Notes under the pieces: model-generated | The model's database searches: none | Told to the model about the DNA's origin: nothing | Seen by the model: only the letters and a program-made list of their open reading frames with translations | Shown here: positions 1 through 64,000 of the stretch, one piece after another | Position numbering within the stretch: position 1 is the first letter of the stretch | Layout: each line of letters starts with the position of its first letter | Position numbers and translations under genes: made by a program | Source: Melastoma dodecandrum | Taxonomy: Eukaryota > Streptophyta > Magnoliopsida > Myrtales > Melastomataceae | Length of the DNA stretch: 64,000 nucleotides | Direction of reading: 5' to 3' | NCBI GenBank assembly: GCA_029817715.1 | Contig: JARUPY010000190.1 | Location: 3,162,001 to 3,226,000, forward strand

Positions 1-2292
1 TGAACCTCACGCAAGCACGCAACAAGCATAACACGAGCAGACAACAACTTCTGTCCTAGGTTCCTGCACACACAGCATGTTGCACTATAGAAGCTGGTCA
101 GTCCCTCACCTTCTGTGCTCATGGGGTATCTGCCCAACTCTCCAGCCCACTGCTCATTGGCCACGCCAGCCTCCAACCTCACGCCTCCACCAACGTCTCC
201 TATAGCCACCAACCAAGGGTCCCTCGTAGCCCCCAGGTCACTCTCCCAGAAAACTTCACCAATGCTATAGTCTTCTGCAGCTCACGTCCCTCGTGTGCGA
301 CTAACACTCAAACGAAAAGATTACAAGCTCTACGAGTACTCTCTACATTTTACACTATGATACACAATCAACCGACACCAGAGAATGTGGCTGAATGACT
401 AATTATGCAAAATGTCCTAGTCTAAATGCAGTAGGTAAATCTTGATCAATCAGCCTTCTATAAACAAAGACAACGATAGGATTACAATTTATTATTTACA
501 AAAACGTCACACCCAGGCATATATATTCTTTGGGTAATCATATCATATCAATAGGATTATGATTTGGTGGTTTTTCCCATGATTAGTGCGGTACAGAAGG
601 TTCGGGCTGAAACTGATCAACAACCTTTTACGAATGGATATAATCCAATATTATATTTCGTAAGTACCAAATTCGATTTCATTTTTTCCAGGATGTTTAT
701 TTCAAAGAAGCTAGACATATGGCGTGCATAATCATCCCAAATAATGGTCCATTGGTGGTCAGATTGATCCACATAAGGTTGAAGACAACCTTGCAGAACT
801 TTACTATAAATAGGTGATATATTTCATTCCATAAAAAATATAATACCTATTATGATTATTTCGAAACATAATCCATTGATTTCAATCATATTAACATCTT
901 GATCAATTCTTTTTCATTTTTTAATTAAACAATCATTTAATTACAAAAACATTTCTTACAGAAAGTTCTCAACATGAGTAGCTTCTGTGTGGCATTGTTT
1001 GACTTCTGTTTCAAAGAAGGTCAAGGCTCATCATCAAAACATATTCAACACTTTTGTTTAAATAATAAAAATTGGCTAATTTCAAAACCGTTACGCAAAC
1101 CAACTCGTTTTAGCTAATATTTATTTATCTATCAAGTTTAAATAGCATGTGATTAAGTTTAGGTTAAATTTAACACTAACGAAACATGATTGGTAGTGCT
1201 CTCTAAAATGAATTTGACTTTATTAACGGTCGCTAGACATGATTAGCAATATTTTTAGAACCCTTCGGTTAAAAAAAATTAATCACCATTAATTTTAATT
1301 ATTATGTTCATCCGTGGTCATTGATCACAAATATTGTTGTGGTGCACGACACGTCACCACCTCAATTTCTGAAGGCCAAAATATACAATAATATCAAAAA
1401 CTATCATGAAACATTTTGTTTTTTCAAAAAATTAGTTTGTTATACGATTTTATCACTGTTTTTATATTGATTTTGCCAAATTTTGTCACCATAAAATCAT
1501 TAACTTAAATAAAGTACGAGCACAGAGCAGCACCCACAAAACATTTGACAATGTAAAAAAATAAAAGAAATGGATGGAGGACTGTGACTTTTGGCTTCTA
1601 ACCCTCTGTTTGGTTAACCAAAAGGGATTCAAGGGAGTCGGGAGGGAAGTAAACGGCAGCCTAACTTTTTTTTTACGTGCAACTTTAAAATGACTTGTCT
1701 AAAGCTCGATTAACTGTAATCAGCTCCACCCCCATTCCCATCTGTTCAAACACGCCAGCGTTGCGACGAATCCCGGCCGCGACAACTTCAGGCTAACACC
1801 AAGTATAACAATTTCTGTATACCGTTGCTCTTTCTCTTAGTTCCATTCTCAGCGCTCTTTTCATTTTAACTTTCTTCTTTTTATAATCAGGTCACATTTT
1901 TTATGTTTATTTTTTTTCATTGTTTATTCGAATCTCTAGCCATATGTATTTAGTGTATTAATACTTCTTTTTCTTTCGTTAATTAATTAATTCCTTTCGA
2001 AGGGTATTTCCAATTCCAATATTGAGACAATCTCCTGAATTATATCATAGAAAGGTACGAGAACAGCGCAAACGAGCTTGATGTTCTTCATGCTCAGGAA
2101 TTTTACGCAAAAGAGGTAGGATCCCCCGTCATAGCGCTGTCGTTGGAGGATCTAATTGCATTGTTCTATGCTAGTGTGGATGATTGATTTCCTGCATTTT
2201 CAGTTGGAATTATGTTATGTCTGATCAGTGCGGAGGAGAGGAATGAATCATTCGACGGCGTTGGAATCAATCCATTTGCATTTTTATCATCG
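1..2292. other. Intergenic, mostly AT-rich
   Basis: I see no gene here. Bases 1-350 are C-rich with no long ORF, and in composition resemble the segments at 6690-7310 and 44860-45480, which suggests one dispersed repeat family (weak). Bases 360-1500 are AT-rich without recognisable structure. Bases 1500-2030 are duplicated elsewhere (separate entry). The 73-codon minus ORF at 2293-2514 has no recognisable features. Confidence 0.5.
1500..2030. repeat. Flank duplication shared with 17860-18250
   Basis: Long stretches match 17860-18250 by eye, including the shared phrase TGTGACTTTTGGCTTCTAAC and the block ending in GGGTATTTCCAATTCC. In both places the block lies on the 3' side of a minus-strand RLK (RLK-1 at 2960-5670; the RLK-3 N-terminal piece at 18590-18836). 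The RLK duplications therefore carried their 3' flank. At RLK-3 the gene body between the 3' flank and the N-terminus is gone. Confidence 0.7.
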
Positions 2293-2959
2293 TCAAACTA
2301 CTGGCCTGTGAATTAGTGTGGAAGGCATCAAAACTCTGCGACAAGCATTCTGGAAATGCTTAGACAAATTATATTTCGTAGTCTTATGTGATAGCACGAA
2401 CGACTTTTGCATGTTTATTGTTTCGTAGTGGCTGGAAACTCGAACGACTCCTACTTGTCCATTGCTGAAAGATATCAAATGGAGGAATAGCCAGTGCCAC
2501 CGCAAAACTTCCATGGCTGGAGACGAGCAGTTCCTAGATCATGATACGCATGAGGTACATACGGGCACGAGTACTCCAATCCAATCACGAGCAGGATGTT
2601 GGGATCCATAATCACTTTTTCCTACTAATTTATCATATAAGCATTGTATATTGAATTTCATAAATGACCGTATTTGAATCAACGATCTTGCATTATATGA
2701 CAATTGAAAGATATATCTAAATTCAATCAACTCAACCCTGGGGCAAAGAAGAATGATGGAAATCAAATTGATGAACAAATAAATACGAGAATTGACAAAA
2801 AAAGAAAACAGAGCATCGTATGCTTCTTCATTCAGGGTGGCAAATACATAGCAGGAACAAGCAGAGACAATACTTGGATTTGAGTTGTTTCGGCTACCAC
2901 CAGCAAACAAGCAAGCCATCGGGGATACAATCCTTCAGGCCGGCATTCGGTCCAGAGCA

Positions 2960-5670
2960 TCAGCCTGCCAGAGATTTGATGGATTTTAGTTTCACTGCGG
3001 CCTCACGGATGTCCATCCGTTCTCTCGGCGACTCACTACATCATGTGACTCCGATATCAAAACACCTTCGCCAGACATCCAAGAATCCTTCTTGGAGCGC
3101 GGGCGCTCGATCCTACTCCAAACTCATTTAGAAACATACAAGGGTCTGCTACTTCTCTAGCTCTTTCCGGAAACCCGGCCTCGCAATGGCTTCGGATGTT
3201 CTAAGCATCTTGGAACATGTCGTCAGTCGGCTTCTTTTGCGTAAACATCTCCAGCAGAAGAATTCCAAAACTGTAAACGTCACCTTCCCTCGACACTTGC
3301 CTTCACATTCCGTACTCTACAACATTTCGCGTTAAACTGCCTATATTACTGAGTACGAGCTAACAAATATCCAAAACCACATTTACATAAAATCGACGCA
3401 CCTGGAGGGCTGTAGCTGACCGTCCCTCTCACTCCTGTCGAGCTTACTTGCACAACAACATCACCGGCAGAGAGAATTCTCATGAGTCCGAAATCACCGA
3501 CCTTTGCTATCATTTCCACATCCAGGAGAACATTGCTCGGCTTCAAATCACAGTGAATCACCATCACGTCACACTCACGATGCAGATACTCTACAGCACA
3601 TGCAATGTCCACGGCAATACTAAGCCTGTGCCTTCCCACTGGTCGCCTTGATTATATCCTCGTACGAAATTTGTGGAAATGGGCCTTTTGGGAACCAACC
3701 CAGACTGCGGCCTCACATTTCTCCTCCTTTTCCTGTTCATGCAACGATGCGATGCAAGCAGAAAAAGCAAAACGAACAGGAAAGCAATCCCTCTGGCAAT
3801 TGCGATGAGGATCTTCGACAACATTTTTTTCCTTCCGCGCTTCAGTTTAGAAGTAGGACAGAATGGTAAGTTCAATGCTGGAATCCCACCACAGAGTTTG
3901 TAAATTCCCATGACCGAGACCCCTGTGGCATTTAGGAAGACTCCTTTATTCGGAACTTCTCCCTCGAAATGGTTAAACGATATATTGAGGTATTCGAGCC
4001 GGAAATCTCCTAAGAATTTCGGGATCCCACCGGAGAAGTTATTCTGCGATAAGTCTAGATGCTTTCAGAGGAGATAGAAACGCGGAGATGTTGCCTTCAA
4101 ACAGATTATTCCCAATGTCCAAGGACACCAAGGTGGTGCATCCGCCGAGAGTGCTCGGTACTTGGCCAGAAAGACTGTTCCCGTGAACGAATAATGTTGC
4201 TAGGTTCTTCAGATCACCGACTTCTTCTGGCAGTGTGCCGGTTAATTTGTTCTGAGATAAATCGAGAGCGTATGATAAGGAAGAAATACCTAAGACTTGC
4301 GCTGGTATAATTCCACTCAGGTGGTTTCTAGATAGATCCAAAACGACCAAGTTTTGGCAATTTCCGAGGCTTGCTGGTATACTCCCACTGAATGCGTTCC
4401 CCGCCAACGACAGTATCGTCAAATTTCCAAGAGAAGATGGCATTTCCCCTGAGTAATCACTGTGTTGTGCTTGTAGGTTCTTCTACTTGTGGAGGTTACC
4501 GATTTCTTTTGGGAGCATACCCCCATCAACAGATTCCAGCCCATACGTAGATATTCCAGGTTGTGAAGATTCCCGATGCTAGAAGGGACGGTCCATCTGA
4601 CCTCATTCGACTGGAATCCCAAATAGTTCAAATTGGGAGATAAGTTCCCAATAGACCGACGCAACGTATCTCCGAACTTGTTAAAACTAAAACCCATAAC
4701 CCTTAGCTCGGTGGAATTGAGGGACTCGAAGAATTTCAAATCGCCCGACGTGCCTTTAGGTACCGATCCGGTGAAATTGTTCTTGGACAGCCCTAGGCTC
4801 AATAAGTTTCTCGCGTTTGCTATTATTGAAGGGGGAAAGGGTCCGGTCAACTGATTACTACTGAAATGGAAGTGCAGGAGATTGGGAAGAGTGATTTCGA
4901 GATCCATAGGGAGACCTCCCTGGAGTTTGTTGTACGAGAACTCTATTACCATCACAGAGGTTATGTTGAAAATCCAGGCGGGTACTGAACCGGAAAAGTA
5001 GTTTCCTGCGAGACTAATCCATTGCAACCTTCGCAATCGCCCAAGAGATGCTGGGATGGGGCCGCTGAAACCATTATGGTTTCCGTCAATGGTCTCCAGA
5101 GACGAGAAGTTGCTGAAGAAATCAGGGAACTTGTTAAATTATTTTTGTGGACTTGGAACACCCGAAGCTTTGACAGAGCCGATAATCCACGAGGTATTTC
5201 TCCAACAAGCTTGCTGTTCCCCAAAAGGATAACTTGTAGGTTTGTGCAGCCCAAGACGATCTCAGGGAGCTGACCCGAAAACGAGTTATTATCCAGCATC
5301 AACACTGTCAACCGACACAGGTTCCCGATTTCAGGGGGATTTCGCCAGCAAACCCATTGTTGTTGATGTTTATTATCCTGAGGAAGCTGAGATTCCCAAT
5401 GTAGGGTGACAAGGAACCCCCTAGTCTGGAGCCCGGGAGCCACAATTCGGTGACGCGGGGACGTCTCCTGCTGCATGTTATGCCCGGTCAATGACAGAAG
5501 TGGATGGTGTCATTCCACGAGGAGAGTACCCAGTTGGGGTCGTCCAGTATTCAGTGCCTGAACTCAAGCAACGCAGCATGGTCGGTTTCGTTGGTCTTAG
5601 CCGCTGCTGCTGAGAGAGAAAACTGGAGACAAGTGAATAATATCATAAAAGCAGAGGAGGAGGAAGCCAT
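2960..5670 (-). pseudogene. RLK-1: LRR receptor-like kinase pseudogene (LRR-XII type)
   Basis: Family role: plasma-membrane receptor kinases with an extracellular LRR domain that senses ligands in immunity (EFR/FLS2/At3g47570-type group). Reading minus: ATG at 5670 with a signal peptide ending in an Ala run, then an LRRNT segment, many LxxLxLxxNxFSGxIP repeats, a transmembrane helix near 3780, and the kinase C-lobe with IHCDLKPSN (non-RD) and VGDFGL. The last exon runs to a stop at 2960-2962. There are in-frame stops in the first 70 codons, frame changes near 5480, 5030, 4440 and 3910, and a deletion near 3635. There the juxtamembrane SYEDI region jumps straight to RYRLSIAVDIACAVEYLH, removing about 325 bp that encode the glycine loop, catalytic Lys and helix C. 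RLK-2 is the closest intact reference. The gene is clearly non-functional. Confidence 0.9.
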
Positions 5671-8600
5671 AATTGTTTAGAATGCCTTTGCCTAATCACA
5701 GACTGTCCGCTTAGCGATGTTATATCCAGTCTCCCCCATTCCATGACTTTTCTAAGGATGAATGTGAGTTTTGGGATATACTTTTTTTCATGTGGGAGAA
5801 AATGATTAAAGATTAGGCTCTAACTTAAACTCACTATTTCCGTCTTATTTATCTTCAGCTTCTTAGTAACTTTGACTCCGGACAGCAACTTTCACGGGCC
5901 AAAAATTAATATGACATGACTTTTTAAAAGGATAAGTTCTTTTAAAAAATGTTAAAAAAATTGAAGTTTAAATTAATAATTTCTAAAATATACGGGAGGT
6001 GGCTATTGGGTCATCAGGTTTCGGTTGAGTAGTTTCCGGACAGTGGAACCTTGAACCTAGCTTCCTTAATTTTATAACCTAAAAACTACTGTACTAATTC
6101 AATCCTCAATGATATCTTGAATTAGTAAAGTATTAAATCTCACGCCGCGACCCAAGGAAATTTAATACAGTACTGTTCAGTGTTAGTACATTTTTCCAAG
6201 TAAGTACCGTTGATTTTTAATACTTTTTTCTAAAATATTTTAAATACTAAACTTATACATTTCACTGTTTGGTTAATTGCTAAAAATTACTGTTTGTTTT
6301 AGTACTTTCTTCCTAAACATGTTTATTAGTACGTTCCAAATGATTAGAAACGTACAAGTTCAGTACTAAAATAAACAGTAATTTTTAATAATGTACTAAA
6401 TATTGAAATGTACAAGTTTAGTATTAAACATATTTATAAAGATGACCTAAAAATTATTAATAATTGCTTAGAAAAAAGTACCAAAAATGAATTGTAAATG
6501 ATCCTTACAGTGACAGAAAGACTTCTCAGAGAGCAGCTGGTTTCTAAGACACAGTAGAGGATTGCTTCAGCACTTAGTCGTTCAGCAGAGGATTTCCACA
6601 CAGATTTGTTTTTCTCAAGATGAGCCTGTAAGTACTCGGGAGACAACCACAAAAATAATCACTTAGATCACAAAGAAAAAAACGAAAGAAAAGGTTTGGT
6701 TCCCCACTCAGCGGAACCTGACTTCTCACTCAGCGAAGTCGCGGTATCCGTCCTACACTCAGTTCAGACGTGCACAGTTACCATATTCGTGGTGGAATTT
6801 TCTACTCCGGCGGCTTCCACACAACCTGCTTTACTGTCCCTCAGTAGGAGGTCGAGACTTCTGCATAGCACCCCTATGCTCGGAAGGACCTCTTTCCACT
6901 CCAGCGGTGTTACCAACTCCTGCTCTACCATGCAGGCACGAAACTTCTGGCGCGCACCCGCGAGTGCATGTCTCACTGCTCAAACTCCCTACGAAGAAAC
7001 ACGACAAGAACGGCTTCTTGCCGATTGGTTAGTAACTAGTTACTGAATTCAGAACATGTATTCACTTAGCTTCCCTCAGACGATTCGCCAGCCGCTCGTT
7101 GAACGCACCGAGGACACCTAGTCCCTCTCACGAAGATCAAGGTCGCACTAAGCCCTTAACACTTTCACACGCAGCTTACAAGAGATAGGAACCAGACTAT
7201 CACTTAGCACCATCCGCTCTGCGCCGACCCTCAAAGCGCTTCACTCAGATCACTCAGGCTTTGGACAACCACCCAAACCACTCAGACGCACAAAGACACG
7301 TTTGTCTGATGTTCTAGTATGATTTTAATGGAGAAGGAAACGTGGAAGATGTCCAGAAACGTTGGGACAATATTTGTGATTTGTTTCCAAAAGTCCATAT
7401 GCAAGCTAAGCATATGGTTGCTGCGCCCGAGAAGGTAAGTCCACAACGGTAACTTCCCTTAATTGATATCCTCGTACGAATGAGAAGATTAGTTTCCACA
7501 ACTTAGTAAGATAATTTTCCTAATGATGATCAATTTAGATAAATCATCACAAACAAAAATTATTTGAACCGATGATTTATAATTTTACAGGGTAGCTCTG
7601 CTATAGACAATCTAAACAAAATATTTTGTTTCCGAATATAAACTTGGAAAGCTAATCCCATAATATTGAGTTGCCTCAATATATCAATTGAGAATATTTG
7701 AATCACATTCAACGTATTTAGACAATCAAACATATGTTCTGAATAAAATCAAAATATAATGTAATTAAGTAACATTTATTTCCATGTCTTCATTAAGTAA
7801 GAGTATCATTACAGTAACAACATACTGTCAGATAGCAACATACTACTCATGCTAGTTGTGGCTCAGCAACGCTTTGATCATGCTAATCACTAAAGATAAG
7901 CTATAAATGAAATTAATCAAAATGATTTTGATTAACTTTCATAATTAGAGGCTTTATAATCATAATTATGGTAAAGTATATTCTAAATTAAATTTGAATA
8001 TTTAGAATATCCAGATAATGATTAAACATTGAATTAATCTGGACAATTCGAAATGCCAATTAATTTCAATAGTTTATTTTGAAAAATTAATTATTTCTAC
8101 GTTTACAAAAGGACAGACGCAGTATTACAGCGACACCTTACTGTAACGCAGCATCACATTCCTAAAGCTCATCACAAACAACAAGCGAAGTGTTACAGAA
8201 CACAGTGCTATTATTTTATAACAAAGCTTCTCAAGCTCATCATCAAAACCAAGGTTAACAAGTTTACTTATAATGAACTAGCTGTTTGAATTCTTGGCGC
8301 AAAGAAGAAATGACGATGATTCTTCCGTGAAAGAAGAAAAGAAAGACGATGATGGAGAAGTTAAAAGTGATTGACAACTATTTCGGAAACGTAAGGATGT
8401 CGAAGTAAGAATAAGACGAAGTTCGATGGAGATGTTGTCGAAAACGGTGACGCTCGAAGGAAGAATCCCAATTGAGGTGACTTGAAGGTTACACTATTTG
8501 TATCCTTCAACTCAAATACCGATATTTTACTCATAAAAATGTTTGGAAAGTGTAGACGCAAGGAGCGATGATGACTTGGGATAAAAATACTATCCTCCTG

Positions 8601-9834
8601 TCAAATGATCAATAATTTCCCAACACAACGTGTCTCAGGGGGCAAACTTATAACCATTTTAAATTTTTCAAAAAAATAGTGGTTTCTTTTTATTTATCTT
8701 TTTTAACGACCATTTAAGAAGGGACAGGACAGCCAAACTTAAAACGAATTGAATTTTTAGAGTGATAAATTAAAAAAAAAAGGTTAATTTAATAATCAAG
8801 TGCAAAGTAATAACAAACTCGATGTTTGGTGAAGTGGGATTCAACGGAGGAAGCCTGCTTTCACACGAAAATGCATTGCCTACTGAGCGCTCTCGACGGC
8901 CTGAGGTCGTCGTGGGTGGAGATTGTGGGATGCTCAAAACCGATCTCGAATTGGTGAAGATAGCTTCTCAATCTACTTTGTTGTTTTTATTATTACTTGT
9001 GGAAAAAGTAATCGAGAAGATTTTCTTTTCTTTTGGACGCTTCTTGATTAAGAAGATAATTTTTTTTCTAGTTCAAATAATATCCTAAATATTGATTTTT
9101 TTTTTTTCTGAGTTAGCTTAATATATAGAAAATATCATCTTACATATTAATGTTGTGACATTATTTCAGTCATATCCTCCGTTAGTTGCTTTGCTAATGG
9201 AGGTCTACGTGGCGCTAACATGCCAACTAATATTGTCAACGAAACGTTTAATCTAGACGAAATTTCAAATATATTCAAAACTTTCTCACCAGTTTTAGAT
9301 TTGTCCTGACATTGGGAAAACATCATTGTATAACCTAATATTAAGACGTTATTTCAAAAATTATCTATCGTTAGACCAGACCTCTAATGGCAACTGACTT
9401 GGCGATGATGTGTAACTCTAAGACAACACAAATTTTCTATTAATTTAAAATTAAAAATTAAAATTTTATTTAGTTGAATTTGACCCCCTTAATTAATTTT
9501 TCTAGCTCAGCAGCCACTGCGGTTACTGTGTACGTGAGGAAGCGACGTGTTGAAAGCAACAATCCTTCCGGTCATTGTTGTAATATTTTAATTTTAGGAC
9601 CACATTGTTGAAAATGAAATATATAATATACCACACGTTCACCTAACAATTCGAGCTTTTAAGGCAGTTGGTGTTGGATGCTTTCAACAATGATAACCCG
9701 TTAAAAACTTATTAATGATGGTTAAATATATAAATGCTCATTATGGACTAAAGTTGGTTAGTTCCGCGTAAGCTCTCGAAATTAGATTATATATATTATA
9801 AATGTGATAAACAAATATATTAATAGATTTTTAT
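5671..9834. other. Intergenic with RLK upstream sequence and repeat-like blocks
   Basis: Bases 5671-6000 are the RLK-1 upstream region. Parts of it recur at 18840-18930 and 20310-20400, and the 5800-6000 part recurs at 36605-36800. Bases 6690-7310 are a C-rich non-coding block resembling 44860-45480. The rest is AT-rich. Short ORFs here (for example 6696-7046, 7314-7499, 8361-8561 and 8822-9088) show no domain, and I do not call them genes. Confidence 0.5.
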
Positions 9835-11109
9835 TTAAAAATATAAAGGATGCGGGAATAAGTATTTGTGAATTTTATTTGAGAAAAAAATATTTTCAAG
9901 ATATGATAAACATGTATGCGCCACACCAACGATCGTTATTTCAAACTCATCATCACAAGCACGTTGAATCGCCCTTAATCTCCATTTGCAAGCAGAACCA
10001 ACCTCAGAACAAAACACAGACAACGTTGTCTTATCTGACTCCACAATTTCGTAGTTATAATGGTTCTTGATATGGAACATATTCACCGTATGAATGAGAT
10101 GGTTTTTATGCTTGAAACGCATCCCTTTACGAAATTCAACCACAGCGTCTGGATCGTCCGTCATCCTAACTTTCTCATCCTCCTCGAAAATCACATTCCC
10201 AGTATCGCCACTGTCTAGATAGAATGGTAGAGGTTTCTCCAACCATTTCTTCCTAGAAGGACCAGCCTCATTAACCCCCACATTGTTATCCCCGTTCCCT
10301 AAATCAACACCGTTAAACATTTTATCATCAGTATTGGCGTCTTCCTTATTCCCTCACACATGATGAAGACATGACTTCTTCAGATAGGGAAACTTTTTGA
10401 CAAAGTTGGCAACCCAAGACGAAAGACTTTTTGACAAAGGTGCTAAAGATTCCTTGAAGATAAGGCCGGCACGTATAGTTTTGTTTAGAACTTCTTCCTC
10501 GCCCATATCACGTTCTAAATCTTCAAACGGATCACCCTCTTCATAATCGTCTTCGTAATCATTACCACCATCATCCTCATTATCACCATCCTCCTCATTC
10601 CCCACATTACCACAATATCTGCTACACCCTTCATTCACCGATACCAATTGACGAAAATTTCTACTAGCTTCGAAATTTTCCATTCTCTCTTGCACGACAT
10701 TTAACCCCTCATTCACATTCACTCCCACGGCTTGCATGTTACTACCGTGCTTACTTCTTGAATTTGTCGGCCTCCCTTCATTGCTAGAATTCCTAGAAAC
10801 TGATATCACATCTACTTCTTGAATGCGGTCACCATTTGACATCGCAAACTCACACAACAACCTAACATCTTCATCATCACCAATCGGTACTAGCACAAAA
10901 TTTATGCCAGAAGGACTATACGAAGGAACGGGATATCTATGATATATTTTCAGCCTACTTCCTTCGTTTAATCTCATTGCATTAACAATTACTCTTTCAA
11001 ATTGCACATAGTCCACATCAGCAGGAACCTTTATACGTTTCACCGGATCCCTATTATAACATACTCCTTGACTACCATGAATAACTTTCCCATGACCATA
11101 CAATAACAA
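9835..11109 (-). pseudogene. MULE (MuDR-type) transposase, N-terminal part only, with internal stop
   Basis: MuDR-type transposases mobilise Mutator-like elements. Reading minus from 11109, the first about 100 residues (VPADVDYVQFERVIVNAM, then FVLVPIGDDEDVRLLCEF) resemble the PB1-like N-terminus of these proteins. A very acidic stretch (runs of Glu/Asp) follows. After that comes the Mutator DNA-binding module with F..G..F, a CxxxxxxxCKWRLRA pattern and a terminal HTC. The two pieces are in one frame, separated by a single TGA at 10354-10356. After the HTC motif the frame ends at 9835, and no DDE catalytic domain or SWIM zinc finger follows. This is a truncated relic, or the first exon of a gene whose remainder is lost. 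The family call rests on motif memory. Confidence 0.7.
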
Positions 11110-11369
11110 ATGAACTTACGCCACTGAAACGTAAGGGAAAACTTACGTGAATTAGCTAGCTCTCGAACTTAATAATACCTGCAACAATTCAAACAACATA
11201 TAATTAATCATCAAAATTATAATCGCACCAACAATTCTAAGGCAAAAGGATCAATCAATATTTGTCGATTTCTATCATAAATAATCAATCAATCTTCTAA
11301 ATACCTATCCTAAATGATCAATCAATCTTCTAAATAATTAATCAAGCTTTTAGGGACATACCACTTTTA

Positions 11370-11612
11370 GGAGGGGCGACAGGCGTCGGAGGTCCGATTG
11401 GGCGTCGGGCGACGGATAGTAATCGAAGGTCGGAGGTTGGACGGGCGGATGGTCATCGGAGGTCGGAGGTCAGACGGGGGTCGGATTTAGTCAGGGCGTC
11501 GGAGGACGGAGGCGTAGGAGGTAGGGAGTCGGAGGTCGGGGCGTCAGAGGTCGCGGCGTCGGGCGTCGGAGGGGCGGCGGATTGGAGGTCGGAGGGGGTG
11601 GGATTAGGGTTT
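11370..11612. repeat. GTCGGAGG-rich degenerate minisatellite
   Basis: Variants of GGCGTCGGAGGTC recur more than a dozen times without strict period. It is G+C-rich and purine-biased on the plus strand, and lies just 5' of the minus-strand MULE ORF. The ORF at 11453-11725 (Pro/Ser/Asp-rich) is a translation of this repeat and is not called as a gene. Confidence 0.75.
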
Positions 11613-11639
11613 AGAAAATGAATTTGGGAAGGAAACCCC

Positions 11640-12060
11640 GACCCTATGTCGGACCGCCCGCCCCTTATTGATTTACATAAGAGGCGGGTTTTACGTTCCA
11701 AGTAGGGGCGGGTTTTGACGCCCAATACACGAAGGGGATAGGGAGCTTAAGTGTTGGAGGGGCGGGCTTTCAACATTACAAACCCGCACCTTGTACATTA
11801 TAAGGGGGAGTGGATTTTCAAAACCCGCCCCTTGGACACTTAAGCAAATTCACACAAGGGGTTGGTTTTGAAACCCGCCCCTGCATGAAGGCGCGTTTTA
11901 AGACCACGCCCTCATGCATCACTATAAAGGCGGGTTTTGAAAATCCGCCCCTTCCTTTGGCACGCGGAGGGCGCGTTTTGAAACCGCGCCCTCTTTGTAA
12001 AACACGCCCCTTCGATGATAAAACCGTATTTTACGTAACTGAGACCGTATTTCGTAAATT
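11640..12060. repeat. Array of GGCGGGTTTT / AAAACCCGCC inverted motifs
   Basis: About ten copies of a GGGGCGGGTTTT-like motif and its complement alternate. Several face each other as near-perfect palindromes around TTTTGAAAACC or TTTTGAAACC, for example near 11815-11833, 11860-11882, 11928-11952 and 11966-11990. Two variants carry GGGCGCGTTTT...GCGCCC, so both arms have changed together. The array ends in three copies of ACCGTATTT at 12023-12082. Clustered inverted motifs like these resemble subterminal repeats of class II DNA transposons, and the neighbouring MULE ORF fits that, but I cannot find terminal repeats. Confidence 0.6.
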
Positions 12061-12206
12061 TTTTTTAAAACTAACCGTATTTCCGTAGAAAACTCTTGGA
12101 ATTTTATGTGTAATTATTAATCTTGACTTACCTCGAATTTGATCATCGGATTCCACTGCACAACTACGGAACGCGACGGTTTGGTCATTATAAATGCTCA
12201 ACCTAA

Positions 12207-14004
12207 ATGTTCTCTAAGCTATCCATCAAGAGACATTTAGGCTCCAGATTCTTCTCGTCCATCGACCAGCGATGTGTAGCGCTGATCAACCTCTGCCGGC
12301 CATCCGTGCCCAAGCTCAAGCAGGTGCACACTTTCGCTCTCCGCCGCGGGGTCTCCCTGTCCGATCAGGAGGTCACCAAACACCTCGGCTACGCACTCGT
12401 CTCCGATCCCGATGCCTCCCCCGGGAACGTGTCCTACGACCGCACAGTGTTCGTGGGTATTCGTGACCCGACGAATGTGTTCACCTGGAACGCCATGATC
12501 AAGGGGTACTCAGAGAGCAAAACTCCGTCGTCCGCGGTCGAGTTTTATCGGGAGATGGTTGGGTACGGGGTTAAGCCGGACACGCACACTTACCCGTTTG
12601 TTTTGAAGGCCGTGGCAAGGTTGGCGGATCTTAGGGAGGGCGAGAAGATGCATTCCTGCATTCTGAGGATCGGGTTCGAATCGTTGGTGTTCGTCGGTAA
12701 CGCGTTGATTCACCTGTACGCGTGCTGCAGCAAGGTCGAGATCGCACACAAGATGTTCGACGGAATGCTATACAGAGACCTGGTCGCTTGGAATACAGTC
12801 ATCAATGGGTTCGCGTCGAATGGGATGCCTAATGAGGTTTTGACGCTGTTCAAGGAAATGAGTTCGGATGGCGTGCCACCAGATGGCTTCACGGTGGTTA
12901 GCGTGCTCACTACGTGTGCAGAGATGGGGGCGTTGGCCCTTGGCAGGAGAATTCATGTTTATATGGTGAAGATCGGTTTAATCGAGAATCTTCATGCTAG
13001 CAATTCACTGTTGGACCTGGACGCAAAATCCGGTTGTGTTTGGGAAGCGAGGAAGGTGTTCAATGAGATGAGTGTGAGGAATGTCATCTCTTGGACGTCC
13101 TTGATCGTGGGACTTGCGGTGAATGGGATCGGATTTGAAGCGCTGGAGCTTTTCAAGGAGATGGAGAGGGAAGGTCTGGTGCCCAGCCAGATAACTTTTG
13201 TCGGGGTTCTATATGCTTGCAGTCATTGCGGGATAGTTGATCAAGGATTCGAGTACTTCAGGAGAATGCAGGAGGAGTTTGGGATTGTGCCGCTGATCGA
13301 ACATCACGGTTGCATGGTTGATTTGTTAAGCCGTGCAGGGTTAGTGCAGAGGGCATACAATTACATCAAAAGCATGAAGATGCGGCCGAATGCATTTATC
13401 TAGTGAACGTTATTGTTGGCATGCACGACTCATGGGCATTTAACCTTGGCAGGTCGTGAGAGCGGACCTCGCCGAATTGGAGCCTAACCACAGCGGGAAT
13501 TATGTTCTGACCTCGAACCTTTACGCGACGTAGCGTCGATGGTCGGAGGTCCAAAAAGTTAGGAGAGAAATGTTCGACGACGGAGTCCGTAAGTTTCCCA
13601 GCCACAGCCTCGTTGAACTAGGGAACCAGATTCACGAGTTCACGATGGGTGAAAAATCTCATCCTCAGAGCGAGTCAATTTACGCGAAGCTCGCCAAGAT
13701 CACGAATTCCTTGAGATTGAAAGGGTACGTCCCTCATACGAGGAACGTGTCTGTCGATATTGAGGACGAGGAGAAGGAGTTCGCACTGTCCTATCACAGC
13801 GAGAAGATAGCCGTGGCTTTCAAGCTCATCAACACGGGTGCAGGAGTCCCAATAAGGGTGGTGAAGAATCTGCGAATCTGCGCAGATTGTCACCTGGCGA
13901 TGAAGCTCATATTGAAGATCTATGGAAGGGAGATCATCGTCCGGGATCGAAGCCGGTTTCACCATTTCAACGGCAGCACGTGCTCTTGCAAGGATTACTG
14001 GTAA
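12207..14004 (+). pseudogene. PPR-DYW RNA-editing-type protein, disrupted in the E region
   Basis: PLS-class PPR proteins with a DYW domain act in mitochondria or chloroplasts, where they bind RNA and carry out C-to-U editing. From ATG 12207 the first 398 codons give PLS repeats (VFTWNAMIKGY, DLVAWNTVINGF, VISWTSLIVGL and others). The last part (13570-14004) gives the E/DYW end: YHSEK, CADCHLAMK and the terminal CSCKDYW. These are the zinc-binding and deaminase signature residues, and all are present. Between the halves lie TAG at 13401-13403, TGA at 13404-13406, an apparent 2-bp loss near 13453 and TAG at 13531-13533. The protein looks like the Arabidopsis At4g21065 type from memory. I tried an intron from 13400 to 13453 as a rescue: it still leaves a stop at the junction and the TAG at 13531. 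GC content is higher than in surrounding DNA. It is most likely a recent pseudogene. Confidence 0.88.
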
Positions 14005-14407
14005 GGGGGAACTTGTGCTCTTTCTCCAGGAACACAGAAATGCTTATCATGCATAGAATAATTTGTAACTCACTATTGGATGATATTGTTAGGACCACAA
14101 ACATAATTAGAATGTATTTAACTCATATTATTAGTATTATACTTAATAAGGTAAATAATAATGAAGCATGTCAATGTTTCAAATGTTTAAATTACACCTT
14201 AATCTATTGGGGCAAAGAAGAATGATAGAAATCAATTTGATGATAAGCAAAACACAAGATTTGATATAAACAGAGCATCATCCTTCATTCATTCAGGTGG
14301 GAAATAGATGGAGATAATAATGGGATTGAGTTATTTCAGCTACCACCACCAAACATACAACCAGTCGGGGATACAATCCATCAGGCTGGTATTCTGGCTT
14401 CGGAGCT

Positions 14408-17400
14408 TCATCCCACCAGAGATTTGATGGATCGTAGTTTCCCTGCGGCCGCGCGGATGTCCATCCTTTCTTCAGGCGACTCAATACAGCATGCGATTCC
14501 GATTTCAAACACCTTCGCTAGACCTTCTATAATCCTTTGCGGAGCACGGGCGATCGATCCTTCTCCAAACTCATTTAAAAACAGACTAGGGTCTGCTATT
14601 TCACCCACTCTTTCCGGCAATGCGGCCTCGCAGTGGCTTCGAATGTTCCACGCATCCTGGAACATGTCGTCGGTCGGCCTCTTTCCAGTAAACATCTCCA
14701 GCAAAAGAATTCCGTAGCTGTAAACATCGCCTTCCCTCGACACTTGGCTTCCCATTCCATACTCTACAAATATTCCGTATTAAATGACCTATACTATGAG
14801 TACAAGCTAACAATTATTGGAAACCACATTTACATAAAATCGACGCACCTGGAGGGCTGTAGCCGACAGTCCCTCTCACTCCCGTCGAGCTGACTTGAAC
14901 AACAACATCATCGGCAGAGAGAATTCTCGTGAGGCCGAAATCACCGACGTGTGCTGTCATAGCCGAGTCCAGGAGAACATTGCTTGGCTTCAGATCACAG
15001 TGAATCAGCGGCATATCACAATCATGATGGAGATACTCCACAGCGCAAGCAATGTCCACGACAATACTCAGCCTATACCTTAAACTTAACTTCCGGCGCA
15101 CTCCCTCATTTGTAACTTTAGGATGCAACCAATCGTCCAGGCTTCCACTTTCCATGTACTCATACACAAGCGCCTTAAAATCATTACCTCGGAAGTCGAT
15201 GGTCGAGCAGATCGTAGAAATCTTAACGAGATTTCGATGTCTGATTTTTTTTAACACCTCACATTCTGCCACAAAACTTTTTGAAGCTGCTCGATTTCGG
15301 AGGTCGAGAACCTTAATGGCTACAACATTATCAGAATTTCCAAGGATCCCCTTATACACCGAACCAAAACCACCGACACCAATCAAGTTATTTTGATTAA
15401 GCCCACCGGTCGCCCTGAGTATATCCTCGTACGAAATTTGTGGAAAAGGGTCTTTGGAAATCAACCCGGACTGTGGCTTTACGTTTCTTCTTTTTCTGTC
15501 CATGCAACGATACGATGCAAGAAACAAAAGCAGAGGAAACAAGATTCCGATCCCACCGGCGATCGTGATGATGATCTTCGACAATAATTTTTTCCTTCCG
15601 CGCTTCAGATTAGAGGTAGGACAGCTTGGTAAGTTCAATGCAGAAATCCCACCACAGAGTTTGTAATTTCCCATGATCGAGATCTCTGTGGCATTTAGGA
15701 AAACTCCTTTATTTGGAACTTCTCCCTCGAAATGGTTGAAGGATAAATTGAGGTATGTGAGCTGGAAGTCTCCTAAGAATTTTGGTACACGACCAGAGAA
15801 GTTATTCTGGGATAAGTCTAGTTGTTGAAGTCCTTTCAGAGGAGATAGAAACGGGGCGATGCTGCCTTCAAATAGATTATTCCCAACGTGCAATAACCCC
15901 AAGCTGGTGCATCTACCGAGAGTGTTAGGGACTTGTCCAGACAGTCTATTCCCGTGCACATCTAATATTGCTAGGCTCTTCAGATCACCGACTTCATCTG
16001 GCAGAGCACCAATTAATTTGTTCTGAGATAAATCAAGAAAGTATGATAAGGAAGAAATACCCAAGACTTGAGATGGTATAGTTCCAGTCAGGTTGTTTCT
16101 TGATAGATCAAAACTGATCAAGTTTTGACATTTTTCGAGGCTTTCAGGAATATTCCCACTGAATCCGTTCACCGCCAACGACAGTATCATCAACATTGTC
16201 AAATTTCCAATAGAAGATGGGATTTCCCCGAAGTAATTGCTGTTCCCTGCTCGTAGGTTCTTCAACTTGTTGAGGTTACCGATCTCCTTTGGGAGCATAC
16301 CATTCAACGGGTTCCAGTTGATACTTAGATCTTCCAGGTTGTGAAGATTCCCGATGCTTGAAGGGAGGGTCCCCATGAGCTGATTGGACCAGAATGCCAA
16401 CTTATTCAAATTGGAAGATAAGTTCCCAATAGACTGTGGCAACGTGCCTCCGAAATTGTTTCTGCTGAAATCGAGACGCCATAGCTCGGTGGAATTGAGG
16501 GACTCGAGGAATTTCAAATCCCCTGACTTGCCATTTCCCAATTAATTACCAAAAATACCAAGCCACCACAACCGATTCAGATTTTTGAGATCAGGCACCG
16601 ATCCGTTGAAATTGTTCTGGGACAACTGTAGGCTCACTAAGTTTGTCAGATTGGCTATTGAAGGAGGAATAGGTCCAGTCAACTGATTACCGGCAAAATT
16701 GAAGATCTGGAGATTGGGAAGAGTGATCCTGAGATCCAGAGGGAGACCTCCCTGGAGTTTGTTGATGGGGAACCCTATGCTAATCAGAGAGGTTATGTTG
16801 AAAATCGAGGTGGGTACCGTTCCAGAAAAGAAGTTCCCTCCGAGTTCAATATATTGTAATCTTCGCAAACGCCCAAGAGATGCTGGGATGGGGCCGCTGA
16901 AACCATTTGACATTCCGCCAATGAACTCCAGAGATGACAAGTTGCTGAAGAAATCAGGGAACTGCCCGGTGAAATGGTTTTTGTGGACTTGGAAGACTCG
17001 AAGCTTTGACAAAGTGGACAAACCAGGAGGAATTTCTCCAACAAGCTTGCTGTTTCCCAGAAGGACCTCTTGTAGGTTTATGCATCTTGAGATGTTCTCT
17101 GGGAGCTCCCCCGAAAACGAATCCATGCGCAAAACTGTCAACCGACGCAAGTTCCCTATTTCTGGGGGGATTTCGCCGACAAAACCATTGTTGTTGAGGT
17201 CTAATATCCTGAGGAAGCTGAGATTCCCAATGTAGGGAGACAAGGAGCCCCCCAGCCTGGAGTCGGGAAGCATCAATTCGGTGACGCGGGGACGTCTACT
17301 GCTGCAAGTTACACCCGGCCAATGACAGAAGAGCACGGTATCATTCCACGAGGTGAATACACCATCGGGGTCATCAGGTATCCGGCCCCTGAACTCCAGC

Positions 17401-17501
17401 AATGCAGCCCGGTCGGTTTTGTTGGTCTTAGCCACTGCTGCTCCCTGGACAACAATCAAAACACTGGGGGAAAACAGGAGACAAGTGAATAATAATATCA
17501 T
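14408..17501 (-). pseudogene. RLK-2: near-complete LRR-XII receptor-like kinase with one nonsense codon
   Basis: This is a pattern-recognition-type receptor kinase of about 1,002 codons. Reading minus: signal peptide, LRRNT with CHWPGVTC, some 20 LRRs, transmembrane helix (around residues 635-660), glycine loop IGVGGFGSVYKG, VAIKV lysine, HCDLKPSN (HCD, so a non-RD kinase) and DFGL. Exon 1 is 17501-14849. The intron is 14848-14764 (85 bp, GTGCGT donor, AG acceptor), placed between CCA and GAG as usual in this family. Exon 2 is 14763-14408, ending SLVG-stop. There are two defects. One is TAA at 16542-16544, in a frame open on both sides. The other is the site aligning with the RLK-1 ATG, about 8 codons upstream of 17501, which reads CTG, so the Met at 17501 would be used and the signal peptide is shortened. 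A sequencing error at the TAA is possible; otherwise it is a young pseudogene. Confidence 0.85.
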
Positions 17502-18589
17502 AAAAGCAGGGCAGGAATCCAGAATTATTTCTGATAACTAGTAGTAAATAACTCTCTCTGTTGGCATCACTCTCCACGTAGCCCTCCTATATATAATCAA
17601 TCCACTCGAGGAAAGGTCCCGCACCCGTTTCATGACTTCTTAATTAACCCAGCGTTACGCTCTACTCGTTCGAAGGGGACACTCTGGACGTTCGGGATTT
17701 CTCGTTCGAATTTCAACAATCACGTTCACCGAAATCAGCGTTGGTGCATTTTTTATTTATAATAATAGTATTTTTTTTCTTGAAGTTTTTAAAATAGGAC
17801 GTCATGTGCTTTTCAATCGTAAATCACACGCGAGAAACGTAAAATTATTTAACTTAAAATAAAGTAAGAGTACCCGGCGAAACTTTTGACAATGTAATAA
17901 GTTAAAAGAAATGGATGTAGGACTGTGACTTTTGGCTTCTAACCCTCTGTTTGGTTAACAAAAAGGTATTTAACGGATGTAAATCTGTAATGCAGCTACT
18001 TTCACGTAATTATTGTTTCGCGGTTGCACTCCGTAAAATTTTACGAAATTTCCGTTGCGCTTCATAAAATCGAACGAGCGGTTTCGTAAATTCTTCTTCT
18101 TTTTAATTGTTTATTCGAATCTCTTGCCGCGATCATGACTTTCTTTTGGGTTTACATTGTATATGTATTGAGTGTGTATATATTAATACTTTTTTTTTTC
18201 TTTCATTGATTTTGTCTAAAATTCTTTCTTAAGGGTATTTCCAATTCCCAGATTCAAACTATAGTTTGAATTAGAAGGCGTGATTTATTAAAAGTGTTAA
18301 TCACGTCCTAAATTAATTGTAATTCTTTATTTCAAATTATGTGGTCGTCTTACAAAAGAAATTTGTGTATTAAATTTTCTTAATTAAAATCAAATCACAA
18401 TATTTATTTATTTGTCCATTATTTTAGCAATGTTATAATTTTGTTTTTTTTTCTAACTAAAAAACGTTGTGAAAATACAATTCATTTTAATAAAAGAAGT
18501 ATTTTGGAATCATAAATATATTAAAAAAACATTTAACCGGAGGAGGTTATGGAGTTGTGCCTAAGGAGGGATTTTGTGCCGCACATGCC
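17502..18589. other. Upstream region of RLK-2 and 3' flank of RLK-3
   Basis: Bases 17571-17640 are just upstream of RLK-2, and a TATATAA-like box appears near 17590 on the correct side. Bases 17860-18250 duplicate 1500-2030. The rest is AT-rich with T runs near 18188. I see no coding sequence. Confidence 0.5.
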
Positions 18590-18836
18590 CGGCCGAGTCT
18601 CCCCCAGTCTGGAGCCAGGGAGCACCAATTCGGTGACACAGGGACGTCTCCTGCTGCAAGTTATGCCAGGCCATTGTCAGAAGTGGATGGTGTCATTCCG
18701 CGAGGTGAGCAAGCCGTCGGGGTCGTCGGGTATGCTGCGCCTGAACTCGAGCAAGGCAGCACGGTCGGTTTCGTTTGTCTTAGCGGCCGCTGCTGAGAGA
18801 GAAAACAGCAGAAGACAAGTGAATATCATAAAACCC
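18590..18836 (-). pseudogene. RLK-3: N-terminal fragment of an LRR receptor kinase
   Basis: Minus strand from ATG 18836: signal peptide MGFMIFTCLLLFSLSAAAA, then KTNETDRAALLEFRRSIPDD and the LRRNT, very like RLK-1 and RLK-2. A TGA replaces the Cys/His position of the CHWPGVTC box. Similarity stops near 18590, where the first LRR should begin. The 3'-flank duplicate (17860-18250) follows soon after, so almost the whole gene body has been deleted. Confidence 0.85.
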
Positions 18837-19759
18837 ATAATTTTGGACAATCACTGAATGTCCACTTAAGCTTGTTATATCAGAACACTCTCCCTATCCC
18901 ATTTCATTCCATGACTATATGTAACCCTTAATCAATCTACACATAAAAGTTTATATATTATGTTAAATTTAATTACATTTTTAATAATTTTTTTATCGCG
19001 TAATCCTTAAATAAACGTGAGTTTCGGGATAGCTCGGGGATTGACTTGGACTCTAAGGAGATTACTCTTTTTATTTTAACACTGATTTCCTTAATCTTGT
19101 CGGGTGGTTATGAAAACATTGCCTTTTGACCATTTCCTCCTCTGCCTCCTTTCCATGATAAATTATAGGGGCTGGTGATTGATGATGGCCCCTCAATGCC
19201 GCCGCGGTTTCGCCTGTCACAGCCTTTAGGGTCGACGATCAAAGAAGTATGCGGACTGGGCTATGCCACGGGAGGGTATCATACCGTTGAGTTGGGGTTG
19301 TGGGCTATTTCGGGTGGGCCGACATGGTATTTACGTGAAAACAAACACTTCGGAAAGATGCGGCCATGAACAACTTGGTTTGGATTTCGAGTTTCGATCG
19401 TGACTGGAGTACTTTTACATCGAATGTCGAACAAATAACTTTAATGAACGTATACCGACCTTACAACAACGAGGCACAACCGGATGCCAAAGTCAAGAGT
19501 ACAACAACACTTGATAAGCTAATGCCGTTGGAGATTGAATGAGGTGATCTCCAAGTAAATACTCGGATGATGTACCTTTGGAGGGAGATACATAAAAAGA
19601 AGGTTTAGATAGATAGATGGGGTATTAGACTCATACCAAGACCCGGCTAGTTTTCACCAGTTATATTCTTAAATCATATCCCTTCGAATCTCATTTTGCA
19701 ATCCTTAATAATAACACGACATCCATACTTTTTTAGGTGGTGGCATGCTTCGTCTCCGC

Positions 19760-20024
19760 ATCCAGGAGGACATTGCTTGGCTTCAAATCGCGGTAAAACA
19801 CAGGCATGTCACACTCGTGATGCAGATACTCCACAGCACAAGCTATGTCCACGGCAATACTCAGCTATGCCTCAAGCTTAACTTCCGGCACACTCCCTCG
19901 GATATAACTTCAGGATGCAGCCAATCTTCCAGGCTTCCCTTTACCATGTGCTCATACACAAGCGCCTTAAAAATCATTACCTCAGAAGTCAATGATCGAC
20001 CAAACAACAGAAATTTTAACGAGA
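19760..20024 (-). pseudogene. RLK kinase-domain fragment
   Basis: Minus strand, matching RLK-2 from about KPSNVLLD back to the kinase N-lobe hinge (FKALVYEHM, LEDWLHPEV, KLSLRHS). There is a 1-bp insertion around 19971 relative to RLK-2. Similarity ends abruptly near 20024. It lies on the wrong side of the RLK-3 N-terminal piece to belong to the same minus-strand gene in simple order, so it is another copy or a rearranged one. Confidence 0.8.
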
Positions 20025-20279
20025 AATCATTACCGGACATAGTTTTGTACATTTTTACGGATCCATTAGTAGAATTTAGTAAAAGCATATACATTAATAC
20101 TAAACTTTTACTAAGCCCACGGTCCCGTTATTAAGCTTTACTAATCAATAGTACTGTTTAGTACTATATTATTAAAAAAATGTAAAAAATTAGTAATAAA
20201 AGCGGCATCGCCCCGTGAGTGGGACGGTAGCCGCTTGCTTCGTCTCTTCTCGAAAGTTTTTTTATTTTTTTTCTCGTAT

Positions 20280-20413
20280 AAATAGAGAATCTAAAAGCAG
20301 AGGAGGAACCCATAATTTTCTAGACTGCCTTTGCCGCTTCACAGAGTCCACTTTGCTTCTTGTTATTCAATGGCTTTTTCTAAGTAGAACTGACTTTGGA
20401 GTCACAAGAAGAT
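20280..20413 (-). pseudogene. RLK 5' relic at the retrotransposon insertion site
   Basis: AGCAGAGGAGGAACCCAT, read on minus, gives a start ATG near 20312 and a few signal-peptide codons. The upstream stretch 20315-20400 resembles 5671-5760 upstream of RLK-1. The coding part diverges after about 8 codons. The Athila-like element begins at 20414, and the homologous upstream sequence resumes at 36605-36800, so the element sits in this RLK upstream region. Confidence 0.65.
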
Positions 20414-21756
20414 TGATAACTCTAGTAAAATAGAGTTATATTATCACATTTAGGCTTAATTCTAGTTAGTTTCGAGAATTTTAATGGTTATTGTTGCCAA
20501 TTGAGCTGTAAATTGTCATTCATCACGTTTGCTTTGTGATCGTAGGAAGTAAATGAAGGCATGACGGAAAACAAAGCAAAAAGGGTGAAGGATGAAGAGG
20601 AATAGAAGGCGGAGGATTTAGTGCAGCTGCACAATGAAGCTCTTGCAGCTGCACAAGTAAAGCAGAAGAACGACAGACAAGCTCGTGCAGCTACAACTCC
20701 AAGCTCATGCAGCTGCACGACGAAAGGAGGAATCGATCAAGGACGTCAGACTGGTCGTTGCAGCTGCAACGCCAGTCCCTTGCAGCTGCACGAGTGCGTC
20801 AGGGCAAATTGAAAAGAGCTTCAGAGAGGTCGTTGCAGCTGCACGACATAATATTGCCCGAAAATTAGATTTTATTTTTTAGATTTGCTTTAGGTATAAA
20901 AAGATTGGATTTTAGGTTTATGGGAGAGCTTCCTCTTTCTTCCCCTTCGGACTTTAGTTTTGGCACCCGACGACGGCTAGGAACAAGGAGACGAAGACGT
21001 TGATGGAGACTTCGACGATTTTTCTTTTCTCTTTGCTTTTTGTTTCGTTTGCGATGTCGAACTAAACATCTTTTTTCTAGGATGATGATGAACCGACTCG
21101 TGTAGTTGGTTATCTATTTTTTCGGAATCAATTCAAGAAGATTTATCGTTTACTTGTGTTTCTTCTGTGTTTAATGCTTACCTATCGGGTTGATCGCCGG
21201 TTTGTATGAACTCTTAGTCCTAAGTGAACTCGAGAGAGACTTAGGATTAGAAGAGGGAAACATAACTTAGGTTAAGGCCGAGAGATCGGCCTAACTAAGA
21301 GGAGTATAGAGATATACACTCGTAGGTAACCGAGAGAACAATTGGATCTCAAGGAATTCTGATTATTCGTGATTCGCTATAGAAATATAGGTTTACGGGT
21401 GATTAGTAATTCACAGTTACAACCTCGAGAGAGGTGTAGCGATTGTTAGGGAATTGTGGTTAGTAAACGGTAAAACGGATTGAATTGAGGAAGAGAGAGT
21501 GTGATAATCTACGAATCGATAGGGGATTCGGAGTCCTAGGCCTTTATTATTTGAATTACAACCTTGCTTTCATTTTTCTTGCGATTTACTTTCTTGCACC
21601 AAACCTTTCATTACTCAACCTTCTTGACTAGAATTTGAACTCAATAATTGAATTTTGGCAGTAGATTCTGTTTAATCAGTCCTCGTGGGAACAATCTTTC
21701 TCATCACTTTATTACTTGGCGCGACCCGTATACTTGCGAGTGCGTTTTAGCGAACA
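20414..21756 (+). repeat. 5' LTR of the Athila-like element
   Basis: It starts TGATAACTCTAG and ends TTAGCGAACA (TG...CA), 1,343 bp. A TATAAAAAG box lies at 20895-20903. TGCAGCTGCA palindromes occupy 20622-20843. The three minus-strand LTRs at 29980, 32067 and 34147 are the same sequence with roughly a few percent differences. The 5' LTR lacks one palindrome unit that LTR A keeps (near 20834). Confidence 0.9.
20622..20843. promoter_or_regulatory. Paired TGCAGCTGCA palindromes in the LTR
   Basis: Copies lie at 20622-20631 and 20644-20653; at 20686-20695 (one mismatch, GCTACA) and 20708-20717; at 20759-20768 and 20781-20790; and a lone copy at 20834-20843. In each pair the gap is exactly 12 bp, so centres are 22 bp apart, about two helical turns. 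They lie upstream of the TATA box. Each contains the E-box core CAGCTG, and CAG/CTG sites are symmetric CHG methylation targets. The regulatory role is inference. Confidence 0.7.
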
Positions 21757-21762
21757 AGTTTT

Positions 21763-21780
21763 TGGCGCCGTTGCCGGGGA
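21763..21780 (+). other. Primer binding site, tRNA-Asp type
   Basis: TGGCGCCGTTGCCGGGGA is complementary to the 3' end of plant tRNA-Asp as I recall it, and is the usual primer site in Athila/Tat elements. It lies 6 bp after the 5' LTR end and would prime minus-strand DNA synthesis. Confidence 0.85.
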
Positions 21781-21861
21781 CTGAAATAGAATTATTTCAG
21801 TCAATTTTCGGTTACAAGTTTTATTCTAGTCACTGATTCTCTTTTCATCTTTTGCAGGTGT

Positions 21862-23373
21862 ATGCGACATCGCAAAGGTGACAAAGAGCTACTCTTTGAC
21901 CCAGAAATTGAACGAACTTTTCGGATTTTACGAAGAGGTCAAAGGGACACCATGGCGAACGCCAACAACAACAACAATGTTGTTGACATTACGGCGCAGC
22001 AACAGCCGAGGACGATGCGGGACTATGCATAGCCGACTCCCCAAAATCATGCTGGTTTTCTACGTCCTGAAATTCAGGCGGATACGTTTGAAATTAAACC
22101 TTCAATTATTCATATGATCGAAAATTCGAACTTCGGAGGTTTAATTAATGAAGATCCACACTGGCACCTAACGCGTTTTGAGGATTTGTGTGGCACTTTC
22201 AGGTATCATGGCGTATCGGCAGAAGCAATCAAGTTGAGGTTGTTCCCGTTCTCGCTTCGAGACAAGGCCAGAGCGTGGCTATATTCGCTGCCTGGAGAGT
22301 CAGTCAGCTCATGGGACGACCTCCGAAAACACTTCCTGTCCAAGTACTATCCACCGAGCCGAACCGTGAAGATAAGGAACGACATTACTTCGTTCCGCCA
22401 ACTAGCAGGTGAATCAATGTACGAAGCATGGGATCGCTTTAAGGAGCTGCAAAGGTTATGCCCCCACCACGACATCCCAAAGTGGATGTTGGTTCAGAGT
22501 TTCTGCGACGGGCTAGCGGAGCAACTCCAGTCCACAATCGACTCTGCTGCCGGAGGCACCATTATGAATAAGACTCCAGATGACGCGTTAGAGCTATTTG
22601 AGGCAATGGCTACTAATGGCCAGAGGAGAACACCAGCAAGAGGAGGACTCCAGCAAATTGATGCTATCACAGCCCTTAGTTCTCAATTGGAGACTTTGAC
22701 TAAGGAGATGGCTGCTTTGCGTACGTCGACGCAATTATCTAACGCTCCTCGCTCTAATATGCAGGTTATGGAGATGCAGGAGTTGGAGGAGGCGAATTAC
22801 GTGGGAGGCAACAACAGGAATAACCCGTACTCCAACACGTACAACCCAGGATGGCGCAACCACCCCAATTTCTCGTGGAGAAGCAATCAAGAGCATCAGG
22901 ATGCCGGGCCTACGCGACCAAACCAGCCACCGGGATTTGTACCCCCGATGCGACAACCCGTAAGTGAACCTAAGTCTAGTGTTGAGGATTTATTGAGACA
23001 GGTTCTTGCTAGTAATGAGGAGGTCCGGAAACAACAAGAGGAGACAAGGAAGCAACAGGAGCTCATACTAAAGGATCACGCGACCTCGATCAAGCAATTG
23101 GAGATGCAAATGGGACAACTTGCAGGATCGTTAGTCATGATACCACATGGAACGCTACCGAGTAACACGGAGCTCAACCCCAAGAATCGAGAGAACTGCA
23201 GCGCGATTACCCTTCGAAACGGGAAGGACCTTGAAGAGGAGTTTGAGCGGCAAGAACCGAAAAGGAGCAGGCCAGAGCGAAACGACAGGCCAAGGTACGT
23301 GAGACGGAGTCTGGAAAGGACTCTGAGCATCATAGCTCAGAAACACCGGTACGTACCAATCCTGTGCCTGTAA
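21862..23373 (+). pseudogene. Athila-type gag with one TAG codon
   Basis: Gag forms the particle that packages element RNA. From ATG 21862 the frame reads MRHRKGDKELLFDPEIERTF, runs through an Asn-rich stretch, and meets TAG at 22030-22032 in a context where CAG (Gln) is a plausible ancestor. It then continues in the same frame: HMIENSNFGGLINEDPHWHL, the retrotransposon gag core (RLFPFSLRDKARAWLYSLP, WDDLRKHFLSKYYP), and a C-terminal part with NPYSNTYNPGWRNHPNFSW and a coiled-coil Gln/Glu-rich segment. No CCHC zinc knuckle is visible, as is usual for Athila. The frame closes at 23371-23373, overlapping the open pol frame by 127 bp. Confidence 0.88.
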
Positions 23374-26300
23374 TTCCTGTTATTCTGCAAGTTCCATTTC
23401 CGCAAAGGATAAAGAAAAACACTGATGAGCAACAGTTTAAGAAATTTCTTGAGGTTTTTAAGAAGTTGCAGATCAACATACCTTTTGCGGAGGTACTCGA
23501 GCAAATGCCGAGTTACGTGAAGTTCATGAAGGACATTTTATCGAAGAAGCGGAAGCTTGGAGGGCACGAAACCATCTCACTGACCGAGGAATGCAGTGCG
23601 ATCGTGCAAAGAAGACTCCCACCAAAACTCAAGGATCCAGGTAAGTTCACTATCCCGTGCCACATTGGAACGGATTTTTTTGGTCATGCTTTATGTGATT
23701 TAGGGGCGAGCATCAACTTGATGCCATTTTCAGTGTTCAAGAAATTGAACATCGGCGAAGTAAGACCGACGTCTCTGACTTTGCAATTAGCTGACCGATC
23801 GTACACGTACCCTAAGGGTATTGTGGAAGATGTTTTGGTGAAAGTAGACAGGTTCATCTTCCCCGCGGACTTCGTCATCCTGGATTACGAGGAAGATCGA
23901 GAGGTCCCCATCATCCTAGGACGACCGTTCTTAGCAACGGGGAGGACACTAATCGATGTCCAGAAGGGAGAGCTTACCATGAGGGTCCACGACCAAGAGG
24001 TGACGTTCAACATGGACAAGGCTATGAAAATGCCTAACGAAATTTATGAATGCAGGTACGTGGACATACTTGAGGAAGTTTCCATCGAGACGTTCCTAGA
24101 AGCATTTGAGCTACAGCCGGAAGAAGAATTGCCGAAGGAAGATGCATTACAAGATGAGAAGTCTGAGGAAGAGGTGGCCTTTGTGCGGCAATTCCAAAGG
24201 GTGGAACCCCTGGACCGACCTGCAACGACCACTAAGCCGTCCATTGAAGAACCCCCGAAGCTGGAACTAAAGCCGTTGCCTGACCACTTAAGGTATTCCT
24301 ACCTGGGTAAGGACAATACTCTTCCGGTTATTATTTCATCGTCATTAACTAACGAACATGAAGAGATGCTGCTACGAGTGCTTCGGGAGCACAAGACAGC
24401 TATTGGATGGACCATCGCAGACATAAAGGGGATTAGTCCAGCAGTTTGCATGCACAAGATTGTCCTGGACAGTGACAAGAAGCCATCAGTCGAACATCAA
24501 AGGCGATTAAACCCGCATATGAAGGAGGTGGTAAGGAAAGAAGTTATTAGATGGCTTGATGCAGGTATCATTTATCCGATCTCGGATAGCTCGTGGGTGA
24601 GCCCAGTTCAGTGCGTGCCTAAAAAAGGAGGCATAACGGTGGTCGAGAACAGCAAGAGTGAGCTCATTCCAACAAGGACGGTCACCGGATGGAGAATATG
24701 CATGGACTACAGGAGGCTCAATGCAGCCACATGCAAGGATCATTTCCCGCTTCCCTTCATCGATCAGATGTTGGACCGTCTCGCAGGTAAGAGTTTTTAT
24801 TGTTTTCTGGACGGATATTCAGGTTATAATCAGATAGCGATCGCACCGGAGGATCAGGAAAAGACCACCTTCACTTGCCCCTACGGTACGTTCGCTTTCC
24901 GTCGTATGCCGTTTGGATTATGTAATGCGCCTGCCACGTTTCAGCGATGTATGACAGCGATTTTTTCGGACATGATTGAGAAGACCATTGAGGTATTCAT
25001 GGATGATTTCTCAGTCTTTGGAGTGTCATTTAAAAATTGTTTGGATAATCTTGCGGCTGTTCTTGCACGATGTGAACAGACTAACCTGATTCTGAATTGG
25101 GAAAAGTGCCACTTCATGGTGCGCGAAGGCATTGTGCTTGGTCACAGGATTTCGGAGAGTGGTATCGAAGTGGACAAGGCCAAAGTGGAGACGATCGAGA
25201 AGCTACCCCCTCCAACATCAGTGAAAGGAGTCCGAAGCTTCTTGGGACACGCTGGCTTCTACAGGAGATTTATTAAGGACTTCTCGAAGATCACCAAGTC
25301 GCTATGCAATCTCTTGGAGAAGGATGCACCATTCCTTTTCGACAGTAAGTGTATGGAAGCATTCCTTACACTAAAAGAGAGGTTAGTATCATCACCGATC
25401 ATTGTCGCCCCTGATTGGAACTTGCCTTTCGAACTGATGTGCGATGCGAGTGATTTAGCTGTAGGAGCGGTGTTTGGACAAAAGAGAGATAAGCACTTTC
25501 GTGCTATTTACTATGCTAGTAGAACACTTGACTCCGCCCAGGTTAATTACACGACAACAGAAAAAGAAATGTTGGCGATTGTGTTTGCTTTCGATAAGTT
25601 TAGGCCCTATTTGATTGGGTGTTCAGTGATTGTGCATACTGATCATGCGGCCATACGTTACTTGATTTCTAAGGCGGACTCAAAACCGCGACTAATCCGT
25701 TGGGTGTTATTATTGCAAGAGTTTGATCTTACCATCGTAGACAGGAAAGGTTCCGAGAACCAAGTGGCTGATCACCTATCCAGGCTGGAGGAGGGAATGG
25801 CGAGCACACCTTCGACTCTGATCAACGATTCCTTCCCTGATGAGCAACTGTTCGTTATGGAGGTAGCCGCGCCTTGGTATGCCGACTATGTGAACTACAT
25901 AGTCGCAAATATTTTTCCTCCGGACATGACAAGCCAACAGCGGAAAATGTTCATCCATGACGTTAAATTCTATATGTGGGATGAACCTTTGCTTTTTCGG
26001 AAATGTGCAGACCAGGTCATTCGGCGTTGTGTTCCGGAGGAAGAAATCAGGCCGATCCTTGAGCAATGCCATGCCGCCCCGTACGGTGGACATTTCGGTG
26101 GTCAGAAAACCGCAGCAAAGGTCTTACAATCAGGTTTCTACTGGCCCTCATTATTTAAGGATGCTCACACTTTTGTAGCACAGTGCGATCGCTGCCAACG
26201 GGTAGGAAATATTTCACGTCGTGATGAAATGCCCTTAAATAATATTCTAGAAGTCGAACTGTTCGATGTGTGGGGGATAGATTTCATGGGGCCCTTTGTT

Positions 26301-27155
26301 GATTCCTTAAAGAACAAATACATTTTAGTGGCTGTTGATTATGTGTCCAAATGGGTAGAAGTTGTCGCATTACCCACTAACGATGCTCGTGGAGTTTTGA
26401 AATTTCTTAGACAGATTTTCACGCGGTTCGGAACACCACGAGCCATCCTCAGTGACGGTGGAGCTCATTTCTGCAACAACAAGTTCACTACACTGATGCG
26501 GAAATATGGAATCAAGCATAAGGTGGCGTTGCCCTACCATCCTCAAACATGCGGCCAAGTAGAAGTGTCCAACCGCGAAATCAAGAGGATCTTGGAGAAA
26601 ACGGTAAGTGCTAATCGAAAAGATTGGTCCACCAAACTTGACGATGCGCTATGGGCATACAGGACAGCCTTCAAGACCCCGATTGGGACATCGCCGTACA
26701 AGCTAGTATATGGAAAAGCCTGTCATCTGCCGGTGGAGCTAGAGCACAAGGCTTATTGGGCGGTTCAAAAGCTTAACCTGGACCCAAGCGCAACAGGGGA
26801 GCAGCGATTAATGCAGCTGAATGAAATGGAGGAATTTCGGAGAGACGCATACGAGAATGCTCGCATTTACAAAGAGAAGACCAAGGCGTGGCATGATCGT
26901 CAACTTAAAGAGCGTAAATTCTCCCCTGGTCAGTTAGTACTTTTATTCAATTCACGGCTTCGGTTGTTTCCAGGGAAACTCAAATCGCGCTGGTCAGGAC
27001 CTTTCGAAATTACCCAGGTACTACCATTCGGTGTTCTCGAATTAGTAGGTACTGACTCTTCTGACAGGTTCAAGGTGAATGCAAGTTGCGTCAAGCCATA
27101 CTTTGGAGGTGTTGTCCACCGGGATCCGCGAACACTAATGATGAAAGACACGTAA
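23247..27155 (+). CDS. Athila-type pol polyprotein (protease, RT, RNase H, integrase)
   Basis: The polyprotein makes and integrates element cDNA. The frame is open from 23247 (after a TGA at 23244-23246) to the stop at 27155; its first ATG is at 23364. Domains in order: aspartic protease with [11 protein letters not shown]; reverse transcriptase with [20 protein letters not shown] and catalytic FMDD; RNase H with [12 protein letters not shown] and [14 protein letters not shown]; integrase zinc finger ([16 protein letters not shown]); and the DDE core ([25 protein letters not shown]). No stop interrupts about 1,300 codons. It is one frame back (-1) from gag, with the transition somewhere between 23247 and about 23370. 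Most likely a 1-bp loss broke a single gag-pol frame, possibly in the AAAA run near 23258; programmed frameshifting is the alternative. Confidence 0.92.
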
Positions 27156-27165
27156 AAGACCAAAG

Positions 27166-27214
27166 CGTCAGGCTGACGACGTTAAATCAAGCGCTGCTCG
27201 GGAGGCAACCCGAG
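27166..27214 (+). promoter_or_regulatory. Two stem-loops just after pol
   Basis: CGTCA-GGC-TGACG (27166-27178) and CTCGGG-AGGCAA-CCCGAG (27197-27214) are perfect stems 18 bp apart, starting 10 bp after the pol stop. The second lies in the GCGCT...GGGAGGCAACCC block that I recall as widely conserved downstream of pol in Athila and related elements. Function unknown; an RNA element is the natural guess. Confidence 0.6.
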
Positions 27215-27351
27215 TCAAATTTTATTTCATTTTCTTGGTTAAATTGTTTTATTTCAGTTTTTGAGTTTGATTTTGGCTAAATTGTCCAGGGAGCAGAAAT
27301 TACGGAGCGATAAAATCACGGGACCGGTGCAACTAAAAGGAGAAGTCAGAC

Positions 27352-27740
27352 ATAATGGTGCAGCTGCACCATTATTTCGTGCAGCTGCATGGGGGACGAA
27401 GGAAGACCGTCTGACATGGCGGTGCAGCTGCATCGTCCAGGTCATGCAGCTGCACGACTCATCCAGAAGGACAAGCATCGACAACAGAGGACTCGGTGCA
27501 GCTGCAACCAAATTTCTTGCAGCTGCACGACTAGGGGAGGCCATCAGACCGATCCGTGCAGCTGCACGAAGCTTGGGCTGCAGCTGCACGCTTATAGTGA
27601 GACAATTCAGGGGGCTGTCTGACCGGTCGTTGCAGCTGCAACGACCTCTCGTGCAGCTGCACGAGGCCCCCAGAAACTCAGTACAGATCATCCGACAGGG
27701 TCGTGCAGCTGCACGACCCGACCGGTGCAGCTGCACCGGT
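27352..27740. repeat. Palindrome array between pol and the extra ORF
   Basis: Twelve copies of TGCAGCTGCA form six pairs with 11- or 12-bp gaps and 29-42 bp linkers. First pair: 27359-27368 and 27380-27389. Fourth pair: 27557-27566 and 27579-27588. Last pair: 27704-27713 and 27726-27735. The linkers share a TCTGAC...GGTCG-like phrase, so the basic unit is a diverged tandem repeat of about 64-76 bp. Several copies extend into longer perfect palindromes: 27352-27375 (24 bp), 27625-27646 (22), 27698-27719 (22) and 27721-27740 (20). The motif pairs are the same type as in the LTR. Confidence 0.85.
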
Positions 27741-28047
27741 TCAGATCTGCGAAACAAAAAGAAGAGGGGCCGGCCGCCCAAACCCTAAAATCATTTTTTT
27801 TTCTCTCGCTCACTCGCAGGTCATCTCCCCCAGACGCCCCACCACCTCCGGTGCTTGACGATTCCGCCGATTTCCGTCGTCCACAACCTCCCCCGGTGTA
27901 AGTATCGTTTCTTACCTCTCGAGCTCAAGCGCCCCTGTCCAAATCTCTTCGCTCGGACCTCAGGTGCGCTTTCTTTCCGTCGCTTCTCCGGCAATTAGTG
28001 GCTCTTAACTGTTAGATTAGGACGTGCGTAGGTGACGATTTGGTTGG

Positions 28048-28752
28048 ATGGCTCCTAAGAGGCAGAAAACCGGTGCCGGGTCTTCCTCGGGGCACACCGA
28101 GGACGATAGGATTAGGGAAGCGGCAATGACCCGCTCTATCATTGAGGAGCGCGGGATTAACGCTAATGAGCGGTATCTCGAAAGCTTCCAGTACATAATT
28201 GATAAGCTAGGATGGGTCGAGTTTTGCTGGGAACCGGCTCCGGCTAGTATACCTTTGGTTAGGGAATTCTATGCGAATGCGCATACCTATGACCCGAACG
28301 GTGAAACAATTCGGGTCAAGAATAAGAAAGTGGTATTTAGTCCGGATGCAATTGCGTTGCTTTATAACTTACCCCGTTATGAAACTGATGGCTGGAATGC
28401 GTATCTCGCCGAATCCTTTGATGCCCAAGCAATATTAGAGACATTAACTAGGGACCGGGCAGGAGCACGTTGGATATTGTCGACATCACAAGAACCCATT
28501 GCACTCCAGGGTTCAGATCTCCACGCGACGGCGAAGATGTGGCAACTCTTCGTCTCCGCACGACTTATCCCGGGAACCAACGTCTCCCGTTTAACTAAGG
28601 AAAGGGCGGCGCTGATATAGTGCATATTGCAGTTGAAACAAATTGATGTAGGGGTAGTAATTAATGGTATGATTCATCGTTGCCTTCGTGAACTTAATCT
28701 TGGATTATGGTTTTCCACCATAATCACTGAGTTGTGTAGACAGGCAGGGATG
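28048..28752 (+). pseudogene. Extra 3' ORF (plant-transposon-protein type), N-terminal part
   Basis: From ATG 28048, MAPKRQKTGAGSSSGH is followed by a globular domain (YIIDKLGWVEFCWEPAPA, VREFYANA, DAIALLYNLP, WQLFVSARLIPGTN). It resembles the 'putative plant transposon protein' domain found in an extra ORF between integrase and the 3' LTR of Athila/Tat elements; its biochemical role is not known to me. TAG at 28618-28620 interrupts it; the inverted copy has TAC (Tyr) there. After 28752 the gene is cut by the inverted insertion and resumes at 35480. Confidence 0.8.
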
Positions 28753-29379
28753 AATCATACCATTAATTACTACCCCTACATCAATTTGTTTCAACTGCAA
28801 TATGCAGTATATCAGCGCCGCCCTTTCCTTAGTTAAACGGGAGACGTTGGTTCCCGGGATAAGTCGTGCGGAGACGAAGAGTTGCCACATCTTCGCCGTC
28901 GCGTGGAGATCTGAACCCTGGAGTGCAATGGGTTCTTGTGATGTCGACAATATCCAACGTGCTCCTGCCCGGTCCCTAGTTAATGTCTCTAATATTGCTT
29001 GGGCATAAAAGGATTCGGCGAGATACGCATTCCAGCCATCAGTTTCATAACGGGGTAAGTTATAAAGCAACGCAATTGCGTCCGGACTAAATACCACTTT
29101 CTTATTCTTGACCCGAATTGTTTCACCGTTCGGGTCATAGGTATGCGCATTCGCATAGAATTCCCTAACCAAAGGTATACTAGCCGGAGCCGGTTCCCAG
29201 CAAAACTCGACCCATCCTAGCTTATCAATTATGTACTGGAAGCTTTCGAGATACCGCTCATTAGCGTTAATCCCGCGCTCCTCAATGATAGAGCGGGTCA
29301 TTGCCGCTTCCCTAATCCTATCGTCCTCGGTGTGCCCCGAGGAAGACCCGGCACCGGTTTTCTGCCTCTTAGGAGCCAT
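28750..29379 (-). pseudogene. Inverted copy of the extra ORF N-terminus
   Basis: Minus-strand ATG at 29379, same protein as 28048-28752. Here the frame passes the site that is TAG in the plus copy (IYCILQLKQIDVGVVINGMIH) before running into the loop. It has no C-terminal half. Immediately upstream (29380-29979) is the inverted spacer with its palindrome pairs, joined at 29979/29980 to the exact end of LTR A. Confidence 0.85.
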
Positions 29380-29979
29380 CCAACCAAATCGTCACCTACG
29401 CACGTCCTAATCTAACAGTTAAGAGCCACTAATTGCCGGAGAAGCGACGGAAAGAAAGCACACCTGAGGTCCGAGCGAAGAGATTTGGACAGGGGCGCTT
29501 GACCTCGAGAGGTAAGAAACGATACTTACACCGGGGGAGGTTGTGGACGACGGAAATCGGCGGAATCGTCAAGCACCGGAGGTGGTGGGGCGTCTGGGGG
29601 AGATGACCTGCGAGTGAGGGAGAGAAAAAAAAATGATTTTAGGGTTTGGGCGGCCGGCCCCTCTTCTATTTGTTTCGCAGATCTGAACCGGTGCAGCTGC
29701 ACCGATCGGGTCGTGCAGCTGCACGACCCTGTCGGATGATCTGTACTGAGTTTCTGGGGGTCTCGTGCAGCTGCACGAGAGGTCGTTGCAGCTGCAACGA
29801 CCGGTCAGACAGCCCCCTGAATTGTCTCACTATAAGCGTGCAGCTGCACGAAGCTTGGGCTGCAGCTGCACGGATCGGTCTGATGGCCTCCCCTAGTCGT
29901 GCAGCTGCAAGAAATTTGGTTGCAGCTGCACCGAGTCCTCTGTTGTCGATGCTTGTCCTTCTGGATGAGTCGTGCAGCT

Positions 29980-31344
29980 TGTTCGCTAAAACGCACTCGC
30001 AAGTATACGGGTCGCGCCAAGTAATAAAGTGATGAGAAAGATCGTTCCCACGAGGACTGATTAAACAGAATCTACTGCCAAAATTCAATTATTGAGTTCA
30101 AATTCTAGTCAAGAAGGTTGAGTAATGAAAGGTTTGGTGCAAGAAAGTAAATCGCAAGAAAAATGAAAGCAAGGTTGTAATTCAAATAATAAAGGCCTAG
30201 GACTCCGAATCCCCTATCGATTCGTAGATTATCACACTCTCTCTTCCTCAATTCAATCCGTTTTACCGTTTACTAACCACAATTCCCTAACAATCGCTAC
30301 ACCTCTCTCGAGGCTGTAACTGTGAATTACTAATCACCCGTAAACCTATATTTCTATAGCGAATCACGAATAATCAGAATTCCTTGAGATCCAATTGTTC
30401 TCTCGGTTACCTACGAGTGTATATCTCTATACTCCTCTTAGTTAAGCCGATCTCTCGGCCTTAACCTAAGTTATGTTTCCCTCTTCTAATCTTAAGTCTC
30501 TCTCGAGTTCACTTAGGACTAAGAGTTCATACAAACCGGCGATCAACCCGATAGGTAAGCATTAAACACAGAAGAAACACAAGTAAACGATAAATATTCT
30601 TGAATTGATTCCGAAAAAATAGATAACCAACTACACGAGTCGGTTCATCATCATCCTAGAAAAAAGATGTTTAGTTCGACATCGCAAACGAAACAAAAAG
30701 CAAAGAGAAAAGAAAAATCGTCGAAGTCTCCATCAACGTCTTCGTCTCCTTGTTCCTAGCCGTCGTCGGGTGCCAAAACTAAAGTCCGAAGGGGAAGAAA
30801 GAGGAAGCTCTCCCATAAACCTAAAATCCAATCTTTTTATTCCTAAAGCAAATCTAAAAAATAAAATCTAATTTTCGGGCAATATTATGTCGTGCAGCTG
30901 CAAGGTGAATTCGTTGCAGCTGCAACGACCTCTCTGAAGCTCTTTTCAATTTGCCCTGACGCACTCGTGCAGCTGCAAGGGACTGGCGTTGCAGCTGCAA
31001 CGACCAGTCTGACGTCCTTGATCGATTCCTCCTTTCGTCGTGCAGCTGCATGAGCTTGGAGTTGCAGCTGCACGAGCTTGTCTGTCGTTCTTCTGCTTTA
31101 CTTGTGCAGCTGCAAGAGCTTCACTGTGCAGCTGCACTAAATCCTCCGCCTTCTATTCCTCTTCATCCTTCACCCTTTTTGCTTTGTTTTCCGTCATGCC
31201 TTCATTTACTTCATACGATCACAAAGCAAACGTGATGAATGACAATTTACAGCTCAATTGGCAACAATAACCATTAAAATTCTCGAAACTAACTAGAATT
31301 AAGCCTAAATGTGATAATATAACTCTATTTTACTAGAGTTATCA
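29980..31344 (-). repeat. LTR A (minus orientation)
   Basis: Full LTR from TGTTCGC (29980, complement of the CGAACA end) to GAGTTATCA (31344, complement of TGATAACTC). It keeps all four TGCAGCTGCA pairs. The TATA box reads AATAAAAAG, whereas the 5' LTR has TATAAAAAG. Its U5 end is joined directly to internal spacer sequence, with no primer site, gag or pol. Confidence 0.9.
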
Positions 31345-32066
31345 CACCCCCAAACCTAATCTTTGCTAGTCCTCGAGCAAAACAAAATAAAACATGCCAA
31401 GGCGAAGCAAACACAACTCAACGTCACTCCTCAGACCACCTTAATCCTTTGATTGCAAATTGTCCTTAAATACCCTCAGATGAGGTCGCACACTTCATTC
31501 AGAGTCAGAGTCTATTCACTGCTAGCGTGTGCTATTAACACTTTGCTTTAAAACTCATCCTAGTAGGTTACCCTTTCACAATGATTACCACACACCCTCG
31601 AATCTTTCATAGCCACCGAGGAATTTTCAGGGACTTACCTCTTGCCCCCTCCTTCCACCTACTCATGAACCTTCTACTCAATCATTCTTGTTTCATTTTT
31701 TTTTTCGATTGCACGACTCTAAATGCTAATCAACTCCCGCAAACGCCCGTGTAGCGAGTTCTCAGTCAGTGTCTCCCGGTCCAGTTGGACCAAGGCACTA
31801 GGTGATAACGCACCCCTAGGACGAAAACTCGAGCTGCAAGGAAGACTCACACCACAAGCACATATCCAGGCCTTATCTTTTCATTACTCACTAATCGTTG
31901 CTTCTTTTTCAATTTTTCACACTTCCTAGCCTGGATATTGGTGCTCAGAGCCTTGGCAACCGTTTTCTTTCTCTCTTCTTTTTTTTTTTACAAAGGTCAG
32001 AGCTAGCTTCAAGAGTTGGTTTAAGAGCCCCAACTTATCCCAGTGGCTATACTTTCAAGGAAGGTG
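31345..32066 (-). repeat. 3' UTR segment with polypurine tract, unit 1
   Basis: Reading minus, the 722-bp segment ends in the polypurine tract AGGTTTGGGGGTG (complement at 31345-31357), directly before LTR A's TGATAAC. It contains the phrase TTTGCTCGAGGACTAGCAAAG, familiar from Athila/Tat 3' ends. The small plus-strand ORFs at 31723-32104 fall inside it and are not genes. Confidence 0.85.
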
Positions 32067-33424
32067 TAAAACGCACACGCAAGTATACGGGTCGCGCCAA
32101 GTAATAAAGTGATGAGAAAGATCGTTCCCACGAGGACTGATTAGACAGAATCTACTGCCAATAGTCAATTATTGAGTTCAAATTCTAGTCAAGAAGGTTG
32201 AGTAATGAAAGGTTGGATGCAAGAAAGTAAATCGCAAGAAAAATAGAAGCAAGATTGTAATTCAAATAATAAAGGCCTAGGACTCCGAATCCACTATCGA
32301 TTCGTAGATTATCGCACTCTCTCTTCCTCAATTCAATTCGTTTTACCGTTTACTAACCACAATTCCCTAACAATCGCTACACCTCTCTCGAGGCTGTAAC
32401 TGTGAATTACTAATCACCCGTAAACCTATATTTCTATAGCGAATCACGAATAATCAGAATTCCTTGAGATCCAATTGTTCTCTCGGTTACCTACGAGTGT
32501 ATATCTCTATACTCCTCTTAGTTAAGCCGATCTCTCGGCCTTAACCTAAGTTATGTTTCCCTCTTCTAATCTTAAGTCTCTCTCGAGTTCACTTAGGACT
32601 AAGAGTTCATACAAACCGGCGATCAACCCGATAGGTGAGCATTAAACACAGAAGAAACATAAGTAAACGATAAATCTTCTTGAATTGATTCCGAAAAAAT
32701 AGATAACCAACTACACGAGTCGGTTCATCATCATCCTAGAAAAAGATGTTTAGTTCGACATCGCAAACGAAACAAAAAGCAAAGAGAAAAGAAAGATCGT
32801 CGAAGTCTCCATCAACGTCTTCGTCTCCTTGTTCCTAGCCGTCGTCGGGTGCCAAAACTAAAGTCCGAAGGGGAAGAAAGAGGAAGCTCTCCCATAAACC
32901 TAAAATCCAATCTTTTTATTCCTAAAGCAAATCTAAAAAAATAAAATCTAATTTTCGGGCAATATTATGTCGTGCAGCTGCAAGATGAATTCGTTGCAGC
33001 TGCAACGACCTCTCTGAAGCTCTTTTCAATTTGCCCTGTCGCACTCGTGCAGCTGCAAGGGACTGGCGTTGCAGCTGCAACGACCAGTCTGATGCCCTTG
33101 ATCGATTCCTCCTTTCGTCGTGCAGCTGCATGAGCTTGGAGTTGCAGCTGCACGAGCTTGTCTGTCGTTCTTCTGCTTTACTTGTGCAGCTGCAAGAGCT
33201 TCACTGTGCAGCTGCACTAAATCCTCCGCCTTCTATTCCTCTTCATCCTTCACCCTTTTTGCTTTGTTTTCCGTCATGCCTTCATTTACTTCATACGATC
33301 ACAAAGCAAACGTGATGAATGACAATTTACAGCTCAATTGGCAACAATAACCATTAAAATTCTCGAAACTAACTAGAATTAAGCCTAAATGTGATAATAT
33401 AACTCTATTTTACTAGAGTTATCA
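32067..33424 (-). repeat. LTR B (minus orientation)
   Basis: Same as LTR A but lacking the last 7 bp of the U5 end: the complement of GCGTTTTA is joined to the UTR phrase CACCTTCCTT. It lies 2,080 bp from LTR A in register. The TATA box is AATAAAAAG, as in LTR A. Confidence 0.9.
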
Positions 33425-34146
33425 CACCCCCAAACCTAATCTTTGCTAGTCCTCGAGCAAAACAAAATAAAACATGCCAAGGCGAAGCAAACACAACTCA
33501 ACGTCACTCCTCAGACCACCTTAATCCTTTGATTGCAAATTGTCCTTAAATACCCTCAGATGAGGTCGCACACTTCATTCAGAGTCAGAGTCTATTCACT
33601 GCTAGCGTGTGCTATTAACACTTTGCTTTAAAACTCATCCTAGTAGGTTACCCTTTCACAATGATTACCACACACCCTCGAATCTTTCATAGCCACCGAG
33701 GAATTTTCAGGGACTTACCTCTTGCCCCCTCCTTCCACCTACTCATGAACCTTCTACTCAATCATTCTTGTTTCATTTTTTTTTTCGATTGCACGACTCT
33801 AAATGCTAATCAACTCCCGCAAACGCCCGTGTAGCGAGTTCTCAGTCAGTGTCTCCCGGTCCAGTTGGACCAAGGCACTAGGTGATAACGCACCCCTAGG
33901 ACGAAAACTCGAGCTGCAAGGAAGACTCACACCACAAGCACATATCCAGGCCTTATCTTTTCATTACTCACTAATCGTTGCTTCTTTTTCAATTTTTCAC
34001 ACTTCCTAGCCTGGATATTGGTGCTCAGAGCCTTGGCAACCGTTTTCTTTCTCTCTTCTTTTTTTTTTTACAAAGGTCAGAGCTAGCTTCAAGAGTTGGT
34101 TTAAGAGCCCCAACTTATCCCAGTGGCTATACTTTCAAGGAAGGTG
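33425..34146 (-). repeat. 3' UTR segment with polypurine tract, unit 2
   Basis: This appears base-for-base the same as 31345-32066 wherever I compared, shifted by 2,080 bp, including the polypurine tract (complement at 33425-33437). The near-identity points to recent tandem duplication. Confidence 0.88.
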
Positions 34147-35479
34147 TAAAACGCACACGCAAGTATACGGGTCGCGCCAAGTAATAAAGTGATGAGAAAG
34201 ATCGTTCCCACGAGGACTGATTAGACAGAATCTACTGCCAATAGTCAATTATTGAGTTCAAATTCTAGTCAAGAAGGTTGAGTAATGAAAGGTTGGATGC
34301 AAGAAAGTAAATCGCAAGAAAAATAGAAGCAAGATTGTAATTCAAATAATAAAGGCCTAGGACTCCGAATCCACTATCGATTCGTAGATTATCGCACTCT
34401 CTCTTCCTCAATTCAATTCGTTTTACCGTTTACTAACCACAATTCCCTAACAATCGCTACACCTCTCTCGAGGCTGTAACTGTGAATTACTAATCACCCG
34501 TAAACCTATATTTCTATAGCGAATCACGAATAATCAGAATTCCTTGAGATCCAATTGTTCTCTCGGTTACCTACGAGTGTATATCTCTATACTCCTCTTA
34601 GTTAAGCCGATCTCTCGGCCTTAACCTAAGTTATGTCTCCCCTCTTCTAATCCTAAGTCTCTCTCGAGTTCACTTAAAACTAAGAGTTCATACGAACCGG
34701 CGATCAACCCGATAGGTAAGCATTAAACACAGAAGAAACACAAGTAAACGATAAATCTTCTTGAATTGATTCCGAAAAAGTGGAAAACCAACTACACGAG
34801 TCGGTTCATCCTCATCCTAAGAAAAAGATGTTTAGTTCGACATCACAAACGAAACAAAAAGCAAAGAGAAAAGAAAGATCGTCGAAGTCTCCATCAACGC
34901 CTTCGTCTCCTTGTTCCTAGCCGTCGTCGGGTGCCAAAACTAAAGTCAGAAGGGGAAGAGATAAGAGATCCCCCGTAAACCTAAAATCCAATCCTTTTAT
35001 ACCTAAAGCAAATCTAAAATAAAATCTAATTTTCGGGCAATATTATGTCGTGCAGCTGCAAGATGAATTCGTTGCAGCTGCAACGACCTCTCTGAAGCTC
35101 TCTTCATATCTGCCCTGTCGCACTCGTGCAGCTGCAAGGGACTGGTGTTGCAGCTGCAACGACCAGTCTGATGCCCTTGATCGACAACTCCTCTCGTCGT
35201 GCAGCTGCACGAGCTTGGAGTTGCAGCCGCACGAGCCTGTCTGTCGTCCTTCTGCTTCACTTGCAGCTGCACCATCATCATCCGCCTTCTATTCCTCTTC
35301 ATCCTTCACCCTTTTGCTTTGTTTTCCGTCATGCCTTCATTTACTTCCTACGATCACAAAGCAAACGTGATGAATGACAATTTACAGCTCAATTGGCAAC
35401 AATAACCATTAAAATTCTCGAAACTAACTAGAATTAAGCCTAAATGTGATAATATAACTCTATTTTACTAGAGTTATCA
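34147..35479 (-). repeat. LTR C (minus orientation), mosaic
   Basis: From 34147 to about 34635 it matches LTR B almost perfectly; from there to 35479 it is clearly more diverged (TATA box TATAAAAGG intact, one palindrome pair collapsed near 35263). It ends precisely at the canonical LTR terminus GAGTTATCA, followed by CATAATCAC of the extra ORF. The sharp change in similarity suggests a recombination point inside the LTR. Confidence 0.85.
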
Positions 35480-35987
35480 CATAATCACTGAGTTGTGTAG
35501 ACAGGCAGGGATCAGGGTGGACCCTAAGGATGGGCTGCTCCAACCTCAAAAATCGCTCAACAATGCATCATGGCTCAGGATCCAGCACGAGATCACGGTC
35601 AAGGAGAGACGCGACGGGGGTATAGTCCCGGTTCATACTGCTACTGGAGGGGAAACATCCCAACCCGACCCGACTCCGGTACCGCGTTTTCCCTCTGAGG
35701 AAGAACGTTGGGCTCAAATGACGACGTTCATGCAATCCACGATGGACTTCCAGCAGCGCGCCTTGGCATTCCAGCAAAGTTCCCTGGATTTTCAAGCGCG
35801 TTCGTTAGCTTATCAGCAACATACCATGGACTACCAGAGGTATCAAATGGATTGCCTCCGTCACCTCGGTGTTTCTCATGGCGTGGATTTCTCTTCGTTT
35901 CAGGAGCCCGTTTTTCACTATCCCCCTCCTACGGAAGACGCAGCGGATGATCCTATCTCTGAGGATGAGCAGCCCGGCGACGATTGA
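35480..35987 (+). pseudogene. Extra 3' ORF, C-terminal part
   Basis: It resumes the plus-strand ORF cut at 28752. The sequence ATAATCACTGAGTTGTGT and what follows, to CAGGGAT (28721-28752), is repeated at 35481-35512. The frame then reads RVDPKDGLLQPQKSLNNASW, a Gln-rich segment with repeated MDFQQRAL / LDFQARSL / MDYQRYQ phrases that looks coiled-coil, and a Pro/Asp/Glu-rich tail ending DEQPGDD before the TGA at 35985-35987. Confidence 0.8.
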
Positions 35988-36076
35988 TCAGGGAGTACTA
36001 TTTCCTTTTTCTTTTGCACTTTCTTTTCGAGTTTCCACTACGGTGTTATGTTTGCACCGAGGTCGCTGCAATGTCT

Positions 36077-36089
36077 AGGTTTGGGGGTG
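36077..36089 (+). promoter_or_regulatory. Polypurine tract without a following LTR
   Basis: AGGTTTGGGGGTG is identical to the polypurine tracts that precede LTR A and LTR B on the minus strand, but is followed by TGGTGTTTGTC instead of TGATAACTC. In these elements the polypurine tract primes plus-strand DNA synthesis. As an extra tract upstream of the main one it resembles a central polypurine tract. Confidence 0.75.
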
Positions 36090-36600
36090 TGGTGTTTGTC
36101 TGCTGGTGCGTGTTAGACTCCTTTATGTTTATTAGAAATTTTGTTTAGTTTGTTTTCGTTTTCGATCATTTATCGTTTAAAAAAAAAATAGTTCCTAGAT
36201 TCATGTCGAACCTCCTCAGGTAGCCTTAGGAATTGGAGAGCGAAGAGTCTGACCTTAGGATGATGCCTTGAGGTAGAGCACACCTAAGAAAGAGAAGGAA
36301 GGTGTTCTAAGTTAGCGTGTGGAATTTAAATAAGTAAAAAGAGAAATACTCAGTAGGGAGTATGATTAACAGTGAGAGCTCTACACCTTCCTTCTCTTTC
36401 TTAGGTGTGCTCTACCTCAAGGCATCATCCTAAGGTCAGACTCTTCGCTCTCAAATTCCTAAGGCTACCTGAGGAGGTTCTACATGAATCTAGGAACTAA
36501 TTTTTTTTTTTAAACGATAAATGATCGAAAACGAAAACAAACTAAACAAAATTTCTAATAAACATAAAGGAGTCTAACACGCACCAGCAGACAAACACCA
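36090..36600. repeat. Terminal fold-back: 216-bp inverted arms, 77-bp loop
   Basis: The left arm is 36090-36305, the loop 36306-36382, and the right arm 36383-36600. The left arm's outer edge is the first base after the polypurine tract; the right arm's outer edge is the end of the element, next to AAGAT. The arms differ by only a few bases. No LTR is present. Confidence 0.9.
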
Positions 36601-36605
36601 AAGAT

Positions 36606-37042
36606 TACCGTGAAAAATACTTCCCTCTTGATTCTCACTGTTTTCCATCTCGTCGACTTCTTAATGACTTTTGACTCCTGTCACCTTTTTTGACGGGTCA
36701 AAAATTTATATGAGATGGATTTAAATAAAAAAGGATAAAATTACCATGAAGTTAAAAAAAATTAAGTAGAATTTCTATAATATATGGGTGAAGTGGATCC
36801 TACGTTTGGTTAAGTTTGTTGCAATGAATTAGATTTTTATTCTTTTTATTTTTTAAAAAATATATTACTTTGAACTAAATATTCTCACAAATCGGGGTGG
36901 GTACGGTAGAGTAAAGGAAACAGAGGCCTATGCGTGTGGAATTATTGGAATTAATCAGGCTAAAAACAGAAATAAACTTTCTTCGGCATATGGTATTTTT
37001 TTATGTCCAGTATAAGAATTAGTAATTAAAGATTCCAAATCA
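36606..37042. other. RLK upstream-type sequence
   Basis: Bases 36606-36800 match 5810-6000 upstream of RLK-1 in order (TCTCGTCGACTTCTTAATGA versus a similar block, then the ACGGG(T/C)CAAAAAT stretch). They continue the upstream region interrupted at 20413. The rest is AT-rich without coding signs. Confidence 0.6.
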
Positions 37043-37750
37043 AAAAGTGACTTTAGGATGGAGCCAATCTAGGGTTCCTTTTTCCATGTACGATGGTTGA
37101 ACAGATAGTGGAAATCTTAACGAGATTTCGATGTCTGATCTTCTTTAATACCTCACACTATGTCATGAAACTTTTCGAAGCTGCTCGAATTTGGAGGTCG
37201 AGAACCTTAATGGCTACCAAATTATCAGAATTACTAAGAATCCCCTGTTATAGGGAACCAAAACCACCGGCACCGATCAAGTTATCTTGATTGAGCCCAC
37301 CGGAAAACCCGAGTATATCCTCATACTAAATTTTTGGAACAGGGCTTTTGGGAACCAACCCAGACTGCGACTTTACGTTTCTTCTTCTTTTTCTGTCCAT
37401 GCAACAACGCGATGCAATCAACAAAAGCACAACAAACAGGAAAGCAATCCCACCAGCGACCGCGATGATGATCTTCAACATGGTTTTCCTTCCGTGTTTC
37501 CATTTCGATGTAGGACATCTTGGTAAATTCAATGCTGGAATCCCGCCACAGAGTTTGTAATTCCCATTACAGAGATCCCTGTGGCATTTAGGAAGACTCC
37601 TTTACTCGGAACTTCGCCCTCGAAATGATTGAAAGATAGATTGAGGTATGTGAGCTCAAAGTCTCCTAAGAATTCCGGGATCCCCCGGAGAAATTATTTT
37701 GTGATAAGCCTAGATACTGAAGTCCTTTCAAAGGAGATAGAAATGCGAAA
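37043..37750 (-). pseudogene. RLK-4: receptor-kinase fragment (last LRR to kinase N-lobe)
   Basis: Reading minus from about 37750: the final LRR (LQYLGLSQNNFSG), the GVFLNATG box, the transmembrane helix (IAFLFVVLLLIASRCCMDRK) and the juxtamembrane part. The kinase glycine-loop region (LIGAGGFGS) and the beginning of helix C follow. Frame changes occur near 37685 and 37565, a stop replaces the SYED position near 37325, and the catalytic-lysine strand is shifted. Similarity stops near 37043, before the catalytic loop. Confidence 0.85.
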
Positions 37751-40600
37751 ACATAGACATTACCCTGAATCAACAGGAACAACCAGGCTGACAATAACAA
37801 CTATAGGCAATCAAATTACCTGTCGTGACCATGGCTGACCTAATTGCCCTTGGGGACCAATCTGGATGCAGGGACTTGAGGATAGCGACGATCCCTGCTG
37901 CTACATGCGGGGTGAACATTGATGTCCCTGATAATATAGCATACCCGTTGTCAGCTTTGTTGTGAATTGAAGGAACTCCTATTTCCTTTTGCTTTTCTTC
38001 CTTTTTCCCTTTTTACTGGTATTTCTTTTTAGTTTTATTCAAACCAACTCTAATAAAGCTCTAGCTCATTAATATAGTAAGTTCGAGACAAATCTATTCC
38101 TTTTTTATTTTTAATTTTGAATTTTTACTTTTCTTCTGCGGTTTTACATTTCAGCATTTTCCTTTTCATTTTTGAAATCTTGATTTATTTATTTATTTTC
38201 TTTTTTCATTTTCTTTTTATTTTAATTATTATTCTTTTACTTTTGTTCAGCAACAGAAATTCCATGCCACAGATCTCGGCGCCATCTGTGGATTAACGGT
38301 CCAGAATGCAGGCCCAAAGTACGAGAAGCCTAGTAATGAGGTAGCCGTAGAAACATACCAGGCGAAGACTGGCTAAGCAATTACCAAGCAACGGGGCTAC
38401 CAGGCGATGAGGGTCAACGAGGTGATCAAGCGACAGTCAATTGGACGAGCGGGGAAACTCTGCAGGCAAGTAGGCGATCCGGTTGATTAGTAGCTATTAT
38501 GGGAAGATTTCGGATGATTTCAAGACATGGAAGAAAATTGTTGCCAAGATTGCTCAAATGGAAAGGAGATATTTCCATGAAGACTGGCAACAATGACGCG
38601 TAATATACATGTAATATTTCATTACCGTACATACATAGGTCTAGCCTAGTATAAATAATTGTTCTTAGGCATTGTTTACAGACACCTCTCTACAGACGGA
38701 CATATAATCTTTTTTATCTTCAAGCATTCCAGCGTTCAAGCAGCCCTTTCTCCTACGTTATTGCTCCTTCCGATGGCATCCGTAAGTGCTCATGCTTAAG
38801 GGTGTCTTTCCTCTGCCTTCTCATCTCTTTCTTCATTCATACGGCGGCCACACAACAAACCTCTAAGTACCAGTTGCTCTTAATGCCAGAAATTCCCGAC
38901 GCGTTTGGATCCGACTTGTCCGGCAATCACTTCCGGAGCGAACAACTTTAGATAAGTTTTAAGAAAAAATACGGATTTATGAGCATAAGGGTTTGAAAGT
39001 CAAAGTTTGTTCGTTTGTATGGAGGAACGGTACACGGAAAACACGGCGATAGGTCGACTACAACGACCGGTACAAACTAGGGAAATATGTACCCCTGTAT
39101 TTCAAGTTCGTTCCGCTCATAAAATTAGCAGTCGATCAATCAATGACAAATTTGGTGGTAGGTTGGTATGAACTTTTTTGAATGAAACTTGTGATACGAA
39201 CTTTGAACAAAGTTAACGAACTTTAATTATGGATTTTCATAAACGGAACAAACTTTTCTTAATGTCAGAGGACCCAAAGTAAAATGCGAAAAAGCACATT
39301 TGAAGCACATACTTTACGAGGAAGTCTTAAAGAAGAAGAAGAAGAAGCACAACTTACCTAACGCAGTTCCGGATTCTAGCCAAAATGATAATTATTGACC
39401 CGAATAAAAGACTAATAAAAAGCAATGAGTAACAGCGTTCCCAACAATTGAGTTTAATAATAAGAAGAAGACTTGGTTGGGATCTCTCTTTCAAACACTT
39501 GACTGAGACCGGAAGACACGCGGATGCAGATGACACCCACTCCTAATGAAACTGAGTTGTAATCTTTGTAGAAAGGCTCGTTCCAACGCCTCACAAATTT
39601 TCCTAATTCTGGAACAAACTTTTAACTACATCCCCTCTGTTTTAGTCCACGCCAAGTGGGTCGCAGCCGAACGAAATTTAAAAATACTAAAAAATAAATT
39701 TATTATTTTATGGTCGATCACAAAATGAGTTTCAGGTAGACCAAAATGGTAATTATTGACTAGACTAACAAAAAGTATTAATATAATTTGGATTTGATGA
39801 TGACAAAAGTTAATTATCGCTAATGTGTTATTTAAGTGTATCGAGAAACGGTTATATAATGACACTTCTGTGATTAACGATAATGTGAGCACCAAGGATA
39901 CTTATCCTTATTAGACTTAATATTAATTCTTGTTGAATTAATTCATAGATTAAGTCTAGGTTCGTGGAAGGGACTTCATTATGAAGTTCACTCCTTATTA
40001 GTTTTGAAAAGATATCATGGAAATTTCCTAAACAAAACAGACCCTCCCCTAACACGATGAGATCTTATTAATATCTCGCGAATATGTGAGACTAAATATG
40101 GGATGAGAACTTTTTCTTTCAAAGGAAAAATAAAATCTCGAAGCCAATTCTATAGATGGAAAGTTCTAATTCTGCTGACATAGAACTCAGATTCTATGCA
40201 GAATACATTATCTCTGATTGGATATTAACCTAGTTTATTATTATCTAATGTTATTAAGGATAATGTTTTATGGATTTGGAAGTTATCCCACATGATCGAA
40301 TCGTGGAATAAATGGGACGAGATCAATTAGTCGTTGTGATTGATTGAGAAACTCCTTTCTACGGACAAGCTTAAGAGCAAGAGTGAAGACACATTTCCAA
40401 CTTGTCGTTCCATCTGAGAGCTTGCCAGAATCCCTTGAGTCTTCACTGTGCAAAAGCTTAGAGCGTACATCGTTCATTCAACGAGCCAAACACCTATGAG
40501 GGAGAGTCTTTTGTAGCTGCAAACTGTTCTTGTTGTAGCTGCTCTGTTCATGCATATCGTTAGTCACACAAGTTGTGTGCAAGAAAAGTCGTGTGACGGG
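37751..40600. other. Intergenic with possible LTR remnants
   Basis: At 38262-38290 GGCGCCATCTGTGG resembles the start of a Tat-type internal region. Bases 38600-38900 carry TATAAATAATTG followed by a pyrimidine-rich stretch, like an LTR promoter. I cannot delimit an element. Bases 39330-39420 repeat a block upstream of the NLR genes (AACTTACCTAACGCAGTTCC and AAAATGATAATTATTGAC), so an NLR flank relic lies here. Otherwise AT-rich. Confidence 0.4.
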
Positions 40601-40617
40601 TTGTCATACGTAGGGCA

Positions 40618-40730
40618 GGTGGTAACCGTTGAACGAGGTTTGGCGGGTGGTAGCCGTTAAGTCACGTTTGGAGGATGGTAGCCGTTATACCACATTTGAC
40701 AGTGTGGTAGCCGTTAAATCACAAGCTCAG
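40618..40730. repeat. Short tandem repeat around GGTAGCCGTT
   Basis: GGTAACCGTT/GGTAGCCGTT occurs four times at about 30-35 bp spacing (near 40620, 40648, 40677 and 40707), each with a CACGTTTGG-like tail. Confidence 0.7.
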
Positions 40731-41749
40731 TAGTCATTGTTAGTCACAAAGAGTCTGTGCATGTGTTATTCGCATTTCGAGTAGAATTGTGCATCCGTCA
40801 GGAGAGTAGACGTAGGCATTTTACGCTCAACCACTATAAATCTTTGTGTCACTAACATATAAGATTACATACTTCAGAAACAGAAATCTGTTCATCAGAT
40901 CCAGATTCTGTAATATGACAGAATACTGCTTCTATATTCAAATCCAATCGAAAAAAGTGCCATAGAATCTATTGCAATAATTCAGCCACCTTCTTAGTGC
41001 AATCTTATACCAACAAGAAGCAAACAAGTTTCCAAATAATAATATTTTTTTATAACGCTAATTTAACACACCCCCTAGATCCCTATGATACCATGTGAAC
41101 AACTTATCTTTTGGCCTAAAAGTTTAAGCTATAATGTATGACTTAGTTTATATTATATAGCTTAATACTACACAGGCGGTGGCCAGATTCTTATATTATC
41201 CACGATACTACATTGACGAAAGTTATCGTCATTCTAATAAAGGATGAAGCGTCGAAGAGATAAGCATTCATTATGACAGTTGAGGAACCTAGGTCAAAGC
41301 AATGTAGGATTAGAGCTTACCTTCTAGTAATAAGGTCGACGCTAGCATCAGACATTGTTTACTTGTAATTAGGTAGTTGGTCGAAGATTATTGGCGGTTA
41401 CTTAGTTAGGCCATATAAATAATAACTGTAAAAATAGAATAAGAGACATCCAATCAATTTCACCTTATCTAGAGGGCATCTGGTTGTCACCCTATTCTTC
41501 ACTTAGATTCCGATGGCTTCGTCCACGAAAGATTTAAGTGTTGTTACTTGTTTTGTCTCTGTTTCCGTATTAAACTTTCGATTTCGTTTAAGCCTTGGTC
41601 ACCACATTCTCTACTTTCATTTACTGTAAGTCCCATCGATATGGAGACGTGTTATCCGCCGTAAACACGTTTTTTGCACCCACGATGGGAGTCGGAAAAT
41701 CAGAAGATCAACTACAACACAACATCAACACACAGAAGGCAAGACCAGA

Positions 41750-43835
41750 AGATCAACACAACATCAACACACGGACATATTCAGACACTTTGTCTTTTAT
41801 CTTAGTTTTTGGGTAAAATTTCTAAACAATCTTTAGGACATTCCCATGTAATATGTTCGGCATTATCAATGGAAATCTTTTCTTTCTCCTCTTCTTTTTC
41901 TTTTTCTTCTTGAACCCAATGGGTTCGTCATGATTTGATCGCGTCATGCGGCGGTTTAATTCACAAACACGTTTTTGGTGCGGTGAGCATGGAATGAAGT
42001 ACAACGTTAATGTAAAATTTGTTGAGGAAGTTCTTCGATCATAGAACGAAAATTCAAATGAGGCTTTAAAATTATCCTCCGAAAGTCGGATGCGCGAATA
42101 TCTATAAGGAATGCCCTCCGACATATAACGGAGTGCCTAGATAAATTGTCTGAGGACTTATAAAATTTGCATCACATTCAGATGTACATTCTTACAAGAT
42201 CCTTACAATTGGTCGTGAATGATCAACCAATGCATGATGCTCTAAGAATCAAGTCGACGGAAAGTAATCCAAAATTACAGTAGAGTAAATTCGTCATGTC
42301 ATTCGAAAGCGTAAAAACGCATGTTCCCGGTAAAATTTCAAAAATGATTGTTAAGGGTGATCGAGTAATATGCGTCGCTCCGAAAATTCAATTGGTTAAC
42401 ATCGTTACGCTATTCATAAAAATTGATTATGAACCAACTTATGACAATTTGGTTTATCGACAAGGGACAATATTCTCCTTGAAAGGTAGTGGTTTTGGAC
42501 CACCTACTTTAGTTTTCAATTTATCATCATGACTATTTTCCGGAACGCTGTTGTAATAAAAGAGAATCGAAAGATTCTCAGTCGATTATTTCTTATTTTT
42601 ATAATAAAATGTTGTCTGGATGTGTGTGCTTTGACTGGAGAACAAATCTTTCTAGTCGATTAGTTAGGGGAAGATAATTTTCCCAATGAGAGAAAAATCC
42701 CTCTTGCCCACCAATAAATATGAAGGTCGCGCGTTCGATCAACTTGCAAAATCGACTAAAAGATGTAATCGATTGAAAAAGAAACTTATTAAACATGTGA
42801 CAGAAAAAATGTTCAATTTAGATTTTTTACCGTAAGATTTTCATTAATTCAGAGAATCTTCTCATTAATTGTCGTAGGGGACAAATGTTTACACCAGATA
42901 ATTTCGGGTCATCGATTGTGATTTGAGTAGACCACAATCGACGATTATAATAGTTAAGTTGATTCAAGGGAAATCTAATTTGTCAATTCAATTGACCGCA
43001 AAAATCCCATCCTGACTAAAGAAAATCTAATTTAGTCGATTATGGGAGAATCTAAACAGTCGAGAGAGAATCGCTTCCAGAAAATCTAATCCTGTTTTGA
43101 AGGAAGATTCTCCCTGTCAATGAAGAAAATATAATCCAGTCTTCATGGAGAATTCTCCTCGAATAAAATCTAATCCAGTCGATGGAGGATTATCCCGTCG
43201 TAAAAATTCCAATCCAGTCTCGTTGGAAGATTCTCCTCGTGGATGGAGAAGATCTAAGTCTCGATGGATGATTCCCTCGATGGAGAAAATCCAATCGAGT
43301 CTCGATGGAGGATTCTTCCCATCGAGAAAAACTAATCCAGATGGAGGATTCTCCCCTGATGGAGAAGATCTAATCTAGTCTCGGAGGATTCTCTAGGGGA
43401 AAATCTAAGAGAAAATCTAATACTGTCGATCGAGACAAATAAGGGAAAATGATTTTGTGGATAATATTGTAAATAAGAATTTACAGGTCACAATGAAAAC
43501 GTGCTGAAATTAAAGATATCTGCCAAATGGAAGTTGACGATCAAGATAACTGCCAAGTGGAAGTTGAAGATCAAGAATAACTGTCATATTCTCTATAAAT
43601 AGAAGGCAAGATCAGAATATCAACACGGACATATTCAGACACTTTGGCTTTTATCTTTGTTTTATGGTAGAATCTCTAGGCAATCTTTAGTACATTCCCG
43701 TGTAATATGTTCAGCATTTATCAATGAAAGTTTTTTCTTTCCCCTCTTCTTCTTTTTTTCTTTTTCTTCTTGCACCCAATGGGTTCGCCGTGATTTGATC
43801 TCGACGTGTGGCGGTTTAATTCACAAACACCATTT
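41750..43835. mobile_element. Degenerate LTR-type element with two similar direct repeats
   Basis: About 220 bp at 41753-41970 recurs at 43605-43835 (shared ACGGACATATTCAGACACTT, CCCAATGGGTTCG, GGCGGTTTAATTCACAAACAC). The inner region has no protein I recognise and contains a minisatellite. The right copy ends where NLR N-terminal code begins (43838), so the element may have inserted in or near an NLR copy. It could be a small non-autonomous LTR element. I see no target duplication. Confidence 0.5.
43010..43440. repeat. Minisatellite, about 35-40 bp unit
   Basis: Roughly ten variants of GAAAATCTAATCCAGTC followed by GATGGAGGATTCTCC. Unit length varies and copies are diverged. The ORF at 43145-43378 is a translation of the repeat. 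Confidence 0.75.
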
Positions 43836-43837
43836 AG

Positions 43838-43912
43838 GACCGAGCCTCACGATCGAGCCGTCCCTCAAACTCCGAAGCAAGTCGCCAACCAAGACAGTCA
43901 CCAGTGCTACAA
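43838..43912 (-). pseudogene. NLR N-terminal scrap
   Basis: Minus strand from ATG 43912: MVVALVTVLVGDLLRSLRDG, then SIVRLGP. It matches the first 25 or so residues of NLR-1 and NLR-3 (MAAAV.TV.VDDLLRSL). The 5' side (43913-43980, CCACCTCTAGTCGTCTCAGTTGG and the GACAGTCGGGGGGTTCT phrase) also matches the NLR 5' leaders. Code stops at 43838. Confidence 0.8.
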
Positions 43913-43984
43913 CCATTTCTTGCTCCACCTCTAGTCGTCTCAGTTGGATGGGAGGAAGAGCAGACAGTCGGGGGGTTCTGTCGG

Positions 43985-45500
43985 TGTAACAATGGCACTA
44001 AGAGGGGTGAATTAGTGTAATGACCTTTTTAGCCTTTTCACAACTAATAGAACCCAGCAGCGGAAGGTTAGGTTTCTGTAGGTTACATAACCCTTATACA
44101 CAACATATCCTGAAGTGAACTACTTAATGAGAGAAGGACCAGCCAATGTTTGATCTAGAACGTGACTCTGCAGTAGCAAAAGGTTGATGCAGAAGGTTGA
44201 TGCTTCTGCTATGAAGGTTCTAGATATTTGACCAACTTAAGTGTAATTAGCAAGGTCTCCTCTAATATATGAAAGATACTTGTAGTAGCAGAAGATTGTC
44301 ACAAAACCTTGTAGGTTTCTGCACTATCAAGAGATGCTCTGCAAAAGCTAGATCATTGGAAACAACTCTATATTCTGATTGGTTTCTATAGAGTAAGATG
44401 TTTGATGCAGGACCTTTGGAGTCTCTATTCTGACGTTCGCGTTATGTCTGTAAATTTGCTTTTCCTTTTGTACAGAAAGTAAATAAGACACAGAAGGTTT
44501 ATAGTGGTTCGGCAATTGCCTACTCCATTCTTCACCCTTATATGATAGAATTTATTATTGAACACTTACAATGAATACAAGACTGACAGAGAAATAAAAC
44601 ACTTATGCAGAGGCTATTGTAGATAACCCTTCGAATTTTCCACAAAGGATGTACTAGCATGAGGTACTGAGACACTTCTATAGTGTAGAAGATGATGCTC
44701 TCAGAAACCCTATGGGTTGTTATCAATAACCCTTTGGGTCGTGCACAGAAATCTGTGACTAACTCCAGAAACTCTCTAATTGAGGTTATGCACTAAAGAC
44801 AGTAAGTAACTCTACAATCCCTATAGTTGGGGTTCTGTAGAACATGGCGGCTACACGCTAGCACGTAGCAGCCTTACGCAGGCAGACAACCCCTCTGTCC
44901 AAGGATGGATTTTCCCTTCGACGGTTCCACAACCTGCTTGGCTCCTCAACAAGACTTCCAGAAACAGACAGCATTCCTGGAGATTCTCCAAAGCCTGCAG
45001 CAGGTACTTCTCTTCTGTAGAAACACTAATGCCAGTGCATCACAGTGAATCTCTTAGACGGGTCCCTTCTTTTGCTCATTGCCCAGACATGTATACATGT
45101 CGACTTCTCTGAAAGCCTGATACACATCAGCCACACCATAGTGTAGCCAGATCCTTCGCGACCTCAGTCATGCCTGACACAACTTACACCTCAGACACCT
45201 GCTTTTTGCACAGACGAGTAAACTGCTTACAAAACAACCGATATTAATACCTCACCAGATTTCGCCAGACGCAACCCTTCTTCTGCTCACTTCCCTGGCA
45301 CGTATACACCCCGATTTCTCCCTAAGCCTGATGCATGTCCGCCACGCCACAGCGCAGGCAGATCCTTCACAACTTCACTCGCATCCGATCTAGCTTGTAT
45401 CTAGGCACCAGCCTTTTACAACCGAACGCTCAGCCCCAAAGAAAACAAATCCTCACAATTCTCTCAGGCTACAATATACACTCACTCTACACGTAAGTTC
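43985..45500 (-). mobile_element. Probable Copia-type LTR remnant
   Basis: The phrases GGCACTAAGAGGGGTGAATTAGTG and TATAGTGGTTCGGCAATTGCC are, in complement, typical of LTR ends and leader regions of plant Copia elements (from memory). Bases 44860-45480 are C-rich, non-coding and similar in style to 1-350 and 6690-7310. I found no gag or pol here and cannot set boundaries. Confidence 0.4.
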
Positions 45501-47051
45501 TCCACTTTTCTATATAACAATTGATCCTATCTTATACAAAGCACAAATAACATATTTATAGAAGGTACAGTGGCTAACCGAAGTTTCTACAAAACAAGGA
45601 AACAAAATAACAGCCAAATAACACATTCTCCAATTGTGAGAAATGTCCCGTACCACTTAAAATCAATTATGTCATCTGGTCATGATTGTGTTCACGTTCC
45701 AAATAGATAAGGCTTACAGAAGGTTCATACATATAAGATCCATCAGGCTTCTGTAAATGGAAATAAGATAATCTTTGTTTCCATAAGTGGTTGGCAGACC
45801 TCCTGAATACAGACACGTGTAAGATGCATCTATATTCAGATGGGTTCCTTTACCATGATTCATAACGAATCTGGACATACTTAGATGCAAGATGAAGACT
45901 AAATTGACCGTTGGATTGTTTCAGATCAATCAGCAGAACCTTGCATTAGTGATTTCCATATATAAAGTGATTTCTTTCCTTAAAGAGAGTAGATCAACTC
46001 ACATGGAAATAAATCGTAATAAAAATGATTTAGAACCATTTTAATTAATACCATATGAATGTATTTAAATAATCAGGTGATTAATTTAAGTAATTTTGGT
46101 AATTATTTGGTGATAAAAGGTACGAATCAGATTGTCCCTTGGTTAACCTTCTGCAGAGTAGTGAAGCTTATCTTCTATATGGCATCATCAAAACCATACT
46201 AACAGGTTCTCTTGGTCTCATATATAATTATTTGAAACGGAAGAAGAACAAGCATGACTTACCTAATACAGTTTTGGATCTAGCCAAAATGATAATTAAT
46301 ATGACTCGGAACAAAAGACTGATATAAAACAAACCAATTATTGAGTTTATAAAGGAGAAAAATGGAGGAGAACGTGGCCCAGATACCTTTCTGTATGGCC
46401 CAAAGTGCGTCTGCAAGTAGGAACATTGTCCCCAAAACATATTCAATCCAATCGAATGATAACAAGACTGGATGGGTCACTTGTCCGTCTCCCTTTTCCT
46501 TCCTTCCTCTTTCCCACCCTTTTAGTTCAACCACCCAAGTCCAAGATGAAGGGGCAAAGTCAGGGCCTCGTTATATCTATGAAAAGCTTTGTGCAACATG
46601 AACCAACTATATTGTATTCAAAACACATTATGGTCAAAAGGCAGTAATTACGCCACTTGTCCTCGGACATATTCCTTCCTGTCGCTGGCATGCTTTGTAG
46701 GCTATGGAATTTGGCCCCTATCTTTGATGGAGTCCTCGAGACAGAGTACCGATCTCTCTTTAGATGTTATGTTACAGTCTCCGAAAACTGTATTCGTGTT
46801 TACGGCAAGCAACGAAGACATAGTCTTGGCTTCCTGCGGTTTTTTAGTTCACTCTTGGGTTCTTCTGCATTTGATTACTTCCTGTCGGGTTTTGCGTTCC
46901 CAAATTTATTAGCCATTTGGGATGTGCGACTGGGTGATTTCGGCTATGAAGTGAAAAAGAGCTGGTAGAAGTAGCATTAAAAGTATATTCTATTTATTTA
47001 ATTTCATTAAATAAAATACTCTATATTTTTATTTTTAATTTCACTATCTCT
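45501..47051. other. Intergenic with NLR leader relic
   Basis: Bases 46203-46325 match sequence upstream of NLR-1 (50480-50590) and NLR-3 (63680-63800): GGTTCTCTTGGTC, GACTTACCTAA, AAAATGATAATTAATATGACTCGGAACAAAAGACT. No NLR code adjoins. Overlapping small ORFs at 46280-46968 in several frames show no domain. Confidence 0.5.
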
Positions 47052-50000
47052 TCAGAGCCTGTGAAATGCTCGACGTATTTTCTGCCTTTCTTTTTCTTCC
47101 TCAGATTCAAACGAGTCATTGCGCCATCCGTCTGCTACATACCCATCTTCTTCTGGTTCTTCCTCTCTCAATTGACTCACCAGGAGTGGGCATCCAACAA
47201 CTGTGAGTTTCTTTGGGTAGAAGCTTGTGAAGTCACGTATACCTTTAGGCAATGATGCTACCCCAGGGCAGTGAATCAGTTCGAGCAGTTTCAACGATCG
47301 TAGGCTCCCAATCCACTCGGGTAGCACCAGTTTTGGACATGATCTTATGCAGAGGAATCTCAGAGTAGCAACATGTGATAGCCACTCGGGAAGACGCTTC
47401 ATTTTAGAGGCCTTGTAGATCGTTAGGCACTGGAGGCTTTTAAGGCCTTGAAGTTCTGTCACGGCATTGCCCTGCTCATCCGTGGACAGATCAAGCTCCT
47501 TACAGTTCCAGACGGAAAGCGTTTCCAACGTCCCGAGATGACTGATTCCCGGCATGAAAGAGACCAGAGAATGACAGTTCCCAATGTGAAGTTCCTTGAG
47601 ACTGGTAAGACCTCGAAGCCATTCCTCCGGCAAGCGGTCGAGAAACTCGATATTCTCCAGACGTAAAGTCTTTAGGTTAGGAAGTTGACAAGGATGCCTG
47701 AATATCGCTTCGCTTACATTCACCAGAGTCATCTTCATGAGACGTGGGATCATCAGCAAGGAATTCAACTTTGGGCAGTCCTTGATGCATAATGACGAGA
47801 GGTTGCTGAAAGGCTGCACATCATTTGCATCCTCAGTTAGGCTTCGTCCTGAACCTGACTCCATATGCTCGAGATTTGGCAGCCCTTGAATTGTCAACTT
47901 CTTTAGATGAGGCTGATGGTCAAACAGGGGTAGATACGTGCAATTTTCGCATCCAATCAGCGTTATCTCAACTAGATTTGGCATGAGAGTTGAGAGTCGA
48001 GTCATCCATTGAGGATACTGGGTACCCCCGTAGTTGTGGATTCTCAGTCCTTTTAGATTCGGGTGTGGCTGGAGCTTCTCTAATAACGATGTATCTGTCG
48101 GTAGATTCATGAATCGTAGTTCAACAGACTCTAAATAACTTTTCTTATCCAGCAATCCTTCCGATCCTTCGTCCGTGAGCTCTTCATCGTAACAGCCCAG
48201 GTTTCTGATTTCGAGGCTTCCTCTGAGATCGTTCAGCTTAGAAAGATTAGTGAGGCTAGCGAAATCAACTTTTTGCTTGAATCATCAGGAGGCAAGATGA
48301 AGTCGGTGAGTATGTTGAGGCATTTCAAGTCGCAGAGTCCCCTTGGAATGAGGGCAATTTCCAGCAGCCGTCGATGTAGAGATGCCTGAGAGCGGACAAG
48401 TTATTCATTTCACGGGGCAATTCTATGAGGGAAGAACAACCCGAGAGCTTGAGGGTCTGCAAGTTCAGCAGTCGGATGATCGCTGGAGAAAGTATTTGGA
48501 GCATGCTATTGCCAGAGAGATCGAGGTATCTCAGATGCTTCAGCTTCCAAACACCTTTCGGCAACACATCTGCCTTCACATCATGGAGATCCAACACACG
48601 CACGCTTTTTCTCTTGTGGTTTAGTTTGGCGATCAGATGGCGGTACATTTCCTCCCGTTTGGTGCAGTCTTCCTCGAAATGAAGAAAGGTTCGCAGCTTG
48701 CAGCCTGGGAAATTGTAGTGCATCTCATAATCTATAATTGATTGATGCATACCGTAAGCCTCACACTCCCAACCAGCGATGGAAGGAGCCAATTCTTGGG
48801 CATGGGGATGCAGAGTGACATATTTTACCTTCCCAAAAATATCGGATTTCTTAACTCGAAACAGCTCTTCCCGGAGCAATACAGCTAAGTAATGGTAGGC
48901 GATATCCTCCAATGGCCGACGGTCATCTCCGTCATGGTCGTTGTTGATAAATCCAAGGGAGATCCAGAGCTCGGCCAGGGTATGAGGGTTGATGAGGTGA
49001 CCTCTTGGGAACAAGGAACAGAGGGCGAAGCACTGTTTAATCCTTGGGGGAAGATTGTCGTACCTCTTCTTCACTCCTGGACTTGTTAAATCAGCGTACG
49101 GATAACCTCCACGAAGCAAAAGAGAGAATGCATGATCTGGAGAATCACGTAGCATGTTAAGAAGACGCGTCAAATCCTCAACAGCAGGAGGTTGGAGAGA
49201 CAAGTAACCTCCCACTGCCTTTATATTCCTCGGATTCATATCGCATAAATCAACGATATCTCCCGCGATTTCAAGGATTGCAGGGTCGTTGAATAAATTA
49301 TGATATCCCTCCCTTCCCTGGGAAGCTGTTTCCCTTAGTAGTACGAGAGCGTCTTCCCTATCCATACTTTCAATATAAACACTACGAATACGAGACTCCA
49401 GCAAACTCCTGAAGCGTAACCACCCCTTTGAATCCCTTAGTAGTACGAGAGCGTCTTCCCGATCCATCCTTCCAACATCAACACGAAGAGTAAGGGAGGA
49501 CCACAGGTTGGGAATTTTCAACTGACGAATGAGGAGGATTTTGCTCCCACTGGCAACTCCTCCTCCCTCCAGCAGACTCCCGAAGCTTAACCACCACCCC
49601 TCTGAAACCCAATCCCGGTAAGACATATTGTCGAGAATGAAGAGGTACCTCTTGCTATCATCGAGAAGCCTCGGTAACAGTTTAAGTGAGTGCTCCCATC
49701 CAAACACCTCCCCCTCTTCGTCATCTTCCTCTTCCCTTAGACTACCTATGATTTCATGTGCCACCCTGTTCGTGTCAAAGGGAGCAGCAGACACATTCAC
49801 CCAGATTTTAACATCAAAATACCCACTCACCCCTGAATCGTTCATCACCTCCTGAACAAGTGCGGTTTTCCCATACCCACAATCGCCATATACTACCACA
49901 GCGGAATTACCTTCCGAGCCTCCATCCAACAGGAACCTGATAATCTCTCCCTTCTCGTTGACTCTCCCGACGAACGGGATCTCGCGCGCTTCCAGTACCT

Positions 50001-50430
50001 CCTGAACCTCTACCGGAATGCTACGGATGATGCTGATAAGTGGATCTGTCAGACCTCGAAGGCGCCCTGCGAGGGCCCGAAGCTCCCGGCGCATCCTCCA
50101 TCCGAACCAACAACTTTCTACGTGCCGGAAGAGGCGGCGTAGCTTTCCATCCCGCAGCCGTAAGGGTTCCTCCAAGGACAGATCCTCGAGCAGGTCCTCC
50201 GCGTCATAAACGACATCCTTGAGCTTTTTAACCATATCCTGCAGCTCAAAGCTATACGGGAACTTCCTTTCTGCCTCGGGCAAGACCCCCTGAACGGAAG
50301 ACAAGAGGTCGTGGATCTCTCGGAGTTGAGCTTCAACTCCCCATTGAGGACCGAGCATCGTGATGGAGCCTTCTTCGCTCAAACTCCAAAGCAAGTCGTC
50401 AACCGGGACAGTCACCACAGCTGCAGCCAT
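47052..50430 (-). pseudogene. NLR-1: CC-NB-LRR immune receptor, nearly complete, two frameshifts
   Basis: Intracellular immune receptor family. Start ATG 50430 (MAAAVVTVPVDDLL); the frame is open further upstream, but that part matches non-coding NLR leader elsewhere. Reading minus: Rx-type coiled coil with VVYDAEDLLEDL; NB-ARC with P-loop GDCGYGKT; YLFILDN at kinase-2 (LDD expected); CFALCSLFP; and LHPHAQELA where MHDL is usual. LRRs run to the acidic end (EEEPEEDGYVADG) and the stop at 47052. Relative to NLR-2 there are 1-bp losses near 48356 and in the A-run near 48270, so the LRR part is out of frame. A 34-residue in-frame duplication beginning MDREDALVLLR (repeats at 49331 and 49433) lies in the NB-ARC. 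No intron is needed. The P-loop Lys is kept; the altered kinase-2 and MHD residues suggest changed nucleotide handling if it were ever expressed. Confidence 0.87.
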
Positions 50431-50599
50431 TTCTCTGGTTGTCTCAGTTGGGTGGGATGAAGAGAAGACAGTCGGGGGGTTGTTCTCTTGGTCCCATTTA
50501 TATTTTATTTGAAACTGAAGAAGGAGAAAGAAGAAGCCCAACTTACCTAACGATTCCGGCAAAAATGATAATTAATATGACTAGAAACAAAAGACTTGA

Positions 50600-51090
50600 G
50601 AATTAGACCCAACACCCGAAACGTATAAATTATCCAACCCCCCATCTTTAGCAACGTTGACGAAACTCTGTGATGAACTTTAAAAAAAAAAAATAGTCTC
50701 AACCCAGATGAGATCTGGAGCATCAACTTGTAATCAATCATAAGCTCAAGAATTCTTTTTTATTTTTTATTTTTTTTTATGAGATTTCGCCAGCTAATCG
50801 TATCTTCATTTCTCGATTACTACCCACGTCCTCGTTTTCTGTTCTCACCTTAATCTTGAGGGACACACATTTTAACCATTTTTAATTGAAGCCCGAACCC
50901 AAATCACATGGATTTGGGCGTTTACTTTGTCAACTTAAATTTTAATCTTGAGTAATAAATTAAAATAATATTTCCTTTCTTTTCATTTTTTAAAATCATT
51001 TTAAGCACTTTCAATTTCATCAATACCATCTGAGTCAATGCCCAGCGGCATCATGAAAAGGACGATCAACTCCCTCTCTTCTCAAGATAG
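50600..51090. repeat. Direct repeat copy 1 (NLR 5' flank)
   Basis: It matches 53430-53900 closely: CATCTTTAGCAACGTTGACG, AGATGAGATCTGGA(G/A)CATCAA and GCCCAGCGGCATCATGAAAA occur in the same order. It begins within the NLR-1 upstream region. The two copies bracket the Copia fragment at about 51100-52750. Confidence 0.85.
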
Positions 51091-51283
51091 AGGACTGTGA
51101 TCCATGGCTGCAGGAACAAAGAACCGACACAAGAAGAGGACGATCTACTTTCTGTTATTCCAACAAAATCAATTAATTCTGTTTTATATATACTCTTTTC
51201 ACTCTTGTATGAGCTGGACTTATACAAGGAACAAATACAATTAGCTCAATTCAATGTACTACTTCTACTCGTGTCTTCTTCGT

Positions 51284-52750
51284 CTAATGTTCAGATACAC
51301 ATTTCTGTTCCTTCTCCCTTTCTTCTTTTGCTTCATCTTGACACTCCCCCACAAGTTGGACATAAAGATTCTTCATGTTCAACTTGCTTACAAGCCAAGA
51401 AAACCTGGGACTTGAAAATCCCTTAGTGAACAAGTCAACAATCTGCATCTTTGAAGGCAAATACTGCAAACACAAAACTCCATCTTGTTGTTTTTCTCTT
51501 ACAAAATGACAACCTCCAAATGTTTCGTTCTTTTATGAAACACCGGGTTTTTGGTGATATGTATTGCAGATTGGTTATCACAAAATAATGTAACTTGCTT
51601 CTATACTTCATCTCCACACTCATCCAGTAAAGAAATAAGCCAAACAACCTCACTTGTAACCACACCAAGTGATCTATATTCTGCTTCAGCTGAACTCCTT
51701 GCGATTGTAGGTTGTTTCTTAGTCTTCCAGCTAACTAAAGAATCACCAAAATAAACACAATATCCTCAAAGTGATTTTCGTGAGTCCAGGCAGCTAGCCC
51801 AATCACTATCACTTTAAGCAAGCAAGTGATTATCATGTTTAGAGCTAAATAAGATTCCTTGACCTAGAGAACCTTTCACATACTTCAGAACATGTAATGT
51901 TGCTGCCATATGAATCTCAGTAGGTCTGGCCATAAATTAAGTTGATACATGTACCGAGTACATCAAATCTGGTCTTGTCAAGGTTAAGTATAATAGCTTT
52001 CCCACAAGTTGTCTGTACATTGTTGCATCTTTCAGTGGTTCTCCATCTTCTATAGACAACTTATGATTCGGTATAATAGCTATTGAAGATGCTTTGGCTC
52101 CCAGCAGCTTGTGTTCCTGAATTAATTCCAAAGCATACTTTGTTTGGGACAAAACAATGCCAGAAGATGATCTAGCAATCTCAAGACCAAGAAAATACTT
52201 CAAACTTCCCAAGTCTTTGATCTTGAAAACGGAAGACAAGTAATCTGTGGCTTATGTATTTCCTGAATAGTAGGTCCCCCTATTGCTATGTCATCTACAT
52301 AGACAAGTAGAGCTACAAACTTATCTCCTTCTCCTTTCATGAACAGAAAATAATCAGCTTTAGATTGTTTGAAACCAAACATCAACAAAGCGACAAACTT
52401 CGAATTCCATTGTAGTGATGCTTGTTTAAGATCATACAATGATTTCTGCAGTTTACATACTACATTCTCCCCCTTAAACTGCACATGTGAAACATCCAAA
52501 CTTTAAGGACAACCATATACACTTCTTCATTCAAATCACCATTCAAAAAAGCATTGTTGACATCCATTTGACAAAGATGCCATTGATGCATGGCAGCTAA
52601 AGCAAGGAAGACTCTTATAGTGGCATGTTTTACAACCGGGCTGAAGGTATCCGTGTAATCAATACCTCTTCTGTGTGTAACCCTTCACAACTAATCTGGC
52701 TTTGTATTTATAAATAGTCCCATCCGCCTTATACGGAAGTTGTCTCCGGG
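51284..52750 (-). pseudogene. Copia reverse transcriptase / RNase H fragment
   Basis: Reading minus from about 52750: [47 protein letters not shown], the catalytic [22 protein letters not shown] and LTRPDLMYSV. A RNase H-type end follows (WLTSLLDECG-like, [20 protein letters not shown], IVDLFTKGFSS). Frame breaks occur near 52510, 52230, 51930 and 51680. This is the C-terminal half of a Copia polyprotein, non-functional. Confidence 0.85.
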
Positions 52751-54959
52751 CATCCTCCTGTCATAGCCACGATCCAAGTATGGACAAGAACTGACTCAAA
52801 GGCAGCCCCCCAACGGACTCCCGACATCCTTCTTTCTCCCCGGGCAATCCCGGGGCGAGGCAACCCCTCGATGAGTTTTCAGTTTCACTCGTGCAACTCA
52901 ATAAATGAACATCCATGACGTCCATTACATAACTGCATTTTGTCTACTCATGTTTTGGCGTTAATTTCATGAACACTTATTCGCGAGTTCGGGATGGTCG
53001 GAGGCTGGAAATTGCGAAGCATGATGTCGCAGTTCACTTTTGCAGGAGCTGCTCTTCTGTCCAGCGACAGAATCGAGCTTAATCAGGTCTATCCTCTTCC
53101 TCTCTCTCTCCTGGTTGTGTGGATAACTTATGCATCTAAATCGAGCATGTGTAGCCTGATTTATGGCCGATTCTTTAGATGGACGCATGCTGAAGTTTGC
53201 GAAGCCCCTTGCTGCTGTCATTGCTTCATATTTTTATGCATAACTCTTCTCTCAGTACATGAATTGAGCTGATTTTAGACTCTTTGGATTTATTTCTTAA
53301 TGAGGAAAAAATTTCATGTTGATCACTTTCCCAAACAAGCATGTTTAACCGACGTTTTTTATCCTTGAACGTCAACGAATAAAACTGACCTGTTTCGTGC
53401 ATCCACGAGGGGGCATTCGCACTCCGTTGGAGGATTAGACCTAACACCCAAACGAATAAATTATCCAACACCCCCATCTTTAGCAACGTTGACGAAACTC
53501 TGTGATGAACTTTAAAAAAAAAAGTCTCAACCCAGATGAGATCTGGAACATCAACTTGTAATCAATCATAAGCTCAACAATTCTTTTTTAATGAGATTTC
53601 GCCAGCTAATCGTATCTTCATTTCTCCATTACTAACCACGTCCTCGTCTTGTGTTCTCACCTTAATCTTCAGGGACACACATTTTAACCATTTTTAATTG
53701 ACCGAACCCAAATCACATGGCTTTGGGCGTTTACTTTGTCAAGTTAAATTTTAATCTTGAGTAATAAATTAAAATAATATTTCCTTTCTTTTCATTTTTT
53801 TTAAAATCATTTTAAGCACTTTCAATTTTATAAAAACCATCTGAGTCAATGCCCAGCGGCATCATGAAAAGGACGATCAACTCCCTCTCTCTCTGGAGGT
53901 CGGTCCCTCTTCTTTCTCGTCGGTTGGAGTTTAATAAAGGTGTACACCATTCTTTGTCCCTTCGTCGTCGACCGTCCGATGTTTCTTAGATGATCGACGA
54001 GATTGATCGGCTCTTCGAGTTATGGGCCAATAATTAAGTGAGATTTGAAATAATTTTCATTGAAATGTGATGAATTCGGCCAACCAAATGAAAGAAAAAA
54101 TCTTTTTAAATAGAGAAGTAGTACAAAAATCTCTTAATTATTCAAATATTTTATAAAAATGGGCCACGGTGAAAAGCTTAAAAGACATTTCGAAACTCTC
54201 TCCACAGGAAAAGAGAAAGGGAAAATGTGTTGACATGGCCAAATTTTGGGATTATGTAAAAACCGGCGTAAGGCTTCTAAGTTTTGGATTAAGGCAAGCA
54301 AGCCAAGTCTAGGCAAGCATGAAATGGCGGCCAAAACGAGCTGAGTACGAAGATATTTAGGCGGGAAAATATTAAGGATGTCATATCTAGAGATTTATGA
54401 TTGAGTTAAACGAGTTAAATCCGGGATAGTGAAACAACATGAGATAGCAGGCGAGCGGAATCCAAAAGCGTCAAGTGAGCAAGACAATATCAAAGACAAA
54501 GATAAATAGACAAGCGAAAGAAAGAAGACTGTCAAAACCTAAATATTGTGAAGGTTGCGAACATTCCTGAAGACCTACGAATCCCCACGTCCCTCCATCA
54601 GTTCAAAACGTAGGACACGTGATTTGTGATTTGAAGTCGTGTTTTGAAACGACCGGTATGCTACGTTTTACTTGTATTTTAGGCTCATCGGCAATACTAG
54701 GTTGTCCTTCAGGGACATTAATTCTTATTTAGAGCATTTGCCGCTGGAATATAAGACTTTGTCACTTTCTTAGAGTCAGTAAAACCATTTGGCAATTGAT
54801 TTGCTGAATTTTGTAAGTGAATAATTTTCTGAACTTCGAGTTTGGATTGTTTTGTACGAGAATCATAGTGAACTAATGATAAGTCACGTCAGACTATTTC
54901 CTTTTCCAACTGCTTATGTTTCCCTTTCAATGTCAGAAATGTCATTTTGACAATCGGCA
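52751..54959. other. Intergenic, includes direct repeat copy 2 (53430-53900)
   Basis: Bases 53430-53900 duplicate 50600-51090 (NLR 5' flank). Bases 52780-52880 are C-rich with no ORF. ORFs at 52967-53272 on both strands show no domain. The rest is AT-rich and unassigned. Confidence 0.5.
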
Positions 54960-55510
54960 AAATGTATCATAAATATCTCAATGATCCACATGGTGGATGA
55001 ATAGGCCCACATATATCACCTTGTATTCTTTCAAGAAATTTCAAGGGCTCAGCTTTGACTTTCGATGGTGATAGCCTTATTATTAACTTTCCTAATGAAT
55101 AAGCGGCACATGAAAGTTCATTAGGGAGAAAAATCTTCTGGTTTTTCAATGAATGCCCACACGAATGATTAATTATTCTCCGCATCATTATAGCCCCAGG
55201 ATGCCCCAATCGATCATGTCATGTAATAAAATTATTTTAATCGACAAATTTCTGATTTGTAACATGTACTTCGCCAGCACTTATATTTGTGAAATATAGT
55301 CCCGACGAAACTGCAGGTAGTTTTTTTAATATACATTTCTTACCCGAGATGATATTTGTAATAAACAAATATTCTTTATCGTTCTCATTCGAAGTCTCAA
55401 TGTGATATCCATTTCTGCGGATATCTTTAAAACTCAACAAATTTCTTTGAAACTTAGAAGAATACAGCGCATTCTCGATACAAATATTTGTTCTTCTGGA
55501 TAACAAAATA
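54960..55510 (-). pseudogene. Copia gag-pre-integrase / integrase N-terminal fragment
   Basis: Reading minus: NALYSSKFQRNLLSFKDIRRNGYHIET, then a break near 55215, then HPGAIMMRRIINHSCGH, LKNQKI, FLERIQGDICGPIHPPCGSLRY. This is the zinc-binding pre-integrase (H...C...) and the first integrase strand of a Tnt1-type Copia polyprotein. It lies on the 5' side of the Copia RT fragment in the same orientation, so both could derive from one element split by about 2.2 kb, but the parts between are missing. Confidence 0.8.
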
Positions 55511-55609
55511 TTTGCTCCTCAATTATTTTTGTACTTCCAGATATCGTTTAACACTTGTTTCGTTCATTACCAAAACGGTAAATAATTTCTTTGCAGACTA
55601 ATTGCGCAC

Positions 55610-55790
55610 AGCGTCTTGCCCTTCTAGGGATTGAGAAAAACGAGGATTCTCTTCTGGGAATCGAGTATCCGCTTTTGGGAAACGATGATTCACTTCTAGG
55701 AATTGATGATCGACAATCCGCTTCAAGAGACTGTGGATCCGCTTCTAAGAATCGGGAATCCGCTTCTAGGAAACGTGATTTGGTACGAAT
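55610..55790. repeat. 21-bp minisatellite
   Basis: About seven variants of TCCGCTTCTAGGAATCGGGA in tandem; the last copies are exactly 21 bp apart. The ORF at 55591-55821 (LLGIEY..LLGNDD..SASRK repeats) is this repeat in translation. Confidence 0.8.
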
Positions 55791-55821
55791 AAACTTTTCG
55801 ATAATAAAAATATTGAAATAG

Positions 55822-58146
55822 CGCGTGTGAGATTACCGTTTACAAACCTTCATAGAATCGTTGATTTAGCGCCAATTCAAAATCTTGCAAACGATCGTCG
55901 TTTTCTTTTCTTTCATCGCTTTTTGATAGAGAGCTTCGTATCGTGCTTATAACATGTTGTAAAACAAAGAAGGGAATGAGGAAGAAAGAAAATTTAATTT
56001 CTGAGATTGTTGTTATGATCATCCGGATCATTGTTGTAATACATTACGTATCCCTCTATTTATAGGGATTTTACAACTCGTACGATTATCCAATTTTTCG
56101 TCGATTAAAGAAAATGTCAAGATTTATTTTTTACATTTCCTTTTCTTTTTCTTGTTAAATCTATATTCTTCACTTTATTTTCTGTTCCCTTTTGCTTTTT
56201 TATTTTCATTTCTCTTTTTCCCTTTTTTTATGTTATTTTTATTTTCATTTTATATTTTCCTTTTCCTTTTCCTTTTTTGCCTTTCTCTTGTTTCGGTTTG
56301 TATTTTGTTTATTTTCTCAAAATAACTAGGAGCATGGTCCAGCAGCTTATTGTTTTTTCTCAAAATAACGCGATCAAGTACTGTATTTCGAGGATTTAAA
56401 ATTTGCTCAAAAAAAAATTGCAAACCACTTGTAATTCCATACAATTATCTGTCTATGTTTGTTGGTTCGTTGATTGTGTCCAACGATGGTAGGGAGTTTG
56501 CTTTTTATCTTCAAACTACATATTTGGCTTACATTGCCAAAAAAAAAAACACCTGAAATGAAGCAATTTTTGGAGACTTCCCAAAGTTGATTGAGTAGAT
56601 TTGCGAGAGGTGTATTTTGTTGTATTATTGGGGAACGACTTCATTAACTTAGCTGTTAGCCTAAATTGCTTATATCGTAAGGCGTGTTTGGCTTTTTCTG
56701 TTTCCCGCGAGATATTAAATATTCGACAACGACTCAAATCAAATTTCCGAATTCTATATCAAGCAAGAAGTTCTGAAAAATATTACTTTTATGATTCAAA
56801 ATTTTCAATTACACCTACGCTGCATTTCTTCATTAATTCACTTTTAAGTTTCACAATCATAATAATTCTAAACTTGCATGAAATTTGAAGAGAACATTTC
56901 TAAATCATCCATAAAAATGAAAGCCATTGATTTTGAATTAAGGAATGTTTCTTGGGGCTCAAATGCAAGGACTGAACTTTTCTGGGAAGGGGTGGAGGTA
57001 GCCGGAACTCTTTGAGTTTTGGATACGTTTTAATGTTAGTTTATAAAATATTTCACGCTCGACACCTTTTTTCTTTAAACTTTGAATCCAGTTTCTAAAT
57101 AATTTAATCTAAAATAATTCGCCAAATTTTCCAAATTATGTTAGAAAACTCGAGTTCACGATCATAGAACAATAATTTTGAATCTCAACGTCAGGATGGA
57201 CAAAATATTCTACAAAATTATTTAGGAAAATGAATACATGTTATTGACGATCGGAGAAATCTAATATCTCGCGAAAAAAAAAATCTAATATCTTGTAGAA
57301 ATCTTATAACATTATTTCTTAATATAAAATTTTTAAATAAAATAACATTTTCTTAACCCGATACCATATAGCCAATTAGTCACTGAATCAAATAACATTG
57401 ATTTTTACATTAATAAAATTTTAATTTCTATAACGACAATTAGAGAGGAGATCACCAGTAAACATGAATCTACTGCACAGAAATAGACATATACTAACAT
57501 TGGGACTGAAAACACATCAACCTACACGGATCCTCATTGTGGCTAACTATGCAGCACCCATGCACAGAAGATATTTTCCCACTGACGGATGTCACAAGTG
57601 TCAGATTTAATCCACATGAAACTGGGAACACACATGTCGAATTACCGAGATCAAAGTCTAGATACGGAAGCGTACCTGATGAATCCTTTGAAAACCTGGA
57701 GAGCCTTTTCGATGAACGCCTAGGTTTTGGTCTTCCAGGCCTTTACGATTTTTAACGTATGTAAAACTGATTAGGGTAATTGGGTGACCTACAGTTGTCT
57801 TATATCGCATGGCCTAGGGACCATAACCCCTCGTTGACAATTAAGTCCCTGAGGTTAATAATCTCTTCAATTCCACCCATTACAGAATAGGAGATTATTA
57901 CTGTATCTGCACAATATACCCCTATACTTAACGAGACGTCAGTTGGACCATCTGAATATTGATATAAATTAGATCACTTAATCAGGCCCATCTGAATATT
58001 GATAGCTCGTGTATGACTGAACATAAAGGTGCGCCACCTGTTGAAATTATTATTTCTAACAATCACCCACTTGGACCGACTCATAAAATCGAACAGTCAT
58101 AACACACTAAATGAGATCCCCATAAAACATATCCCTATCAACCATC
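55822..58146. other. Intergenic, AT-rich, with TE-like end
   Basis: Bases 56100-56300 are strongly pyrimidine-rich. Bases 57540-57770 hold a 72-codon ORF without recognisable domain. Bases 57780-58140 (AACAATCACCCACTTGGACC and around) look like Copia-derived sequence by memory of similar phrases. No gene called. Confidence 0.4.
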
Positions 58147-60600
58147 TCAAGAGTCTGATCCATCAAGTATATCAGTATCAGAACTAAAGCGGCTTTCGCT
58201 GTCATTAATCGCAGCTAAACCTTCAATAATCACAAATACCAACACACTCAACGACATAGACCAAGTATAGGTGCGCAGCATGGAAATTACATAAGAATGT
58301 CCGAATAACTCTTCACTTACATTCACCATAGTCAGCTTCATGAGACGTGGGATCATCGGTAGGGAATTCAACTTAGGGCAGTCCTTGATGCATAATGACG
58401 AGAGGTTGTTGAAAGGCTGCACGTCATTTGCATCCTCGGCTAGGCTTCGTCCAGAACCTGACTCCAGATGCTCGAGATCTGGCAGCCCTTGAATTGTCAA
58501 CTTCTTTAGATGAGGCAGATGATCAAACAGGGGCAGATATATGCAATTTTCGCATCCAATCAGTGCTATCTCAACTAGATTTGGCAAGAGAGTTGAGAGT
58601 TGAGTCATCCATTGAGGAAACTGGGTACCCCCGTAGTTGTGGATTCTTAGTCCTTTCAGATTCGGGTGTGGCTGGAGCTTCTCTAATAACCATATATATG
58701 TCGGTAGATTCATGAATCGTAGTTCAACAGACTCTAAATAGGATTTCTTATTCAGCAATCCGTCCGATCCTTCGTCCATGAACTCTTCATCATAACAGCC
58801 CAGGTTTCTGATTTCGAGGCTTCCTCTGATATCGTTCAGCTTACAAAGATCAGTGAGGCCAGCAGAATCAGCTTTTTTGCTTGAATCATCAGGAGGCAAG
58901 ATGAAGTCGGTGAGTATGTTGAGGCATTTCAAGTCGCAGAGTCCCCTTGGAATGAGAGACAATTTCCAGCAGCCGTCGATGCAGAGATGCCTGAGAGCGG
59001 ACAAGTTATTCATTTTAGGGGGCAATTCCGTGAGGGAAGAACAACCTGAGAGCTTGAGGGTCTGCAAGTTCAGCAGTCGGATGATCGCTGGAGGAAGCAT
59101 TTGGAGCGTGCTGTTGCCAGATAGATCGACGTATCTCAGATGCTTCAGCTTCCAAACACCTTATGGCAACACATCTGCCTTCATATCATGAAGATCTAAC
59201 ACACGCATGCGGTATCTCTTGTGGTTTAGTTTAGTGATGAGACTGCTGTATATTGCCCCCTGTCGGATACGATCTTCCTCGAAATGAAGAAATGTTCGCA
59301 GCTTGTCGTCTTGGAAATTGTAGTTCGCTAGAGCTTGCCCATAATCTTTAATTGATCGATGTCGAGAATATTTTTTCCCATAGACCGGTAAATGAACACG
59401 GTAAGCCAGACACTCCCAACCAGCGATGGAAGGAGCCAATTATTGGGCATGGGGATGCAGAGTTACAGATTTTACCTTCCCAAAAATATCGGATTTCTTA
59501 ACTCGGAACAGCTCTTCCCGGAGCAGTACATCCAAGTAATGGTAGGCGATATCCTCCAATGGCCGACGGTCATCTTCGTCCTCACGGTCGTTGTGGATAA
59601 ATCCAAGGGAGATCCAGAGCTGGGCCAGGGTATGAGGGTTGATGGGGTGATCACTTGGGAACAAGGAACAGAGGGCGAAGCACTGTTTAATCCTTGGGGA
59701 AAGATTGTTGTAACTCTTCCCTACCCGACTTGTTAAATCAGCGTACGGATAACCTCCACGAAGCAAAAGAGATAATGCTGAATCTGGAGAATTACGTAGA
59801 ATGTTGAGAAGACGGGACCAAACCTCACCAGCAGGAGGAGGAGGTTGGAGGGACAAGTAACCTCCCACTGCCTTTATCTTCCTCGGATTCCCCCTGCATT
59901 TATCAATGATATCTCCCGCGATTTCAAGGATTTCAGGGTTGTTGAATAAATTATGATAACCCTCCCTTCCCAGGGAAACTGTTTCCGTCAGTAGTACCAC
60001 AGCTTCTTCCCGATCCATCCTTTCACTACGAACATCATTTAAAGCCGGCGCCCAACAATTTAAAACCGTCATGAGGATTTTGCTCCCACTGGCAACTCCT
60101 CCCTCCAGCAAACTCTTGAAGCTTAACCACCACACCACTGAATCGCTAGCTAAAATCCCATCTCTGGCAGATATATTTTCGAGAACGAAGAGGTACCTCT
60201 TGCTATCATCGAGAAGCCTTGCTATAAGATGAATTGACTGCTCCCATCCAAACACCTCCCCCTCTTCCTCATCTTCCTCTTCCCTTAGACTACCTATGAT
60301 TTCCCGTGCCACCCTGTTCGTGTCAAAGGGACCAGCAGACACATTCACCCAGATTTTAACATCAAAATACCCACTCACCCCCGAATCCTTCATCACCTCC
60401 TGAACAAGTGCGGTTTTCCCATGACTCCAATAGCCATGTACTGTCACGGCGGCCGAGCCTCCATCCAACAGGAACCTGATAAGCTTTCCCTTCTGGTTGA
60501 CTCTCCCGAAGAACGGGATCTCGCGCGCTTCCAGGACCTCCTGAACCTCGGCCGGAATGCTATGGATGATGCTGATAAGTGGATCTGTCAGACCTCGATG
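58147..60600 (-). pseudogene. NLR-2: CC-NB-LRR fragment lacking both ends
   Basis: Reading minus it begins at about 60600 inside the linker before NB-ARC (EVQEVLEAREIPF). It then has an altered P-loop (GYWSHGKTALVQE), the FDVKIWVNVSA strand, YLFVLEN at kinase-2, CFALCSLFP and LHPHAQ. TAA replaces a Glu codon just after HAQ (59437-59439), and another TAA replaces the Lys of VLPKGVW near 59160. LRRs follow in frame to about 58300. The last about 45 residues (from HSYVISML, with a hydrophobic LSVLVFVII stretch) do not match NLR-1 and come from other DNA. The CC domain is missing. NLR-2 lacks the 34-residue duplication seen in NLR-1 and retains the bases NLR-1 has lost. Confidence 0.85.
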
Positions 60601-63013
60601 ATGCTATGGATGATGACTCGAAATTTCATGAGACAACTGTACACCTCTTTATATAACCCCGCTTGCAGAAGCAAACAGGAGCATTGAACATTGCAGCATT
60701 TCCAAGATCTAATTCAAAACTTATGATTAATGAGCATCAGTTTCCTGTCAACCCAACAACACATGTTTAATGGGAAAGATTCCCCTTTTTCTTTTGCCCA
60801 TTTCATCAACTTTTCCGGGTGATTGTCGAAAAGCATCATTAAATTATTTGAAAAAAAGTATTGCAAATAATTGTGCATGTTATCTTAAAAATATTTAACA
60901 TGTGAATTTTAATAAAAATGAAGTATTATTATTGTTTATGTCTATGTAGACTGTGAGACACAGACTGAATCAAGTCTCAGCAAATTGAGTCCAATCTACT
61001 TTAGTCGACTGAATTCTATTTACTCCTTTTTCATGTGATGGCTAAATTTTACTTTGTGTAAACAAATATAATTGTTCTCACATGAATGCACTCGTTTGAT
61101 TTATGTAAAATATGCCAAAAAAGTCCAAGATATCAAGGAGCAGTTTTTGCAAAGTTTAATACTGAGGATCTTCCAAATTTTTCGAGCTTTATCCACGTTT
61201 CAACGGAAAGTTTAATTATTTCTGTTATGGTGAGTTGTTCTTTTGGGGACTTTGTTTGACCCTAATTTTCATGCTGTCTCGACAGGCGGTTGTTTGATAT
61301 GGTTGAAATTTCTATCTAAAAGCTGCATAAAAAGGGCCCATATTCATACAAATGAGATCATCCCGCTTTCCTATAACTAGAGGAAATTACCTAAATAGTA
61401 TTATACGGGAAAAATTTGTAAAATAAGGTATATTGTTTCAAAATTTTAAAAATAATGCTTTAAATTCAGATTTATCAGTCTAAATTTACTCATAAAGAGA
61501 CTCGAACTTTAAAAGTCTGAGTTCACTTTTTATTTTTATTCCTTTTGGAACTCGGACTTATAAAGTTCGAGTTTTTTCATGCCGACTACGTAACATTATT
61601 TCCAGAATTTCGAAATTATTTATCATATTTCATAAGTTTTTTTCCCTGTTACGTTAATATTGCACGACGCTTCCTCTGCAATTAATCTTCCTGTGTCCCA
61701 CGGCTGGTGAATTCAGGCGATTACGTATAGTGGAATAAATACATTAGGCAGGTGCCGTTCCGCTGCAGTTCCTCCTAAGTAAGAGAACTGGGAATGCATT
61801 CTCCAATTTCGATGGGTTATGAAGAAACAGAATACCCCGAGGCATCAAACACCAAAGAGCAGAGAGTGCATTTCTTCTTGTACAGAAGGCCCCTAGAACA
61901 CACCGTCGGCGCGCCAATGGGTGGAAGATTTGCTTACATGGAACATGGCCTTCAACATGTTAGTGGTCTGTCTGAACTTCCGAGATTGATTAATGTATGG
62001 GTCGGGGGAGGAATTGTCAGTGGGTCTGGTTTGTGAGGTGGAATATCATGCAGTGTTGAGTAAGACAACAACAAATAATGCATGCATGCATGCTTTATAG
62101 GGGAGGTGGTGGAGTCAATTATCAGTGAATGTGTGATGTCGAGGAACAAAAATTGGGATTCCACTCCTCTTCTTTTGGGGGGTGGGGGGGGGGGGGGGGG
62201 GGGGGGGGCTCATCATTTCTCTCTGAATTTTGCTCTTAGACGTTGGACTCGGTTGGGACAATGTTCATGACAGAGTGAGATCTCCCCTCCCAGACCCTCC
62301 CCAAAGTCTTACATCGCTATCAACCACCATTGACCCAGAAAGTGGAGCACTTGAAATATTCGTGGGAGGCAGAACCCAGTTCTATGATCTCTCATATCCA
62401 TTTGCTCGAACAACCTAAGTCGACCATGACAAATGGTATTTGGTCAAAGTTGCAATAAGTGATGCAATATCCCCCATAATCTACGTTAGATTGGCTGTCA
62501 GGGTTACGATTGCTCGCCCTTACGGTGAAGTGATGACGGAGATTGGTTACAAGAGCTACGATTGCTCACTCTGATGGTGGAAGTGAAGACCAAGAACCTT
62601 TGCGAGTTCATCCAGGTCAGGGTCTAGACGTCTGTTAACTAAAATTAAAGGGAGATGATCAATGTAAATGTATCTGAGTTTGATTATCGTGTCTCACTAA
62701 ATTAATGTTTGGGATGTTTGACACGTTCTCAAAGTATCTCCTCCCTTTTATACTGAATCTTAGTGTGCTTATGATGTTTGACACGTTCTCAGAGTATCTT
62801 CCCAGATCGTTGTCTAACTGATTTCCAAAAATCTCGGTAATAAATTAATCCTGATAGACATGGCGTTTGCCCACGTCGTCTATCAGTCTGGACTCACGTA
62901 GACTCAACGTCCTCCCTCGTAGACTTGACATAAATCCATGCTTTCTCTTTGGTCTAATGGGCCCCAACACCACTCCGTACGGGCCATACTTAATTTAGGC
63001 CCAAAATATTCCG
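60601..63013. other. Intergenic, includes a G homopolymer
   Basis: AT-rich in 60700-61700. Small plus-strand ORFs at 61794-62036 and 62230-62418 have no domain I recognise. GGGGGG-T then 25 G occupies 62177-62208. Near 61490-61580 the phrase ACTCGAACTTT...AAAGTTCGAGTT is inverted, possibly a MITE remnant. Not resolved further. Confidence 0.4.
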
Positions 63014-63615
63014 TCATGTCAACGCCTTCATCACCTCTTGAACAAATGTAGTTTTCCAACACCCCCAATCGCCATTTACATCCACAACGGAATTAACTTC
63101 CGAGCCTCCATCCCACAGGTACCCGATAATCTCTCCCTTCTCGTGGACTCTCCCGATGAACGGGATCTCTTGCGCTTCCAGGACCTCCTGAACCTCGGCC
63201 GAAATGCTACAGATGATGCAGATAAGTGGATCTGTCGGACCTCGAAGGCGCCCTGCGATGGCCCGAAGCTCCCGGAGAATCCTCCATCCGAACCAACAAC
63301 TTTCTACGTGCCGGAAGAGGCGGCGTAGCTTTCCATCCCGCAGCCACAAGGGTTCCTCCACGGACAGATCCTCGAGCAGGTCCTCCGCATAATAAACGGC
63401 ATCCTTGAGCTCTCTCTAGTCCCATCCTGCAGTTGAAAGCTATAAAGGAACTTCCTTTCTACCTCGGGCAAGACCCCCTGAACGGAAGACAAGAGGTCGT
63501 GGATCTCTCGGAGTTGAGCTTCAACTCCCCATTGAGGACCGAGCGTCGCGATCGAGCCTTCCCTCAAACTCCGAAGCAAGTCGTCAACCAAGACAGTCCC
63601 CACAGCTGCAGCCAT
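63014..63615 (-). pseudogene. NLR-3: N-terminal fragment (CC to P-loop)
   Basis: ATG at 63615 (MAAAVGTVLVDDLLRSLREG). The coiled coil reads as in NLR-1 to about 63435, then a frame change joins it to EEPLWLRDGKLRRLFRHVESCWFGWR. The frame runs on to a degenerate P-loop (GDWGCWKT: the GKT glycine is lost) and VQEVMK, after which similarity ends. It overlaps NLR-2 in the linker and P-loop, so it is a separate copy. Confidence 0.87.
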
Positions 63616-63943
63616 TTGTTGCTCCACCTCCGTTCGTCTTAGTTGGGTTTGATGAAGAGAAGACAGTCGGCGGGGGGTTCTCTTGGTCCCATATATATTT
63701 TATTTGAAATGGAAGAAGAAGAAGAAGGCCGACTTACCTAAAGCAGTTTTGGATTATACCCAAAATGATAATTAATATGACTCGGAACAAAAGACTAGAG
63801 AATTAGACCCAACACCTAAATTATCGATTGAGATCAGCCTGTTTGAGTTATAGTAAATTATAATTGTGACACCAGATATTTAAGTCTCATATATATGACC
63901 CTGATTAATCCTTTATGCGGATTCGACTGAGAACAACAATCTT

Positions 63944-64000
63944 TTCAAGGCTCTGTAGATCGTCAGGCACCGGAGGCTTTTAAGGCCTTGCAGTTCCGTC
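63944..64000 (-). pseudogene. LRR part of a further NLR copy, entering at the window edge
   Basis: CTGTAGATCGTCAGGCACCG and the rest match NLR-1 at 47412-47461, encoding (minus) ELQGLKSL then CLTIY. The copy continues beyond the window, so its state cannot be judged. Confidence 0.7.

Follow-up and report, generated by a model that had tools for sequence, protein, structure and literature searches.

The locus considered here raises the question of how a long terminal repeat (LTR) retrotransposon came to be inserted in a plant chromosome with an LTR at one end and a folded-back copy of its own internal sequence at the other. It lies in a stretch of 64,000 nucleotides of the Melastoma dodecandrum genome (372.9 Mb in 607 contigs), which corresponds to C503:3162001-3226000 and is referred to below as the window. 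LRR receptor-kinase-like copies occur in this stretch at 2864-5678, 14311-17530 and 37091-37743, and the element is inserted in an upstream region of the cluster.

The element is of the Athila type and extends from 20414 to 36600 (16,187 bp). It starts with a 5' LTR, L0 (20414-21756, forward strand; TGATAAC...GCGAACA), and a putative primer binding site (PBS), TGGCGCCGTTGCCGGGGA, starts 6 nt past the end of this LTR; it may be complementary to tRNA-Asp, as would be expected in the Athila lineage. The gag and pol reading frames (22114-27155, forward strand) yield Pfam matches in the order Retrotrans_gag, RVT_1 and RT_RNaseH_2, and then Integrase_H2C2 and rve, the last two within the final 385 residues of pol. 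Behind pol there is a third frame, ORF3, the N-terminal half of which, read on an inverted copy at 28705-29379, matches Transposase_32; the C-terminal half (35480-35987, forward strand) gave no Pfam match. The gag-pol domains and the third frame fit the Athila lineage of Ty3/gypsy elements, a presumptive assignment made by anatomy. A spacing of 5 bp between LTR and PBS is given for Diaspora and the Calypso group (PMC1142308). With the N-terminal half of ORF3 as protein query, two relatives were found. Neither a protein search nor a search for the 3'-end pattern detected relatives in viral contigs, and the five loci that carry the 3'-end pattern in genome contigs all lack gag, pol and ORF3 matches.

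At its right end the element carries no 3' LTR and terminates instead in the complement of 36090-36305. The first-pass annotation had described a 216-bp inverted repeat with a 77-bp loop at the end of a 16-kb element, and alignment of the arms bears this out: the inner arm (36090-36305, forward strand) and the outer arm (36383-36600, reverse strand), which is its reverse complement, share 214 matches, with two substitutions and one 2-bp gap. The inner arm begins, as had also been noted, at the first base past an internal polypurine tract, PPT1 (AGGTTTGGGGGTG, 36077-36089, forward strand). This 13-mer occurs three times in the window, at 36077 on the forward strand and at 31345 and 33425 on the reverse strand, and the latter two copies (31345-31357 and 33425-33437) abut LTR starts, in agreement with the earlier description. 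The copy at 31345-31357 is denoted PPT2, the terminal polypurine tract directly preceding an LTR start. Since PPT1 and PPT2 are the same 13-mer, with TG next in both cases, their offset to the integrated end is equal: the outer arm ends at the base right after PPT1, exactly as the LTR follows PPT2.

Whether position 36600 represents a genuine integrated end can be judged from the host DNA. The outer arm finishes with CACCA and adjoins AAGAT (36601-36605), which is found again beside the 5' LTR at 20409-20413, both as initially annotated, and together with TGATAAC on the left these constitute ends of the integrase type. AAGAT accounts for 0.0018 of the 5-mers in the window, and the probability that two random window 5-mers agree by chance is about 0.00125. 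A search with the right flank gave at least 50 matches (40 of 47 candidates scored), and five paralogous loci were compared at the site, three of which (L066, L067 and L068) align to both flanks. Exactly one AAGAT is present at the empty sites of L067, where the junction is gap-free, and of L068, in which a single base (20405) is missing four positions before AAGAT; L066 carries a site variant, GGATTTT, with two extra bases. In the remaining two, both edges of the site are missing (L069) or the right flank alone is matched (L072). A distant paralogue of the RLK-upstream region within the window itself (5642-5996) is collinear with both flanks and too diverged to resolve the site. Eight regular copies of the family were also tried for duplications, one of which, on C439, was excluded because its 5' end lay outside the fetched piece; a perfect 5-bp duplication was seen in all seven copies for which both ends were found. 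The empty-site comparison, which the first-pass annotation had called for, and the 5-bp duplications of the regular copies thus show that 36600 is a true integrated end.

The same result bears on the suggestion that the 3' LTR of an ordinary insertion disappeared once the element was in place, through a deletion combined with inverted duplication. Later changes do exist in the element, including a 2080-bp tandem that matches unequal exchange between LTRs, but a loss of this kind would need breakpoints positioned exactly at the duplicated AAGAT and at the PPT1 offset, with no host DNA lost, and we regard it as extremely improbable.

The order of sequences in regular family copies was established from a genome search with 36040-36305, which gave at least 41 matches, two of them from the window (40 of 77 candidates scored), and for this comparison 18 non-window rows were fetched. 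The arrangement ORF3-PPT1-arm-loop-(A)CACCTTCCTT-UTR-PPT2-LTR is found in 14 of these 18 loci; the exceptions are L013, from which the loop and the greater part of the UTR are missing, and L018, L024 (the two overlap) and L025, which turn back inside the UTR. Because the full order is present in the 14 loci, the inner arm and the loop can be taken as normal family sequence that follows PPT1, a point that had escaped the first-pass annotation, as had the short inverted repeat at the turn. It is precisely at ACACCTTCCTT that the window leaves the regular order; this sequence is complementary to AAGGAAGGTGT, which stands at the end of the inner arm. With two long inverted arms and a short loop, the structure resembles an unrelated terminal-inverted-repeat element, a MITE or other, lying within the 3' UTR. 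Such an origin is barely conceivable, given that the inner arm and loop belong to the regular UTR of the family in those 14 loci and that the structure has no target duplication of its own, GGGTG (36085-36089) standing on one side and AAGAT on the other.

PPT1 itself is a regular constituent of the family. The junction of PPT1 and arm is present, with at most two mismatches, at 64 sites in the genome, and the 13-mer is exact in 59 of them, a figure that was counted by eye and is inflated by the two-mismatch limit. The tract is conserved in 17 of 17 loci at 12 columns and in 16 of 17 at the remaining one; 50 of 389 scoring windows of the region reach values as high, and conservation therefore gives PPT1 no special standing. 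A search of the genome for further copies with such an end had been proposed initially; over the 373 Mb the exact junction was found once, in the window, so that the coincidence with PPT1 depends on a single event. Three genomic copies of the exact 15-mer of the arm start follow a base that is not G, one of them in the outer arm and two in unrelated DNA, in a search that is blind to junctions with a substitution in the 15-mer or a preceding G, and to a TGGGGTG subfamily.

We consider it likely that the cDNA was rearranged during reverse transcription and that integrase joined a normal U3 end (20414) and an abnormal end set by PPT1 (36600) to the host DNA. RNase H processing at PPT1 would have defined the 5' end of a plus-sense strand, and this 5' end would be the abnormal terminus. 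A plus strand would have been primed by PPT1, starting just past the run of G, in the manner of PPT2 before the LTR. A second plus strand, coming from the left, would have displaced the PPT1-primed strand and copied through arm and loop as far as ACACCTTCCTT. There the 11-nt inverted repeat would have let it change templates and continue from AAGGAAGGTGT of the displaced strand back to the 5' end of the latter. Finally, trimming by integrase would have left a CA terminus, which was then joined to the host DNA by a cut with a stagger of 5 bp. We infer the first three of these steps, the choice of template strand and the trimming from the structure of the insertion, and the integrated end suggests that PPT1 served as a plus-strand primer.

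The postulated switch point (36295-36393) consists of AAGGAAGGTGT (36295-36305) and its complement ACACCTTCCTT (36383-36393), arranged around the 77-nt loop (36306-36382). In the window this 11-nt inverted repeat is free of mismatches. The 19 rows aligned from other loci deviate from it, mostly reading AAGGAGGTTGT, and one base of the repeat in the window may be a later change. The element contains 148 inverted pairs of 11 nt that lie no more than 100 nt apart, so that such a pair near the turn carries little weight by itself. Support for turns at short repeats is drawn from both the right-end fold-back and a second, internal one, each of which turns at an inverted repeat or near-repeat.

The first-pass annotation had gone further and proposed that plus-strand DNA started at the internal tract, folded back and copied itself, with the resulting hairpin end integrated in place of an LTR. 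One part of this proposal stands, namely a true integrated end, with a 5-bp target duplication, that replaces the LTR and coincides with the 3' edge of an internal PPT identical to the terminal one. The orientation of the loop and the microhomology at the turn fit copying during reverse transcription; the less certain part is self-copying. According to that scheme, the PPT1-primed strand would be extended to ACACCTTCCTT, snap back and copy its own 5' part, and it would later be joined upstream, opened and copied. The sequence outcome would be the same, an 11-bp stem at the turn is present in predicted RNA and DNA folds, and both arms come from one source lineage (see below). Nevertheless, the scheme requires ligation to an upstream plus strand and copying of the loop before a double-stranded end is available, whereas a switch to a displaced strand gives the end directly, and the folding energy of the hairpin is unexceptional (z -1.79 for RNA and -1.13 for DNA). 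Self-copying is, on this evidence, rather unlikely.

A displaced or sister plus strand is one template that would yield the same sequence as self-copying, and genomic RNA cut by RNase H at PPT1 is another. For the latter, the outer arm would have been copied off RNA ending at the 3' edge of PPT1, with the polymerase running off, and priming at PPT1 would be unnecessary. The cut that generates a PPT primer also produces a downstream RNA, the 5' end of which is the same base; however, RNA located 3' of the PPT in the hybrid is normally degraded, and we judge a template of this kind distinctly unlikely. The switch between plus strands is, of these readings, the one that we prefer.

The arms themselves provide information on their source and age. 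At 36117 both carry A in place of the G seen in 17 of 17 loci, and at 36300 they carry A again, against G in all 15 covered loci. In addition, a single private substitution is present in each arm, position 36207 being changed in the outer arm alone and 36235 in the inner arm alone. The shared private bases imply that both arms derive from one source lineage and that each has changed once since, which is as far as these sites lead. Divergence of the arms had been considered as proof of two different templates, an argument that was dropped on account of the private bases that the right-end arms have in common. If plant sequences are taken to accumulate 0.7 to 1.3 substitutions per site per 100 million years, two differences in 216 bp correspond roughly to half a million years, although the margin is wide. 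The same differences bear on a possible assembly or library artefact, such as a chimeric fold-back read. Palindromic elements are difficult to assemble, but here the arms differ by one private substitution each and by a 2-bp indel, the turn is formed by an inverted repeat that belongs to the normal sequence, and the outer arm meets host DNA at a real target duplication; an artefact is therefore highly improbable.

The inserted molecule is rearranged at several points, the right-end fold-back being one among them. An internal fold-back has arms at 27448-28685 and 28742-29979, and its left arm and turn (27448-28751, forward strand) hold the N-terminal half of ORF3. It turns at AGGCAGGGAT, a short inverted near-repeat at 28751. 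Compared with the complement of the normal strand, 8 of 10 bases agree in the window's own copy and 9 of 10 in regular copies. The exact junction of this fold-back was found only in the window, the other 63 of 64 rows carrying one or two mismatches. Five sites that differ between the arms of this palindrome are also variable among relatives, and mixed templates are possible. As a separate observation, the palindrome arms at 27550-27600 and 29828-29880 differ by a 12-bp micro-inversion between GTGCAGCTGCA palindromes, as seen by eye, and further copies of the GTGCAGCTGCA motif are present in the LTR and in the 3' region.

Beyond this palindrome, the region 29980-35479 contains three LTRs, all inverted and on the reverse strand. 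The first, L3 (29980-31344), is joined precisely at its LTR end to the sequence found at 27448. Two identical 722-bp segments of 3' UTR (31345-32066 and 33425-34146, reverse strand) enclose the second, L2 (32067-33424). The third, L1 (34147-35479), is a variant (B) that is distinct from L0 and L3 and lacks the last nucleotides, and its start is joined to ORF3 at 35480. L2 is a mosaic: its first part resembles L3 apart from a few sites of the L1 type, and its last part resembles L1. This mosaic, the identical UTR copies and the 2080-bp tandem would fit a later unequal exchange between LTRs. The LTR-UTR array was also tested as a small pre-existing element, a reading that was set aside: in genome searches the LTR|UTR junction was free of mismatches only in the two tandem copies of the window, and the LTR|27448 junction was found at no place outside it. 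A 33-bp direct repeat flanks the inverted block (28719-28751 and 35480-35512, the latter being the first 33 bp of the C-terminal half of ORF3), and it exceeds the 5-bp target duplication. The exact LTR ends at 29980 and 35479 would suggest self-integration; a template switch may also account for them, because both junctions overlap the normal neighbouring sequence by 2 nt. The simplest reading of the whole insertion is that several strand switches occurred in one round of reverse transcription, perhaps with self-integration alongside.

Other fold-back insertions of the family are known from the same genome. Among the 64 PPT1 sites, inverted neighbours at distances of up to 3 kb occur on contigs C83, C536 and C592. 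C83 and C536, together with C601 (L045-L049 and L051-L054), carry a 27-kb composite in which segments are inverted and the UTR contains a fold-back, flanked by CTGTT on both sides on C601 and by TTGTT and CTGTT on C83 and C536; the three look like one event in duplicated sequence, as they share host flanks and junctions. The insertion on C592 (L055-L058; C592:2519064-2536829) is a 17.8-kb inverted dimer in which both outer ends are LTR (U3) starts, with TCCAC on each side, and in its middle two PPT2 copies enclose a reduced piece of LTR. Neither the C592 nor the C601-type insertion ends at PPT1, and the fold-backs of both, which lie between target duplications, are likely to predate integration. 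A broader and more doubtful possibility is that the internal PPT functions as a plus-strand origin in elements of the Athila lineage, that displaced strands act as templates or primers, and that palindromic cDNAs may be integrated from any end that terminates in CA. On that tentative reading the ends would be U3 and PPT1 in the window, U3 and U3 in the C592 dimer, and U3 and U5 in the 27-kb composite of C601.

In the normal pathway, the 5' ends formed at internal PPTs remain inside the cDNA. The primary paper on the extra PPT of Athila4 and Calypso is reportedly that of Wright and Voytas from 2002, and another study is said to have found element DNA rearranged by its own enzymes with circles as products; here, in contrast, a palindromic end is joined to host DNA. 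Athila4, Calypso and the Sireviruses are known to carry an additional PPT in the 3' linker, the stretch from pol to the 3' LTR. One source regards it as unclear what several PPTs contribute to plus-strand synthesis, refers to functional internal PPTs reported for Ty1 and HIV-1, and argues that Sirevirus cDNA formed from a PPT without the right integrase signal would be unable to insert (PMC2829016). The present element resembles Athila4 and Calypso in its gag-pol, its further reading frame and its extra PPT in the 3' linker, and it differs in that one integrated copy terminates at the internal PPT. For Ty3, in which no central PPT is known, a model has been proposed whereby re-use of the PPT displaces earlier plus strands (PMC5371799). 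The internal PPTs of HIV-1 and Ty1 and the displaced strands of Ty3 are comparable to what is proposed here, except that in the window the internal 5' end has become the integrated terminus. Asymmetric LTRs, with an intact 5' LTR and a defective 3' LTR, were described for 26 of 88 HIV-1 proviruses and explained by template misalignment during reverse transcription (PMC9278108). They share with our element an intact 5' LTR and an abnormal 3' end attributed to reverse transcription, but theirs is a partial deletion of the 3' LTR, and a fold-back to an internal PPT is absent from the passages of that paper at hand. The first-pass annotation had known of no described plant case. This agrees with a literature search in which, among the matches listed (titles and starts of abstracts, with few subscription journals), no integrated fold-back ending at an internal PPT was found; the extra PPT as such has been published for Athila4 and Calypso (PMC2829016). 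Rearranged products of reverse transcription are as such familiar.

For the family, the insertion offers natural evidence of cleavage of the internal tract at the base predicted, and of acceptance of the resulting end by the family's own integrase. The extra internal start site for plus-strand synthesis may really be used. If the broader possibility raised above were true, fold-back insertions would be a regular by-product of retroelements with multiple PPTs. Genomic inverted repeats can give rise to hairpin RNA and silencing, and insertions of this kind are a possible source of such repeats.
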